From: a virus
Direction: 5' to 3' (one strand)
Length of the DNA: 51,997 nt
IMG/VR virus record: IMGVR_UViG_3300029319_000074
Location: 1-51,997 of that record
The notes under the pieces were generated by a model. It was not told where the DNA came from and ran no database searches. It worked only from the letters and a program-made list of their open reading frames with translations. This document shows, piece by piece, positions 1-51,997 of this stretch. Position numbers and translations under genes: made by a program. The first letter of the stretch is position 1, and each line of letters opens with the position of its first letter.

Positions 1-449
1 AGATAATCGCCACTATTATTATATAAAACAGCACCTCTATCATCATCAGAAGTATCGCCCATAACCATACCAGCAAGATTTGATGTGCCTGAAACTGCTG
101 CTATAACAGCACTATCTCCTGATTTTTGAACTTTTAATTCTCTGTCAACAGTTGTAGTTCCTATAGAAACATTACCAGTACTTGCAATACGCATTCTTTC
201 TGTAGTATTTGTGGTAAATGCCATCGTATTACTAGCAGGTGCATGAATAGATGTTTGGTCTGAGGTATTTGTAAAATGTAATTTATTTGTACTTTTAATT
301 TTTACATCGCCACCAATAACTAAAAGTTCATCTGGACTTGATTCACCAATTCCGACTCTTTCACTACTATCAATAGTAATAGCTGTAGCATTACTTCCAT
401 CTACTATTCCGGGGGTACTTGATAGTTCTACTGGTACTTTTGTTGTCAT
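1..449 (-). CDS. Tail fibre with S74-type modules, N-terminal part
   Basis: N-terminal 149 codons of a tail-fibre protein that run off the left end of the contig. The ATG at 449 has a good Shine-Dalgarno (AGGAG) upstream. The protein contains the repeating marine-phage fibre modules RVGIGESSPDE and ERMRIASTGNVSIGTTT, the same kind seen in the fibre at 48465-49802. Its C-terminal half is almost certainly the fragment at 51416-51997, which ends in an S74 chaperone domain. Joining the two contig ends directly leaves the reading frame one base short, so one base (or 1+3n) is missing at the junction. Role: host recognition at the virion surface (inferred from family). Downstream, it is followed by the next late gene across the contig ends. 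Confidence 0.75.
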   Translation of the reverse strand, partial: MTTKVPVELSSTPGIVDGSNATAITIDSSERVGIGESSPDELLVIGGDVKIKSTNKLHFTNTSDQTSIHAPASNTMAFTTNTTERMRIASTGNVSIGTTTVDRELKVQKSGDSAVIAAVSGTSNLAGMVMGDTSDDDRGAVLYNNSGDY

Positions 450-458
450 CTATATCTC

Positions 459-1223
459 CTAAAAATATGTTCTATCATCTGTCATGTATTTAGGCGTTGG
501 ATTCATAAGATTTGATTTCATGTATCTCATTGCTTTCTTATAATCATCTAGTGCAAAAGCTGCCTGTTGTGGACTTTCTTTAAACTGCCATACATAGTAT
601 CTAGTCCTTGCAGTTATAACATTACTGTATTGTTCTGGCAATGCCATTGTATCTCCATGAGCATCTAAAGCTGTAGGCTTTGTAAATGCATAAAAGTGTA
701 CATTATAAACTTTATCTGGTATTGGACTTAATCCAAACTTTCTACTATCAGGAGATTTAATTACATATTCAGGTTCACCATGACTTGAATCTGCATCGTC
801 TGAGTTTTCACTATCTCTGTAATATCTTCTCCAATCAGCTAGTGTTAAAAATTTTAATCCTTTAGAAACAAAAGGACTTGATTCTCCACTTACATTTATT
901 GTTGTTATGTAAAAGTCATCCCAATCTATAGAAGCAAAGTCTGTAGTTATGCTAGAACTACCATCTTTTAAAGTATAAAATCTTTGTCCTGCTACAGTTG
1001 CTACTGTTGTATTACCATAGAAAGGGTCTGTACTCCCACTTACACCAGCACTAAAAAAAGGTAACTGTGGTTCTTGATTAGCTATGTCAAATATAGATTT
1101 ATTAATTGCATCCTTTACAAACTTTTGAAAACCTACAGCATTTGCAAAGTTTGCAGAAGTTAGTGGGATTTCATTTAGTTCTCGAAGAACTTCGTTAGTT
1201 AAATCTAAATATGTTGTAGCCAT
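459..1223 (-). CDS. Tail adaptor / tail tubular protein A-like
   Basis: 254 aa soluble protein lying after the capsid gene and before the fibre genes, the usual place of the T7 gp11-like adaptor that joins portal to tail nozzle. The N-terminus (TYLDLTNEVLRELNEIPL, then a conserved VKDAINKSIFDIAN helix) resembles a family often seen in marine podoviruses. The rest is mixed alpha/beta with a C-terminal helix rich in Tyr and Lys. Its start codon overlaps the preceding stop (TAATG), so it is probably translationally coupled to the small upstream gene. Function rests on recalled family similarity and position, not on a catalytic motif. Confidence 0.6.
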   Translation of the reverse strand: MATTYLDLTNEVLRELNEIPLTSANFANAVGFQKFVKDAINKSIFDIANQEPQLPFFSAGVSGSTDPFYGNTTVATVAGQRFYTLKDGSSSITTDFASIDWDDFYITTINVSGESSPFVSKGLKFLTLADWRRYYRDSENSDDADSSHGEPEYVIKSPDSRKFGLSPIPDKVYNVHFYAFTKPTALDAHGDTMALPEQYSNVITARTRYYVWQFKESPQQAAFALDDYKKAMRYMKSNLMNPTPKYMTDDRTYF

Positions 1224-1369
1224 TATTTTTTATGTACCTTTTGTATTGCAAAGTTTGCCATTAAACTTGCACCTTTGTGTGGTACAAACTTTCCTTTGTG
1301 TTTCATTAATTTAAAACTACCATTTTTTTGTTTCATCCAATGATAGCCTTTTGGTGCTTTAACTTTCAT
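1223..1369 (-). CDS. Small basic protein, 48 aa
   Basis: A short lysine-rich ORF (starts MKVKAPKGYHWMK) whose stop overlaps the next ATG and whose ATG overlaps the preceding stop, both as TAATG. This chain of overlaps supports it being real. No domain is recognised. The high Lys/His content and place among virion genes suggest a minor structural or nucleic-acid-binding protein, but this is a guess. Confidence 0.55.
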   Translation of the reverse strand: MKVKAPKGYHWMKQKNGSFKLMKHKGKFVPHKGASLMANFAIQKVHKK

Positions 1370-1545
1370 TAATTAGGGTCTTGAACATTCATTGCACCAC
1401 CGATGTTCATTTTAATTCTGTCCATGTTTTTGTGTGGTCCACCATGCATCATAGCTTTTCTTTCACCACCATACATCATGCCCATTCTTTTTTTATCTTT
1501 AGAATGTTTTCCACCATGCTCCATTTTTTTTCTACCATAGTCCAT
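1369..1545 (-). CDS. Small Gly/His/Met-rich protein, 58 aa
   Basis: 58 aa, with repeated KMEHGGKH, MMYGG and MMHGGPHK segments. It is linked by TAATG overlaps to both neighbours. The GGPH motif recurs near the N-terminus of the 708-aa virion protein at 41446-43572 (KFHGGPH), so both may share a short interaction motif. The Met/His richness would suit metal binding, but nothing else supports that. Not assigned to a named family. Confidence 0.5.
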   Translation of the reverse strand: MDYGRKKMEHGGKHSKDKKRMGMMYGGERKAMMHGGPHKNMDRIKMNIGGAMNVQDPN

Positions 1546-1688
1546 TATTTGTCTCCTTTATTTTTTTCTATTAAACTTTCATTGTACCCAACCATCTGTT
1601 TACATCTTTCTTCTTTTTCTTCAATAGTGTCAAAGTAAGAAATGTTTCCTTCTGGTTTTGGATTTCCTTTCATATTTTCTTGTTCCAT
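1545..1688 (-). CDS. Small acidic protein, 47 aa
   Basis: First gene after the capsid terminator in the leftward arm. It starts at 1688 behind a clear AGGAG Shine-Dalgarno and ends in a TAATG overlap with the next gene. Composition is charged (MEQENMKGNPKPEG start, EEKEERCK centre). No known domain seen. Confidence 0.5.
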   Translation of the reverse strand: MEQENMKGNPKPEGNISYFDTIEEKEERCKQMVGYNESLIEKNKGDK

Positions 1689-1698
1689 TTTATCTCCT

Positions 1699-1727
1699 AA
1701 AAAGTGGAGGAGTCCTAAGACTCCCCC
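1699..1727 (-). terminator. Intrinsic terminator after the capsid gene
   Basis: Read leftward: a GGAGTC / GACTCC stem with a 4-nt loop (1709-1724), extended by outer G-C pairs at 1706-1707 and 1726-1727, then five T residues (1699-1703). It lies 10 nt beyond the capsid stop codon, as expected for a partial terminator that sets capsid mRNA ends. The stem is nearly symmetric, but only the leftward side has a clear T-run. Confidence 0.7.
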
Positions 1728-1736
1728 GATTGATTA

Positions 1737-2711
1737 TTAATCAATTCCGTAGAAAGCTGATACTAAAGCTTCTGGTCTTAAGACCTTTGCTCCGTATACA
1801 TGCAATCCTCTAACTATGTCACCAAAAGAACTTGGGTCTCTTAGTGTTTCTGTTGAAATAATAGTTTGAGCAGTTGCAGTAGATGAAATGTGTCCAGCCA
1901 ACACTTTACCAGCAGCATTAGTTGTTGAGGCAATGTTGTTAGATTTGTACATCTCAAATCCTCTTAGTTTTCCACTTGATACTAATCCATTTCTAATTGA
2001 ACCTTGACCTGCGTTGAAGTCTACAGATAACAACTTAGATGAAGCTTGACCTAGTACTTCGTAGAAGTCAGGACCAGCAACGAACCATCTACCTTCTTCA
2101 GGTACATCTTGTTCGTCTAATAGTCTTGCCATTCTAGCCATTACATCAATAGGGTCATGCTCACTAGAACCAAAACCAATGTCCAAGTTACCAGTTCCAT
2201 CAAATGTACCAGCAGCTAAGTCAGTAGCATTGTCAGTACCTAACACATGGTCAGGTGAAGAACTAGAAACTCCTGAGAACATAGTTGCAATAACAGCAGC
2301 ATCATATGAATCTCTCAATGCATATGCAGCAGATGATGTTGCGACTTCTTTAAAGTTGATGTGTGACATATTTGTTTCAATATCATCTACGATGAATTTG
2401 AAAGCTTTAGCACTATCAACAACCAAAGTAAGTTCTTGGTCAGTTAGTCTTGTTACAGTTGTATCAGTTGCTCTTGTGTAATCTTCCACAGAGATAACTG
2501 GTTCTTTTATAATCCTTACAGAGTCTCCAAAAGCAGATATTTCACCAGCATAATCTGTGTTGGTGATAGCTTCTACTACCGAGGATTTCCTAAAGAAGTT
2601 TAAAACCTTTTTAGAGTAAATCTTAGGTAAAAAGAAACTATTAGTTTGTCCACTTACGGAGTTTCCAAAGTTGGCATTAGTATCGGTTGAGGGTTCAAAA
2701 AATTGAGCCAT
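1737..2711 (-). CDS. Major capsid protein
   Basis: 324 aa, directly after the scaffold gene and before a strong terminator: the standard scaffold-capsid order. The N-terminal region (FFLPKIYSKKVLNFFRKSSVVEAITNT) followed by a GDSVRI beta-strand segment and the GRWFVAGPDFYEVL region resemble HK97-fold coat proteins of marine podoviruses. No signal peptide or transmembrane segment. It should form the icosahedral shell around the portal. Good Shine-Dalgarno (GGAG) upstream. Assignment is by context and recalled family pattern. Confidence 0.8.
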   Translation of the reverse strand: MAQFFEPSTDTNANFGNSVSGQTNSFFLPKIYSKKVLNFFRKSSVVEAITNTDYAGEISAFGDSVRIIKEPVISVEDYTRATDTTVTRLTDQELTLVVDSAKAFKFIVDDIETNMSHINFKEVATSSAAYALRDSYDAAVIATMFSGVSSSSPDHVLGTDNATDLAAGTFDGTGNLDIGFGSSEHDPIDVMARMARLLDEQDVPEEGRWFVAGPDFYEVLGQASSKLLSVDFNAGQGSIRNGLVSSGKLRGFEMYKSNNIASTTNAAGKVLAGHISSTATAQTIISTETLRDPSSFGDIVRGLHVYGAKVLRPEALVSAFYGID

Positions 2712-2738
2712 GATACTTCTCCTTTTAAGTTATAATAG

Positions 2739-3620
2739 TTACTTTGTGATTCTGCCCTCTTGCATAGCGTTTGATATTTCCTCTTCGTACTTATCAAACT
2801 CATCCATACTCATGGCAGAAATCTCCCTTTCAGACCAAATCTTTTGTTGTTTAGGTTCAACTGTTGTTGTTTTAGTTGAAACCATATCAGCAGCAGATTC
2901 TGTGGTCTTAGAAGATGACTTTTCCTTTTGAGGAACATCCATACCTATATCTTTCTTAAATAAATCTAAAGCTCTTGAGGCTAAGTCGGCATCATCAGCA
3001 TTTGAGTATATCCATTTCTGAATAGAATCAGGTTGCTCTTTTGCCCATGAATGAAAGTCATCACTGCTTCTAATATCTTCAAAATCAGGATGTCTATCCA
3101 TTAACCTTTTTTCTGCATCTTTTCGTATTAACTCTTGTTCTCGCTGTTGGAGTTTACTAAGGCGTTCTTCTAGAACTTTTGCTTTAGACTCCGATTGCAT
3201 ATGTGCAACAGTTTCTACTACTTCATACACATCAGGATAATCATTTTTAAACTTTTCAAGTTCTTCTACAGTCTTTGGAGCTTTGTATTCAGGTTGTTGA
3301 ACTTGATTTTTTAACTCTTCTTCTCGTAATCTAAACTCGTTAAGTTTATTATCATAATGTTTTTTTAAATCATCATATCGTTTCTTGTAGTCTGGTTTCT
3401 TATAAGGGGTGTCCTTTTTAGATTCCAGTTCTTCTGTTTCAACATTTTCAGGATTAACTGCTTCGTTTATGTCATTAGATTTGAATAATTTATTCTTATC
3501 TTCTGGCTTTTCAAAGTATAGTCCTTCCGATGATTCAAAAGGTTTTATATCGCCTTCATGCCAAGATTTATTTTTATTATAAGGATTTGGCGTTTCCTCT
3601 GTTTGGACTTCATTAGTCAT
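2739..3620 (-). CDS. Capsid scaffolding protein
   Basis: 293 aa, very rich in Lys, Glu and Asp, with a long predicted coiled coil at about residues 70-170 and an acidic C-terminal tail that ends with short helices (WSEREISAMSMDEFDKYEEE). Highly charged helical proteins just upstream of the capsid gene are typical scaffolds, which template procapsid assembly through a C-terminal helix that binds the coat. It is preceded by a 130-nt leader and an AGGAG site. It has no protease motif, so scaffold release is probably non-proteolytic, as in T7 (inference). Confidence 0.75.
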   Translation of the reverse strand: MTNEVQTEETPNPYNKNKSWHEGDIKPFESSEGLYFEKPEDKNKLFKSNDINEAVNPENVETEELESKKDTPYKKPDYKKRYDDLKKHYDNKLNEFRLREEELKNQVQQPEYKAPKTVEELEKFKNDYPDVYEVVETVAHMQSESKAKVLEERLSKLQQREQELIRKDAEKRLMDRHPDFEDIRSSDDFHSWAKEQPDSIQKWIYSNADDADLASRALDLFKKDIGMDVPQKEKSSSKTTESAADMVSTKTTTVEPKQQKIWSEREISAMSMDEFDKYEEEISNAMQEGRITK

Positions 3621-3752
3621 TTTCTTACTCCTAGTCAGGGCTTCATTAACAAGGTAGCTGCGATGTGCACTTGCAGGGCTTGTCTTGTAAAGGTCGCCTT
3701 TCGGTTTAAATATAATAGAGTGCCTACGCTAATAGGGTGGCTCTATCGTTTG
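3621..3752 (-). other. Untranslated leader before scaffold and capsid
   Basis: One of the few non-coding stretches in the late arm. Read leftward it holds an AAAGG-CGA-CCTTT hairpin (3689-3701), the 8-mer AAGCCCTG twice, a GACATGTC palindrome near 3764 just outside it, and an AT-rich TATTATATTTAAA stretch that could be a -10 element but lacks a convincing -35 box. It may raise or process the scaffold/capsid message. No specific function can be shown. Confidence 0.35.
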
Positions 3753-4421
3753 TTAGCTACGGACATGTCTTTGGTTGGGGTCTAACATCATTTGAGATTT
3801 AATATCTTTTGATATTTCATCTTCATCTTCCATCATTCTCCCAGTAGAATCAACTGTTTCTTTAACAACTCTAATTTCCTGTACATTAGGTTCATTAGTT
3901 TGTCTAGTCATAGTTTCTTCTTCAGGCTCACCTCCGTTAGCCATTTGTTGTCTTTTATCTGCATTAGCTTCAGCATCTTTCATCATACGCATTAATTCAT
4001 CAGCTCCGATTTCTTTTGTAGCTTTTGCAGTAAAGACAAATTCTCCATCCGACAGCCTTGCAGGTATCGAATCCGAGACTCCTGACCCCGGTCCTTCAAC
4101 AGGACCAGACCCAGCAAATTCTGAAGCAACTTCTAATACTTTATCAAACAGCATAGATAGTTGCTCATCTTGTTCTAGTTTTGATGTAAGCATATCTTCT
4201 TCTTCTTCTGTTAATGCTTCATCAATTATAAAATCTAAATAGTTATCTTCCATTTCTTCATCTGGAAGCATAGATTGATTCATAGCCATTTTCATTTGAT
4301 TATCCATAGACATTGAACCACCTTCTTGTTTTTGTTCTCTTAATAATTTAAAATCTTCTCCACTAATTTGACCATCATTGTTGGCATCTAGTTCTTTTTG
4401 TTTTCCTACTAATTTATCCAT
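3753..4421 (-). CDS. Virion-region protein with EF-hand-like loop
   Basis: 222 aa between portal and scaffold. Residues about 12-23 (DANNDGQISGED) match the calcium-binding EF-hand/dockerin loop pattern, with Asp rather than Glu at position 12. The middle contains GPGSGVSDSIPARLSDGEFVFTAK in two parts (SDSIPARLSDGEFVF is the most distinctive), a segment often seen in marine phage proteins next to portal genes. The rest is acidic and Met-rich. The start lies 8 nt inside the preceding small gene. Likely virion-associated or assembly protein; no enzymatic motif. Confidence 0.55.
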   Translation of the reverse strand: MDKLVGKQKELDANNDGQISGEDFKLLREQKQEGGSMSMDNQMKMAMNQSMLPDEEMEDNYLDFIIDEALTEEEEDMLTSKLEQDEQLSMLFDKVLEVASEFAGSGPVEGPGSGVSDSIPARLSDGEFVFTAKATKEIGADELMRMMKDAEANADKRQQMANGGEPEEETMTRQTNEPNVQEIRVVKETVDSTGRMMEDEDEISKDIKSQMMLDPNQRHVRS

Positions 4422-4629
4422 CTTCTTTTCTATTAAGTGCCTCCTTCACCTGCTCCGGCAACTGCTCTAGGAGTACCAGCAAACGCAGTTTCCCCTGCAG
4501 CCGGTACATTTCCGATTCCGATGTTGCCACCACCAGTTCCTGTGTCACCAAGTTCTTGAGGTTGTTGAGGTGTTCCTTGTAATCCTGCCATTGGGGATTG
4601 TTGACTATTGGGTTGAGTTTCCTCGCCAT
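4414..4629 (-). CDS. Small helical protein overlapping the portal 3' end
   Basis: 71 aa in a frame different from the portal gene, lying almost wholly inside the portal 3' end (portal stop at 4433). The sequence looks like a real protein: MARKLNPIVNNPQWQDY start, then a long amphipathic helix ending SEMYRLQGKLRLL. This pattern (LxPLVNNPxxW...YRLQG) is one I recall from small genes placed right after portals in marine phages. An alternative ATG lies at 4644. The overlapped portal segment is low-complexity Gly/Gln/Pro, so it can tolerate the second frame. Confidence 0.6.
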   Translation of the reverse strand: MARKLNPIVNNPQWQDYKEHLNNLKNLVTQELVVATSESEMYRLQGKLRLLVLLEQLPEQVKEALNRKEDG

Positions 4630-6631
4630 TGTTTTGTCCAACATTTTGCATTCCTATTATTTGTGCCATGATAGCTGCTTCTTCAGGGTCATTAAGTATT
4701 TCCTCTGGGTCTAAGTCTAAACTATAGGCAAGTTCACTAACAAGTTTAGAAATCTTAACAAATGGTGCAATAGCTGGACTTTGTGCAGTTTGTAAGAACA
4801 TAGTAAGTCTTTGACTTCTAACTTCTTTTTGCATCAAGCTATTTGTACCAGTAGCTTTAACTTCTAAATCTCCTTTAACATCTAACTCATCTTCTAAGAA
4901 CTGCATGTTCCATTGAAAATAAGATTCTCCTAAAGGTTTTAATAAAAAGTCATCAAGATTCTTGACAACAGTTTTTATATTTAAACTAGATGCTCCAAGT
5001 AACATAGACATACCTGAAGCAGTCCTTGTCATACTTTGAACACCAGTTTGTCCATGTGAGTAACTTGGTATTCCAGTTTGTTCATCTGCAAGTTGTCTAA
5101 ACTTGTCAAACATCATTAAGTTTTCAGTTGATGTATTAGGAAACTTTAATCCGTGTATTGCTTGTCCGGGCATTCCTGCTTGTCTTCTAAATATTTTTCC
5201 CGGATATATTTCCATACTTTGTCCACCAACTAAAGCAGACTCATCTACATCAAATACTAACGAACCTGACATAGCTAAATTATCAATAGCCATTCTTGCA
5301 TGACCATTCATAATTTGTTGACTATCATCCATATTTTCTGCTATACCAATACCAAAAAAGTTATATGGATTTCTTTCGTATGGAAAAGCATGATATGGTA
5401 TTCTGTATGGAGTAAATGGATTAATTACAGCTCTTAGTAATTTATCTCCACATATCCATGCATTTATTTGTACTTCATCTAAATCATCTATAGAGTCATC
5501 AAGGTCTATACCAACTTCTCTTGCATACTCAGCATCCATAATTCCCCAGTATTCAAGAACTTCAAAGTTAGTTTGATAATCTTCTTCTGCTCTATTATCA
5601 TCTTTAATTGCATACTCGTAATCTTTTTCTACATAGTTAGCACCCATTTGGATAGCTTCACGAATAGCATCTTCATCAAAGTATGGCATGTTTCGTAGCT
5701 GTCTTAATTGACTACGATTCATTTTATGTCTATGAACAATGTATTCACATTCATCCATAGTAGTACCTGAAGGGTCAGGATAAAAATCCCAACAACTTAC
5801 AAACTCTATTCTAGGAACTCTAACTTCTAATGGATTATATTCTCTTTCTCCATCTTCGTTCATATCCCACTTATGTAATTTTTTATTAAAATTAAATGGT
5901 CCTTTTACAATCCCTGTACCTAGTAAAGCAGATTCTAAAAGAGCATTTCTTATTTCAGAAGAACCATTAGATTCATCTATTTGGTCATGGATAAGTTTTT
6001 CCATTCTCCTTGCAGCTCTTTGTGCAGGATTTAATTCTATTGCTTGTGGATTAGCACTTGCTCCATCTGTCAGCATACCGGCATCTTTTGCTTGGTCTTC
6101 TAGACTATCTTCAAAGATTCCGTTATAAAAAGATGCACCGGGTTTTAAAGTTCTACCATCACCTGAATAACCAACATCATAAGGACTATCTATTCTGTTT
6201 CCAATATCATCTGGTATAGATGTTTCAATGTCAGGTGTTGGATTATTTACATCAAGATGTGCTATATCAGTTTCACCTTCTGGCATTTTAGTTTCTGATA
6301 TACCAATAGGAAACTTACCTGTTCCAAATATAACATCTACTAATTGTCCAAAAGCTGCTAATACTTTTGTTTTAGTTATCTTAACAAATACTCTAGACTT
6401 TTCAGATTCTCTAAACTTAACATTTTTAGCATACAAACCTCTATAATTTTCGTATGCTCTTATCCATCTTTTTTCAGCTATGTCTCTAGAATTTTCTGCT
6501 TGAGCATATCTACTTTTAATAATGCCAATAAGATTTCTTTGCTGGTCTAACTCCAAACTTAATGTTTTACCAGCTTCACCTTCAACATCTTGATAAATAT
6601 TGTCAGCATTTAAAAATGTATTCTCTTCCAT
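4433..6631 (-). CDS. Portal (head-tail connector) protein
   Basis: 732 aa, larger than T7 gp8 (536 aa), immediately after terL, as in most podoviruses. The N-terminal part has a long helical region and a conserved segment (VPRIEFVSCWDFYPDPSG, about residues 270-290) typical of portals of the P22/T7-like marine group. The later segment DEQTGIPSYSHGQTG, followed by TRTASGMSML, is also characteristic. The last 70 residues are low-complexity Gln/Gly/Pro and overlap the next gene out of frame. It forms the DNA-passage ring at one capsid vertex and docks the terminase. Confidence 0.85.
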   Translation of the reverse strand: MEENTFLNADNIYQDVEGEAGKTLSLELDQQRNLIGIIKSRYAQAENSRDIAEKRWIRAYENYRGLYAKNVKFRESEKSRVFVKITKTKVLAAFGQLVDVIFGTGKFPIGISETKMPEGETDIAHLDVNNPTPDIETSIPDDIGNRIDSPYDVGYSGDGRTLKPGASFYNGIFEDSLEDQAKDAGMLTDGASANPQAIELNPAQRAARRMEKLIHDQIDESNGSSEIRNALLESALLGTGIVKGPFNFNKKLHKWDMNEDGEREYNPLEVRVPRIEFVSCWDFYPDPSGTTMDECEYIVHRHKMNRSQLRQLRNMPYFDEDAIREAIQMGANYVEKDYEYAIKDDNRAEEDYQTNFEVLEYWGIMDAEYAREVGIDLDDSIDDLDEVQINAWICGDKLLRAVINPFTPYRIPYHAFPYERNPYNFFGIGIAENMDDSQQIMNGHARMAIDNLAMSGSLVFDVDESALVGGQSMEIYPGKIFRRQAGMPGQAIHGLKFPNTSTENLMMFDKFRQLADEQTGIPSYSHGQTGVQSMTRTASGMSMLLGASSLNIKTVVKNLDDFLLKPLGESYFQWNMQFLEDELDVKGDLEVKATGTNSLMQKEVRSQRLTMFLQTAQSPAIAPFVKISKLVSELAYSLDLDPEEILNDPEEAAIMAQIIGMQNVGQNNGEETQPNSQQSPMAGLQGTPQQPQELGDTGTGGGNIGIGNVPAAGETAFAGTPRAVAGAGEGGT

Positions 6632-8278
6632 CTAATATCCAAAATTATTATCTGAAGGTTGATATATGTCTGATTTAATTCTTAACATTCTATCATAAGG
6701 ATGGTCCATTCTAGGTCTACTCATTAACATATATCTAAGTGCATCATATGCGTGGTCAGCAGCTTTAGTATCTACATCCTCCGGATTATTTGCAGATAGT
6801 GGAATACCTTGTAATTCTTTTATTAGATTTACACAGTTACTAAATATTTGTAACCTTGGTCTTCCTGCTCCTTCTCGCTGTCTTAGATGCTCGTGTATTT
6901 GAGTCTTACCAGCTATCCTATTTTTATCAGCTCTTCTTAATTTATGTCCTCTATTGACAAGTGTTTCACCAATAGTAGGACCTGTATATCCAGTCCTTGC
7001 CCATGCAGCAGTATCTAGTACACCCGGAATAGATTTAATTTCATTCTCTTCCATTTGTGTTATTGTGTCAGCAAGTGCTTCCCCTGTTAGACCTTTTCTG
7101 TATAACTCTCTATATATGATGATGGTCTTATCATCAGGGTCTACAGCACCCCATAGACAACAACTTTCTGCAGCATAACCATAGTCAATCCCTTTTACTC
7201 TTTCCCACCAGCTAGGTAATTCAAAAGGTGGTATTACATGTACATCTGTAGAAAACTCTGCAAACGCTGCACCTTCTGCTACATCCCAGTTACCTTCTAG
7301 CAGTTGTCTTCTTTGAACTGCAGGTAAGGATTGTAACATCCTTTCGTATTCACCATCTTCAGCAAGGTAAGGATTGTCCTGTAACAATGCTGGAATAAAC
7401 TTCCTTGTTAAACCATCTTTGCCTTTAAATGTTTTATTAGGCTCAGATGCTTCTATGTATCTTTTCTTTACCCATTGTGCACCTACACCACCGGGGTTAG
7501 CTGTACATCTTAGATATGTTTCTAAGTTTGGATTAGTAGTTCTCAAACGAGAAGCTAAATAATTCCAACCAAACTCTGTAGGTAAATGAGTTATCTCATC
7601 AAAACCTATCCAGCTATACGCTTGTCCTTGATACCGATACACATCTGCATCTTTTTCCAAGAAGCCAAATTCTATTTTAGCTCCCGATGGAAAGCTCCAA
7701 AGCTTTTCTACTTCTCTAAACTTAGCACCTTTAAATGCTTTTGGATAGAGTTCACGAGACTTATCTATAAGTTCTCTTAGCTCTGGCATAGACCTTCTTA
7801 GTATCAAGGCTCTATGTTCTTTTATGTGGCAATATCGCAATGGGTCAATTAACATTGCAAAACTTTTACCACCACCTGCTGCTCCTCCGTAGAGTACATC
7901 TTTTTCTGCAGCAGCTAAAAAATCTGTTTGTGGTCCTTCATTAGGCATAAACGCCACATAAGAACCTGTAGTATCTAAATGTTCTTGTATAGAATCAGGT
8001 AATACTTTTGTTTCTGATTCTGTTAAAACATTTGAAGTAAGAGCTTTCTCTTCTTTCTGTACTTCTTTTTTAACTCTAGCTAAACTTCGTGTTAGCTTTT
8101 TGACCTTTTGATTTTTTTTATCTAATTTTCTTTTAGCCTGTAAAGCTAGTTTAACATTAGATAATTCGCTATTTTTAGGTCTACCTACTTTTTTCTTCGT
8201 AGGTTTACTTTCTTCTAGTATATAGTCTTTTTCAACATTTGTCAAGTCTTTTGTAACTTTTTTTTTCTTATCTACCAT
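6632..8278 (-). CDS. terL: Terminase large subunit
   Basis: 548 aa DNA-packaging motor. The Walker A motif GGAAGGGKS is at residues 131-139, Walker B WIGFDE ends at D227/E228, and a C-terminal RNase H-like nuclease has acidic residues in VKGIDYGYA and near KAADHAYDALRY. The first 100 residues are a Lys-rich extension with an AT-hook-like KKKVGRPKN (residues 28-36), unusual for TerL and perhaps DNA-binding. It translocates genomic DNA through the portal and cuts concatemers. It lies one base upstream of the portal gene. A consensus promoter lies inside its first codons. Confidence 0.93.
   Translation of the reverse strand: MVDKKKKVTKDLTNVEKDYILEESKPTKKKVGRPKNSELSNVKLALQAKRKLDKKNQKVKKLTRSLARVKKEVQKEEKALTSNVLTESETKVLPDSIQEHLDTTGSYVAFMPNEGPQTDFLAAAEKDVLYGGAAGGGKSFAMLIDPLRYCHIKEHRALILRRSMPELRELIDKSRELYPKAFKGAKFREVEKLWSFPSGAKIEFGFLEKDADVYRYQGQAYSWIGFDEITHLPTEFGWNYLASRLRTTNPNLETYLRCTANPGGVGAQWVKKRYIEASEPNKTFKGKDGLTRKFIPALLQDNPYLAEDGEYERMLQSLPAVQRRQLLEGNWDVAEGAAFAEFSTDVHVIPPFELPSWWERVKGIDYGYAAESCCLWGAVDPDDKTIIIYRELYRKGLTGEALADTITQMEENEIKSIPGVLDTAAWARTGYTGPTIGETLVNRGHKLRRADKNRIAGKTQIHEHLRQREGAGRPRLQIFSNCVNLIKELQGIPLSANNPEDVDTKAADHAYDALRYMLMSRPRMDHPYDRMLRIKSDIYQPSDNNFGY
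8217..8245 (-). promoter_or_regulatory. sigma70-type promoter inside terL
   Basis: On the minus strand: TTGACA at 8245-8240, 17-nt spacer, TATACT at 8222-8217. The -10 context GACTATATACTA is identical over 12 bases to that of the terS promoter at 11066-11094. It would start a transcript about 60 nt into terL and so feed portal, scaffold and capsid. It lies in coding sequence, so the match could be partly chance, but the shared 12-mer argues against that. Confidence 0.5.
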
Positions 8279-8519
8279 ATATCTTATCTACATATTTCTT
8301 TAATCCCGGTCTTGACATTTGTCTTCCTGTTTCTGCTTCTAGCCAATCTACACCAATACCTAAACTTATTTCACCATGAAATATAGCTTCTGATACTTCT
8401 TTTAATATAGTAAGTTCTTCAGGTATAGGTTTTAAATAACCTTCAAAGTTTTCATCTAACTCATAACCAAATGGTATAGTTGAAGATGTTCTTCTTATGT
8501 AATCATCAGGTATAAACAT
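8268..8519 (-). CDS. Conserved small protein upstream of terL, HTH-like
   Basis: 83 aa. Overlaps the terL start by 11 nt. The pattern FGYELDEN...LKPIPEEL...VDWLEAETGRQMSRPGLKKYV resembles a small protein often found just before terL in marine phages. The C-terminal part (WLEAETGRQMSRPGLKKYV) reads like a recognition-helix segment of site-specific recombinase-type helix-turn-helix domains. May assist packaging, but this is not demonstrated. Confidence 0.55.
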   Translation of the reverse strand: MFIPDDYIRRTSSTIPFGYELDENFEGYLKPIPEELTILKEVSEAIFHGEISLGIGVDWLEAETGRQMSRPGLKKYVDKIYGR

Positions 8520-8878
8520 TAAAATTTTTTCCTTAACTCAAAACCTACATTTCCATTGTATAATATAATACCAATATATAGACTATTAAGTATTTTTATA
8601 TCTCTTTCTCTTGTAATATCATCTCTATCTAAAAGATAATAAAGAGTCCCTGTAGCTATTGCTTTATGTAAAAATAATCTTTCTAATGATGGTTCAGGTC
8701 CTAAAATTGGATTTGCTTCTACCACATTAGGAAAATCTCGTATAGTTCTATGAGTCATATGTATATCAATTAAATTTAAAGCTATAAAATCTTTAAATAA
8801 ATCTTGTTCAGTTTCTGACCAATCTGCAAGTTTTGCTTGTAAAGACATAGAACATAATAGTAATAATAAATACTTCAT
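8519..8878 (-). CDS. Exported/membrane protein, 119 aa
   Basis: Begins with a signal-peptide-like segment (MKYLLLLLCSMSLQAK) and has two weak hydrophobic stretches near residues 75-85 and 97-108. The central HMTHRTIRDFPNVVEANPILG followed by EPS resembles a recurrent family of small phage and bacterial membrane proteins with an ENPxLG signature. Role unknown. Its place in the late operon suggests envelope activity late in infection. Confidence 0.5.
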   Translation of the reverse strand: MKYLLLLLCSMSLQAKLADWSETEQDLFKDFIALNLIDIHMTHRTIRDFPNVVEANPILGPEPSLERLFLHKAIATGTLYYLLDRDDITRERDIKILNSLYIGIILYNGNVGFELRKKF

Positions 8879-9129
8879 TAATTTACTCTTCTATACTTTC
8901 TAACTTTTCTGGCTGTCTTCTTTGATTGTCTTGAAAACTGTTTTCCTTTTCTAGTATCTTCTCGTTTCTTTCTTGTTGACGCAGCATATTCAGCCGGTGA
9001 TAGTGCCTTAATCGCCTTCTCTGGGAGATACCTCTCACCCGTTTCCGAAGATTTCTTCCCACTCTTCGTTCTCCATTTTTGTTTAGTCCAAGCCCTAAGA
9101 CTTCTTTGTGACTTTTTTAGTCTTGACAT
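8878..9129 (-). CDS. Small basic phage protein (SSETGERYLPEKA family)
   Basis: 83 aa, extremely rich in Lys/Arg, with the distinctive core TKSGKKSSETGERYLPEKA followed by LSPAEYAA. I recognise this core from many marine phages, where it lies with similar tiny basic proteins near the terminase genes. Function unknown; DNA binding is plausible from charge only. Overlaps the upstream gene by 35 nt. Confidence 0.6.
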   Translation of the reverse strand: MSRLKKSQRSLRAWTKQKWRTKSGKKSSETGERYLPEKAIKALSPAEYAASTRKKREDTRKGKQFSRQSKKTARKVRKYRRVN

Positions 9130-9409
9130 GTTTCTTCCTTATTGCTTCTTTGCCTCGTTTAGCTATTGCTGCTTGTTGAGTTTTACCAGCTACTTTTGCT
9201 CTTTGTTCCAAAACTGTAAGTATTTGAATTTTTCTAGCAAAAGGTTTTTTAATCCTTTTAACTTTTGCCACAGTTTGTCTAGCATCTGCTGGAGTTTTAA
9301 ATTTAATTCTGATAGTGTCTTTTGGATTTTCATCTGTATATAGTCTCCTTCCTGTTCCTTTTGGTTTTTTCCCTGTTCCTACTTTAGGGTCTCGTTTTTT
9401 TCTAGTCAT
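9095..9409 (-). CDS. Small basic phage protein (DUF5872-like)
   Basis: 104 aa. The N-terminal motif GTGKKPKGTGRRLYTDENPK is characteristic of a widespread small phage family (recalled as DUF5872-like). The centre (TIRIKFKTPADARQTVAKVK) is predicted helical and the C-terminus is poly-basic. Part of a cluster of four or five basic proteins between terL and terS. Function unknown. Confidence 0.6.
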   Translation of the reverse strand: MTRKKRDPKVGTGKKPKGTGRRLYTDENPKDTIRIKFKTPADARQTVAKVKRIKKPFARKIQILTVLEQRAKVAGKTQQAAIAKRGKEAIRKKHVKTKKVTKKS

Positions 9410-9606
9410 TATTTATAACCACCACCTTTAGCTTTATATTGTTTAGCTAAAAGCTGGGCTTTCCGAGCAGACCATTGTCCGGGTTTACCTCCTTTAGAAC
9501 CGGCTTTGATTCTCTCGAAAAGCCTCTTACGCATAGTAGGCTTGGTATAATTACCAGCTTTATTTACTGTCGACTTTCTTTTAGTCGCTGTCTTTTTTCT
9601 TGGCAT
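9409..9606 (-). CDS. Small basic phage protein (KAQLLAKQYKAKGGGYK type)
   Basis: 65 aa, with AGNYTKPTMRKRLFERIKA followed by GGKPGQWSARKAQLLAKQY. This is a strongly conserved small protein in marine phage genomes, often fused or adjacent to DUF5872-like proteins as here. pI is clearly very high. Starts overlap with neighbours indicate coupled translation. Function unknown. Confidence 0.6.
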   Translation of the reverse strand: MPRKKTATKRKSTVNKAGNYTKPTMRKRLFERIKAGSKGGKPGQWSARKAQLLAKQYKAKGGGYK

Positions 9607-9757
9607 TCTTATTCTCCTTTTTCTTAAAAATCATATCCCAATTTTTATCAAACTCTTCACGAGTAACATGTCCGGGTTTACCTTGGTTTCTCCTCATAGA
9701 TAATCTACCCTTTTGTTTATGTAAAGCTTTGAATGTTATGTTTCCTAAATGAGGCAT
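9581..9757 (-). CDS. Small basic protein, 58 aa
   Basis: Starts at 9757 (MPHLGNITFKALHKQKG), overlapping the IscU stop as TAATG, and ends 26 nt inside the next gene. Core motif RRNQGKPGHVTREEFDKNW. A good Shine-Dalgarno is absent, so it probably relies on coupled translation from IscU. Resembles small proteins next to the other basic genes here. Function unknown. Confidence 0.55.
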   Translation of the reverse strand: MPHLGNITFKALHKQKGRLSMRRNQGKPGHVTREEFDKNWDMIFKKKENKNAKKKDSD

Positions 9758-10176
9758 TATGTATAATAATTATGTTTTCTATGTGCAACTTTTTGTTCCC
9801 AATCTTTTATTGCTTGTCTTATACTATCTTCTGCTAGTACACTACAATGTAATTTAATTGCTGGTAGTTCTAAAGCTTCTGCTATATCTTTATCTTTAAT
9901 AAGTTTAGCTTCTTCTATAGTTTTACCTTTTAACATATCTACAAACATAGTAGAGGATGCGATTGCACTTCCACATCCATATGTTTTAAACTTAACATCT
10001 TCTATGACATCATTGTTTAATTTAATTTGTAGTTTCATAACATCACCACATGCAGGTGCACCCACCATACCTGTAGCAACATTAGGGTCTTTAGGGTCAA
10101 ACCTTCCAACAGAATGTTTTGCTGGATTGTTTAAAACACTTTCAAACCTATCAACTACCTTTTGTGAATATGCCAT
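9757..10176 (-). CDS. iscU: IscU-type Fe-S cluster scaffold
   Basis: 139 aa, close to bacterial IscU along its whole length (E. coli protein about 128 aa). The cluster ligands are all present: C43 in GAPACGD, D45, C68 in YGCGSAIASS, and H110-C111 in KLHCSVLAED. The HscA-chaperone recognition site, usually LPPVK, is LPAIK at 104-108. An extra eight or so residues (HRKHNYYT) extend the C-terminus. IscU receives sulfur from IscS and assembles [2Fe-2S] clusters for transfer to apo-proteins in the cytoplasm. It is in the late arm among packaging genes, with no other isc or suf gene in the window, so it must work with host IscS/HscA. Confidence 0.93.
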   Translation of the reverse strand: MAYSQKVVDRFESVLNNPAKHSVGRFDPKDPNVATGMVGAPACGDVMKLQIKLNNDVIEDVKFKTYGCGSAIASSTMFVDMLKGKTIEEAKLIKDKDIAEALELPAIKLHCSVLAEDSIRQAIKDWEQKVAHRKHNYYT

Positions 10177-10467
10177 TTACCACTTCACCTTGTTAGCCCA
10201 AAAAGCTGCTGACATTTTACCTTTTGCAATGTTCTTTCTATGTCTAGCTTTAAAAGACTTTCGTTTCATTTTAATTCTACGAGATTCACCTGCTTTAGGT
10301 TTACCTGCAGTCTTTGCACCTTGTTGTCCAAATCTAATAGTTTTAATCTTGTCACCTTCTTTGGCAACAACTATGTGAGATTTAGTGGGGTGACTTGGAG
10401 TACGCTTGGGTTTATTATAACCACTTACTCCTGCTCGTTCTAATCTTGGGTCTTTCTTTTTAGCCAT
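10177..10467 (-). CDS. Small basic phage protein (AFWANKVKW C-terminus)
   Basis: 96 aa. Conserved ends: MAKKKDPRLERAGVSGYNKP at the start and KMSAAFWANKVKW at the C-terminus, with a middle IKTIRFGQQGAKTAG. This is a widespread marine-phage family of unknown function (I recall it as DUF6321-like). It ends one base before iscU. High Lys/Arg content suggests nucleic-acid or virion association. Confidence 0.6.
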   Translation of the reverse strand: MAKKKDPRLERAGVSGYNKPKRTPSHPTKSHIVVAKEGDKIKTIRFGQQGAKTAGKPKAGESRRIKMKRKSFKARHRKNIAKGKMSAAFWANKVKW

Positions 10468-10643
10468 TAGTGTATGGTCTCCTTTTTTTCTGGCAAGTTA
10501 TGAGTTAATTCATAGAGTTCACCTATGATTGTCAAAGCATACATGTCAGCTATCTCTATAGCTTTGTCAAGTGTTTCTGCTTTAATATATGGTCCTATTA
10601 AAGGTTTATCATCTTTGACAACTTCAGTCAGAAATATCTTCAT
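10467..10643 (-). CDS. Small protein, 58 aa
   Basis: Starts at 10643, 20 nt inside the terS 3' end, and ends in a TAATG overlap with the next gene. Sequence MKIFLTEVVKDDKPLIGPYI then a helix TLDKAIEIADMYALTIIGEL, a beta-beta-alpha-like pattern seen in many tiny phage proteins. No function known. Confidence 0.55.
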   Translation of the reverse strand: MKIFLTEVVKDDKPLIGPYIKAETLDKAIEIADMYALTIIGELYELTHNLPEKKETIH

Positions 10644-11058
10644 AGTCTGCTTCTTCTAAGTCTAAAGGTTTTTTATCAGGCATTAAGAATATTCCACCAC
10701 TTTGAACATTATGATTAACATCAACTCTATCCACTTTACTTACACCTACTCTATCTAATAGAGTTGTAGCAGCAGCTAATTTGTTGTTTGCTTGTATTAT
10801 AGGTCTTTTAGAATCCATAATCTCTACAAGTTTAAATGCTGCTTTAGGTGCAGAGTTAGCTAATACTTCCTGAGTTAGTTCAAGTATCTCAGACTTTAAA
10901 GTCTTTACAACATGATGATAGTGTGAAGAGTACCCAGCAAGTTTTGCAGCCTCTTTTGCATCTCCTTGTGTTTCTACAAGGTGATTTAAGAAAGACTGTT
11001 GTTTTTCTGTGAGTTCTCTTTTACGAGTATTGTTATCTATGCTCGGAAGTATAGCCAT
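10624..11058 (-). CDS. terS: Terminase small subunit
   Basis: 144 aa from the ATG at 11058. An in-frame extension upstream lacks a start signal and overlaps the promoter, so the shorter form is preferred. The helix-turn-helix segment LTEKQQSFLNHLVETQGDAKEAAKLAGYSS (residues about 14-43) is typical of Terminase_2-type small subunits, followed by an oligomerisation helix (IQANNKLAAATTLLDRVGV). TerS recognises the packaging site and hands DNA to TerL. First gene of the late arm. The predicted transcription start falls at or next to the ATG, with no Shine-Dalgarno, so the message may be leaderless. Confidence 0.85.
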   Translation of the reverse strand: MAILPSIDNNTRKRELTEKQQSFLNHLVETQGDAKEAAKLAGYSSHYHHVVKTLKSEILELTQEVLANSAPKAAFKLVEIMDSKRPIIQANNKLAAATTLLDRVGVSKVDRVDVNHNVQSGGIFLMPDKKPLDLEEADYEDISD

Positions 11059-11065
11059 GTGTATT

Positions 11066-11094
11066 AGTATATAGTCATAAACCAGTTTTGTCAA
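11066..11094 (-). promoter_or_regulatory. Leftward promoter for the late arm
   Basis: Minus strand: TTGACA at 11094-11089, 17-nt spacer, TATACT at 11071-11066, then seven bases to the terS ATG. This is a near-consensus host sigma70 promoter. The expected start point coincides with the start codon, which implies a leaderless transcript. It is back to back with the rightward promoter at 11121-11149, with 26 bp between the -35 boxes. Confidence 0.8.
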
Positions 11095-11120
11095 GTCTTT
11101 TAAAATATTTTCTAAAACTA

Positions 11121-11149
11121 TTGACAAAACGCAATATGAAGTATATAAT
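11121..11149 (+). promoter_or_regulatory. Rightward early promoter, perfect sigma70 consensus
   Basis: TTGACA at 11121-11126, a 17-nt spacer and TATAAT at 11144-11149: a perfect consensus match. Transcription should start near 11156 and enter the rightward arm. The long distance to the first gene (11686) means a leader of about 530 nt. The perfect consensus fits an immediate-early promoter used by host RNA polymerase, and no phage RNA polymerase is encoded here. Confidence 0.85.
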
Positions 11150-11323
11150 AACATTGAGCCCTCCGGGGTCAAATAGTACCTATCAGGGGTTCTATTTCTA
11201 CCTAAATAAACTATCAAATACTACTTAAGGCTTTAAAGTTTATAGAGCCGGGTCGTAAACTAGATTTTAAAACTGGTTAATGTTCTGTTTTTGTAATTAT
11301 ATGCGACCATTACCTCTATATAC

Positions 11324-11380
11324 GCCCCCCTCCCCCGTGCATCCTGCCCAGCCCCATAGACTTAGAAAACTACGGGGGGC
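11324..11380 (+). other. C-tract / G-tract inverted repeat
   Basis: GCCCCCC at 11324-11330 is complementary to GGGGGGC at 11374-11380, with a C-rich 43-nt loop. In a genome of roughly one-third GC this is an outlier. In the early transcript it could form a strong 7-bp G-C helix. It is not followed by a T-run, so it is not a standard terminator. Confidence 0.45.
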
Positions 11381-11390
11381 TAGTACTTTA

Positions 11391-11440
11391 GCTGTACAAA
11401 AATTATACAGCCTTTATAGTTGTATAAAAATTGTACAGCC
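11391..11440 (+). repeat. Two tandem 22-bp inverted-repeat elements
   Basis: Copy 1 (11391-11412) begins GCTGTAC and ends ATACAGCC. Copy 2 (11419-11440) begins GTTGTAT and ends GTACAGCC. Both have the same AAAAATT centre and are spaced 28 bp apart. Each copy is an imperfect dyad (GCTGTA / TACAGC), as expected for a repeated protein operator, or for small RNA hairpins if transcribed. Differences between copies partly preserve the dyad. Confidence 0.6.
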
Positions 11441-11685
11441 ACTTTTCAGACTAGAAAGACTTCAAAGACTAGAGGAAAGCACATCAAAGTTTATCAAGTT
11501 TATCTAGTTTACACTCAGCCTTTAAAGTTTTAATGTCGGCTCAATACATAATAATTCAAGATATAGGGCGTGGGCGTTTACTTCAAAGGCTAAAATAATT
11601 TAATTAATTTAATATTTGCTATTGTGTTTAAACAGTATATCAAGTAAAATTATCTTATATTAAACAACACAAGGAGAAATTTAAT

Positions 11686-12279
11686 ATGAAAAATAATATA
11701 CAATATAGAGAAGAATGGCTGAATACAGTTGCTCAAGAACTGGATAAAAGGGCGTTTAAACCTAACGGGTATAAATTGCCACCAGTCAAAATTAGTTGTT
11801 CTTGGGCGTTAGGTAATAGAGCAAAGAATAAAACAACACTTGGGCAATGTTTTCCTAAAAGCTGGAGTGATGCAAATATCAATGAGATTGTAATAGTCCC
11901 AACAGTTGCTGATAGCTTTGAAATTGCTGATACACTTGCTCACGAGTTAGCTCATGCAGTTGATGACTGCAAATCTGGACACGGAAAAGGTTTCAGAAAA
12001 ATATGCCTAGCTGTTGGGCTTGATGGTGAATCTCAGATGAGATATGCAAAAGCTGGTGATATGTTAGCTGAGAAAATAAGAGCTATCATTGAAAAAATTG
12101 GCGAATATCCCCACGATAAAATGAATATATCAGATAGGAACAAACAAACAACCAGAAATATAAAGGTTGAATGTTCTGAGTGTGGATTCGGCTGGAGGGC
12201 ATCAAGAAGTATGATTGAAAGAATGGACAATTATACTTGCAATGGATGTGGTAATGATACGCTAACAATAGCAGTCTAA
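11686..12279 (+). CDS. SprT-like zinc metallopeptidase
   Basis: 197 aa. Catalytic zinc motif HELAH at residues 86-90 with the third-ligand context SGHGKGF (H99), followed by a C-terminal zinc ribbon with C163/C166 and C185/C188. This is the SprT/Spartan-like architecture, a family linked to DNA-protein crosslink repair in eukaryotes and of unclear role in bacteria and phages. It is the first gene of the rightward arm, read from the long early leader and closed by a strong terminator, so it is probably an immediate-early protein acting on host or DNA-bound proteins. Shine-Dalgarno AAGGAG is 10 nt upstream. Confidence 0.8.
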   Translation: MKNNIQYREEWLNTVAQELDKRAFKPNGYKLPPVKISCSWALGNRAKNKTTLGQCFPKSWSDANINEIVIVPTVADSFEIADTLAHELAHAVDDCKSGHGKGFRKICLAVGLDGESQMRYAKAGDMLAEKIRAIIEKIGEYPHDKMNISDRNKQTTRNIKVECSECGFGWRASRSMIERMDNYTCNGCGNDTLTIAV

Positions 12280-12296
12280 TACTTCACAACCTTTAG

Positions 12297-12321
12297 AACC
12301 CCCTTGATTGGGGGTTTTTTT
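12297..12321 (+). terminator. Intrinsic terminator after the SprT-like gene
   Basis: AACCCCC (12297-12303), 6-nt loop, GGGGGTT (12310-12316) and a run of seven T residues in all (12315-12321). A textbook rho-independent terminator. It separates the immediate-early sprT-like unit from the middle genes. Confidence 0.92.
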
Positions 12322-12512
12322 ATGCCTAAAATAAATATCCCCTACGAGCTACGGAGATGCTCTGTATTGAATCAGTTGACTAAGTAAGGCTCTACTATCT
12401 CTTTTTAAAAGTAATGGATTCTGTAAATGTCAATACCTAAATTAAAAAAAGTGTATTTATTTTTTTACCTATTGACTTTGTTAATAAAATACTGTAGCAA
12501 TTTATAAAAAAT

Positions 12513-12563
12513 AATTCACACAAAAGTTACAAAGTTGTCACAAAACTGTCACAATAATATGTT
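12513..12563 (+). promoter_or_regulatory. Phased-repeat promoter A
   Basis: Four 11-bp units (12513, 12524, 12535, 12546), the last two TTGTCACAAAA and CTGTCACAATA, the first two degenerate. TTGTCA of unit 3 (12535-12540) forms a -35 box, followed by a 17-nt spacer and TATGTT (12558-12563). The 11-bp period keeps every unit on the same DNA face. Same design as promoters B and C. It drives the run of small genes from 12614. Confidence 0.75.
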
Positions 12564-12613
12564 CTAATACAGACTGTTTAAATAAATAACTAACACAAAG
12601 GAGGCGTTTAAAC

Positions 12614-12796
12614 ATGACAAGAAAAGATTACATTAAAATAGCAGATGTTTTTAAGTATGCTTATGATGAGGCAGAAGATATAAAGGAAAGAAGTATTCTT
12701 GATATTATGTTAGCTGAAATGATGCATACATTAAAAGCAGATAACAGCAGATTTGATAAGACCAGATTTGTAGACTACATAAACTTTAACAGATAG
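12614..12796 (+). CDS. Small conserved phage protein, 60 aa
   Basis: MTRKDYIKIADVFKYAYDEA start and a DNSRFDKTRFVDYI end. This MTRKDY...NxRFDxxRF pattern belongs to a very widespread small phage protein of unknown function. Ribosome site GGAGG is directly fused to the GTTTAAAC palindrome, which abuts the ATG. Confidence 0.7.
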   Translation: MTRKDYIKIADVFKYAYDEAEDIKERSILDIMLAEMMHTLKADNSRFDKTRFVDYINFNR

Positions 12797-12812
12797 GAGG
12801 CGTTTAAACACT

Positions 12813-12977
12813 ATGGAATATATAATATACAAGGACGGAAAAAAACTTTTTCAAGGAACTGAGGGAGAGATATATACATTTATGCACAGGAAGGAATCCT
12901 TTTCATTGGATTACTGCTGTAAATATATGGGCTACAAAATAGAAGAACTAAAACAGGAGGCGTTTAAACATGACTAA
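12813..12977 (+). CDS. Small protein, 54 aa
   Basis: ATG at 12813 behind GGAGGCGTTTAAAC. Sequence MEYIIYKDGKKLFQGTEGEI then a helix with a Cys pair (DYCCKYMGYKIEEL). Its C-terminal codons read through the GTTTAAAC copy that precedes the next gene (giving AFKHD) and overlap that gene by 8 nt. No known domain. Confidence 0.6.
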   Translation: MEYIIYKDGKKLFQGTEGEIYTFMHRKESFSLDYCCKYMGYKIEELKQEAFKHD

Positions 12978-13323
12978 AAGACCAACAAATACTGATGATG
13001 TAATTGATAGTAGAGATATATTAGATTACATTTGGGAACATGAAGATAATGAAGACTTTAAGGAGGAAGTAGAAGCATTGCAAAAGATAGTGAATCAATA
13101 TTGTGATAACTATAAAGAAGGCTTGGCAGACTTAGAGTTTGGAGTGTTCTTTATTAGAGATGATTACTTTGAAGATTATATGTGGGATTACTTTTTAGAA
13201 TTTAATCAAGTAGATGAGGCTTTAGAGTGCTATATAGATATAGAGGCTTTTGCTCGTGACCAACAATATGAATATGATTGGGTTGACTTTGATGGAGAAC
13301 AATACTGGTATCGACAATGTTAA
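12970..13323 (+). CDS. Acidic ArdA-like protein (putative antirestriction)
   Basis: 117 aa, strongly acidic (clusters such as EHEDNEDFKEEVEAL and DDYFEDYMWDYFLE). The C-terminal pattern YIDIEAFARDQQYEYDWVDF then DGEQYWYR resembles a common phage family often annotated as ArdA-like antirestriction, where acidic residues mimic DNA to block type I restriction enzymes. Early expression from promoter A would suit that role. Similarity is by eye; DNA mimicry is inferred from composition. It ends directly at promoter B. Confidence 0.5.
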   Translation: MTKRPTNTDDVIDSRDILDYIWEHEDNEDFKEEVEALQKIVNQYCDNYKEGLADLEFGVFFIRDDYFEDYMWDYFLEFNQVDEALECYIDIEAFARDQQYEYDWVDFDGEQYWYRQC

Positions 13324-13374
13324 TTGTTACAAGATTGTCACACAATTGTCATAAAACTGTAACAAAAGTATGCT
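13324..13374 (+). promoter_or_regulatory. Phased-repeat promoter B
   Basis: Four 11-bp units in exact register: TTGTTACAAGA (13324), TTGTCACACAA (13335), TTGTCATAAAA (13346), CTGTAACAAAA (13357). The third gives the -35 box TTGTCA (13346-13351), then 17 nt and TATGCT (13369-13374). The clearest example of the design. Serves the gene at 13415 and those beyond. Confidence 0.8.
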
Positions 13375-13414
13375 AACATAACTACATAATTTAATAACAC
13401 AAAAGGAGAAAAGA

Positions 13415-13552
13415 ATGGAAGAATGGAAACAACAAGAATTTGACTTTAACGAATGGCAAGAAGAGGACTTTGAAAGTTTTGAAGACTTGACAGACATTAT
13501 AGTTAATGGTAAGATTAATATAGCTAATGATTGGCTAGAGTTTAAAAACTAG
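13415..13552 (+). CDS. Small acidic protein, 45 aa
   Basis: MEEWKQQEFDFNEWQEEDFE start; Trp/Phe/Glu-rich. It has a GGAG site and directly follows promoter B, so it is the promoter's first product. Its small size and strong negative charge fit an early host-inhibitory protein, but there is no direct evidence. Confidence 0.55.
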   Translation: MEEWKQQEFDFNEWQEEDFESFEDLTDIIVNGKINIANDWLEFKN

Positions 13553-13569
13553 GAGGGCGTTTAAACATT

Positions 13570-13965
13570 ATGAAAAAATATAAAATATATACAGAAAAAG
13601 AATTAGAAATGTATCACTTCTTTGAAGTGCAAAAGGGAAACTTACGAGCATTAAGAGAACAAATAGAGACTCTAAGAAATGTAGTTCAATCTTTGAGTGA
13701 GTCTTTATATACAATATCAGACAATGCTAATTCTCAAAGTAGATATAACGACTATGATATTTTAGATAGAAACGGACAGGAGAGTTTTTGGAGAGCTAAT
13801 GAAGAATTTAAGATAGCTAGAAAAGAAGAAATAGATTCTTACAAACAAAAAGTTTTAGATTCTGATTGTGCTAGATTTGATATTGATGCTACTATGGAAA
13901 AAGTAGAAGGCTATCCAATAAAAGGTACTGAGCATACTATTAATTATAAGGAGGAAAGTAAATGA
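13570..13965 (+). CDS. Coiled-coil protein, 131 aa
   Basis: Predicted helical throughout, with a heptad-like segment at residues 20-60 (NLRALREQIETLRNVVQSL). No catalytic motif. Preceded by AGGAGGGCGTTTAAAC, the variant palindrome ribosome site. Ends in an ATGA overlap with the next gene. Not recognised. Confidence 0.6.
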   Translation: MKKYKIYTEKELEMYHFFEVQKGNLRALREQIETLRNVVQSLSESLYTISDNANSQSRYNDYDILDRNGQESFWRANEEFKIARKEEIDSYKQKVLDSDCARFDIDATMEKVEGYPIKGTEHTINYKEESK

Positions 13966-14111
13966 GTAATCCAATATTAGAATATATAGAGGCAGTCAAT
14001 AAAATATATGCCACGAATCCACCAGAGATTGCTGGAGAGATGGTTAAGATAATGACTGAGGTGGCTATGCCAAAGACAATGTTTAAACAGGAGGAAGAAG
14101 ATGACACTTGA
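13962..14111 (+). CDS. Small protein, 49 aa
   Basis: ATG in an ATGA overlap with the previous stop, and its last codons overlap the next gene by 11 nt. MSNPILEYIEAVNKIYATNP start; a GTTTAAAC copy encodes its MFKQ segment and is followed directly by the GGAGG site of the next gene. Unknown function. Confidence 0.55.
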   Translation: MSNPILEYIEAVNKIYATNPPEIAGEMVKIMTEVAMPKTMFKQEEEDDT

Positions 14112-14376
14112 AATATATACTGATGCTTTAGATGTTTCAAAGTCTGAATTAGAAAACATGACTACAGAACAAAGAGTAGATGAACAATGTTATAACATTT
14201 TTGGAGATAACGATTGGTCTTATGTTAGCTGTGGTCAAAGTGGTTGGTCTAAAGAAGATATAGAAAAACATACAAGTTCAGGAGAATACACTTTATGTAA
14301 GGTTAAAGATATTGATGATTATGAATTTAAAATTATGGTTTATGGTAAGTCAATAGAGGAGGTGTCAGATGAGTAA
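14101..14376 (+). CDS. Small acidic protein, 91 aa
   Basis: Starts MTLEIYTDALDVSKSELENM, with a central NIFGDNDWSYVSCGQSGW. Acidic. The AGGAGG site is 8 nt upstream. No recognised family. It overlaps both neighbours, as is typical of this tightly packed block. Confidence 0.55.
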   Translation: MTLEIYTDALDVSKSELENMTTEQRVDEQCYNIFGDNDWSYVSCGQSGWSKEDIEKHTSSGEYTLCKVKDIDDYEFKIMVYGKSIEEVSDE

Positions 14377-14557
14377 TCATTATAACGACTTGGCATTTGA
14401 AAAGATTATGGAACAAGTAAGAGAAGATGATAACAACGGATTGTTAGAAGAAGAAATCTTTACTTACGAAACAAGGCTTGGACTTCATGCAGATGATGAC
14501 AGGGATGAGATACTGTATCAGATTGCAGAACAAAGAGCATGGGAGTTAGGAGTATGA
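14369..14557 (+). CDS. Small protein, 62 aa
   Basis: MSNHYNDLAFEKIMEQVRED start, then acidic helices ending AEQRAWELGV. Ribosome site GGAGG. Ends in an ATGA overlap. No domain recognised. Confidence 0.55.
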   Translation: MSNHYNDLAFEKIMEQVREDDNNGLLEEEIFTYETRLGLHADDDRDEILYQIAEQRAWELGV

Positions 14558-14718
14558 GTAGAGATATAACAGAAATTATTGATGATTATTGTATGGCTAG
14601 ATATGGTCACACTAACTGGGCTTGGACAGATACTCTTAATGAAGAAGAACAAAGGATGATGTCAGAGCTTGGAGAGTTAGAAGGTAATATTATATTTTAT
14701 TATAAGGAGGTAGCATGA
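14554..14718 (+). CDS. Small protein, 54 aa
   Basis: ATGA-coupled start at 14554 (MSRDITEIIDDYCMARYG) and ATGA-coupled end at 14718. Contains HTNWAWTDTLNEEEQ. Function unknown. Both overlaps and codon continuity support it. Confidence 0.55.
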   Translation: MSRDITEIIDDYCMARYGHTNWAWTDTLNEEEQRMMSELGELEGNIIFYYKEVA

Positions 14719-14930
14719 CTTTATATGGAAGAGTGCAAGAGGTAGCTGTAAGAGACTTTGAGTTCTTACGATTGCTTTCAGAAGGTAGTCTGGACATGTT
14801 AGTAACAAAAGTTACTAATGAAGTTAAGAACACCGAAGGCGAGGACAGTAAGGAAGGCTACATATATCAATGTATTATGGAGGAGGTAGCACACTTAACG
14901 ACTAAAGGTTTGCTACTGGAGATGCAATGA
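14715..14930 (+). CDS. Small protein, 71 aa
   Basis: MTLYGRVQEVAVRDFEFLRL start, predicted mainly helical, AAGGAGG ribosome site. Coupled by ATGA overlaps on both sides. No family recognised. Confidence 0.55.
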   Translation: MTLYGRVQEVAVRDFEFLRLLSEGSLDMLVTKVTNEVKNTEGEDSKEGYIYQCIMEEVAHLTTKGLLLEMQ

Positions 14931-15034
14931 CAAAGACTAAAGAAGTAAACGGAGTACCTATACCAAAACACTTACAACATTTGAGTAAGAAGGCGTTGTT
15001 AGCTTTGATGTATATATTCCGAGGGAAGGGTTAG
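14927..15034 (+). CDS. Very small protein, 35 aa
   Basis: ATGA-coupled at 14927, ending one base before the next ATG. Sequence MTKTKEVNGVPIPKHLQHLS and a short hydrophobic helix. The VPIPKHL motif is reminiscent of other tiny phage proteins, but no function is known. Confidence 0.45.
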   Translation: MTKTKEVNGVPIPKHLQHLSKKALLALMYIFRGKG

Positions 15035-15035
15035 A

Positions 15036-15194
15036 ATGGCATTAAGAACTAAAGTAATACAAAGTATAGACCATGTTAAAAAGTCTACATCACAGGGCAT
15101 AGGAGGGCGTTCTAGGACTATTAAAATATCAACCAAACACATGAACAAAAACAAAAAGCGTTCATATAAAAAATATAGAGGACAAGGAAGATGA
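15036..15194 (+). CDS. Small basic phage protein, 52 aa
   Basis: MALRTKVIQSIDHVKKSTS start and a RSYKKYRGQGR end. This pattern (IDHVKK ... SRT ... KKRSxKxYRGQGR) is recurrent in marine podoviruses. Very basic, likely nucleic-acid binding. The end overlaps the next start as ATGA. Confidence 0.6.
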   Translation: MALRTKVIQSIDHVKKSTSQGIGGRSRTIKISTKHMNKNKKRSYKKYRGQGR

Positions 15195-15424
15195 AAGTAA
15201 AACATTTAAAAACTAAAACAACAATAGAATTAACACCCGAAGGACTACATGTTTGGATTGGTAGGGTAAATAATTTAGAGCATATGTTAGATAACATAAC
15301 AGAAATGAATGATATGTATTTATCAGATGTAAATAATTTAAATATAATAAAGTTTGCATTAACCGATTTATTAAATTTAAAATGGAATAGAGATACATAT
15401 AAATGGGTTAAAGGTAGTAACTAA
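15191..15424 (+). CDS. Small protein, 77 aa
   Basis: ATGA-coupled. Two short beta-like strands (VKHLKTKTTIELTPEGLHVW), then helices ending LLNLKWNRDTYKWVKGSN. Unknown. The stop overlaps the next ATG by one base. Confidence 0.5.
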   Translation: MKVKHLKTKTTIELTPEGLHVWIGRVNNLEHMLDNITEMNDMYLSDVNNLNIIKFALTDLLNLKWNRDTYKWVKGSN

Positions 15425-15795
15425 TGATTAAGAAATTTTTTTATTGGGTATCAGAATCTTGGAATGTGATTATGAATGTAAAATATAATCCACTAAAAAA
15501 TATTAACGAGCCATCAATACAAGCATACTTTATGTTAGTATTGTTTACAATGTGGTCAGTATTTTTTGGATTCATAGCTACATATTATCTAGGTTGGTAT
15601 GGCTACGATACTGTTACAAGCATTGTAGTTCATCTAACTGTATTGATTCCAGTTATATTTACCAATGCAGTATTCAAAGATGCAGAAAGGAATGGCGATA
15701 AGTGGTTCTTGATATTTAAAAGTGAACAAAAGAAACAAAAACTATTTAGCAGAGATGATAATATTGTTAAGTGGGATTTAGATAAGGAAGCATAA
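15424..15795 (+). CDS. Membrane protein, 123 aa, two transmembrane helices
   Basis: Two hydrophobic helices at about residues 33-54 (YFMLVLFTMWSVFFGFIATY) and 64-82 (VTSIVVHLTVLIPVIFTNAV), with a charged C-terminal tail. The only clear membrane protein of the early block. It could serve superinfection exclusion or membrane remodelling, but no family is recognised. It is not a typical holin, since it lies far from the endolysin. Confidence 0.6.
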   Translation: MIKKFFYWVSESWNVIMNVKYNPLKNINEPSIQAYFMLVLFTMWSVFFGFIATYYLGWYGYDTVTSIVVHLTVLIPVIFTNAVFKDAERNGDKWFLIFKSEQKKQKLFSRDDNIVKWDLDKEA

Positions 15796-15796
15796 G

Positions 15797-15973
15797 ATGA
15801 AAGCAACAATGAATAAAGAAGAATACAGACACTTCACAGAGAGTCTAGTAATTATAAAACAAAAAGCAGACATAGATATTGCTCATACTGTTGAGTATCA
15901 AGGCGATAAATTTATAGTAGAGATACTAGATGATGTAAGTTTAGAGGGGCTAGATGAGATATTGGATGTTTAA
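15797..15973 (+). CDS. Small acidic protein, 58 aa
   Basis: MKATMNKEEYRHFTESLVII start. Its stop codon TAA lies within a GTTTAAAC copy (15968-15975). Last gene before promoter C. A beta hairpin (TVEYQGDKFIVEIL) is likely. No family recognised. Confidence 0.55.
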   Translation: MKATMNKEEYRHFTESLVIIKQKADIDIAHTVEYQGDKFIVEILDDVSLEGLDEILDV

Positions 15974-15985
15974 ACAGCATGAAAA

Positions 15986-16036
15986 TTGTCACAATATTGT
16001 CACACAAATGTCATCATATTGTAACAATAGTATGGT
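15986..16036 (+). promoter_or_regulatory. Phased-repeat promoter C
   Basis: Units TTGTCACAATA (15986), TTGTCACACAA (15997), ATGTCATCATA (16008), TTGTAACAATA (16019). Unit 3 supplies the -35 (ATGTCA, 16008-16013), followed by a 17-nt spacer and TATGGT (16031-16036). A GTTTAAAC copy ends 10 bp upstream of the first unit. It drives the ssb and replication genes after a 150-nt leader. Confidence 0.8.
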
Positions 16037-16186
16037 AGACTATGCACATAAAAATATCTTGAGTAACCGAACAAGCCCTCTATCTCCATGTGTTAGTAGG
16101 TTTGGTTCTGACCACGACTCTGAGAGTAGTCGGCTCACAACTCTCATTTATTTAACAACTTCTTAACTAAATCATAGGAGGTATAT
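16037..16186 (+). other. Structured leader of the ssb message
   Basis: After promoter C the leader has an 8-bp helix, AACCGAAC (16065-16072) with GTTTGGTT (16100-16107, one G-U pair), and a CGACT/AGTCG hairpin (16115-16132), then an AGGAGG site before ssb. It could time or boost SSB translation. No known riboswitch class is recognised. Confidence 0.45.
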
Positions 16187-16600
16187 ATGATAGTAGAAGG
16201 AACGGGGTATTGGGCATCTATCAAGACACCTAATACCACTTTTGAACCCGTGTACACTATTAACTTAGTAGTGGAACAGGGTGTTGCTGATGACTTTGCA
16301 AGTCGTGGGCATACAATAAAGCAAATGGATGAAGGTCCGGCTTTGGTTATCAAGAGAAAGGTTAATGGTCCTAATGGTATGGTTAGGAATGCACCCAGAT
16401 TACTTGATTCCAATAAGCAAGACATCAATGTTGCTGTAGGGAATGGCTCTAAAGTTAGAGTTCAATGTAGTGAATACGAATGGGAGTATGCTGGTAAGTC
16501 AGGCAAGAGTCTTGACCTACAAGGTGTACAAGTCGTTGAGCTTGTTGAATACAAAGCTGAAGATGGGTCAGAATTTTTTGATGATAACGAGGAGTTTTAA
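16187..16600 (+). CDS. Single-stranded DNA-binding protein, T7 gp2.5-like
   Basis: 137 aa. Begins GYWASIKTPNTTFEPVYTIN and contains IKRKVNGPNG, then KVRVQCSEYEWEYAGKSG and LDLQGVQVVELVE, an OB-fold pattern of gp2.5-like SSBs in marine podoviruses. The C-terminus is acidic and ends in Phe (EFFDDNEEF), the standard tail by which such SSBs touch polymerase and helicase. It coats single-stranded DNA at the fork and is followed by the replication genes. Confidence 0.82.
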   Translation: MIVEGTGYWASIKTPNTTFEPVYTINLVVEQGVADDFASRGHTIKQMDEGPALVIKRKVNGPNGMVRNAPRLLDSNKQDINVAVGNGSKVRVQCSEYEWEYAGKSGKSLDLQGVQVVELVEYKAEDGSEFFDDNEEF

Positions 16601-16602
16601 TA

Positions 16603-16866
16603 ATGATTATTACCATCAAAAATGATAGTGGCGAAACAGTTTATGATGTTTCAAAGATAGAGAATAGTGATTCCAGAATGAATGCTAGTGTTAGCATAAA
16701 TAAAATGGGAACACTAAATACTTTAGTTGAAGCACTAAACTTTGCTACACAAGGGCATCAAGGTAATCTTGAAACATTACTAGCTGATTGTCCAGAAGCT
16801 GTGGTGGAAACACCAACAGAAGAAGAAACTTCAACAGAAGATGATTCTTTAAACGAGGTATCGTAA
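16603..16866 (+). CDS. Small protein next to SSB, 87 aa
   Basis: 87 aa. Short N-terminal beta region (IITIKNDSGETVYDVSKIEN), a helix, and a Thr/Glu-rich acidic tail (EEETSTEDDSLNEVS). Begins 3 nt after ssb, so it is co-translated with it. Possibly a replication accessory protein. No family recognised. Confidence 0.5.
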   Translation: MIITIKNDSGETVYDVSKIENSDSRMNASVSINKMGTLNTLVEALNFATQGHQGNLETLLADCPEAVVETPTEEETSTEDDSLNEVS

Positions 16867-16884
16867 TATACTAGACTGATTTTT

Positions 16885-17172
16885 CCTCATGTGCGAGGGT
16901 GTTTCAATGTCGATAAATAACAAAACACAGCATTGCGAGGCAACTGTTTTGCTAGTTTCAAAGTCTCTAATAAAAAACTAGCATGAGGTGTGTTGCTTGA
17001 GATTGAGGACATTAAGTTGTCGATAGATTAGAAAGCATACACCTCGACAAGTGGCTAGGAGTGAGCTGTTGTAAAAGCCTTGCGTATATTGACAGTTGAG
17101 TCCTATACAAAAGTAGGTTACAGATGAAAGTAAATAAGAACTACCACCACCATGCACTAGCCACAATTTTTT
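16885..17172 (+). ncRNA. Candidate structured RNA before the primase gene
   Basis: Within a 320-nt gene-free gap. Seen pairings: CCTCATG (16885-16891) with CATGAGG (16982-16988) can enclose GTGTTT/AAACAC (16899/16923), TTGC/GCAA (16933/16940) and GCTAGTTT/AAACTAGC (16951/16975). A rival 13-bp helix joins 16985-16998 to 17033-17045. TTGTCGA in its loop (17017-17023) pairs with TCGACAA (17044-17050), an H-type pseudoknot. GTGGCTAG (17051-17058) closes with CTAGCCAC (17157-17164), which is followed by T6 (17167-17172), as at the end of a discrete transcript. No Rfam class is recognised. The two exclusive helices suggest a switch. Confidence 0.6.
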
Positions 17173-17186
17173 ACAGGAGATAGAAT

Positions 17187-18848
17187 ATGAATACAAAATT
17201 TATTAAACACAAACTACCATGTCCTAAGTGTGATAGTAGTGATGCTGTTTCACTTAATGATAATGGTTCTGCTAAATGCTTTAGCTGTAATACATTTTTT
17301 CCAGACTATGATAATGCGAGTGCGTTTAAACAGGATGATAATATATTAGAAATGAAACAACCAGAAACATCTTTTTTAAATTCTTATACTGGTATCTATG
17401 CACCTTTAACAGATAGAAACATATCTGAGAAGACAGCTAGAAAGTTTGGAGTCAAGGTAGTTAAAGACCACAACGGACAAATCAAACAACACATCTATCC
17501 TTTTCATAATGGAAGTGAGATAGTTGCAACCAAGACTAGGTATGTTGACAATAAAAACTTTTCTTGTAATGGAACTTTTGAAGGTACAGGATTGTTTGGA
17601 GAGCAACTGTATCGTAACAAAGGTGGTAAGTATTTAACTATTACAGAGGGAGAGTGTGATGCAATGGCAGTCTATGAATTGATGCAAGGTAAGTCTAGTG
17701 TTGTATCAATCAAACGAGGGGCTTCATCTGCTGTTAAAGATATACGAGAGAGCATTGAGTTTGTAGAATCATTTGATAATGTTGTTCTTTGTTTTGATAA
17801 TGATAAAGCTGGTATTGAATCTGCAAGACAAGTAGCTAGAATACTTAAGCCAAGTAAAGCTAAGATAATAAATTTACCTAACGGATATAAAGATGCTAAC
17901 GAGATGTTAGCTAAGAAAAAGTTCCAAGAGTTTTCTACTGCATGGTGGGAAGCCAAGACTTATACACCATCTGGTATCATGGAGTTAGCTAGTAAGAAAG
18001 ATGAATGGTTAAACAGAGAAGAGAAAGAAAGTATTGCATATCCTTGGGAAGGTTTAAACAGGAAGTTATATGGTATGCGTAAAGGAGAACTTGTAACTCT
18101 TACTGGTGGTACAGGACTTGGTAAGTCTAGTGTGACTAGAGAACTGGAGCATCATCTTATAAAGAATACAAAAGATAATGTAGGTATCATAGCACTAGAA
18201 GAAAACTGGTTGCGTACTGCAGATGGTATTGTGTCTATCGAAGCTAATGATAGAATATATTTATCAGAGAAACGAGCTAAGTATACAGATGAAGAACTAA
18301 ATACTTTATTTGATAATGCAATAGAAGAAGGGAGAGTTTATATTCATGCACATTTAGGAGCAACAGATATTGATGAGATATTTTCTAAGTTAAGATATAT
18401 CATTGTCGGTTGTCAATGTGACTGGGTGGTGGTTGACCACTTACACATGCTTGTAAATGTGTTGACAGAGGGAGATGAGAGAAGAGGTATCGACATGCTA
18501 ATGAATAGACTTCGTAGTCTGGTAGAGGAAACTGGTGTGGGTATGATACTGGTATCGCATTTGCGTAGGGCATCTGGCGATAGAGGACACGAGAAAGGCA
18601 TACAGGTATCTCTATCTCATCTCAAGGGTTCACAAGGTATAGCACAGTTGTCTGATTGTGTTATAGCATTAGAGAGAAATCAACAAGCAGAAAATCCAGA
18701 TGAAGCTAACATAACTAAAGTAAGAGTATTGAAGTCAAGATATACAGGCGATACTGGGATGGCTTGTAGTTTAAAATATGATATTGATACTGGTAGATTA
18801 CATGAGGTAACAGGGGAGGAAACATTTGACAATGAAGCTGATTTTTGA
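17187..18848 (+). CDS. Primase-helicase, T7 gp4-like
   Basis: 553 aa bifunctional replication protein. N-terminal zinc ribbon C12/C15 and C31/C34 recognises the priming site. The TOPRIM core has E154 (TITEGECDAMA) and D204/D206 (CFDNDKAG). The C-terminal RecA-like helicase has Walker A GGTGLGKSS ending around K313 and Walker B VVVDHLHM with D417. It unwinds DNA at the fork and makes RNA primers for PolA. Length matches T7 gp4A (566 aa). Two GTTTAAAC copies lie inside the gene in different frames. Start ATG has an AGGAGA site 8 nt upstream. Confidence 0.93.
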   Translation: MNTKFIKHKLPCPKCDSSDAVSLNDNGSAKCFSCNTFFPDYDNASAFKQDDNILEMKQPETSFLNSYTGIYAPLTDRNISEKTARKFGVKVVKDHNGQIKQHIYPFHNGSEIVATKTRYVDNKNFSCNGTFEGTGLFGEQLYRNKGGKYLTITEGECDAMAVYELMQGKSSVVSIKRGASSAVKDIRESIEFVESFDNVVLCFDNDKAGIESARQVARILKPSKAKIINLPNGYKDANEMLAKKKFQEFSTAWWEAKTYTPSGIMELASKKDEWLNREEKESIAYPWEGLNRKLYGMRKGELVTLTGGTGLGKSSVTRELEHHLIKNTKDNVGIIALEENWLRTADGIVSIEANDRIYLSEKRAKYTDEELNTLFDNAIEEGRVYIHAHLGATDIDEIFSKLRYIIVGCQCDWVVVDHLHMLVNVLTEGDERRGIDMLMNRLRSLVEETGVGMILVSHLRRASGDRGHEKGIQVSLSHLKGSQGIAQLSDCVIALERNQQAENPDEANITKVRVLKSRYTGDTGMACSLKYDIDTGRLHEVTGEETFDNEADF

Positions 18849-20553
18849 TATAGAAACTGATGACCTAGATGCTACAAAAGTTTGGTGTATTGTAGCAAAA
18901 GAATTAAATGGTAAGTCTTACAGATTTACACCAGATGAAATAGAAGATGGTATAAAACTATTACAAGATGCAGACACTTTGATAGGACATAACATCATAG
19001 GGTTTGACTTGCCGGTTCTTGGTAATCTTTACAACTTTAAATACAAAGGAAAGATTATAGATACTTTAGTTATGTCAAGACTTTACAATCCAGTCAGAGA
19101 GAATGGACATAGCCTAAAGACTTGGGGATATAGATTAGGAATACCTAAACAAGAACAACCAGAGTTTGAAAGTTATACTCCGGCTATGTTAAATTATTGT
19201 GAACAAGATGTAATATTAAATGAAGCTGTATATAAATATTTATTAGATGAAGGTACAGGTTTTAGTAAAGAATCATTTGATTTAGAACAAAAGACTGCAT
19301 CAATTATTAGAGAGCAAGAGAAGACAGGATTTTATTTTGATAGTCAACAAGCTATGACTTTACTTGCTCAACTTAGTCAAAACAAAGCAGATGTAGAAGA
19401 TGAAGTACAGAAAACATTTAAGCCTAAATGGGTAGAAGATAAAATGGTATTGCCCTACACTAATAAAAATGGAGAGTTAAGTAAAAGAGGACTTACAGAT
19501 GATGAGTATGAAAATATTCTTATCTCTGGTAATAGAGAACCTTTTATGCGTAGAAAGTTAGTTGACTTTAATTTAGGTAGTCGCAAACAAATAGGAGAAT
19601 ATCTTATAGACTTTGGTTGGAAACCAGAAAAGTTTACTCCTACTGGACAACCTATTGTAGATGAGGGAACACTTAAAAAGATTACTCATATCAAAGAGGC
19701 TAAACTAATAGCTGATTATTTATTGTATCAGAAAAGAATAGCACAGGTCTCATCTTGGATTGATGAATTAAAAGATGACAGAGTTCATGGTAGAGTTATA
19801 CCTAATGGAACTATTACAGGTAGAATGACCCATAGAAATCCTAACATGGCTCAAGTTCCAAACTTAGGTAGTCCTTATGGTAAAGAGTGTCGTGCTTGTT
19901 GGACTGTACCAGAGGGATATAAACTTGTAGGTATAGATGCTAGTGGACTAGAGTTAAGAATGTTAGCACACTATATGAATGATGCTGATTACATTGAAGA
20001 AGTAGTCAATGGAGATATACATTCTACTAATCAAGAACTAGCTGGTCTTAAAACTAGAGACCAAGCTAAGACATTTATTTATGCTCTAGTATATGGGGCT
20101 GGAGATGCAAAGATAGGTAAGATAATAAATGGAGACATAAATAAAGGTAAAGCATTACGAGAAAGATTCTTCCGTAATTTACCGGCTTTAAAAAAGTTAA
20201 GAGATAGAGTACAACAAGCTTCTAATCGTGGATTTCTAAAAGGGATAGATGGTAGGAAGATATATGTAAGGAGTCAACATGCTTCTTTAAATACACTACT
20301 ACAAGGATGTGGTGCTATTGTAATGAAACAAGCTATGGTAAACTTATATGAACTAATTAAACTTAATACAGTAGATGCTCAGTTTGTAGCGAACATACAT
20401 GATGAGTGGCAACTACAAGTTAAAGAATCTCAAGCAGATTACATTGGTAGATTAGGTGTTGAGTCAATAGAAAAAGTAACAGAGCAGTTTAACATGAGAT
20501 GTGATTTAACTGGTCAGTATAAAGTAGGAGGTAATTGGAGTGAAACCCACTAA
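18832..20553 (+). CDS. DNA polymerase, family A with 3'-5' exonuclease
   Basis: 573 aa from the ATG at 18832 (an in-frame TTG lies at 18826). Exonuclease motif I DIETDD (D6, E8). Polymerase motif A GIDASGLELRM (D369), motif B RDQAKTFIYALVYG (K413, Tyr417), motif C HDEW (D524). Tyr417 corresponds to E. coli Pol I position 762 and T7 Y526. In marine phage surveys Tyr here tends to mark virulent phages. Shorter than T7 gp5 (704 aa), so the thioredoxin-binding loop is probably absent. The gene overlaps the primase-helicase end by 17 nt. It replicates the phage genome. Confidence 0.93.
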   Translation: MKLIFDIETDDLDATKVWCIVAKELNGKSYRFTPDEIEDGIKLLQDADTLIGHNIIGFDLPVLGNLYNFKYKGKIIDTLVMSRLYNPVRENGHSLKTWGYRLGIPKQEQPEFESYTPAMLNYCEQDVILNEAVYKYLLDEGTGFSKESFDLEQKTASIIREQEKTGFYFDSQQAMTLLAQLSQNKADVEDEVQKTFKPKWVEDKMVLPYTNKNGELSKRGLTDDEYENILISGNREPFMRRKLVDFNLGSRKQIGEYLIDFGWKPEKFTPTGQPIVDEGTLKKITHIKEAKLIADYLLYQKRIAQVSSWIDELKDDRVHGRVIPNGTITGRMTHRNPNMAQVPNLGSPYGKECRACWTVPEGYKLVGIDASGLELRMLAHYMNDADYIEEVVNGDIHSTNQELAGLKTRDQAKTFIYALVYGAGDAKIGKIINGDINKGKALRERFFRNLPALKKLRDRVQQASNRGFLKGIDGRKIYVRSQHASLNTLLQGCGAIVMKQAMVNLYELIKLNTVDAQFVANIHDEWQLQVKESQADYIGRLGVESIEKVTEQFNMRCDLTGQYKVGGNWSETH

Positions 20554-20953
20554 AGAAGATAGAAAAAAGTTTGACCTTGATTTAGAGTATGGTCAGATAA
20601 GAGAAGATAAAATAGCAGACATGCTTAATAATAAAAAGATAGAAGTTAAATCTGAAAGAGGTATGTGGATGAAGACAGGTAACATTTGTATTGAGTATGA
20701 ATCTTATGGTAAACCTTCTGGCATCATTACAACTGAAGCAGACTTTTGGTTTCATAATCTTTGTATTGATGATGACATATTCTGTACCTTTATATTTGAT
20801 GTACCAAAACTAAAACAACTTATAGATAAATTAGATTTTAAAAAGTCTGTATGTGGTGGAGACCATAAAGCAAGTAAGATGTGGTTAGTAAATATTAGAA
20901 AATTATTTACATCTGATGTGTTTAAAACATTTAAGGACCTAAAAAATGACTAA
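20540..20953 (+). CDS. Probable PD-(D/E)XK nuclease
   Basis: 137 aa, starting at a GTG (20540) with AGGAGG 8 nt upstream, overlapping the polA stop. Contains LEYGQIREDKIADML and IEVKSERGMW, where E35-V-K37 is a plausible ExK half of the PD-(D/E)XK nuclease core, preceded by acidic D/E residues. This small family is usually placed between polA and the exonuclease in marine podoviruses, where it may resolve or process recombination intermediates. The exact substrate is unknown. Confidence 0.55.
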   Translation: MKPTKEDRKKFDLDLEYGQIREDKIADMLNNKKIEVKSERGMWMKTGNICIEYESYGKPSGIITTEADFWFHNLCIDDDIFCTFIFDVPKLKQLIDKLDFKKSVCGGDHKASKMWLVNIRKLFTSDVFKTFKDLKND

Positions 20954-21740
20954 ACCCCTTGACAAAACTGAATTAGATAAGTATAATAAGTTTACATCCG
21001 AGTCCGGACATTGGTATTCTCTTGAGGGAGAACCTATGTACACTATCATAGGGGCTAATGGTAAAGAAAGAAATACTACACTAAGGGATGCTAAAAGTAT
21101 AGGACTTGTTCCTTCCGTTACTACTATTCTTGGTATGGTTGCAAAACCAGCACTAGAAAACTGGAAGATAACTCAAGCGATAAAATCTGCAGCAACACTT
21201 GACATAGGAGATGAAGAGTCTATGGATTCTTTTGTGTACAGGTGCAAAGCTGATGCAAAACAGATTGGTTCTAAAGCTGCAAAAGAGGGAACTAAAATAC
21301 ATGCACAAATAGAAAAAGGATTTCTTGGCAAAGGTAAATCTAAACCTTACAAGATTATTCAATCATGGTTGGATGAAAACTTTCCTAATGAAGATTGGAT
21401 AGCAGAAGATTCTTTTTGTGCGAAGCAAGGTTATGGTGGTAAGATAGACTTGTATTCTAAGTCAGGGATATTTGTGGACTTTAAAACTAAAGATAACCTT
21501 GAGGGTAAAGAACCTAGTAAATTAGTTTATGATGAACATGGTATGCAACTATCAGCGTATGCTCAAGGTTGTAACATAGATGACCCTACAAGAGTTTCTA
21601 TCTTTGTAGATAGAGCAGATACAAGTATAGTTCTTTGTCATATATGGGATAAAGAATCACACGAGAAACATAAAGAAATGTTTAATAGTATATTAAAATA
21701 TTGGCAACTGGTAAAGAATTATGAATGGCAAGAAATCTAA
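20946..21740 (+). CDS. PD-(D/E)XK exonuclease, RecB/Cas4-like
   Basis: 264 aa. Core GYGGKIDLYSK (D168), then FVDFKTK (D178, K180) forms the PD-(D/E)XK site, followed by the QLSAYAQG helix that is typical of RecB-like/PDDEXK_1 nucleases. The N-terminal part (VPSVTTILGMVAKPAL) is also characteristic. It probably degrades host DNA or resects ends, the role of T7 gp6. A perfect sigma70 promoter lies over codons 5-14. Overlaps the previous gene by 8 nt. Confidence 0.8.
   Translation: MTKPLDKTELDKYNKFTSESGHWYSLEGEPMYTIIGANGKERNTTLRDAKSIGLVPSVTTILGMVAKPALENWKITQAIKSAATLDIGDEESMDSFVYRCKADAKQIGSKAAKEGTKIHAQIEKGFLGKGKSKPYKIIQSWLDENFPNEDWIAEDSFCAKQGYGGKIDLYSKSGIFVDFKTKDNLEGKEPSKLVYDEHGMQLSAYAQGCNIDDPTRVSIFVDRADTSIVLCHIWDKESHEKHKEMFNSILKYWQLVKNYEWQEI
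20958..20986 (+). promoter_or_regulatory. Perfect sigma70 promoter inside exonuclease gene
   Basis: TTGACA (20958-20963), 17-nt spacer, TATAAT (20981-20986), exact consensus, in the first codons of the exonuclease gene (encoding PLDKTELDKYN). It would feed nrdA, nrdB and the cyclase. A chance match is possible but unlikely given the exact spacing. Confidence 0.6.
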
Positions 21741-21963
21741 ACTAATAAGAAGAAAAGCAGAAGAAAGATTATTAGATTGGTTAAGAACCATGACACCAGA
21801 TGGAGAAGATAAATCTAGAATTAACAGAAAAAATTTACATGAGTTTCTTCCTGAACAAACACACATCTTTGCTAATAATAAATTTATGATTAGTGCGTAC
21901 AGTTTAAGATGGTTTTATAAACAAACAAAAAAAGAATATTATGAAAAAAAGAATAAATTATAA
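21721..21963 (+). CDS. Conserved small basic phage protein, 80 aa
   Basis: Core KKSKLIRRKAEERLLDWLRT, then INRKNLHEFLPEQTHIFANN. The pattern (KLIRRKAE..L.DWL.T ... FLPKQTH) recurs in marine podoviruses between the exonuclease and nrd genes. Function unknown. Starts 20 nt inside the exonuclease 3' end. Confidence 0.6.
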   Translation: MNGKKSKLIRRKAEERLLDWLRTMTPDGEDKSRINRKNLHEFLPEQTHIFANNKFMISAYSLRWFYKQTKKEYYEKKNKL

Positions 21964-22222
21964 ATTTAAAGAAAAAGAAATTTTAGAAATAATAAAAACA
22001 TATATTGATACAACTTATACTCAACATTATGGGAAAGGTAAATATCAAGCTACCGATATGATAATAGATGCTGGTCATGGAGAAAGCTTTTGTATTGGTA
22101 ATATTATGAAGTATGCTATGAGATGTGGTAAAAAAGAAAACAATTCTACTCAAGCAGAGTTATACAAAATAATACACTATGCAATCATAGCTTTATATTT
22201 GGAGATATGGCATGATGATTGA
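21941..22222 (+). CDS. DUF3310-like protein, 93 aa
   Basis: The C-terminal segment FCIGNIMKYAMRCGKKENNS followed by ELYKIIHYAIIALYLE matches the GNxxKYxxRxGKK...LxKxxHYxxxxL pattern of DUF3310, a common phage protein sometimes linked to nucleotide metabolism. Its position just before nrdA supports such a link. Start overlaps the previous gene by 23 nt. Confidence 0.65.
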   Translation: MKKRINYKFKEKEILEIIKTYIDTTYTQHYGKGKYQATDMIIDAGHGESFCIGNIMKYAMRCGKKENNSTQAELYKIIHYAIIALYLEIWHDD

Positions 22223-24110
22223 AGATAAAGTAGGAACTAAAAGTTATTTAGGAATTATAATAAACTATGACAAAGAAAAAAACTTTGATAAGTTTAGTAT
22301 AGATACTCTCAAGGATAGATATTTTTGGGATAATGAAACTCATGCACAGGAGGCTTTTGCGAGAGCTGCAGTCTTTGGTGCAACATTTAAAGGAGAAACA
22401 GATTATGTATTGGCTCAAAGACTTTATGACTACAGTTCCGACTGTTGGTTCATGTTTAGCACTCCTATACTTAGTAACGGGGGAACTACTCGTGGGCTAC
22501 CTATCTCTTGCTTTCTTAATTATGTTCCTGATAGCAGGACTGGTTTATCTTCTCATTACGATGAGAATATATGGTTGGCAAGTTCAGGTGGGGGTATCGG
22601 TGGATACTGGGGAGATGTTAGGAGTAATGGTATATCTACTACTCATGGCTCTAGGTCAACTGGTTCAATTCCTTTCATGCATGTAGTTGATTCTCAAATG
22701 TTAGCCTTTAATCAAGGCACAACTAGAAGAGGTTCTTATGCTGCATATATGGATGTAAGTCATCCAGAGATTGAAGAGTTTATCAACATTAGAAAAGAAT
22801 CTGGTGGAGATATAAATAGGAAGTGTTTAAACTTACACAATGGAGTTAATATTACAAACACTTTTTTAGATGCTGTAAAGAATGATGAAGATTGGAGATT
22901 GATTGACCCTAAAACTAATGAAGCAGTTAAGACTATTAATGCTAGAGATTTATGGTTTCAAATAATAAATGCTCGTGCAGAAACAGGAGAACCTTACATG
23001 GTTAATATTGATACCTGTAATAATGCACTACCTAAACAACAAAAAGATTTAGGTTTAGAAATTAGACAAAGTAATTTATGTTCAGAAATAACACTACCAA
23101 CTAATGAAGAAAGAACAGCAGTATGTTGTTTGTCTTCTGTTAATTTAGAACACTTTGATAAATGGTCTAAAGATGAAAACTTTATATCAGATTTAATAAC
23201 TATGCTTGATAATATTATAGAACATTATATTGAGAATGCAGTAGATACATCACAATTAGGAGGATATAGTGCAAATTTTAATAGGTTTAGTAAATATATT
23301 AAAGAAGGTAAAGAAGGATATACTAAATCTGCCTATTCGGCATATAGAGAGAGGAGTCTCGGCTTGGGTGCGATGGGCTTTCATGCATATCTACAGTCTA
23401 GGAACATACCTTTTGAAGGTCTTTTCGCAACTGGATTTAACCACAAAGCTTTTACATATATTAAATCAAAAGCAAAAGAAGCTACTAAACAACTGGCTAT
23501 TGAAAGGGGCGAAGCTCCTGACATTCATGGTACGGGTAGTAGAAATGCTAACCTACTTGCTATTGCTCCTAACGCTAGTAGTGGGATTATATGTAGTGGC
23601 ACTTCTCCTAGTATCGAGCCTTATAGAGCTAATTGCTATACTCACAAAACTTTATCAGGAAGCTATCAAGTTAAGAATAAATATCTTGAAAAAGTTTTAA
23701 AATCAAAAGGATTAAAAGGTAAAAAGCTAGAGGAAACATGGAAAGATATAGCTGGTAGTGATGGGTCAGTACAACATTTAGATATTCTTAATGATAAAGA
23801 AAAAGAAATATTTAAAACAGCAAATGAAATAAATCAAATATGGGTAGTGGAACATGCATATCAACGACAACAATATGTATGTCAAGCACAATCTGTAAAC
23901 TTATTCTTTACTTTACCAAAAGCAACGGAAGGTCAAGATATACATGATGATTACATGCAGTATGTAAATGATGTGCATTGGTATGGTATGAATAAACTTA
24001 AATCACTCTACTATTTTAGGTCTAACGCAGCTAGAAATGTAGAGAATGTAAACATTAAAGTTCCAAGAATCAAGTTAGATGATGTGGAATGTATAGCCTG
24101 TGAGGGGTGA
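22212..24110 (+). CDS. nrdA: Ribonucleotide reductase class I, alpha subunit
   Basis: 632 aa, about 130 residues shorter than E. coli NrdA. The N-terminus lacks the ATP-cone, so dATP feedback control is probably lost. Catalytic residues present: C100 (PISCFLN), N288-C290-E292 (NLCSEITLPT), C305/C306 (VCCLSSVNL) and the redox pair C627/C630 (ECIACEG) at the C-terminus. It reduces ribonucleotides to deoxyribonucleotides, supplying dNTPs for phage replication, with NrdB. Followed by one small gene and nrdB. Confidence 0.94.
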   Translation: MMIEDKVGTKSYLGIIINYDKEKNFDKFSIDTLKDRYFWDNETHAQEAFARAAVFGATFKGETDYVLAQRLYDYSSDCWFMFSTPILSNGGTTRGLPISCFLNYVPDSRTGLSSHYDENIWLASSGGGIGGYWGDVRSNGISTTHGSRSTGSIPFMHVVDSQMLAFNQGTTRRGSYAAYMDVSHPEIEEFINIRKESGGDINRKCLNLHNGVNITNTFLDAVKNDEDWRLIDPKTNEAVKTINARDLWFQIINARAETGEPYMVNIDTCNNALPKQQKDLGLEIRQSNLCSEITLPTNEERTAVCCLSSVNLEHFDKWSKDENFISDLITMLDNIIEHYIENAVDTSQLGGYSANFNRFSKYIKEGKEGYTKSAYSAYRERSLGLGAMGFHAYLQSRNIPFEGLFATGFNHKAFTYIKSKAKEATKQLAIERGEAPDIHGTGSRNANLLAIAPNASSGIICSGTSPSIEPYRANCYTHKTLSGSYQVKNKYLEKVLKSKGLKGKKLEETWKDIAGSDGSVQHLDILNDKEKEIFKTANEINQIWVVEHAYQRQQYVCQAQSVNLFFTLPKATEGQDIHDDYMQYVNDVHWYGMNKLKSLYYFRSNAARNVENVNIKVPRIKLDDVECIACEG

Positions 24111-24111
24111 T

Positions 24112-24330
24112 ATGAAAGTAGAAATATTATATGATGCTTTGTATGATAAATATAAAGCAAAACAAACAGAAGCTTTATGTAATCTTCAAATGTATTTTAT
24201 GGAAGGAGTAGGTGTAGCAGACCATCCTGATACAGTAAAAACTGCAGCTAAATTGTTTGAAGATTATGCAGATGCAACAGAATATTTAAAACTATTAAGG
24301 GAGAGTAAACATGAGCTTATTGGGCAATAG
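24112..24330 (+). CDS. Small protein between nrdA and nrdB, 72 aa
   Basis: Starts at the ATG at 24112 behind GAGGGG. MKVEILYDALYDKYKAKQTE and predicted helical throughout; VADHPDTVKTAAKLFEDYA in the middle. Overlaps nrdB by 20 nt. Possibly a nucleotide-metabolism accessory, but no family is recognised. Confidence 0.55.
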   Translation: MKVEILYDALYDKYKAKQTEALCNLQMYFMEGVGVADHPDTVKTAAKLFEDYADATEYLKLLRESKHELIGQ

Positions 24331-25285
24331 AGATTATTATAAACCATTTGAATATCCATGGATGTTTGACTACTATGTTTTGCAAAATCAAATGCATTGG
24401 ATGCCAGAGTCTGTACCTTTACATACAGATGTAAAAGATTGGCAAGACTTAACTGAGAAAGAAAAGAATTTACTTACACAAATATTTAGATTATTTACTC
24501 AATCAGATGTAGATGTAGCTAGTGGGTACATTGATAAGTATATGCGTACATTTAAAAAACCAGAAGCAAGAATGATGATGTCATCTTTTGCTAACATGGA
24601 ATCAATACATCAACATGCCTACAGTTTACTACTTGATACTGTTGGTATGCCGGATATAGAATACAAAGCTTTTGCTGACTATGAAGAGATGTCAGATAAG
24701 CATGATTATGTTTCTAATTTTAAACCAACTACTAAAGATAAAAGAACTATAGCAAAAACTCTTGCTGTATATTCTGCTTTTACAGAAGGACTACAATTAT
24801 TTAGTAGCTTTGCAATCTTATTAAACTTCCCAAGGTTCGGTAAGATGAAAGGCATGGGTCAGATAGTTACATATTCTATTCGTGATGAATCATTACATGT
24901 CGAAGCTATGACTAAATTATTTAGAGAGTTTATAAAAGAAAATGTAGATATTTGGACTGATGATTTTAAAAAAGAACTTTATGATATTTGTAGACAAATG
25001 GTAGAGTTAGAAGATAAGTTTTTAGATTTAGTATTTGAAATGGGAGACATACAAGGACTAACTAAAAAAGATATGTATGCTTACAATAGATACATAGCTG
25101 ATAGAAGATTACTGCAACTAGGACTTAAAACTAATTATGACCAGAAAGAAAATCCTTTAGGTTGGATTGATGAAGTTACTGGTGTTGAACATCAAAATTT
25201 TTTTGAGGGTAGAGCAACAACATATATGAAAGCCGGACTTAGAGGCAGACAAGATAACATAACATTTAGTGATTTAAATGAATAA
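24311..25285 (+). CDS. nrdB: Ribonucleotide reductase class Ia, beta subunit
   Basis: 324 aa. All iron ligands are in place: D66 (TQSDVDV), E97 and H100 (MESIHQHAY), E159 (FTEGLQL), E193 and H196 (RDESLHVE). The radical Tyr is Y104, four residues after H100, as in E. coli Y122. It carries the di-iron tyrosyl radical that starts nucleotide reduction in NrdA. It ends with an acidic tail (NITFSDLNE) expected to dock on NrdA. Confidence 0.94.
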   Translation: MSLLGNRDYYKPFEYPWMFDYYVLQNQMHWMPESVPLHTDVKDWQDLTEKEKNLLTQIFRLFTQSDVDVASGYIDKYMRTFKKPEARMMMSSFANMESIHQHAYSLLLDTVGMPDIEYKAFADYEEMSDKHDYVSNFKPTTKDKRTIAKTLAVYSAFTEGLQLFSSFAILLNFPRFGKMKGMGQIVTYSIRDESLHVEAMTKLFREFIKENVDIWTDDFKKELYDICRQMVELEDKFLDLVFEMGDIQGLTKKDMYAYNRYIADRRLLQLGLKTNYDQKENPLGWIDEVTGVEHQNFFEGRATTYMKAGLRGRQDNITFSDLNE

Positions 25286-25502
25286 AAAAGAAGCTACTTT
25301 ATTAGGTTATAAAGTTCTATACAATAGAGCTGGTAAATTAATTACAGAGAGAACATCTACTGATATTACATCACTAAAGGAATACTTTACTGCTGAAGAA
25401 TACGCAACACTACAAACTGTTGTACGAGAAGGAACAAATAAGTTAGATGAAATACATAATTATATTGAAGCTAATTTAAATGCTAGGAGAATGACAGATT
25501 GA
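25278..25502 (+). CDS. Small protein after nrdB, 74 aa
   Basis: MNKKEATLLGYKVLYNRAGK start, then helices. Overlaps the nrdB stop by 8 nt and shares TTGA with the next gene. Not recognised. Confidence 0.5.
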   Translation: MNKKEATLLGYKVLYNRAGKLITERTSTDITSLKEYFTAEEYATLQTVVREGTNKLDEIHNYIEANLNARRMTD

Positions 25503-27247
25503 GGTGGGCTAGTTTACTACTAGGGTTGCTGACATTACCTTTATTATTTAATGTTACACCTTTAGAAGTGATGAGGTTAAAAACCTTTGATGCTTTTATA
25601 GAAACACCAGAACCATCTGGTAACTTTGTAATCTTAAATATAACTGAAGAAGATGTACAAGAAAGAGGTGGCTATCCTTTTCCTAGACAAGACCTTGCAG
25701 AAATACATAGACAATTAATTAATGAAGGTGCATTAGGAATTGGTTGGGTTATATTATTTCCACAACCAGATAGGTTTGGAGGGGATTATATATTTAAACA
25801 AATGTTGAGTTATGCTCCTAGTATTTTAGCTATGCCTGAGTTTGACAATGGAGAGTACCCTAAAACTCATGGTACTGTTATACTTGGACCAGATGTAGAC
25901 TTACCCAAAGCAAAAGGATTTTTACAGAATATACCAGAACTTCAAGAAGTATCAGCTCAAGGTGCTGTCTCTGCTCCTGTAGATGTAGATAATCTTATTA
26001 GAAGAATACCTTTACTACAACAGACACCTGATGGATGGGTTGCTTCTTTTGGAACTGAGGTATTAAAAAGTTTGGTGGATGCTAAAACCTATCAAATAAA
26101 AACAAACGAGAATGGTATAGAGCAAATAAGAATTAGAGGATTGAATCCTATACCTACAGATAGTCTTGGTCGTAAGTGGATTTCATGGGTTGATACACCA
26201 CAAACTACACTATCTGAAATGAATGTTGCAGGTAAGTTTGTATTCGTGGGTGTTACTGCAGAGGGGGTTATGCCGACTTTAGCTACACCAAATGGGCTAT
26301 TAGAGCCTCACAAGATACAGGCTGCCCTTGCAGAAAGTATTTTGATTAACTCTCCGTTCATACCAGACTACAGATTATTTGTGGAGTTACTTATATTATG
26401 CATTTCAGGACTATTAATCGCTTTTTTAATAAATCGTTTTGGTATAACCATGGGATTAGTTTCAGCAGGTACATTGATGTTCTCGATATGTTTGCTAGGT
26501 TATTATTTTATATTACGAGGTTTTTTAATTGATGTAACATGGAGTATGACAAGTATGACACTTATTGCACTCCAACAATTTTATTTAAATTTTAGAACTC
26601 AATACAAATTAAGACAACAAATTAAGAAACAATTTGAGCATTACCTTGACCCAAGACAAGTAAAAAAATTACAAGACAATCCAAAATCTTTAAAACTTGG
26701 TGGAGAAAGAAAGTATTGTTCTTTTCTTTTTACAGATGTTAGAGGTTTTACTTCACTATCAGAAAAATTAGAACCAGAAGAAGTAACAGAAATAATGAAC
26801 AAGGCATTAACTATACAAGCTAACGCAGTTAAAAAGTATGGAGGTATGGTAGATAAATATATTGGAGATGCAATGATGGCTATCTTTAATGCTCCTTTAG
26901 ATTTAGATATGCATGAAGACCGAGCCATACTTACAGCTATAGAAATTAAAAAACAAATGGAAGAAGCTAATCTTGATATTGATATAGGTATAGGTATTAA
27001 TAGTGGAGATGCTGTCATTGGTAACATGGGTAGTGATACAAGATTTGATTATACTGCTATTGGAGATGCTGTTAATCTTGCAGCTAGAATGGAGTCAAGT
27101 TGTAAAGAAGTAGGAGAGGATATAGTTATAGCAGAAAATACAGCACTACAAACAGACATGAAACTTGTTAAGTTAAAACCTATTAAAGTTAAAGGTAAAT
27201 CAAAAGCTATAAAAATTTACACAATAGACTTGACAAATAGTGTTTAA
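25499..27247 (+). CDS. CHASE2-domain adenylate cyclase, membrane-bound
   Basis: 582 aa, starting at a TTG (25499) that overlaps the previous stop and sits 8 nt from AGGAGA. Order: a short N-terminal hydrophobic anchor, a periplasmic CHASE2 domain (about residues 25-285), three transmembrane helices (about 288-365), and a class III nucleotide cyclase. Metal ligands D413 (FTDVRGFT) and D457 (YIGDAMM), purine-recognition K453 and D517, and transition-state N526/R530 (AVNLAAR) are all intact. K and D predict ATP, so the product should be cAMP. Nearby FecR and curli genes suggest an envelope-sensing role. A sigma70 promoter for hsp20 lies in its last codons. Confidence 0.9.
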   Translation: MRWASLLLGLLTLPLLFNVTPLEVMRLKTFDAFIETPEPSGNFVILNITEEDVQERGGYPFPRQDLAEIHRQLINEGALGIGWVILFPQPDRFGGDYIFKQMLSYAPSILAMPEFDNGEYPKTHGTVILGPDVDLPKAKGFLQNIPELQEVSAQGAVSAPVDVDNLIRRIPLLQQTPDGWVASFGTEVLKSLVDAKTYQIKTNENGIEQIRIRGLNPIPTDSLGRKWISWVDTPQTTLSEMNVAGKFVFVGVTAEGVMPTLATPNGLLEPHKIQAALAESILINSPFIPDYRLFVELLILCISGLLIAFLINRFGITMGLVSAGTLMFSICLLGYYFILRGFLIDVTWSMTSMTLIALQQFYLNFRTQYKLRQQIKKQFEHYLDPRQVKKLQDNPKSLKLGGERKYCSFLFTDVRGFTSLSEKLEPEEVTEIMNKALTIQANAVKKYGGMVDKYIGDAMMAIFNAPLDLDMHEDRAILTAIEIKKQMEEANLDIDIGIGINSGDAVIGNMGSDTRFDYTAIGDAVNLAARMESSCKEVGEDIVIAENTALQTDMKLVKLKPIKVKGKSKAIKIYTIDLTNSV

Positions 27248-27257
27248 ACACTATAAT
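27230..27257 (+). promoter_or_regulatory. Perfect sigma70 promoter for hsp20 with palindrome in spacer
   Basis: TTGACA (27230-27235), 16-nt spacer, TATAAT (27252-27257). The spacer holds GTTTAAAC at 27242-27249 inside a perfect 16-bp palindrome TAGTGTTTAAACACTA (27238-27253). A protein bound there would block or alter RNA polymerase, so it is the best candidate operator in the window. It precedes hsp20 by about 60 nt. Confidence 0.82.
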
Positions 27258-27315
27258 ATAGATAAGGGTGTGCGAAAGGTCGGCACTCAATAACTTGCTT
27301 TATAAAGGAGTTAAT

Positions 27316-27729
27316 ATGACAAATATAAAAGCATTTGGGCAGTTCAGCCCGTTCTCTGTTGGTTTTGATGAAATGTTTAATACATTGCAAAGAGCATCAA
27401 CACCAGCATCAAACTATCCACCTTATAATATTATTAAAAAAGGTGAAGCATACTTTATTGAAATGGCAGTAGCAGGGTTTAAACAGTCTGATATTGAAAT
27501 TGAAATAGAAGATAATACTTTAAGAGTCTCTGCAACTTATGGAGATAGAGATGATGATATAGAATTTGTTCACAAAGGAATTTCTGAACGAGGATTTTAT
27601 AAATCATTTGCTCTTGCAGAGTATGTTGAAGTTAAAAAAGCTAAGATGTCTGATGGTATTCTAGTAATTGAACTAGAAAAAAACATACCAGAAGAGCAAA
27701 AACCTAAAAAAATTAAAATTTCTAGGTAA
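27316..27729 (+). CDS. Small heat-shock protein (Hsp20/IbpA-like)
   Basis: 137 aa from the ATG at 27316 with AAAGGAG upstream. The alpha-crystallin domain spans about residues 30-130: YNIIKKGEAYFIEMAVAGF, IEIEIEDNTLRVSA, and ERGFYKSFALAEYVEVKKAK, ending in KKIKISR. Small Hsps hold unfolding proteins and are known from marine phages, where they may aid capsid assembly or protect during stress. It has its own promoter and is the last gene of the rightward arm. Confidence 0.9.
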   Translation: MTNIKAFGQFSPFSVGFDEMFNTLQRASTPASNYPPYNIIKKGEAYFIEMAVAGFKQSDIEIEIEDNTLRVSATYGDRDDDIEFVHKGISERGFYKSFALAEYVEVKKAKMSDGILVIELEKNIPEEQKPKKIKISR

Positions 27730-27852
27730 AAATAGCTAAATCCTCTGAGAGGCACGGAGAAGCCCGTGGTTGAATAATAGGTCTTTTTGAAGCAAAGGTA
27801 TTAACTACCCTCTAAATGTTTAACCTCGGGCATCCTGTGAGGTCAATTTTCT
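27730..27852. other. Convergent-arm junction with hairpins
   Basis: Separates hsp20 from the FecR gene. Holds CCTC-TGA-GAGG (27742-27752), CACGG/CCGTG (27753-27768) and CGGGC (27827-27831), which can also pair with GCCCG (27762-27766). T5 follows at about 27783, so rightward termination is plausible. A leftward terminator is not obvious. Alternative pairings also allow a structured RNA. Confidence 0.4.
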
Positions 27853-28959
27853 CTAATCGCCCTGTTTTATAGTAATTGTTGATGAACTTCCACCATTTAC
27901 TATAATTTGTGTACTCTTTCCATTTTGTACAAGAATAACAGTATAAGAACCTGACTTATCTAAATCTAATCTTACTGTATCTTCTAATGATTTTAAGAAT
28001 GTTATGATATTATCTGTAGCAAAAGTATTAACTTGGGTGTTAGCATCAAAGCCCATAGTTGTTCCTTTTAAATCTAAGTCAGCTTTTAATAAAGTTTCTG
28101 TCTGGTCTAACTCATTTACATCTTGTATTATATCTAACAAGTCTTCAAGAAAGTTTACATCTAAATAATTTATATCTAATTCAGTAAACTCTAACTCATC
28201 TTCTGCAAGATAGTCTACTTCTAAATCATCAAACTCAAGGAAGTCAGCATCAAGAATATTAGAAACGCTACTTCCATCTTCTCCCTGTACATCTATGTTC
28301 TCCTGTGGTGGGGTTACTATTAACATATTATCTATTAACTCTAAAGTAATATCTAATATAACTGGTTTAGTAGGTTCTGTCTCAAACATAGAAACTGTAG
28401 TAGCTTGATAGGGTTTGTTAAGCAATACTTCTCCTATAGCTGTTGCTACTAATATCTCTCCACTAGGAGTACCATCATCTTTGGGCAGTAATATAATTAA
28501 AGACTCTCCAATCTCATTGACTGTAATTGTAAAGTCTGTACCACGAATAGAAACATTAGCACTCGGAGTTGAGATAGCAATGTTCTCTTTGTTTATATTA
28601 TTTAATTTACCAGTAATAAACCTTGCAGTACCACTAGCAAATTGCAAAGCCATTTTAGACTTTGAAGGATTAGGGTCATAGATAAACTCATCTATAACTA
28701 ATTGTGAATGTTCTGTTAGTCTAACTCTAGTATCATTAAGAAATGTTATTCCTATTCTACCATTAGAAGTTTCAACATTGTCATAACTTTCTATACCAAA
28801 AGATAAGGCAGCATCATAAGGTATATCCCTTACAATTCTGCCTGTACCTTTAAGTTCTGTTACGCTTCCTATACTAGCATCCGACTGTTGTGCCACCATC
28901 GTTTTGGATAACACAGACAGTACCAGAGTTGCCAGTAGAAAGTATCTTGAGCCAATCAT
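27853..28959 (-). CDS. FecR-domain exported protein
   Basis: 368 aa. N-terminal signal peptide (residues about 1-23). The FecR domain spans about residues 30-175, with NGRIGITFLNDTRVRLTEHS, then FASGTARFITGKL and IRGTDFTI. A Leu/Asp-rich repeat-like segment (about 235-290, LEFDDLEVDYLAEDELEFTEL pattern) follows, then a C-terminal beta domain. FecR domains sense or relay envelope signals. The signal peptide overlaps the curlin gene 3' end by 86 nt. In bacteria FecR-domain genes often neighbour CHASE2-cyclase genes, as here across the convergent junction. Exported to the periplasm. Confidence 0.8.
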   Translation of the reverse strand: MIGSRYFLLATLVLSVLSKTMVAQQSDASIGSVTELKGTGRIVRDIPYDAALSFGIESYDNVETSNGRIGITFLNDTRVRLTEHSQLVIDEFIYDPNPSKSKMALQFASGTARFITGKLNNINKENIAISTPSANVSIRGTDFTITVNEIGESLIILLPKDDGTPSGEILVATAIGEVLLNKPYQATTVSMFETEPTKPVILDITLELIDNMLIVTPPQENIDVQGEDGSSVSNILDADFLEFDDLEVDYLAEDELEFTELDINYLDVNFLEDLLDIIQDVNELDQTETLLKADLDLKGTTMGFDANTQVNTFATDNIITFLKSLEDTVRLDLDKSGSYTVILVQNGKSTQIIVNGGSSSTITIKQGD

Positions 28960-29590
28960 TATCTAATGTACTTAGTTGTTGTATATTGAAAGTTCTAGAA
29001 TTACCGGTTTGGTCTAAATAAAAATAACCACCAGCATAACCACTACCTGTAAAAGTAACTTCGTTACTATCCCCATCTATATCAACATAAGAAGTACCAC
29101 CATCATAGTTAATATCAAAATCAAGTGTGTTACTACTACCATTAATAATCCAATCTAAATCTGTATTACTAGCCATAGCACTTGTACCTACATCTAGTGT
29201 AAAAGTATTACTGCTACCTGTAGTATCTACATTAAAGTTAGAACTATCAATTCCATAAGTATTAGTTGGGTCTGCTTGAATAGTAAATGTATTACTATCT
29301 CCATCAAATTCAAAAAATCCTGTTACAGAATCACCTGTAATATCACCAAGAAACTTGTTACTATCTCCGATTTGATTAATATCTAATGTTAAATTTAGTC
29401 CATCTAAATCTAGAGCAGTTAAAGTTCCAGCAACAGAATTTAATCCACCCATAATATTTCCAGAACCAAGTTGTTCTAAATCTATATTAGCAGTAGCACC
29501 TGATTGGTCAATGTATATTTCATTGTCAGCCCCGTATGTTGGCGATGCAATCATCATCACAACTAGGCTCATCAATATTAATTGTTTCAT
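28874..29590 (-). CDS. Curlin-like repeat protein
   Basis: 238 aa with a signal peptide (about residues 1-20). The rest is made of irregular beta repeats with GDSN/GSSN and Gln/Asn steps: QIGDSNKF, FDGDSNTFTIQ, TTGSSNTFTLD, NGSSNTLDF, DGDSNEVTF, QTGNSRTFNIQ. These resemble curlin repeats (SxxxxxGxxNxxxxxQ), though less regular than in CsgA, so it may be a curlin or a relative. It is Cys-bearing at the C-terminus. It would be secreted through the CsgG pore encoded directly upstream. Its start is nested 65 nt into csgG. Confidence 0.7.
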   Translation of the reverse strand: MKQLILMSLVVMMIASPTYGADNEIYIDQSGATANIDLEQLGSGNIMGGLNSVAGTLTALDLDGLNLTLDINQIGDSNKFLGDITGDSVTGFFEFDGDSNTFTIQADPTNTYGIDSSNFNVDTTGSSNTFTLDVGTSAMASNTDLDWIINGSSNTLDFDINYDGGTSYVDIDGDSNEVTFTGSGYAGGYFYLDQTGNSRTFNIQQLSTLDNDWLKILSTGNSGTVCVIQNDGGTTVGC

Positions 29591-30380
29591 ATTCCCAATA
29601 CCCTCTTTCTATTCCTATTTCTATTAAGTTTAATACTCCAGTTTCTATTGCCTTTTGCAAAGCTATAGAACCCACCTCATTCTCAGCGACACCTCCCTCT
29701 ATCTCTACAAGTTCTGTGCCTTGTTCAATAAAACGAAAGATGTCCTGAGAAATACTTGTCGATAAAATATTTTTAGAAACTGCAGATTCCATTAATATTT
29801 CACCTGTAGATACAGAAACTAATCGCAATGATATAGTTACTACATCTTCTCGGTATTGTTTACTATTACCTATTCCTAAGTATCTAGCACCAATACCACC
29901 AGATTGAATGTTTGTGTCATAACTAATAACTCCACCTTGCATTATAAGACCAGCAAATAATAAAGGTTGTAGTTTTTGGTCTTCTTCAAAGTTCTCTCTG
30001 GTTGACCGGATTAGTTGTCGTTCTTTAGTAAGGTTATCTAAACCTACTCGTTCAACAACTCTAAAAAAATTACCATTAGCAGCATGTTTCAAAGCTCTGA
30101 TAAGCAATGCTTCAGGAGCTTGGGTAACTGCTGTACTAAATAAAGCAAAGCTACTATTACTTTTTCTTTGCCCTGTTAAATCTTGAAAGCTATCTCTATA
30201 TACTGCTATTACTGGTTTCTTTTTTGCAGGAGGTAATTCAGCTAATTCAACTGATTGTAAATCTAAAATATTAGCAGGTAATATATCTCTAGTTAGTGAT
30301 AGGTCTCTGTTCTCGTTTAAGACTGCACAACTAGAAACTAAAATTACCAATAGGAAGCTGTATAGTAGTTGTATCGCCAT
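29526..30380 (-). CDS. csgG: Curli secretion pore lipoprotein CsgG
   Basis: 284 aa (E. coli 277 aa). A lipobox LVSSC near residues 14-18 marks an outer-membrane lipoprotein. Conserved blocks: DLTGQRKSNSSFALFSTAVT, ALLIRALKHAANGNFFRVVE, GLDNLTKERQLIR, GGIGARYLGIG, VSTGEILMESAVSK and ETGVLNLIEIGIERGYWE. CsgG forms a nonameric outer-membrane channel for curlin export. It overlaps csgF by 50 nt and the curlin gene by 65 nt, so all three are compressed into one message. Lies in the lysis-proximal end of the late arm. Confidence 0.92.
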   Translation of the reverse strand: MAIQLLYSFLLVILVSSCAVLNENRDLSLTRDILPANILDLQSVELAELPPAKKKPVIAVYRDSFQDLTGQRKSNSSFALFSTAVTQAPEALLIRALKHAANGNFFRVVERVGLDNLTKERQLIRSTRENFEEDQKLQPLLFAGLIMQGGVISYDTNIQSGGIGARYLGIGNSKQYREDVVTISLRLVSVSTGEILMESAVSKNILSTSISQDIFRFIEQGTELVEIEGGVAENEVGSIALQKAIETGVLNLIEIGIERGYWEYETINIDEPSCDDDCIANIRG

Positions 30381-30825
30381 TACTGTCCGTTATCACCAAA
30401 GTTATTATTCCATCTTCAACACTATATGTAATAGTGTTACCTTCTAAAGTTAAAGTACCTTCTGTACTTGCTGTTTCTCCAAACAAATTTTCTACTAACT
30501 GTCTTGATAGCTGTGCATATATTCTAGATTCTAAATTTCTTATAAATCTTGCAAGTGTTGTGTTTTCTTTGTCTCTTTTTATTTGGTCTTGTAAAGCTTT
30601 TATTTCTTCTTTTATAGACATCTTTCTATTAAACTCTTGATTTTCTATAGTAAGATAATGTGCAGATGTACCAACGCCACTAAAACTAGGATTCTTAAAT
30701 TGATGAACCATCTCATCTGCCATATTATTAATTGACCAAAACATAATAAGCATAGTCCAAAAGAACATGCAAAATTTACAGTTTCTGTCAGTTACTTTAC
30801 CATTAAATGTTGGTTTTAATTTCAT
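30331..30825 (-). CDS. csgF: Curli assembly factor CsgF
   Basis: 164 aa. After a short cytoplasmic extension and a hydrophobic signal segment (about residues 20-35), the mature N-terminus carries HQFKNPSFSG, equivalent to the FQFRNPNFGG motif by which CsgF inserts into the CsgG channel. The C-terminal half (GNTITYSVEDGIITLVITDS) matches the beta domain of CsgF, ending IQLPIGNFSF. It couples curlin export to surface nucleation. Overlaps csgG. Together they form a two-part pore. Confidence 0.88.
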   Translation of the reverse strand: MKLKPTFNGKVTDRNCKFCMFFWTMLIMFWSINNMADEMVHQFKNPSFSGVGTSAHYLTIENQEFNRKMSIKEEIKALQDQIKRDKENTTLARFIRNLESRIYAQLSRQLVENLFGETASTEGTLTLEGNTITYSVEDGIITLVITDSNGDTTTIQLPIGNFSF

Positions 30826-30826
30826 A

Positions 30827-31066
30827 TTAAAATATCCTAGTGTTTAACCAAAAGACTGAAAACATAAGTCCTATCATAAATAATTGTATGAAAGACATTA
30901 ATGCAACTATACCTAATTGTTTTTCAGCCCAAGGTTTTAATTCTTGTTCGTTCCAAATTTCTTGCTCTTCTATTGTAGATTTACAAGGTTTAAAATTAAA
31001 TTGTCTTTGTTGATAGTGTTTATTTTTAATAGAAGATATAGGTCTTTTCCATGCATCTTGTTTCAT
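30827..31066 (-). CDS. Small membrane protein, 79 aa
   Basis: Charged N-terminal half (MKQDAWKRPISSIKNKHYQQ), one C-terminal transmembrane helix (about residues 54-76). Starts in an overlap with the previous gene and ends next to csgF. It could be a lysis accessory; no family recognised. Confidence 0.55.
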   Translation of the reverse strand: MKQDAWKRPISSIKNKHYQQRQFNFKPCKSTIEEQEIWNEQELKPWAEKQLGIVALMSFIQLFMIGLMFSVFWLNTRIF

Positions 31067-31413
31067 TAATCTTTCCTTTGGTCATCTCTATCTGCCTTTG
31101 CTATCTTTTCTATATCTATTAAGTTAGGAACTCCTAACAATGTTTTTAAAAGAACATCTTGTCTAATACTTTGATTATCCATTGCTCTTACTCTATCTAT
31201 TAAACTTACAATAATGCCATACTGACTGTCAAGTTTAGTTGTAACTCTTTCTTCCATGGTATCTAAACTAACTTGTACTTTATCATCTAAAGTATCTAGT
31301 TTAGTTTCCATGCCATCAATAATTCTATTTATAAGTTTCCATATAAATAAACCTAAACCTAAAGCTGCTGCTATAGGAAAGCCTACTTCACTTATTAACG
31401 CTACTGCATCCAT
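31066..31413 (-). CDS. Membrane-anchored coiled-coil protein, 115 aa
   Basis: One N-terminal transmembrane segment (about residues 12-32), then a coiled coil (METKLDTLDDKVQVSLDTME). This layout resembles an i-spanin or a holin-associated protein. There is no separate outer-membrane lipoprotein spanin here, so its identity is uncertain. Lies between holin-like and 79-aa membrane genes. Confidence 0.55.
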   Translation of the reverse strand: MDAVALISEVGFPIAAALGLGLFIWKLINRIIDGMETKLDTLDDKVQVSLDTMEERVTTKLDSQYGIIVSLIDRVRAMDNQSIRQDVLLKTLLGVPNLIDIEKIAKADRDDQRKD

Positions 31414-31886
31414 TAGTCTTTAGTAGAGTTAGAAGCTCCAAAATAAAAACTTATAACTGCTGATGCTAAACCACCTAAATATCCTAACACTAAATTAATT
31501 AGAGCTTCGCTGTTTTGCTCTGGTGGTTGTAGAGTTACTAAGAATATATATCCTAGAAAGCCACCTACTGTAGCTATACCCATAATACGAGCAGTCCAAT
31601 CTTTGCTAAAGTTTTTTCTAGCATCTTGTGTGTCTGCTACTTCTAGTTTATATACATCAACATCAAGTTCTTTCATCTGAACTTCAAAAGCTTGTTCAGC
31701 TTTTTTAAGTTCTAGCATCTGTTCAGGTGTTGCTTCTGATATACCCTTTTCTATTGCTTTTGGATTATTAGGTACACCTAACACTTCAGCTATCATATTA
31801 GCAGCCATACCACCCATAGGACCACCTAAAGCAGTTCCTAATGTTGGAGCTACAGCACCTACTACATTTTTTAATAACGCTTTCAT
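31413..31886 (-). CDS. Holin-like protein (GTA 3TM type)
   Basis: 157 aa. A Gly/Ala-rich hydrophobic N-terminus, a charged helix (QMLELKKAEQAFEVQMKELD), the motif DTQDARKNFSKDWTARIMG, then two transmembrane helices near the C-terminus (IMGIATVGGFLGYIFLV and LVLGYLGGLASAVISFYFG). This matches the GTA/3-TM holin-type proteins of marine phages. Next to the endolysin gene, it is the best holin candidate, releasing the endolysin through the inner membrane. Confidence 0.72.
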   Translation of the reverse strand: MKALLKNVVGAVAPTLGTALGGPMGGMAANMIAEVLGVPNNPKAIEKGISEATPEQMLELKKAEQAFEVQMKELDVDVYKLEVADTQDARKNFSKDWTARIMGIATVGGFLGYIFLVTLQPPEQNSEALINLVLGYLGGLASAVISFYFGASNSTKD

Positions 31887-31887
31887 A

Positions 31888-32127
31888 TTACTCCTTATCT
31901 AAAGTTAATGTTCCCTCTAACATACCATCAATAGAACTTAATACCCATTCAGGTACATCATCTATTAATATCTCCTCTTTCTCAGCTTTAACTAAATGTA
32001 AACTGATTAAATCTTCATACAGGCTTCTAAACTGTTCTCTAGTAACCCAAGGCTCATCACATTTAGTTCTAGCTTTACAATCTAATCTATATGCTCTATC
32101 TAAATCTTTTTCTAAGTAGAGCAGCAT
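31888..32127 (-). CDS. Small protein after endolysin, 79 aa
   Basis: MLLYLEKDLDRAYRLDCKAR start, then acidic helices (EQFRSLYEDLISLHLVKAEK) and a C-terminal EWVLSSIDGML. Overlaps the endolysin 3' end by 16 nt. No family recognised; linked to lysis by position. Confidence 0.55.
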   Translation of the reverse strand: MLLYLEKDLDRAYRLDCKARTKCDEPWVTREQFRSLYEDLISLHLVKAEKEEILIDDVPEWVLSSIDGMLEGTLTLDKE

Positions 32128-32570
32128 TCTAATACCATCTTTTGCAGTTCAATACTTCTTCTACCTACTTGACCAAACCAACGACTATCTTCCATTTGTC
32201 TAGCCATTTCTTGCCAGTCATGCGACCTACAAGCTGCTAACATATTTTTAAATTTAGATAATCTTGTAGCACCTAAATTAAAACACATATTAACTAATAC
32301 TCTTTGTATATCTTCTGGTAAATTATAAAATGCCTCATCTGTTCCAAATACATGTATTGTTTCAGCTAAATGTTTTTTAAAGTCATCTTCAAAATACATG
32401 TCAACAACTTTTTCAGATACTTTAGTTCCTACTTCCCAGTTATACTCAGGGTCTTCAGGCTGACAAAGATGTCCAATACCTAAAGTTTTATAGCCTAAAC
32501 TATCTTCATATATTTCTAACACTTTACCTTCATGTCTAGTTATTTCTTGTTTGCATAGTTCTATATTCAT
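32112..32570 (-). CDS. Endolysin, T4-type lysozyme (GH24)
   Basis: 152 aa. The catalytic triad matches T4 lysozyme spacing: E14 (TRHEGKVLE), D23 (YEDSLGY) and T29 (KTLGIGH). It hydrolyses the glycan strands of peptidoglycan at lysis. No signal peptide, so release depends on a holin. It overlaps the 1940-aa gene by 4 nt. Confidence 0.92.
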   Translation of the reverse strand: MNIELCKQEITRHEGKVLEIYEDSLGYKTLGIGHLCQPEDPEYNWEVGTKVSEKVVDMYFEDDFKKHLAETIHVFGTDEAFYNLPEDIQRVLVNMCFNLGATRLSKFKNMLAACRSHDWQEMARQMEDSRWFGQVGRRSIELQKMVLECCST

Positions 32571-35500
32571 AATCCTAATTCCTCCATTTGAGATTTATAT
32601 GGACTACCAGTAAAAGGGTCTACTCTATCTGCTGGGTCTTCTTTAGTAAAAGGAACATTATCCTCACCAACTACTAGACCACCTCTAGCAAATAATTTTA
32701 ATGGCTTTTTCATTTTAGGCGATATATCTAATGAAATAGTTTTTAACTTTTTAGGTTCAACAAATTTATTATTTATCTTTTGTGCCATCTCAACTGTATC
32801 ATCATCTATTATATCCATTCTACTTAGTTGTTTTGCTTTTTGTTCAAAAGCTTTATAAACTTCATCTGAACTTACAGTTACATCTGTTTCATCAAGTAAA
32901 ATTTTATTTGTTTTAGGTTCTATATTATACTGTTCTCTACCTATTTTTTTAAGAGCTTTAGGTATTAAATTTCCATAAATATCTATAAACTTTTTACCTT
33001 CTCCTAAAGCTAATCTATTTACATCTATTACTAAAGTATTATCAGGAGAATCAATAACATTATTTAATCTATTGAAAATATCATCTAGTTCTGTTATATT
33101 GTTATCTTTAATAAATTGAAGATAAAAATCTTCTGGATTATCTCTTAAACTAATAGCCATAGGAGTATCTAATAAAGCTCCTGCATTATCTGTACTATCA
33201 TTAATTAATTTTTTAAGTGGTCCATCAAATCCTAATTCTCTAATCATTTGGTCAACTGTATCTATTTTAGTTGCTAAAGAATAACCATCAAGAAAGTCAG
33301 GAGGTGTATTAAATAATTCATCTTGAGATTTTAATTTAAGAGGATTTTCTGGATTAAATAATTCATATTTATCCACACCATCTACTTTTAATGTAAATCT
33401 ATTTTGTGAACGACTTATTTCAAAATTATTTATATAATTAGATTTTTTATTATTTCTTATTAATTGTGTTAAAGGGTCAGCAAAAGATATTCTATCAAAT
33501 CCACCATCTTTAATAGCTAATTGAATTGCATCTTTTACAGCTACTTCTACCCATGCTAAATCTTTATAAGGAAAATCAGGAACTATTCCGGGCTTATCTA
33601 CATCTGATATATATCCATATTCTTCACCTAATTGATGTACATCTGATTGTATTTCATCTACATATAAAACTTTTTTACCATCTGTATCTATTCTATTACT
33701 AACTCTATAATGTAATAATTCATTAACACCTTTAGTATCTGGATAATGTGCTCTTATTGATTTAACAAACTCTGGATTATAATCTATTTCTTTTGGATTT
33801 TCTAAATATAATTGTATTTCTCTATACTCATCACTACCACCAGCCGATAATCTAAAACTAGATAAGTCACTATATTCTGTAGGTAAAGTATCTTCGCCTG
33901 TAAATAAAGTATCAGGAACACCTTCTTGACCTCTAATTTTTTCAGCCGGATTAATTTTTATATTTTTAGTAAGTAAACCTCGTTCAGTTAAATAAGCATT
34001 TAATTTAACTAAAGCTTCATCTTTAGGTACAAAATCATCCGTAAGAAATATTCTATTATCTCCAACTCCTATAGTAGCTTGATAACCTTCAACTTGATTA
34101 CCCAATAAAGCAAAGTCAGTTCCTTCTATATTACCAGTTAAATATTCGTAACCTTCTTGTTCTCGTGATTTAGTTATAGCTTCAATTATCTCTTCATCTG
34201 TAGCACCTCGATAAGCTTCATTACCTGCATCTCGCATGTCTATTTCTGCTCTAGCTGCATATTCAATATCTTCATTTAAATATTGTCTTGTCATAGGTTC
34301 ATCAAGGCTTAAATAATCTTGAACATTATCTTTTTCTCCAGTAAGAGTAGGAGACTCTGTTCTTACTACTCTACTTAATTGTGGTTTATTTTCTTGAATA
34401 TATTGTATTACATCATTAGGTGTTGTGTCTTCTGTTATTTGTAGTTTATTTAAATCTATAAACTCTAGCTCTTGTTTTTTAAATTGTCTTTTAGGGCTTT
34501 GTAAAAAATTTACAAATGCTTCTGCATTAGAAAATTGTTTAACATTACTAACAGCCACTTCTTCTATATTAGAAGTAAACCCAGCTTCATCTACTTTAAC
34601 TTTTATATCAGGAACTAGATTTCCACCACCTCCCATGGTATCATCACCTCTTCTAGCTCTGATTGTTTTTAAACCTTTTGCAGTTAGTTTAGGAACTGCA
34701 CCTATTAAAGGTATAGCACCAAGTCCTTCAGCAACAGCAATACCAGCAGATAAAGGGTCTTCTACAGTAAAAGGTAAATTAGGAACAGGGCTAGTTGGAT
34801 TTACACCTTTTAAATATTCTCCAACAGTTTTCATTCTAGGTTTAGCTTTTTCAGTATAAACTGCAGCACCAGTTAAAGATAAAGGAAAATTAGTTACAGG
34901 AGGAATGTAACCTGCTATTTGTTGTTCTATTGGTAAAGTTTCGTAAGCTTCAAAAGCTTCTCTGTAATCTCCTTTCCTAGCTCCTTCTAAAACTTTTTTA
35001 CTTGATTCAATTCCTCTTTCTACTCTATCAGATAAAAACTTTTTAGTTTCTTCTATAGCTTGAGGCATCTCTTCAGATAACTGACTATAATATTGATATT
35101 CATCTACTAAACCTCCTAACTGAAAAGGTGGTCTAGGTCTTATTGGTTTATCTTCATCTTCTTCAGGTTCAAATGTTGGTTGAGAAAAATCATTCTCTCT
35201 AGCCCATTGCATTAAATCTTTATAAGCTTCAGGATTTGTTTGTCTTAATACTGTAACTCCGGGTATTTTAGATACAGCAATTTGTAATGATGTTCTACCA
35301 CTTCTATCAACAACATCAATAATATCACCTATGACAGGACCAGCTAAATTTCTAAGCACAGAGTCTGGTAAAGTTCTATATCTTCTATTATCTTCTATTC
35401 TAGCATATTGTTCTAATGGACCCCAAAGTCCAGTTCTTCTAGAAGCATTACCAATAAATTCTTCTAAAGTAATTTCTCCTTCTTCTAGTTTGTCTAATTC

Positions 35501-38389
35501 TTTACCACCAGTTCTAATTATATTACCAAAAGCTCCAATAGCTGTCATAGCAATAACACCTGAAGCAACTCTAGCTATTCCGGGAGTTGTAAATCTACCT
35601 CTACTAAATTGTCTTACATCTCTAGTTATATCTCTTATACCATTTTTTAATACAGTATTACTAAATGCAGTAGGGAATCCCATTAAACCAAACAAAGCTC
35701 TTGATAATAAATAACTGTGTAACAAAGGTTTTTGATTAGAAGCAGCAGTAGGATTCATAACAACTTCATCTACATATCTTGCTGCACTTTTAGTAAAATT
35801 CTTTTTATAAAAAATACCACGAGGATTTGCACCATCTTTAACCCATTTAATACCAGCCTCTATATTAACACCTAACTCATTTAATTCATCTTGCAATCTT
35901 AATTTTACTGTATTAGTTAATTTTCTTTGTGTTAATGGATTTTTATTATTTGCTAAACTATAAAGGTTTTCATATATTTTAGACTTACCTACTTCATAAC
36001 TTGTAAGTTGTACAAATCTAGTCCAATCATGTAATAAGTTGTTTTTAAAAAATACATTTTGTGCTTGAGTAGCTTTTTGAGTTATACCTTGACCAAACAT
36101 AGCTAAAGCTCTATCTTGTCCAGCAGTAGTCATTGCTCTGTTTAATCTGTTTAATTCTCGTAAAGATTTACTACGAACATCAGCTTCAGCTTGAACAATG
36201 TCATTCCACCAAAATTTTCCATAATCTTTTACAGTTTGAAACATAGTTCTAATACCACCTGCACCAACTTCAGCTTCTCCTTTACCTTTTTGTATTGTTT
36301 TTTTACCAGCACCTTTTAATATAGGAACAGCTATTTCAGATAAACTTGTAATAGTAGCGAAAGGTAATAAAGCCATTTGATTTACTACTGTAACACCATC
36401 TAGTGCAGCTCTCAGCCAAGCAGTTTTTATTGGGTCTTGTTGACCCGTAGTTACTTTATACATATTAATTAAATTTTCTATTTCTTTAGTATTTAATCTA
36501 TTACCAGCTCCAAGTTCTGCTTGAATTTTATCTATATATCTTTCTTTAAATTCATTTACATTAATACCAAAATATTTTTTTCTAGCTATTAAAGCAGTTG
36601 ATTGATGAATGTAATCAGCTAAAACAGTTTCTATATCTGTATCTAAATATTTTGAAATTTTAACATCATCAATATCAGAAAAAAATCTTTCTTTACTTAA
36701 TCCGGGTAATCTAGTAATAGAATCAGTATCTATAGCTACATCCATTATAGAAGCACCAACAAAAGTTCTATTATCTATCATGTCTTGAATAAGTTCTAAA
36801 GCTTTAGATTGACTTACATTTTGTGTCCTCATTATTTCTTCAGTAAGAGTTCCGGGGTTTATAAGTTCATCTTGAAGTTCTGCTACAATATATTTTCTAG
36901 GAAAATAATTATCTCTTCTGTATATATCTACACCTTCTCTTTGTGCTTTATTTCTAACTTTATCTAATAAACCTCTAAGTTTTTTTCCTGCTTGAACAAT
37001 TTGTTTATTTAATGGAACTTCTTTACCATCAACTATCTTAGTAGTTTTTTCTGTATTTAAATAATAAAATAAATCATCATTAACTTCTGGGTCAAGTCTT
37101 TGTATTTTTTTAGGACTTCCTAAATCAAAAATACTGTCTTGTTTAGATAAAGCTAATGTTATAGGATTTAATGCTTTTTTTTCTTTAGTTAATTTTGTTT
37201 TAGCTCTTTGTCCAAATGGAAGTTTAAAAAAAGCATCTCTTGAACCTATAGCTGGAACTTGAAATGTCCCTCTAGTTTTTAATGGATTAATAATATCAAA
37301 TAATTCTTCATTATAATCGCCTAATAAATCTTGTAACTCTTCATTAAAACTATAAACTAATCTTTCTTGTTTACCTAGCTCACTCGCAACAAATCTTTTG
37401 TCTGCATCGTATCTAAATATTTTAACAAGTTCTTCAAGTGTTTTAGATTTTTTCATTCTACCAATAAATCTACTTGTAGGCTTTGTAAATAAACCAAATA
37501 ATTTAGCAGTAAAGTCTGTAGTTTTGTCTAAAAACTCACTACCTTTATCTACTAAATCAGCTTTATAATTATCATTATTATCTATTCTATCTATTCTTCT
37601 ATCTTGTAAAGCTCTTTGAAATTTTGGTAATCTAGATGCAGCTAATCCTAATCCATATAATCCAGTTGCACCTGCTCCTGTTATTGCACCTGCTCTTAAT
37701 ACTGCTCCTGTATCTCTAAATGCTCTTTGGTCTGTTTCTATTTCTACACCTTGTCGCATATATTCATCAATAGAACCATAAGTAAAACCTTCAGTTGCTA
37801 ATATAGCACCTGTTTGTTTTTTAGTTAAAGGACTTTTTAATTTTTGAAAAGGTATCTTTGTACCTACTTGATTTAAATTTTTAGTTATTTGTTGACCAGC
37901 TAATTTTTTTAATCCAGCTTGAGTTGCTTTAGCTGATGCCATTCTACCGGCTAATGATAATCCACCAGTCCAAGGTATAAGTAAAACACTAGCTGCAAAT
38001 GTAGGGTCAGATAACATTTCACCAGCTATATCTTTAGTAACAGAAAGTCTTTCTTTTAATCCACCTATATCAGCATTATCAAATTTATTTCTTAAATATA
38101 AATAGTCTTGTTTTTGTTGTTCAGAAAAACTTCTACTATCTATATAAGATTTAGTGGCATCATATAAATTAAAATCTGCACCTCTAAAATATGAAAACAA
38201 CTCATCGGGTGTTTTGCCTTTTCCTAACGAAGATAAAAATCTTTCTGCAGTTGTAGCAAACTTTTCATCTTCTCTTAAGTCTTGTAGAGTTTGTTGTTGT
38301 GGAATAAAAGGATTTTGAATTTGATTAAATGACCCAGCCACATTTGAAGTTGACCCTTTTAAAAAGTCTTGTACACTTTTAACAGCCAT
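32567..38389 (-). CDS. Giant internal virion / polyvalent-type protein, 1940 aa
   Basis: 1940 aa, the largest gene here. The N-terminal third has amphipathic and hydrophobic helices (SVLLIPWTGGLSLAGRMA, GAITGAGATGLYGLGLA) like membrane-active ejection proteins. Helical regions follow. The C-terminal part contains LLHYRVSNRID and VLYVDEIQSDVHQLGEEYGY, the EIQSDWHQ-type domain seen in phage polyvalent or ejected proteins, then FDRISFADPLTQLI. The T7 counterpart is gp16, but with no visible transglycosylase motif. It is likely packaged and ejected into the host. Follows the other internal proteins. Confidence 0.65.
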   Translation of the reverse strand: MAVKSVQDFLKGSTSNVAGSFNQIQNPFIPQQQTLQDLREDEKFATTAERFLSSLGKGKTPDELFSYFRGADFNLYDATKSYIDSRSFSEQQKQDYLYLRNKFDNADIGGLKERLSVTKDIAGEMLSDPTFAASVLLIPWTGGLSLAGRMASAKATQAGLKKLAGQQITKNLNQVGTKIPFQKLKSPLTKKQTGAILATEGFTYGSIDEYMRQGVEIETDQRAFRDTGAVLRAGAITGAGATGLYGLGLAASRLPKFQRALQDRRIDRIDNNDNYKADLVDKGSEFLDKTTDFTAKLFGLFTKPTSRFIGRMKKSKTLEELVKIFRYDADKRFVASELGKQERLVYSFNEELQDLLGDYNEELFDIINPLKTRGTFQVPAIGSRDAFFKLPFGQRAKTKLTKEKKALNPITLALSKQDSIFDLGSPKKIQRLDPEVNDDLFYYLNTEKTTKIVDGKEVPLNKQIVQAGKKLRGLLDKVRNKAQREGVDIYRRDNYFPRKYIVAELQDELINPGTLTEEIMRTQNVSQSKALELIQDMIDNRTFVGASIMDVAIDTDSITRLPGLSKERFFSDIDDVKISKYLDTDIETVLADYIHQSTALIARKKYFGINVNEFKERYIDKIQAELGAGNRLNTKEIENLINMYKVTTGQQDPIKTAWLRAALDGVTVVNQMALLPFATITSLSEIAVPILKGAGKKTIQKGKGEAEVGAGGIRTMFQTVKDYGKFWWNDIVQAEADVRSKSLRELNRLNRAMTTAGQDRALAMFGQGITQKATQAQNVFFKNNLLHDWTRFVQLTSYEVGKSKIYENLYSLANNKNPLTQRKLTNTVKLRLQDELNELGVNIEAGIKWVKDGANPRGIFYKKNFTKSAARYVDEVVMNPTAASNQKPLLHSYLLSRALFGLMGFPTAFSNTVLKNGIRDITRDVRQFSRGRFTTPGIARVASGVIAMTAIGAFGNIIRTGGKELDKLEEGEITLEEFIGNASRRTGLWGPLEQYARIEDNRRYRTLPDSVLRNLAGPVIGDIIDVVDRSGRTSLQIAVSKIPGVTVLRQTNPEAYKDLMQWARENDFSQPTFEPEEDEDKPIRPRPPFQLGGLVDEYQYYSQLSEEMPQAIEETKKFLSDRVERGIESSKKVLEGARKGDYREAFEAYETLPIEQQIAGYIPPVTNFPLSLTGAAVYTEKAKPRMKTVGEYLKGVNPTSPVPNLPFTVEDPLSAGIAVAEGLGAIPLIGAVPKLTAKGLKTIRARRGDDTMGGGGNLVPDIKVKVDEAGFTSNIEEVAVSNVKQFSNAEAFVNFLQSPKRQFKKQELEFIDLNKLQITEDTTPNDVIQYIQENKPQLSRVVRTESPTLTGEKDNVQDYLSLDEPMTRQYLNEDIEYAARAEIDMRDAGNEAYRGATDEEIIEAITKSREQEGYEYLTGNIEGTDFALLGNQVEGYQATIGVGDNRIFLTDDFVPKDEALVKLNAYLTERGLLTKNIKINPAEKIRGQEGVPDTLFTGEDTLPTEYSDLSSFRLSAGGSDEYREIQLYLENPKEIDYNPEFVKSIRAHYPDTKGVNELLHYRVSNRIDTDGKKVLYVDEIQSDVHQLGEEYGYISDVDKPGIVPDFPYKDLAWVEVAVKDAIQLAIKDGGFDRISFADPLTQLIRNNKKSNYINNFEISRSQNRFTLKVDGVDKYELFNPENPLKLKSQDELFNTPPDFLDGYSLATKIDTVDQMIRELGFDGPLKKLINDSTDNAGALLDTPMAISLRDNPEDFYLQFIKDNNITELDDIFNRLNNVIDSPDNTLVIDVNRLALGEGKKFIDIYGNLIPKALKKIGREQYNIEPKTNKILLDETDVTVSSDEVYKAFEQKAKQLSRMDIIDDDTVEMAQKINNKFVEPKKLKTISLDISPKMKKPLKLFARGGLVVGEDNVPFTKEDPADRVDPFTGSPYKSQMEELGL

Positions 38390-38391
38390 AA

Positions 38392-39981
38392 TTAATTAAT
38401 AACTACCCAGTTTAATATATCGTTATCATCTTTTTCTACTACTAAATTAACTTGATATGGAGTATTATCTCTATCTGTTCCAGAGAATGTTAATGTTTTA
38501 CCTTCTATTTTCATACCATTATTACCAGTATCATCTTGTATATTTCTTTGTAGATAACCATAATCATTTAAATTCCTTGCAAACATATTTGCTGTTTCAG
38601 GAACTATAGGCATATTTAAAACTTTAGGATTAACATATTCAGTTGATGTTAATTTTCCTCCAAAACGAGTTTTACCTTGTGGTTTTGAAACTACTCCAAG
38701 TTCTTGTATTTCAAAAGAATCTTCTAAAGCTTTATTAAAATTATCTGTATACTCAGCAGGATTAATTCTTTGTAATTCAACAGCTCCTTTAATTACATTA
38801 TCTACAAATAAAGCACTTCCATCTGTTGAAGCATCTTGATTTTTATTATTTAAAGTAAAGTTACCAGACAGTCTTTCTAAAAATACAGCTCTTTGTTTAT
38901 CATCTGTATTTTGAGAACCTTTTAATCTAGTAATATTATTTTTAATACCTGATACTACTAAGGCTCTATTATTTTCATCATTAACTTGTTCTACCATATC
39001 TATTTCTTCTCTAGTGTTTGGCATAACAACAGATATAATTTCTTGTTGACTAGGACGTAAATATATCTCACTATTTTCAATACCATATCTATTTAAAGCT
39101 CGTTTAGCTTCTATAGCTTCTATAAACTTAGTTGTATCTTCTTTAGCTAAATTATCTAAATGTTTATAGCCTGAAGGATTAATACCTACAGCATGAGCTT
39201 TTAAAATTAAATCAGTAGGAATAACTTCATTTCTTGAATTAATTTTTGATATTTCATTTTGAACTTCATTCTTTTTATTTAATAATTGTTGAGCATCAGA
39301 TAAATATTCATCTACTTGAAAATTATAAGTTTTTTGAACATTAGATACTGCTGTATTAAAAGAATTAATATAATCATTTGATTCTGTTTTAAATTTATTA
39401 AGAGTATCATCAGCATTTTCTTTAATACCAAAAGCATTTCCAAAAACATTTTTTAAAAACTTAGCGTTATCTGGATTTAATTTTCTTTTTACATTCGCAG
39501 ATATTTCTTCATAAGGAGCAAGAAGTTCTTCATAAGTTTTTTCTTTTTTAAGACCTTCTTCAAACTTACCTTGTGAAAATTTATTTAATTTTTTTTGATA
39601 TAAATTTGCTTCTGTATTATAAATATCTAAAATTTTATCTTCTCTTAGTGTACCATTTTTAGCAACAATATCTCTTCTTAATCCTTCTTCCCAAGACTGT
39701 TGACCATCTTTAGTGTAAGTTTTGTGAGTAGCAAAAAAGTTTGTATAGTCTTCAAACTCTTTTTTAGCTTTAGCTCTATTAACAGTATCTAGCCTTTGAA
39801 ACTCATCATACTTTGTTTGTGCTTTCTTTTGAGCTCTTACATCTCCTAAACCTAATAAAAGTGCACCTAATAAATATTTGTTACCAGATTTTTGTGATTC
39901 TTTTCTACCACTAAAATAATTACTAGCTATATCTCTAAAGCTTCCTTGGTCTGGATTAAAATAATCTAGTAAACTTCTCAT
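38392..39981 (-). CDS. Internal virion protein, coiled-coil, 529 aa
   Basis: 529 aa, highly helical and charged, with long coiled-coil stretches (residues about 50-260, for example AKKEFEDYTNFFATHKTYT). No signal peptide or enzyme motif. It lies directly before the 1940-aa gene, as T7 gp15 precedes gp16, so it is probably part of the DNA-ejection core. Assignment by position and composition. Confidence 0.55.
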   Translation of the reverse strand: MRSLLDYFNPDQGSFRDIASNYFSGRKESQKSGNKYLLGALLLGLGDVRAQKKAQTKYDEFQRLDTVNRAKAKKEFEDYTNFFATHKTYTKDGQQSWEEGLRRDIVAKNGTLREDKILDIYNTEANLYQKKLNKFSQGKFEEGLKKEKTYEELLAPYEEISANVKRKLNPDNAKFLKNVFGNAFGIKENADDTLNKFKTESNDYINSFNTAVSNVQKTYNFQVDEYLSDAQQLLNKKNEVQNEISKINSRNEVIPTDLILKAHAVGINPSGYKHLDNLAKEDTTKFIEAIEAKRALNRYGIENSEIYLRPSQQEIISVVMPNTREEIDMVEQVNDENNRALVVSGIKNNITRLKGSQNTDDKQRAVFLERLSGNFTLNNKNQDASTDGSALFVDNVIKGAVELQRINPAEYTDNFNKALEDSFEIQELGVVSKPQGKTRFGGKLTSTEYVNPKVLNMPIVPETANMFARNLNDYGYLQRNIQDDTGNNGMKIEGKTLTFSGTDRDNTPYQVNLVVEKDDNDILNWVVIN

Positions 39982-39982
39982 C

Positions 39983-40570
39983 TTATTCTCCTTCTTGTCT
40001 TGCTAACAAACTTGGACTAGGTGGTACTTCATCTAGTCTTTCTTTAATTTCTTCTGGTAATACATTTTCTTTTTTAAAATCTTTTTCAACTGTAGATAAT
40101 TTAGCTTTTTCCATAGCTTGTTTAAATGTACTTAACTGTACTTCAGGGTCATCTACTGCAGGATTATCATCTACACTTATTACCATCTCATCAGATTCTA
40201 ATCCATACATTTCACCCATAGACATAATCATATAAGTTAAAGGTTCTAATAACAATAACATTAAATCTGCATTCCATTTACCTTCTAAGAATCCAGTATA
40301 TAAAATAGCAGAAGCTAAATCTAAAATAGGAACTTCATTATCTAAAGCAGCAGTTAAATTTTCAAATGCTTCTTCTTCTAAAAGATTATCAAATATATAC
40401 ATAAGACAATCTTTTACAGTATTAAACTCTGAAGGTTTTTCCCAGTTATAAGGAGTATTAGGAGAGTTAGTTAAACTTTGACCCGGAATAGGTCTATTAA
40501 AATTATTAGTAACTAAATCTAATCCTTTTTCTTCTCTTAATATTTTATCTTCGTTGGATTCTATTCTCAT
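39983..40570 (-). CDS. Acidic virion-region protein, 195 aa
   Basis: Start chosen at the ATG at 40570, directly after the upstream stop; a TTG-led extension overlaps that gene more. Acidic, with a helical core (LLEEAFENLTAALDNEVPIL, then ASAILYTGFLEGKWNADLML). May act as a core adaptor or assembly chaperone among the internal proteins. No family recognised. Confidence 0.5.
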   Translation of the reverse strand: MRIESNEDKILREEKGLDLVTNNFNRPIPGQSLTNSPNTPYNWEKPSEFNTVKDCLMYIFDNLLEEEAFENLTAALDNEVPILDLASAILYTGFLEGKWNADLMLLLLEPLTYMIMSMGEMYGLESDEMVISVDDNPAVDDPEVQLSTFKQAMEKAKLSTVEKDFKKENVLPEEIKERLDEVPPSPSLLARQEGE

Positions 40571-40571
40571 A

Positions 40572-41435
40572 TTATACTCTCGGTAATGGTAATATATCTT
40601 GTTCAAATAATGGCATACTAAATGCTTTTATAAAATCAGGACTACTATTACTATATATAGCTTGATTAGAAAAAGCACTATAATTAGATGGTAAAGATTC
40701 CATAGTAGAATCAGCCATCATAGGTGCTATATCTTGCATGTAAGTATTTTGAGCTTGTTCTTGATTTACCATAGGTGATACTATACCACCTCTAGGCATC
40801 ATTGCAGAATCATCTCCACCCATTATACCTTGTATAACAGCACCCTCTACTAAACCTGTAGTTAAATTAACAGTTCCTTCTTTTAAATTTTCTGGTGTAA
40901 ATAAATCTGTGTAATGATTTTTTAAAGCTGTACCAACATCACCAAACCATTCTTTTACTGGACCACCTGTTACATTAAATGCTTGACCTAATTTTGTTGT
41001 TTTTGAAGCTGCTTTACCAACATCTAAAGTTGCAGACATAGCTTCACTTAAATTAGAAGATGTAATATTTACATCACTTAAAAGTGTATCAGCCATATTA
41101 CCTGCTGCACTTGATATTCTTGGTGCTGTAACTACAGTCTCACCTATAATTTTATTAGATGCTTGTACTGCTCCTTCTGTAACAGTATCTTTAATCCCTT
41201 CTTTTACAATTTCATCAGTTGCTGTTTTAGCAGCAGTTTGACTAGCTCCTTTACCAAACATACTTCCTACAGTTTTAAAGGATGTACCAAACATAGCATT
41301 AGCAGCATAAGGGGCAGCTATCATTAAAGCTACAGAACCTATTGGTCCTAATTTATCAAAAAACTTTCCAGCTTTTGAAAAAACTTTTTTTATACCCTTT
41401 TTAATTTTTTTACCTATCTTTCTTAATTTACCCAT
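40572..41435 (-). CDS. Internal virion protein with cationic N-terminus, 287 aa
   Basis: Starts at the ATG at 41435 (GAGGAAT site upstream); an extension to 41465 is not needed. The N-terminus is strongly cationic (GKLRKIGKKIKKGIKKVF) followed by a hydrophobic helix (GSVALMIAAPYAANAMF), the pattern of a membrane-active ejection protein. The rest is Gly/Ser/Ala-rich. Probably equivalent in role to T7 gp14. Confidence 0.55.
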   Translation of the reverse strand: MGKLRKIGKKIKKGIKKVFSKAGKFFDKLGPIGSVALMIAAPYAANAMFGTSFKTVGSMFGKGASQTAAKTATDEIVKEGIKDTVTEGAVQASNKIIGETVVTAPRISSAAGNMADTLLSDVNITSSNLSEAMSATLDVGKAASKTTKLGQAFNVTGGPVKEWFGDVGTALKNHYTDLFTPENLKEGTVNLTTGLVEGAVIQGIMGGDDSAMMPRGGIVSPMVNQEQAQNTYMQDIAPMMADSTMESLPSNYSAFSNQAIYSNSSPDFIKAFSMPLFEQDILPLPRV

Positions 41436-41445
41436 TATATTCCTC

Positions 41446-43572
41446 TTATGAAAAACTATTAGCAAGTGCTTGTATTAAAAATAAAACTTTATCATCGTAT
41501 GTTTGTCCAGCCTTACCTTCATTAGCAATAGCTGTTGATAATATTTGAGCAGCTCTAGTTTCTTCGTTTTCAAAAGCTCTAAAATCAAAGTCTGCTTGGT
41601 CTCTTAATTCTTGCCATAAAAAAGACATTGACCTAGAACTTAAATTAAAAGCATTCATTGCATTTTGCATATTAACTTGATTTTGAGCAGCAGTATTAAT
41701 TGTGTTAGCTTGTCTTCTCCATTGTACATTTGATGCTTCAACTGCTGCAGCATTTTGTGCATTCCATTGATTACGAGCAAAATCTTGTTGACTATTAAAC
41801 TGGTCAACTTGTGTATATAATTGTGCTCTAAATTTATTTAAGTCTGCTTCTCTTGCAGTATCTCTAGCTTCTGCTGCATTAGCTTGAGTTGCATTAAACT
41901 GTTCCATTGCATTGTTTTGAGAAGAGTTATATTGTTCCATTTGTGCTCCAAGGCTCATCATAAACTGGTCTCTTTGTTGTTCATTAGCAGCGTTAAATTG
42001 AGCAGCAGCATTTTGTGCAGATTGATTAGATAATATTCTTTGTTGATTTAATTGAGATGAAACAACATTAGATTGTTGTTCAGCATTTAAATTAGATATA
42101 TCCATTTGTAAAAAGTTTTTAGCATTTTGTATTTCTGCTTGTTGTTGTAAATTAGCTTCAGCTAAATTAGCTTGAGATAATAATACAGCACTTTGTATGG
42201 CTGCTTGTTGTTCATTACTAGCAACTGTCAAACTTACAGTTTGTAAAAATTTACTATTAGCTAACTCTGTTTGTTGGTCAGCATTAAACTGAGCCATATT
42301 TAAATTAAATACATTTTGAGCATTACTTAATGTTGCTTGTTGTTCTCTTTGTGCATTAGCTTCAGCAACCTGTGCTTCAATACTTCTTTGTTGACTTACA
42401 CTTTGTTGTATAGCTTGAGCATTACTTTGAGCTAAAGGTATAGCACTTTGTATAATAGCATTAAATAAATTATCTCTACCAACACTCGATGCACTTAAAC
42501 CTCTTTGAGCTAACATAGATTCTACACTAGCAACAGCAGGTTGAGCCCATGCAGGTATTTCTCCTTCTTCAATACCATTTAATAAACTGTCTAACTGATT
42601 AGATACTAAAGCTTCTTCTGGTAATCCAGCTATTAATCCTCTTTCTTGCTCTGTAAATTGTGTGAGTCTATCTTCTAAAGCTTCAGGATTACTACCTAAT
42701 TCAGCAATAGCATCTTCTTGTAATCCTGCATTTCTTAATTGTTTTTTAGCTCTAGTAACTCTAGCTAAATCTGTACCAGCATTTTTAGCTGCAGTAGCTT
42801 TAGCTTCAGGACTAAGTACTCCAGTTACTCTAGATGCCAAAGCACCTGCTGGTATATTAATAGGAGCACCTTCAATAGGTTTAACTTTTTCTACACCGGC
42901 TGCTTCAGCTATTCTAGATACATCACCTTCTGCTACTTGAACTTGAGCATCAGTTGGAACTATATCTAATTCATCTCTAGTTATCTGAGCAGCTTGTCTT
43001 TCAGCAGGAGTTTGTGCAGTTCTTAATCTTCCAGTTGTTACTTGTTCATCTCCTACAGAAGTTACTGGTTGTTTTTCAACAGTGGTAGGAGCATCCATAA
43101 TGTTTCGTTCTTGGTCTCTTACTATAAGTTCTCCTGTTTCAGGATTTCTACCAGCTACTTCTTTTGCTGTAGGAATTACTGCTGTTTCTGGTAACATACC
43201 TTGAGCAGAACCTTCTATCATACTGGCAGTTCTTTGAATTCTATCTGTCCTATCTTGAGATGCAGTAGTAGGTCTATTCATCTGTGTATTAAGTGGAGTT
43301 GTAACACTGGTATTATCACCTCCACCCCCAATACCGGGAATATTAATAATGCTTCCCTCATCACTAGTAGGTTGTATTTTATCTAATCTATCAACAGAAA
43401 ATCTATCTCTTAATTCTTCTTGTCGTCTTTCAAATCTTTCTCTGTCTTCATCTTCATTGTGAGGACCACCATGAAATTTAGACACTCTTCCACCAGTACG
43501 CATATCTATTCTACCACCTGTAGTATATCTATTTCTTTTACTTCTTCTTTTTTTCTTTTCTTTTCTTGTCAT
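41446..43572 (-). CDS. Internal virion protein, Gln/Asn/Ala-rich, 708 aa
   Basis: Starts at the ATG at 43572 with AGGAAA upstream; an in-frame extension to 43587 lacks support. A basic N-terminus (RKEKKKRRSKRNRYTTGG), a GGPH motif, a disordered stretch, then about 400 residues of long helices rich in Gln, Asn and Ala with the recurrent pattern of NAxQFNAxxEQQ (for example NLNMAQFNADQQ and NNAMEQFNATQ). Likely a rod-like core protein. Common in large-genome marine podoviruses. Confidence 0.55.
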   Translation of the reverse strand: MTRKEKKKRRSKRNRYTTGGRIDMRTGGRVSKFHGGPHNEDEDRERFERRQEELRDRFSVDRLDKIQPTSDEGSIINIPGIGGGGDNTSVTTPLNTQMNRPTTASQDRTDRIQRTASMIEGSAQGMLPETAVIPTAKEVAGRNPETGELIVRDQERNIMDAPTTVEKQPVTSVGDEQVTTGRLRTAQTPAERQAAQITRDELDIVPTDAQVQVAEGDVSRIAEAAGVEKVKPIEGAPINIPAGALASRVTGVLSPEAKATAAKNAGTDLARVTRAKKQLRNAGLQEDAIAELGSNPEALEDRLTQFTEQERGLIAGLPEEALVSNQLDSLLNGIEEGEIPAWAQPAVASVESMLAQRGLSASSVGRDNLFNAIIQSAIPLAQSNAQAIQQSVSQQRSIEAQVAEANAQREQQATLSNAQNVFNLNMAQFNADQQTELANSKFLQTVSLTVASNEQQAAIQSAVLLSQANLAEANLQQQAEIQNAKNFLQMDISNLNAEQQSNVVSSQLNQQRILSNQSAQNAAAQFNAANEQQRDQFMMSLGAQMEQYNSSQNNAMEQFNATQANAAEARDTAREADLNKFRAQLYTQVDQFNSQQDFARNQWNAQNAAAVEASNVQWRRQANTINTAAQNQVNMQNAMNAFNLSSRSMSFLWQELRDQADFDFRAFENEETRAAQILSTAIANEGKAGQTYDDKVLFLIQALANSFS

Positions 43573-43651
43573 TATCTTTTCCTGCACGATGTAGCAGCTT
43601 CATAAGAAGTTTAGGTTTGTCTGTCATCATTATGATTACTGCTCGTTTCAT
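43538..43651 (-). CDS. Tiny basic protein, 37 aa
   Basis: ATGA-coupled to the preceding gene and overlapping the next start by 35 nt. MKRAVIIMMTDKPKLLMKLL, then a Lys-rich tail. Overlap-coupled start supports it; the low-complexity tail and small size argue for caution. Confidence 0.4.
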   Translation of the reverse strand: MKRAVIIMMTDKPKLLMKLLHRAGKDNDKKRKEKKKK

Positions 43652-43890
43652 TTTACTTCAAATAATTTGTCAACCTTTTCGTGTAATTTTTCTACTCTAT
43701 CCATTAGAGTATTCATGTCATCTTTTAATTCTTGTTTAGTTACATAGTCTCTTGCAATCTCTTCACGAGTTTTATTTAAGAGTATGTCAATTCTTTTAGC
43801 TTCTGCAGTATTACCACGAATACCATAAAGTACGGGAGCTAACACCAAAGTTATAAAGATATTCCAAAATAAATAAGGTGTTAGTTCCAT
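43648..43890 (-). CDS. Membrane protein with coiled coil, 80 aa
   Basis: One N-terminal transmembrane helix (LFWNIFITLVLAPVLYGI), then a coiled coil (KQELKDDMNTLMDRVEKLHE). Resembles small holin- or spanin-like phage proteins, but it lies in the fibre-to-core gap, away from the endolysin. Function unknown. Confidence 0.55.
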   Translation of the reverse strand: MELTPYLFWNIFITLVLAPVLYGIRGNTAEAKRIDILLNKTREEIARDYVTKQELKDDMNTLMDRVEKLHEKVDKLFEVK

Positions 43891-43892
43891 AA

Positions 43893-44237
43893 CTAGCTAA
43901 GTACTTTAGTTACGCTAGTAGGTGTTATTTTTTCAGCTATCTCAGCATCTAATGCAGTTTTCATAGCTGTAACAGTATCAGCAGTTAATGCTGTTTCGAC
44001 CCAGCCTTGAACATCACTAGCTTTTAAGCTAGACCATTCTATAAAGCTTGAAAGGTCTGAAGTGTCAACACTCTGAGAACCATAAGTAGTAGCAGTCCAG
44101 TTATTACCATCGCTATCTTTATTAGTATCATCAGTTGCTGTAAGTCTCCAATGTACATTATAGACTACATCACTTTTACTATCTTTTGTAGGGTATGTGT
44201 CGCAAGTGTTAACATCCCAAGTATATCCTATTGCCAT
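43893..44237 (-). CDS. Small virion-region protein, 114 aa (DUF7936-like)
   Basis: Starts AIGYTWDVNTCDTYPTKDS, with VVYNVHWRLTATDDT, and ends in a helix (VETALTADTVTAMKTALDAE). This is a family often found next to fibres in marine phages (recalled as DUF7936). Soluble, no enzyme motif. Probably a tail or fibre accessory. Confidence 0.55.
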   Translation of the reverse strand: MAIGYTWDVNTCDTYPTKDSKSDVVYNVHWRLTATDDTNKDSDGNNWTATTYGSQSVDTSDLSSFIEWSSLKASDVQGWVETALTADTVTAMKTALDAEIAEKITPTSVTKVLS

Positions 44238-44250
44238 ATTTATTCTCCTT

Positions 44251-47200
44251 TTATCCTATTTTTACTGCAACTAAAGGTTTGCCATCACTTTGAGTTGCCC
44301 ATATTTTTCCTACACATAACTGATATTCTTCAAATGTAGGATTTGTTTTAGCTACACATTGTATAGCTGTTCCATTTGCTTGTGGATATACATAGTCACC
44401 CACATTAAATGAACCTGTTATATTTACTGGTACTTGACCACTAAATGCTATTCTGTCATGTTTCTGCCTTTCTGTTTCGTATTGTTCATCTGTTAAATTT
44501 AAATCAACAGAACCCCAAGTATCACCACCAACATATGATGGGTCTGTAGATTTAATGACAAAAGAAATAGCATTATTAAATACATCTGTTAATTTGCCAG
44601 TAGAATCCACACCACAAACATCACCTTTTGCTATAGTTCCACAACTATCAGCTTTTTTCATGTATTCAGCGTAGTCTGCACCTGAAGCATTTACAGTACC
44701 ACCAGCATTAATAGAACGAGAATTTCCTGAGTGTCTACCAACATACATAGCTGCAACACCTGAATCATATAAATTTTGTGAAACAACTTTTAAAACAAAT
44801 GGATTTGCATTTGAACCACCACCATTAGCAGAAAAATACACATCCCCATCACTTTCACTTGTTGGATATGTAAGTCTTATACCACCACCTGCTACACCAA
44901 CATCTGTTGATGTTCCAATCAACAAATTACCTGCAGCATTAAGACGAGCTGTCTCACTACCTCCCTGAAAAATTGTTAAAGCATTACCAACAGTAATTAA
45001 ATCTACTGTTGTAGTATTAGCATTGTCAGCAAAAGTAATGGCAGCCTCATCAGATGAACCATTATCTCTACCTATAATTCTTATACCTCTTGCAGAGCCA
45101 TCACATTGAACATTTAAAGGTGCTGTTGTGGTTGTAGTTCCTATAGAAACATTACCAGTACTATCAATACGCATCTTTTCAGATAATGTAACTGCTGCTC
45201 CTGCACTACCACTAGCTTGTGTAAAAAATTGGTGAATACCAGCTTCTTGTCTGTAAGCTGAAGATTCATTAGCTTCAATGTACGCAAAAGCACCTGTATC
45301 AGAATCAACATACATATTATCTGTAACAAAAGTACCATCAAGACCATGAACTCCTGTAGCATTTTCACTTATTACTGAACCTTTTTGACCTATAAAAAGT
45401 TGTGTCCAACCAGTATGTGTATCAGTAGGTGGAGTAGTTCCCATACCTATTGACCCTTTACTTGTCATTCTCATTCTTTCTGTATTCTTAGTAAAGAAAG
45501 TTAAATCATCTGTAGTACAACCTATAAAGTTACCTTCATTAGTATTTGAGTCAGATATTTTTAAGAAAGTATTTGCTGTAGTAGATGTTAAATGTAAGAC
45601 TGTATTTGCTGAAGAACCACCATCAATTTCTAAAGGAGAATCTGGACTACTTGTACCAATACCAACACCAGTAGAATCTATAATAACTCTTTCAGTACCA
45701 CCAGTATCAAATCTGATTTTATCTTCATCACTTGATTCTTCTACTTGAACCATGGTATCACCATCGGCATCACTTAGTTGTGTAGCTGTTGTAATACTTG
45801 TATTAGTTGCAGTTATAGCTTCTACTGCCACACCTGAAGGTGGGGCTACTCCAAATGTTAAAGTAGTACCACTTACTGAAAAACTATCTTTGTTTTGATA
45901 AACACCATCAAAGTAAACTGATACATTGTTTTCATGTACTGGAGCAACTGATAATGTTAATGTAGTATCAGAACCATCTCCAGTCATTGTAGCTATTGAG
46001 TTATTAGAACCACCTACAGTTGTTGTGCTATGATAGACTGTAATAACTCTACCATTAGCAGGAGCTGTAGCAAATGTTAATGTAGTTCCTGAAACAGAGT
46101 AAACATTTTGTGCTTGGAAAACACCATCAACAAATACCATTAAATTGTTTTCGCTGTCTGGAGCTGTGCTTAATGTAAAAGTTGTATCACTTCCATCACC
46201 TGTAAAGATATTGGTGTCCATGTTTGTACCTGAACCACCACCGGCTATTGCACCCCATTCAGTTGTATAACCTTCAAACTTACCTGTTTCTGAATTATAT
46301 CTAAAATAACCTGCTGCTGGTGAAGAAGGTCTTTGTGCTGTTGTACCTACTGGTACATGTATTGAGTCTGTATTAGAACCTAAGTCTAGTGAAACATCTG
46401 GTGAAGTTTGATTGACACCTATTTTATTTTCACTTACATCAACAAATAATACACCACTATCTACATTAACATCTCCAGAGAATGTAGCTGCATTAAATGT
46501 TGTAGGTACTATATTAGCACTACCATCAAAGCTTACACCACCAATAGTTCTTGCAGTTGTTAAAGTAGCTGCTGAACCTGTAGTGTTTTGATTAAGAGTT
46601 CCTACTGTTAAATCTATCGTACCATCGGAGTCTTGATAATCAACTGTAATACCTGATTCAGTATTAGAACTAAACATAGCACCAACTGTATCTTGTACAA
46701 CCTCTGTTAGGTCTATATTAGCTGTACCATCAAAACTTACTCCGTGTATTGTTCTAGCTGTTTCAAGTGCTGTAGCTGTAGCTGCATTACCTGTTGTACT
46801 TTGATTTAATGTACCAACTGTAAAGTCTAATGTACCATCACTATCCTCGTAAGTTACAGTAATACCACTTTCAGTATTACTAGATACCATAGCTCCTACA
46901 GTATCTTGAATAACCTCTGATAAATCAATGTTAGCTGTACCATCAAAAGATACACCATGTATTGTTCTTGCTGTCGCTAACGCTGTAGCTGTATCTGCCA
47001 AGGCTACAGAAATATTAGCTGTACCATCAAAGCTTGTACCACCAATAGTTCTAGCAGTTTCTAAAGCTGTAGCAGTTGCAGCATTACCTGTAGTATCTTG
47101 GTTAAGTGTTCCAATAACAAAGTCTAAAGTATTATCACTATCATCATAAGTTACTGTAACTCCTGTTTCTGTATTAGAAGTTACCATAGCTCCTACAGTA

Positions 47201-48465
47201 TCACTAATTGTTTCTGCTAGTGTTGTACCATTTATTGTAATAGCATCAGCTTCTAATGTACCATCGATGTCTACATCTCCTGATACATCTAATGTAGCTG
47301 CATCAAGTTCACCTGTTATAGTTATGTTTCTTGCACCTGTAAAGTCTTTGTTACCATCTACAATAATAGCTTTAGAAGCTTCTACAGTTCCTACTGTTGA
47401 AACATCTACATAATTAAGTTCTGTTGTAGTTGCTGTAACACCATCAAGTAAGTTTAATTCTGTAGCTGTTGATGTAACTCCATCAAGTATGTTTAACTCT
47501 GATGCAGTACTGGTAACGCCATCAAGTATGTTTAGCTCTGCTGTTGTAGATGTTACACCATCCATTATATTTAATTCAGCAGTAGTTGCAGTTACACCAT
47601 CCATAATGTTTAGTTCTGCTGTTGTTGCAGTAACTCCGTCCATTATATTTAGTTCTGCAGTTGTAGCAGTTACTCCGTCAAGAATATTAAGTTCGGCTGC
47701 TGTGGATGTCACTCCATCTAATATGTTTAGTTCAGCAGCAGTTGATGTGATTGCTGTGCCATTAAAGTTTATAGCATCTAAATATGCAACACCATCAATA
47801 TATAAATCTTTCCATTCTTTTGAAGAACTACCTAAGTCATATGTGTTATCATCATCTGGAACAATATTAGAATCTACTTCACCACCAAAAACAATATTGT
47901 CTGTATCAGCATCACCTAAAGTTAGTGTACCACCATTAAATGTTGTTGTACCTGTTACTGTAAGATTACCACCTACATCGACATTACCTGTAGTGGTAAC
48001 AGTAGTAAATGCACCAGTAGAAGCTGAGTTAGCTCCTATAGTAGCACCATCAACAGTACCACCATTAATATCAGCAGTATCAGCAACTAAAGCATCTGTA
48101 GTAACTGTACCATCAAAAAATGCATCTTTAAATTCAAGAGAGCTAGTACCTAAGTCAATATCATTATCTGTTACAGGAACTATAGCACCATCTGCTATAT
48201 ATAATTGTTGTACTGAACTACTAGATACTTCTACATAAAACTCAATATGATTATTTGTAGTGTCTATTAAGACTTTGTTGTTTGGAGAAGTTTCTCCTGC
48301 ATCACCAATTAATCCTATAACTGGTCCAGAAGCTGTTGTTCCATCATGTGAGTGTCCTGTTGAGTTGTTAAATGCATTTACTAACTGATTATATTCATTA
48401 TTAAATAACGCAGCAGTAATTGTATCTCCATCTGCAAAAGAACTTTGTCTTGTATATCCTGCCAT
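44251..48465 (-). CDS. Long repetitive tail fibre, 1404 aa
   Basis: 1404 aa tail-fibre protein. A typical N-terminus (GYTRQSSFADGDTITAALFN), beta-rich modules, nine 13-residue TAELNILDGV-type repeats (about residues 235-355), three longer repeats with GVSFDGTANI and SSNTESGITV, two paired FTGDGSDTTFTLS modules, then MRIDSTGNVSIGTTTT modules. The end has DYAEYMKKADSC and GDYVYPQANGTA, resembling the self-cleaving Peptidase_G2 chaperone end. It should bind the host surface. The repeated units are prone to recombination. The start overlaps the preceding stop as TAATG. Confidence 0.82.
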   Translation of the reverse strand: MAGYTRQSSFADGDTITAALFNNEYNQLVNAFNNSTGHSHDGTTASGPVIGLIGDAGETSPNNKVLIDTTNNHIEFYVEVSSSSVQQLYIADGAIVPVTDNDIDLGTSSLEFKDAFFDGTVTTDALVADTADINGGTVDGATIGANSASTGAFTTVTTTGNVDVGGNLTVTGTTTFNGGTLTLGDADTDNIVFGGEVDSNIVPDDDNTYDLGSSSKEWKDLYIDGVAYLDAINFNGTAITSTAAELNILDGVTSTAAELNILDGVTATTAELNIMDGVTATTAELNIMDGVTATTAELNIMDGVTSTTAELNILDGVTSTASELNILDGVTSTATELNLLDGVTATTTELNYVDVSTVGTVEASKAIIVDGNKDFTGARNITITGELDAATLDVSGDVDIDGTLEADAITINGTTLAETISDTVGAMVTSNTETGVTVTYDDSDNTLDFVIGTLNQDTTGNAATATALETARTIGGTSFDGTANISVALADTATALATARTIHGVSFDGTANIDLSEVIQDTVGAMVSSNTESGITVTYEDSDGTLDFTVGTLNQSTTGNAATATALETARTIHGVSFDGTANIDLTEVVQDTVGAMFSSNTESGITVDYQDSDGTIDLTVGTLNQNTTGSAATLTTARTIGGVSFDGSANIVPTTFNAATFSGDVNVDSGVLFVDVSENKIGVNQTSPDVSLDLGSNTDSIHVPVGTTAQRPSSPAAGYFRYNSETGKFEGYTTEWGAIAGGGSGTNMDTNIFTGDGSDTTFTLSTAPDSENNLMVFVDGVFQAQNVYSVSGTTLTFATAPANGRVITVYHSTTTVGGSNNSIATMTGDGSDTTLTLSVAPVHENNVSVYFDGVYQNKDSFSVSGTTLTFGVAPPSGVAVEAITATNTSITTATQLSDADGDTMVQVEESSDEDKIRFDTGGTERVIIDSTGVGIGTSSPDSPLEIDGGSSANTVLHLTSTTANTFLKISDSNTNEGNFIGCTTDDLTFFTKNTERMRMTSKGSIGMGTTPPTDTHTGWTQLFIGQKGSVISENATGVHGLDGTFVTDNMYVDSDTGAFAYIEANESSAYRQEAGIHQFFTQASGSAGAAVTLSEKMRIDSTGNVSIGTTTTTAPLNVQCDGSARGIRIIGRDNGSSDEAAITFADNANTTTVDLITVGNALTIFQGGSETARLNAAGNLLIGTSTDVGVAGGGIRLTYPTSESDGDVYFSANGGGSNANPFVLKVVSQNLYDSGVAAMYVGRHSGNSRSINAGGTVNASGADYAEYMKKADSCGTIAKGDVCGVDSTGKLTDVFNNAISFVIKSTDPSYVGGDTWGSVDLNLTDEQYETERQKHDRIAFSGQVPVNITGSFNVGDYVYPQANGTAIQCVAKTNPTFEEYQLCVGKIWATQSDGKPLVAVKIG
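47402..47752 (-). repeat. Nine 39-bp tandem repeats in the fibre gene
   Basis: The repeated 13-residue unit (core AELNILDGVT, variants NIMDGV, NLLDGV, NYVDVS) spans nine units of 39 bp within the 1404-aa fibre. Several adjacent units are almost identical, suggesting recent duplication. Copy number may vary between relatives, giving fibre-length variation. Confidence 0.8.
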
Positions 48466-49802
48466 TATTTACTCTCCAATTTTGTTTTTAATTCTTCTAC
48501 TTCTGCTGTTAGTTCTTGTACAGCTTTTACTAACAATGGTGTTATTCTTCCATAATCTACACCTTGCATTTCATTACCATCTTTTTCACCATAAACACAG
48601 TCACTAAATATTTCATCAACTTCATGTGCTATAAATCCTTCAGCTTCTTCACCTGTTTCTTTCCAAGTAAATTTTACTGGATTTAATTTATTTAATCTTT
48701 CTAAACCATTTTGCATGGTTTCTATATTTTCTTTTAATCTATAATCAGATGATGTGTTATAAACTGTTGAAGAACCACCTGATGTAATTGAGCCTACTGC
48801 TGTTGCACTGTCATTTTCAAACAAACATAAAAATCCATTACCAAAAGATGATTTTCTTACTATTAGTCCAGCACCTGCAGTTCTTGTTACAATAGCATCT
48901 GAACCAGCATCGATTGATAAATCTTCTTGACCTCTTACGCCACTTGTAGTTCCTATAAGAACTTTTCCAGAACTATTAATTCTCATTCTCTCGGTATCAG
49001 TGTTTGTATTAAAAACTATAGTATCTTCACCTTGTAGTTGTAATGCACCTGAACCAGTCGCAGATGATAAACCTATAGAGCCATACTCAACATTATTATC
49101 ACCTCTAAGCATAAAATGTTTTTTACCATCACCATTTCTGGTTTGAATGATTGCACCAGTGCCAACATTACTTACGCCATTAAATAAACCTGCGTATGTG
49201 CTGTTTCCTATAGCTGTACCCAGTTGTAACAGACCAGCACTTGTGAGTCTCATAGTCTCTGAACCTGCTGTTGAAAAACTTAGGATATTGCTTGCAATAT
49301 TAAACATTCCTGTATCAGCGTCATCATGAAATGAGTATGCTGGTGCAGAAGCATCTTCTCTACCTGCTAAAAATCTTTCATTTTCTGCTCGTATAGTTCC
49401 ATTTACATTTAAAGTAGCATTTGGACTAGTCATTCCTATTCCAACTTTTCCAGCACTTGTAATACGCATTCTTTCTGTACCATCATTAGTACGGAATCTT
49501 ATATCTTCAGCATCTATTGATAATGAAGCATAATCATTTGATGTTCTGTTATAACATTGTATAAAACTTACTGGGTCTCCCATAGAAAATTCTATACCAA
49601 TACCACCATCTGTATGTTGAACTACAAAGGTTGTCTGTGGACTTGAAGAATTTATACCTACTTTATTATTACCACTATCAACAAATAACATGTGTGTTTT
49701 ATCATTAGACTCAACTCTAAAATCAGCATCTGCTGAACTTTCATTAATTACTACGCCACCATCTAAATCTACTAAAGATGCTGAAACTTTTGTTATTGCC
49801 AT
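48465..49802 (-). CDS. Tail fibre with S74 chaperone, 445 aa
   Basis: 445 aa. Repeated VGINSSSPQ, ERMRITSAGKVGIG and ERMRINSSGKVLIG modules, then a C-terminal Peptidase_S74 intramolecular chaperone (SDYRLKENIE, GFIAHEVDEIF, EMQGVDYGRITPLLVKAVQE) ending in a coiled coil. The chaperone trimerises and cuts itself off after folding. A paralogue of the fibre split across the contig ends. It overlaps the next gene start as TAATG. Confidence 0.85.
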   Translation of the reverse strand: MAITKVSASLVDLDGGVVINESSADADFRVESNDKTHMLFVDSGNNKVGINSSSPQTTFVVQHTDGGIGIEFSMGDPVSFIQCYNRTSNDYASLSIDAEDIRFRTNDGTERMRITSAGKVGIGMTSPNATLNVNGTIRAENERFLAGREDASAPAYSFHDDADTGMFNIASNILSFSTAGSETMRLTSAGLLQLGTAIGNSTYAGLFNGVSNVGTGAIIQTRNGDGKKHFMLRGDNNVEYGSIGLSSATGSGALQLQGEDTIVFNTNTDTERMRINSSGKVLIGTTSGVRGQEDLSIDAGSDAIVTRTAGAGLIVRKSSFGNGFLCLFENDSATAVGSITSGGSSTVYNTSSDYRLKENIETMQNGLERLNKLNPVKFTWKETGEEAEGFIAHEVDEIFSDCVYGEKDGNEMQGVDYGRITPLLVKAVQELTAEVEELKTKLESK

Positions 49803-49805
49803 ATT

Positions 49806-51413
49806 TTATCTCCTGCCTGAAGGTATGTAATCTACATAAAAACCATTTATTGTATATGGTGGTTTTGTGTCATCACTTATAATTGTAAAATTGTTACTTG
49901 TTCCACTTCCTTGTAATGGAACTCTTATTAAAGGATTATCTCCACCACCAAATACATTTGTATTAAATAATGCATCGCCAAACTTTGAAGGTGGATTAAT
50001 AACTCCTAAATCAAATAAGTCTGGTGGTTGTGGAACATCTGTATTACCATAATCAAATCTAACTTGTACATCTGGTTCTGTTATACCTTCGGAACTTGCT
50101 GATACTCTAAGATAATGTAAAGTCTTTAATGTTCCTAAATCACCATAATCATAGTTAGGTGTTTCAAATCTAGCTAGTATATTACTACCATCAAAACTAT
50201 TTCCTGTATCGTGTTGATAAACAAAACCATTTGTATCTCCATGATAATATTGTTCTACATTATTATTATCAAATCCTGAACCTATAGCAGTAACTTCTAA
50301 TCCTCTTGTCTCTGACCATTGAAATCCATTTGGTCTTAATGTTCCTATAATTCCTTTTTGTTGTGTTTGTTCTAAACTTGTATTTGTATAAAATAATCTG
50401 TATTGTGATTTTTCTCGTAATACAACACTATCTATTACAAATGAATTTATGTTTTCTGCTAAGTTTGTTACTAAAGGTTGTATAGCTTTACTAACTGTAC
50501 CTAACTCGACATCTCCGATTCTTGCAGTACCGGCAACTGTTCTTAATCCATCTGGTGCTAAAAATATTAAGTCACCACCAATCTCTTGAATACTATAACC
50601 ACTTAAACAACCAACATTTTTTGTAACAGGTACTATGGCTATATTACTTGAATCATTTATATTTATTAATTTAAATATACTGTTTGTACAAAATATAAAT
50701 AACTCATTACGGAATCCTCTGATTCCTTCTATCTGGTCTTCTACTACTATAGAACCTGAACCAGTACCACTAAAGCTTGTAGGGTCTAATGTAGCACTAA
50801 AAAATATAGTGCTTAAATTATCTTCAACTCCTGCAGCTATTAAATGTTTATCGTGAGTTGTAACATATTTAACACCCTTTGTTCCTGTTACAGTTATTTC
50901 CTCTGCAAAGAATGTTCTAGATGTTAATACTCCCGTGCCTTCCATTCTAAATATGTAAGGTTTGTTAGCACCATCAGCTATAATAACTTGACCATAATCA
51001 AATGTAGCTCCATCAAATAATGTAAACTGACATTGACCTTGTGAAGTTCTTGTTAGTGTACTTCTACCTGTAAAAGCAGTATAATTATCACCACTACTTG
51101 ATACAGAACTTCTACCTATATTTACCCAAGTTTGTCCATCATTAGTAAAAAATATTCCTGTACCTGCAGTAGCTATTACACCATCTGCATAAGGAAATAC
51201 ACCTAGTATATTTGTTGTACCACCTGTAGGTTGTGTGGCACTTGTAGTACCAAACTTTTGATACCCATTAATTCTTCTATAGCCACCCTCTGTAGAGACC
51301 TCAAAGTTTCTTAAGTCTTTTGCAACTCCGGGAGTTTTAAGTAAATCAATTACATTAGATGATTCTACTAAACCTCCGTTTACTGCGACTGTATAAGGCT
51401 GACTTATTGCCAT
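49806..51413 (-). CDS. Tail tubular protein B-like
   Basis: 535 aa. Starts ISQPYTVAVNGGLVESSNV, then NFEVSTEGGYRRINGYQKFG, a pattern of marine phage structural proteins that occupy the tail-nozzle position. Repeated beta-hairpins with FVSSSGDN/FAEEITV-like strands suggest a beta-propeller, as in T7 gp12. It sits between the two S74 fibres, as tail proteins often do. No catalytic motif. Confidence 0.6.
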   Translation of the reverse strand: MAISQPYTVAVNGGLVESSNVIDLLKTPGVAKDLRNFEVSTEGGYRRINGYQKFGTTSATQPTGGTTNILGVFPYADGVIATAGTGIFFTNDGQTWVNIGRSSVSSSGDNYTAFTGRSTLTRTSQGQCQFTLFDGATFDYGQVIIADGANKPYIFRMEGTGVLTSRTFFAEEITVTGTKGVKYVTTHDKHLIAAGVEDNLSTIFFSATLDPTSFSGTGSGSIVVEDQIEGIRGFRNELFIFCTNSIFKLININDSSNIAIVPVTKNVGCLSGYSIQEIGGDLIFLAPDGLRTVAGTARIGDVELGTVSKAIQPLVTNLAENINSFVIDSVVLREKSQYRLFYTNTSLEQTQQKGIIGTLRPNGFQWSETRGLEVTAIGSGFDNNNVEQYYHGDTNGFVYQHDTGNSFDGSNILARFETPNYDYGDLGTLKTLHYLRVSASSEGITEPDVQVRFDYGNTDVPQPPDLFDLGVINPPSKFGDALFNTNVFGGGDNPLIRVPLQGSGTSNNFTIISDDTKPPYTINGFYVDYIPSGRR

Positions 51414-51415
51414 AA

Positions 51416-51997
51416 CTAGCTACCTTCTAGTGTTGTTATTCTTGCTTCAAGTTCTTGTATTGTTTTTACTAATAGTGGAACTAATTTACTTTGGTCTATA
51501 CCTTGCATTTCTGCACCATCCTTTTCACCTGTAATAGCTTCAGGAACTATGCTTGAAACTTCGTGTGCTAAAAATCCATCAACCAATGTATTTGTTTCAT
51601 CAGCTATAAAATTAAATCTAGCTGGTTTTAATTGTTTTAATCTTGTTGTTGCATCCCAAGTATAATTTACATTTTCTTTCAATCTGTAGTCTGAAGTTGT
51701 GTTAAATGATGTTGAAGTTGTTGTTACAGTTATACTTCCAACACCTGAAGCATCTCTTAAAAATTCTAAAACACTTCCATTACTATTTTCTCTTTTGAAA
51801 TATCCTGATGCACCATTAAATCTAGATGAAACCATATAATCATCATTACCACTAACACCAAAACCTGAATGTCCATCACTCAATAATGTAATAGGTGTTT
51901 CAGTAGTTCCAACTAAAAAATTTCCGTTTGAATCTAGTCTCATTTTTTCAGCCAGTGAAGAACCATTTGAAGTCATAAATTGCATATAACCTGCTTT
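51416..51997 (-). CDS. Tail fibre with S74 chaperone, C-terminal part
   Basis: 193 codons that run off the right end of the contig; the frame is open to the last base. Holds EKMRLDSNGNFLVGTTE, then the S74 chaperone (SDYRLKENVNYTWDATT, VDGFLAHEVSSIVPEA, GIDQSKLVPLLVKTIQE) and a C-terminal coiled coil. It should be continuous with the fragment at 1-449, forming one fibre of about 343 residues. Direct end-to-end joining is off by one base. Paralogous to 48465-49802. Confidence 0.8.
   Translation of the reverse strand, partial: KAGYMQFMTSNGSSLAEKMRLDSNGNFLVGTTETPITLLSDGHSGFGVSGNDDYMVSSRFNGASGYFKRENSNGSVLEFLRDASGVGSITVTTTSTSFNTTSDYRLKENVNYTWDATTRLKQLKPARFNFIADETNTLVDGFLAHEVSSIVPEAITGEKDGAEMQGIDQSKLVPLLVKTIQELEARITTLEGS

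Follow-up and report, generated by a model that had tools for sequence, protein, structure and literature searches.

Putative Pho boxes at early and replication promoters of a marine phage, probably served by PhoB of a SAR11 host

Three promoters (A, B and C) in a virus record with a length of 51,997 bp and a G+C content of 33%, which was analysed whole and is called the window here, carry arrays of four 11-bp direct repeats on the + strand. On the grounds of their sequence these arrays are Pho boxes, that is to say, tandem 11-bp sites for putative binding of the response regulator PhoB. It is very probable that they are Pho boxes of the host, most likely SAR11, and that phosphorylated PhoB located at them would drive the early operons and the replication module of the phage.

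According to the mechanism proposed, when phosphate is scarce the host PhoR would phosphorylate PhoB, which would line up head to tail along the array, on all four 11-bp units and always on the same side of the helix. In this position it would substitute for the -35 and bring RNA polymerase with sigma70 to an extended -10 situated 11 nt downstream. Two early operons for small proteins would be expressed as a result, together with a replication module comprising single-stranded DNA binding protein (SSB), primase, polymerase and ribonucleotide reductase (RNR), and the phage would probably time or boost its own genes in this way via the host PhoB. Identity with the SAR11 pst motif, period, spacing, conservation in phages and replacement of the -35 at site C can be read directly from the DNA; PhoB would bind to the arrays, it would activate instead of repressing, and the benefit for the phage would be a replication tuned to phosphate-starved hosts. 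In one published case of SAR11 infection the host pstABCS, phoB and phoU were raised (PMC12753301), and PhoB may thus be active in infected cells. The coordinates of the main features are summarised in Table 1.

Table 1. Pho-box arrays, -10 elements and transcription units in the window
Feature	Positions	Strand	Details
Intrinsic terminator	12300..12321	+	upstream of promoter A, isolates A from SprT-like gene
Pho-box array A	12513..12556	+	units AATTCACACAA AAGTTACAAAG TTGTCACAAAA CTGTCACAATA
Extended -10, promoter A	12560..12568 (hexamer 12563-12568)	+	TG-t-TCTAAT; 11 nt after CTGTCA hexamer
Small-ORF operon behind promoter A	12614..13323	+	60, 54 and 117 aa
Pho-box array B	13324..13367	+	units TTGTTACAAGA TTGTCACACAA TTGTCATAAAA CTGTAACAAAA
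Extended -10, promoter B	13371..13379 (hexamer 13374-13379)	+	TG-c-TAACAT
Small-ORF operon behind promoter B	13415..15973	+	first = 45-aa acidic protein
Pho-box array C	15986..16029	+	units TTGTCACAATA TTGTCACACAA ATGTCATCATA TTGTAACAATA
Extended -10, promoter C	16033..16041 (hexamer 16036-16041)	+	TG-g-TAGACT
Replication module behind promoter C	16187..25285	+	SSB-like, primase/helicase, DNA polymerase A, RNR large and small subunits

The phage encodes a portal and an adaptor of the SU10 type, terminase, primase/helicase, DNA polymerase A and a class I ribonucleotide reductase. The closest relatives of its DNA polymerase are those of the Pelagibacter phages HTVC115P (50% identical), HTVC103P and HTVC104P (around 50% identity), which were isolated on the SAR11 strain HTCC7211, and from this similarity we infer that SAR11 is the likely host. 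Promoter C precedes the SSB-like gene, the first of the replication module, and no terminator was found between promoter A and this gene; read-through from A and B could therefore add to C, and the dependence on the array at C need not be absolute. The acidic protein that follows promoter B is also found behind it in several relatives.

Several other elements were observed in the window. A 17-bp ribosome-binding cassette, AGGAGGCGTTTAAACA, precedes three small ORFs, at 12598, 12794 and 12954 (0.1 matches expected), and TTTAAAC recurs near 13553, 14080 and 15968. The small acidic ORF at 12970-13323 (117 aa) has a sub-threshold match to the antirestriction protein ArdA (21.2 bits vs a cut-off of 27). 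Downstream of promoter C and ahead of the SSB-like gene there is a conserved structured leader (16058-16150), present in 19 aligned relatives regardless of the promoter, which contains the invariant sequence CTATCTCC and shows double-sided changes in 5 out of 17 predicted pairs. No Rfam family was detected in the region, the leader having no match at E values up to 1. It may be an RNA through which the replication operon regulates itself. On the - strand, curli genes were identified at 28874-30825 (CsgG, E 8e-51; CsgF, E 1e-20; and a weak curlin-repeat match), and a protein with a NifU N-terminal domain (9757-10176, E 4e-40) lies among other genes of that strand.

When four TGTCACA units in 11-bp steps are scored out of 28, arrays A, B and C reach 24, 25 and 25, respectively, whereas ten first-order Markov sequences of 200 kb each (2 Mb), with the dinucleotides of the window, gave at most 20. 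No other place in the window scores at least 20. The repeats seen by the initial annotation in the sequence are consequently real and far above chance. The two upstream units of array A (AATTCACACAA and AAGTTACAAAG) are degenerate. The same annotation had distinguished these direct repeats from CRP half-sites, and this distinction was confirmed: CRP sites (the inverted palindrome TGTGA-N6-TCACA) are ruled out because the units are direct and each of the three arrays has a lower score on the reverse strand. A Pho box was considered because both the unit sequence and the 11-bp period resemble one. Pho boxes are defined as tandem 11-nt direct repeats with seven conserved positions and four less conserved ones, CTGTCAT being the best-conserved motif of the E. 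coli Pho box (PMC4415409), and the tandem 11-bp direct units of A, B and C agree with this definition.

The comparison with phosphate promoters of the likely host was carried out with SAR11 genomes gathered via a 16S signature, from which 29 distinct pstS upstream regions were chosen by protein homology only. Using a matrix built from the twelve phage units and 2021 SAR11 windows as background, all 29 regions exceeded the 99th percentile of this background at period 11 and 25 of them the 99.9th, compared with just 0-4 above the 99th percentile at periods 9, 10, 12 and 13; the 29 sequences share descent and so are not fully independent. Motif discovery on the host pstS regions alone gave a log-likelihood of 672 for period 11 vs at most 277 for any other period, with the consensus yTGTAAYAAAA. 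The three top loci in the window for this host-derived motif are precisely C (38.0), B (36.3) and A (10.9, the lowest of the three arrays, with two weak units); 2 Mb of Markov sequence gives no score above 9.5. The phage arrays are thus composed of units like those of the host phosphate promoters, although they are nearer to TGTCACA than the degenerate SAR11 pst units. Related to this, PhoB was found above the curated cut-off in four of six SAR11 genomes, so the inferred host group encodes the regulator.

In 118 whole SAR11 genomes, the pattern TGTMAY repeated three times at 11 bp gave 22 matches and the reversed control pattern none. Eleven of the matches are followed by pstC and nine by pstS (in one case on a short contig); of the other two, one precedes the gene for phosphonoacetaldehyde hydrolase and one lies elsewhere. 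One PstC and one PstS were confirmed by family model and the remainder were identified from near-identical N-termini. The match elsewhere (L374, in SAR11 genome G060) is an array of the pstS promoter type without pstS behind it; no PstS match was found in this genome, and the array is perhaps a relict of pst loss. Exact TGTCA repeated three times at 11 bp occurred in only 1 of 247 SAR11 genomes, about as expected by chance, and the site falls towards the 3' end of a gene for a chaperonin-like protein. This pattern is too strict because SAR11 units are mostly TGTAAY. The analysis yields a sequence model of the SAR11 Pho boxes, of which no published description was found in the literature searched.

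The position of the -10 differs from the one first assigned. The initial annotation described promoters with unit 3 as the -35, a 17-nt spacer and TATGnT as the -10. The TTGTCA/ATGTCA hexamer of unit 3, the 17 nt and TATGnT are literally there, and the promoter assignment is maintained, but the conserved -10 is the hexamer located 5 nt downstream, after TGn. Unit 3 is consequently 22 nt away from the -10 and cannot be kept as the -35. In A, B and C the -10 hexamer lies 11 nt after the TGTNA hexamer of unit 4, just as in E. coli phoA (TTGTCA-11-TATAGT) and pstS (CTGTCA-11-TATTTT), counted from the last TGTCA hexamer. The placement at TATGnT was rejected on the basis of a spacing control, of relatives with an altered TATGnT and of the alignment at site C. 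In IMG/VR, 27 stretches combine three units with an extended -10 at the proper distance (several with TGa-TACAAT) and only one with the -10 displaced by 5 nt. In L045, L048 and L473 TATGnT is altered to TGTGnT, while TGn and the first T, the A and the last T of the hexamer are kept; this comparison is partly biased, since many rows were retrieved with a pattern containing TRTGNTNNNNT. The -10 of promoter A reads TGt-TTCAAT in L002 and TGa-TTCAAT in L003. In promoters B and C only 4 of the 6 positions of the -10 hexamer agree with the consensus. No consensus hexamer occupies the -35 position: the array stands in its place, at a fixed distance from a sigma70 -10. The phasing of the sites on one face of the DNA and their overlap with the polymerase site, both stated in the initial annotation, agree with this arrangement.

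Site C allows a comparison of relatives with and without the array. Five relatives (L001-L005) have it before the SSB-like gene, and their aligned -10 reads TGgTAGACT or TGtTAGACT. A sigma70-like match is present there in 67 of 78 relatives (lenient score), most of these matches being TTGACA-17-TGnTANNNT or TTGACA-17-TATAAT-like; those without the array show TTGACA-17-TGnTAGACT, TGnTACAAT or similar before the SSB-like gene, TGaTACAAT being found as well. As judged from this alignment, the consensus -35 is exchanged for the array at site C, which fits an activator-dependent promoter. Because the replication module has lost a consensus -35 and gained a Pho array, PhoB could even be a near-obligate host factor of the lineage, with replication gated by the phosphate status of the host and a promoter cassette mobile among early genes, but this extension seems unlikely.

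The arrays stand before varying early genes in related marine phages, and the search for the consensus in relatives recommended by the initial annotation revealed that the register of the repeats is conserved. Variants of array A are found in L002 and L003; array B is kept in L002, L003, L005, L466 and L467; a near-copy of array C precedes another gene in L024/L351; and another version occurs at various genes of L020, L045, L046, L048, L049 and L051. Among the matches listed, most cases of an array plus a -10 precede genes. In an independent match to the array with a -10, on a 354-kb viral contig from a jumbo phage, pstS (L470:7681-8760, - strand) lies behind a three-unit Pho array and an extended -10. 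On the other hand, no array was found in the parts read of the genomes of the pelagiphage isolates HTVC103P, HTVC104P and HTVC115P, and among isolated phages the short promoters had no BLAST matches other than weak ones to unrelated sequences. Searches for TGTCA repeated four times across all viral contigs returned mixed families, many being other tandem repeats, and TGTMAY repeated four times behaved likewise. Viral contigs with 11-bp arrays of other units were also seen (L269, L274, L315; L279, L299, L303, L309, L318), the units being CTGTCAGTTTn shortly upstream of TATAAT-like boxes, and GTGTCAAATTG; these arrays possibly serve other regulators.

The regulator itself could be different. The initial annotation suggested a dedicated activator or repressor, possibly phage-encoded, and the presence of three array copies in one phage together with some early small proteins of no known function would suit it. 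However, discovery on the host pst promoters alone gives the same motif, period and units, in the host genomes the motif occurs almost only at phosphate genes, the array is also found before pstS of the jumbo phage, and the phage record revealed no DNA-binding domain of the OmpR/PhoB type. This suggestion is therefore unsupported and very unlikely, the regulator being most likely the host PhoB. OmpR-family regulators other than PhoB likewise bind direct repeats, and SAR11 genomes encode two further members of the OmpR/PhoB family; nevertheless, it is extremely doubtful that one of them (ChvI- or OmpR-like, for instance) uses the arrays, given the host occurrences at pstS, pstC and the phosphonatase gene and the agreement of the 11-bp TGTCA unit and the 11-nt spacing with the E. 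coli PhoB promoters.

The role of the arrays could also be another one. PhoB-type arrays might be repressor sites, or a sponge by which replicating phage DNA titrates PhoB off the host promoters, as the overlap with the polymerase site and units closer to TGTCACA than those of host pst could indicate. This is highly improbable, since the spacing is that of the activated E. coli phoA and pstS, the lack of a consensus -35 at the array fits an activator, and most of the listed arrays with a -10 stand before genes. Finally, the repeats could be incidental, and the promoters plain sigma70 ones whose -35 is unit 3 and whose -10 is TATGnT; TTGTCA-17-TATGTT/TATGCT scores 9/12 in support of this (A and B listed). 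The probability of this is close to negligible: the relatives with TGTGnT retain TGn-TAnnnT, the -10 of site C aligned with TTGACA-17-TGnTAGACT/TACAAT sits 5 nt downstream, and sigma70-like sites were no more frequent in a promoter scan than in shuffled sequence (28 vs 28.9).

Activation by the host PhoB would have ecological implications. Few biological entities of the sea are as abundant as SAR11 and its phages. Surface waters are often poor in phosphate, and phage genes wired to the host phosphate regulator would tie nutrient state directly to viral replication; such wiring would need no phosphate-acquisition gene in the phage. No report of the use of PhoB sites by SAR11 phages was found in the literature searched, most subscription journals being outside its scope.

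The promoters described here resemble those of E. coli phoA and pstS and of SAR11 pstS and pstC in their tandem 11-bp direct units with a TGTCA/TGTAA core and in the lack of a consensus -35, and, as in the E. coli promoters, 11 nt separate the last TGTNA hexamer from the -10. They differ from bacterial Pho promoters in preceding phage early and replication genes and in their stronger TGTCACA-like units; none of the host pst promoters examined showed the extended TGn -10 of the phage arrays. The phage belongs to the same marine group as the HTVC103P-type pelagiphages (PMC8528129), with which it shares the order of the replication module and the DNA polymerase, whereas HTVC103P, HTVC104P and HTVC115P lack the arrays in the genome parts read. 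The use of PhoBR by phages is already known from cyanophages, in which Pho boxes have been assigned to pstS of P-SSM2 and to the DNA polymerase and other genes of the Synechococcus phage S-PM2d; PhoB bound the DNA polymerase promoter of the latter in vitro, although not every Pho box predicted in a cyanophage is bound by PhoB (PMC10976474). Both cases involve a marine phage with sites for the host PhoBR, and replication genes are among the PhoB-bound targets of cyanophages. However, the cyanobacterial motif is PyTTAAPyPyT/A (PMC10976474), the phage family and the host are others, and binding was tested there, whereas here it is predicted from sequence; furthermore, the arrays of the present phage are canonical tandem ones that displace a consensus -35.
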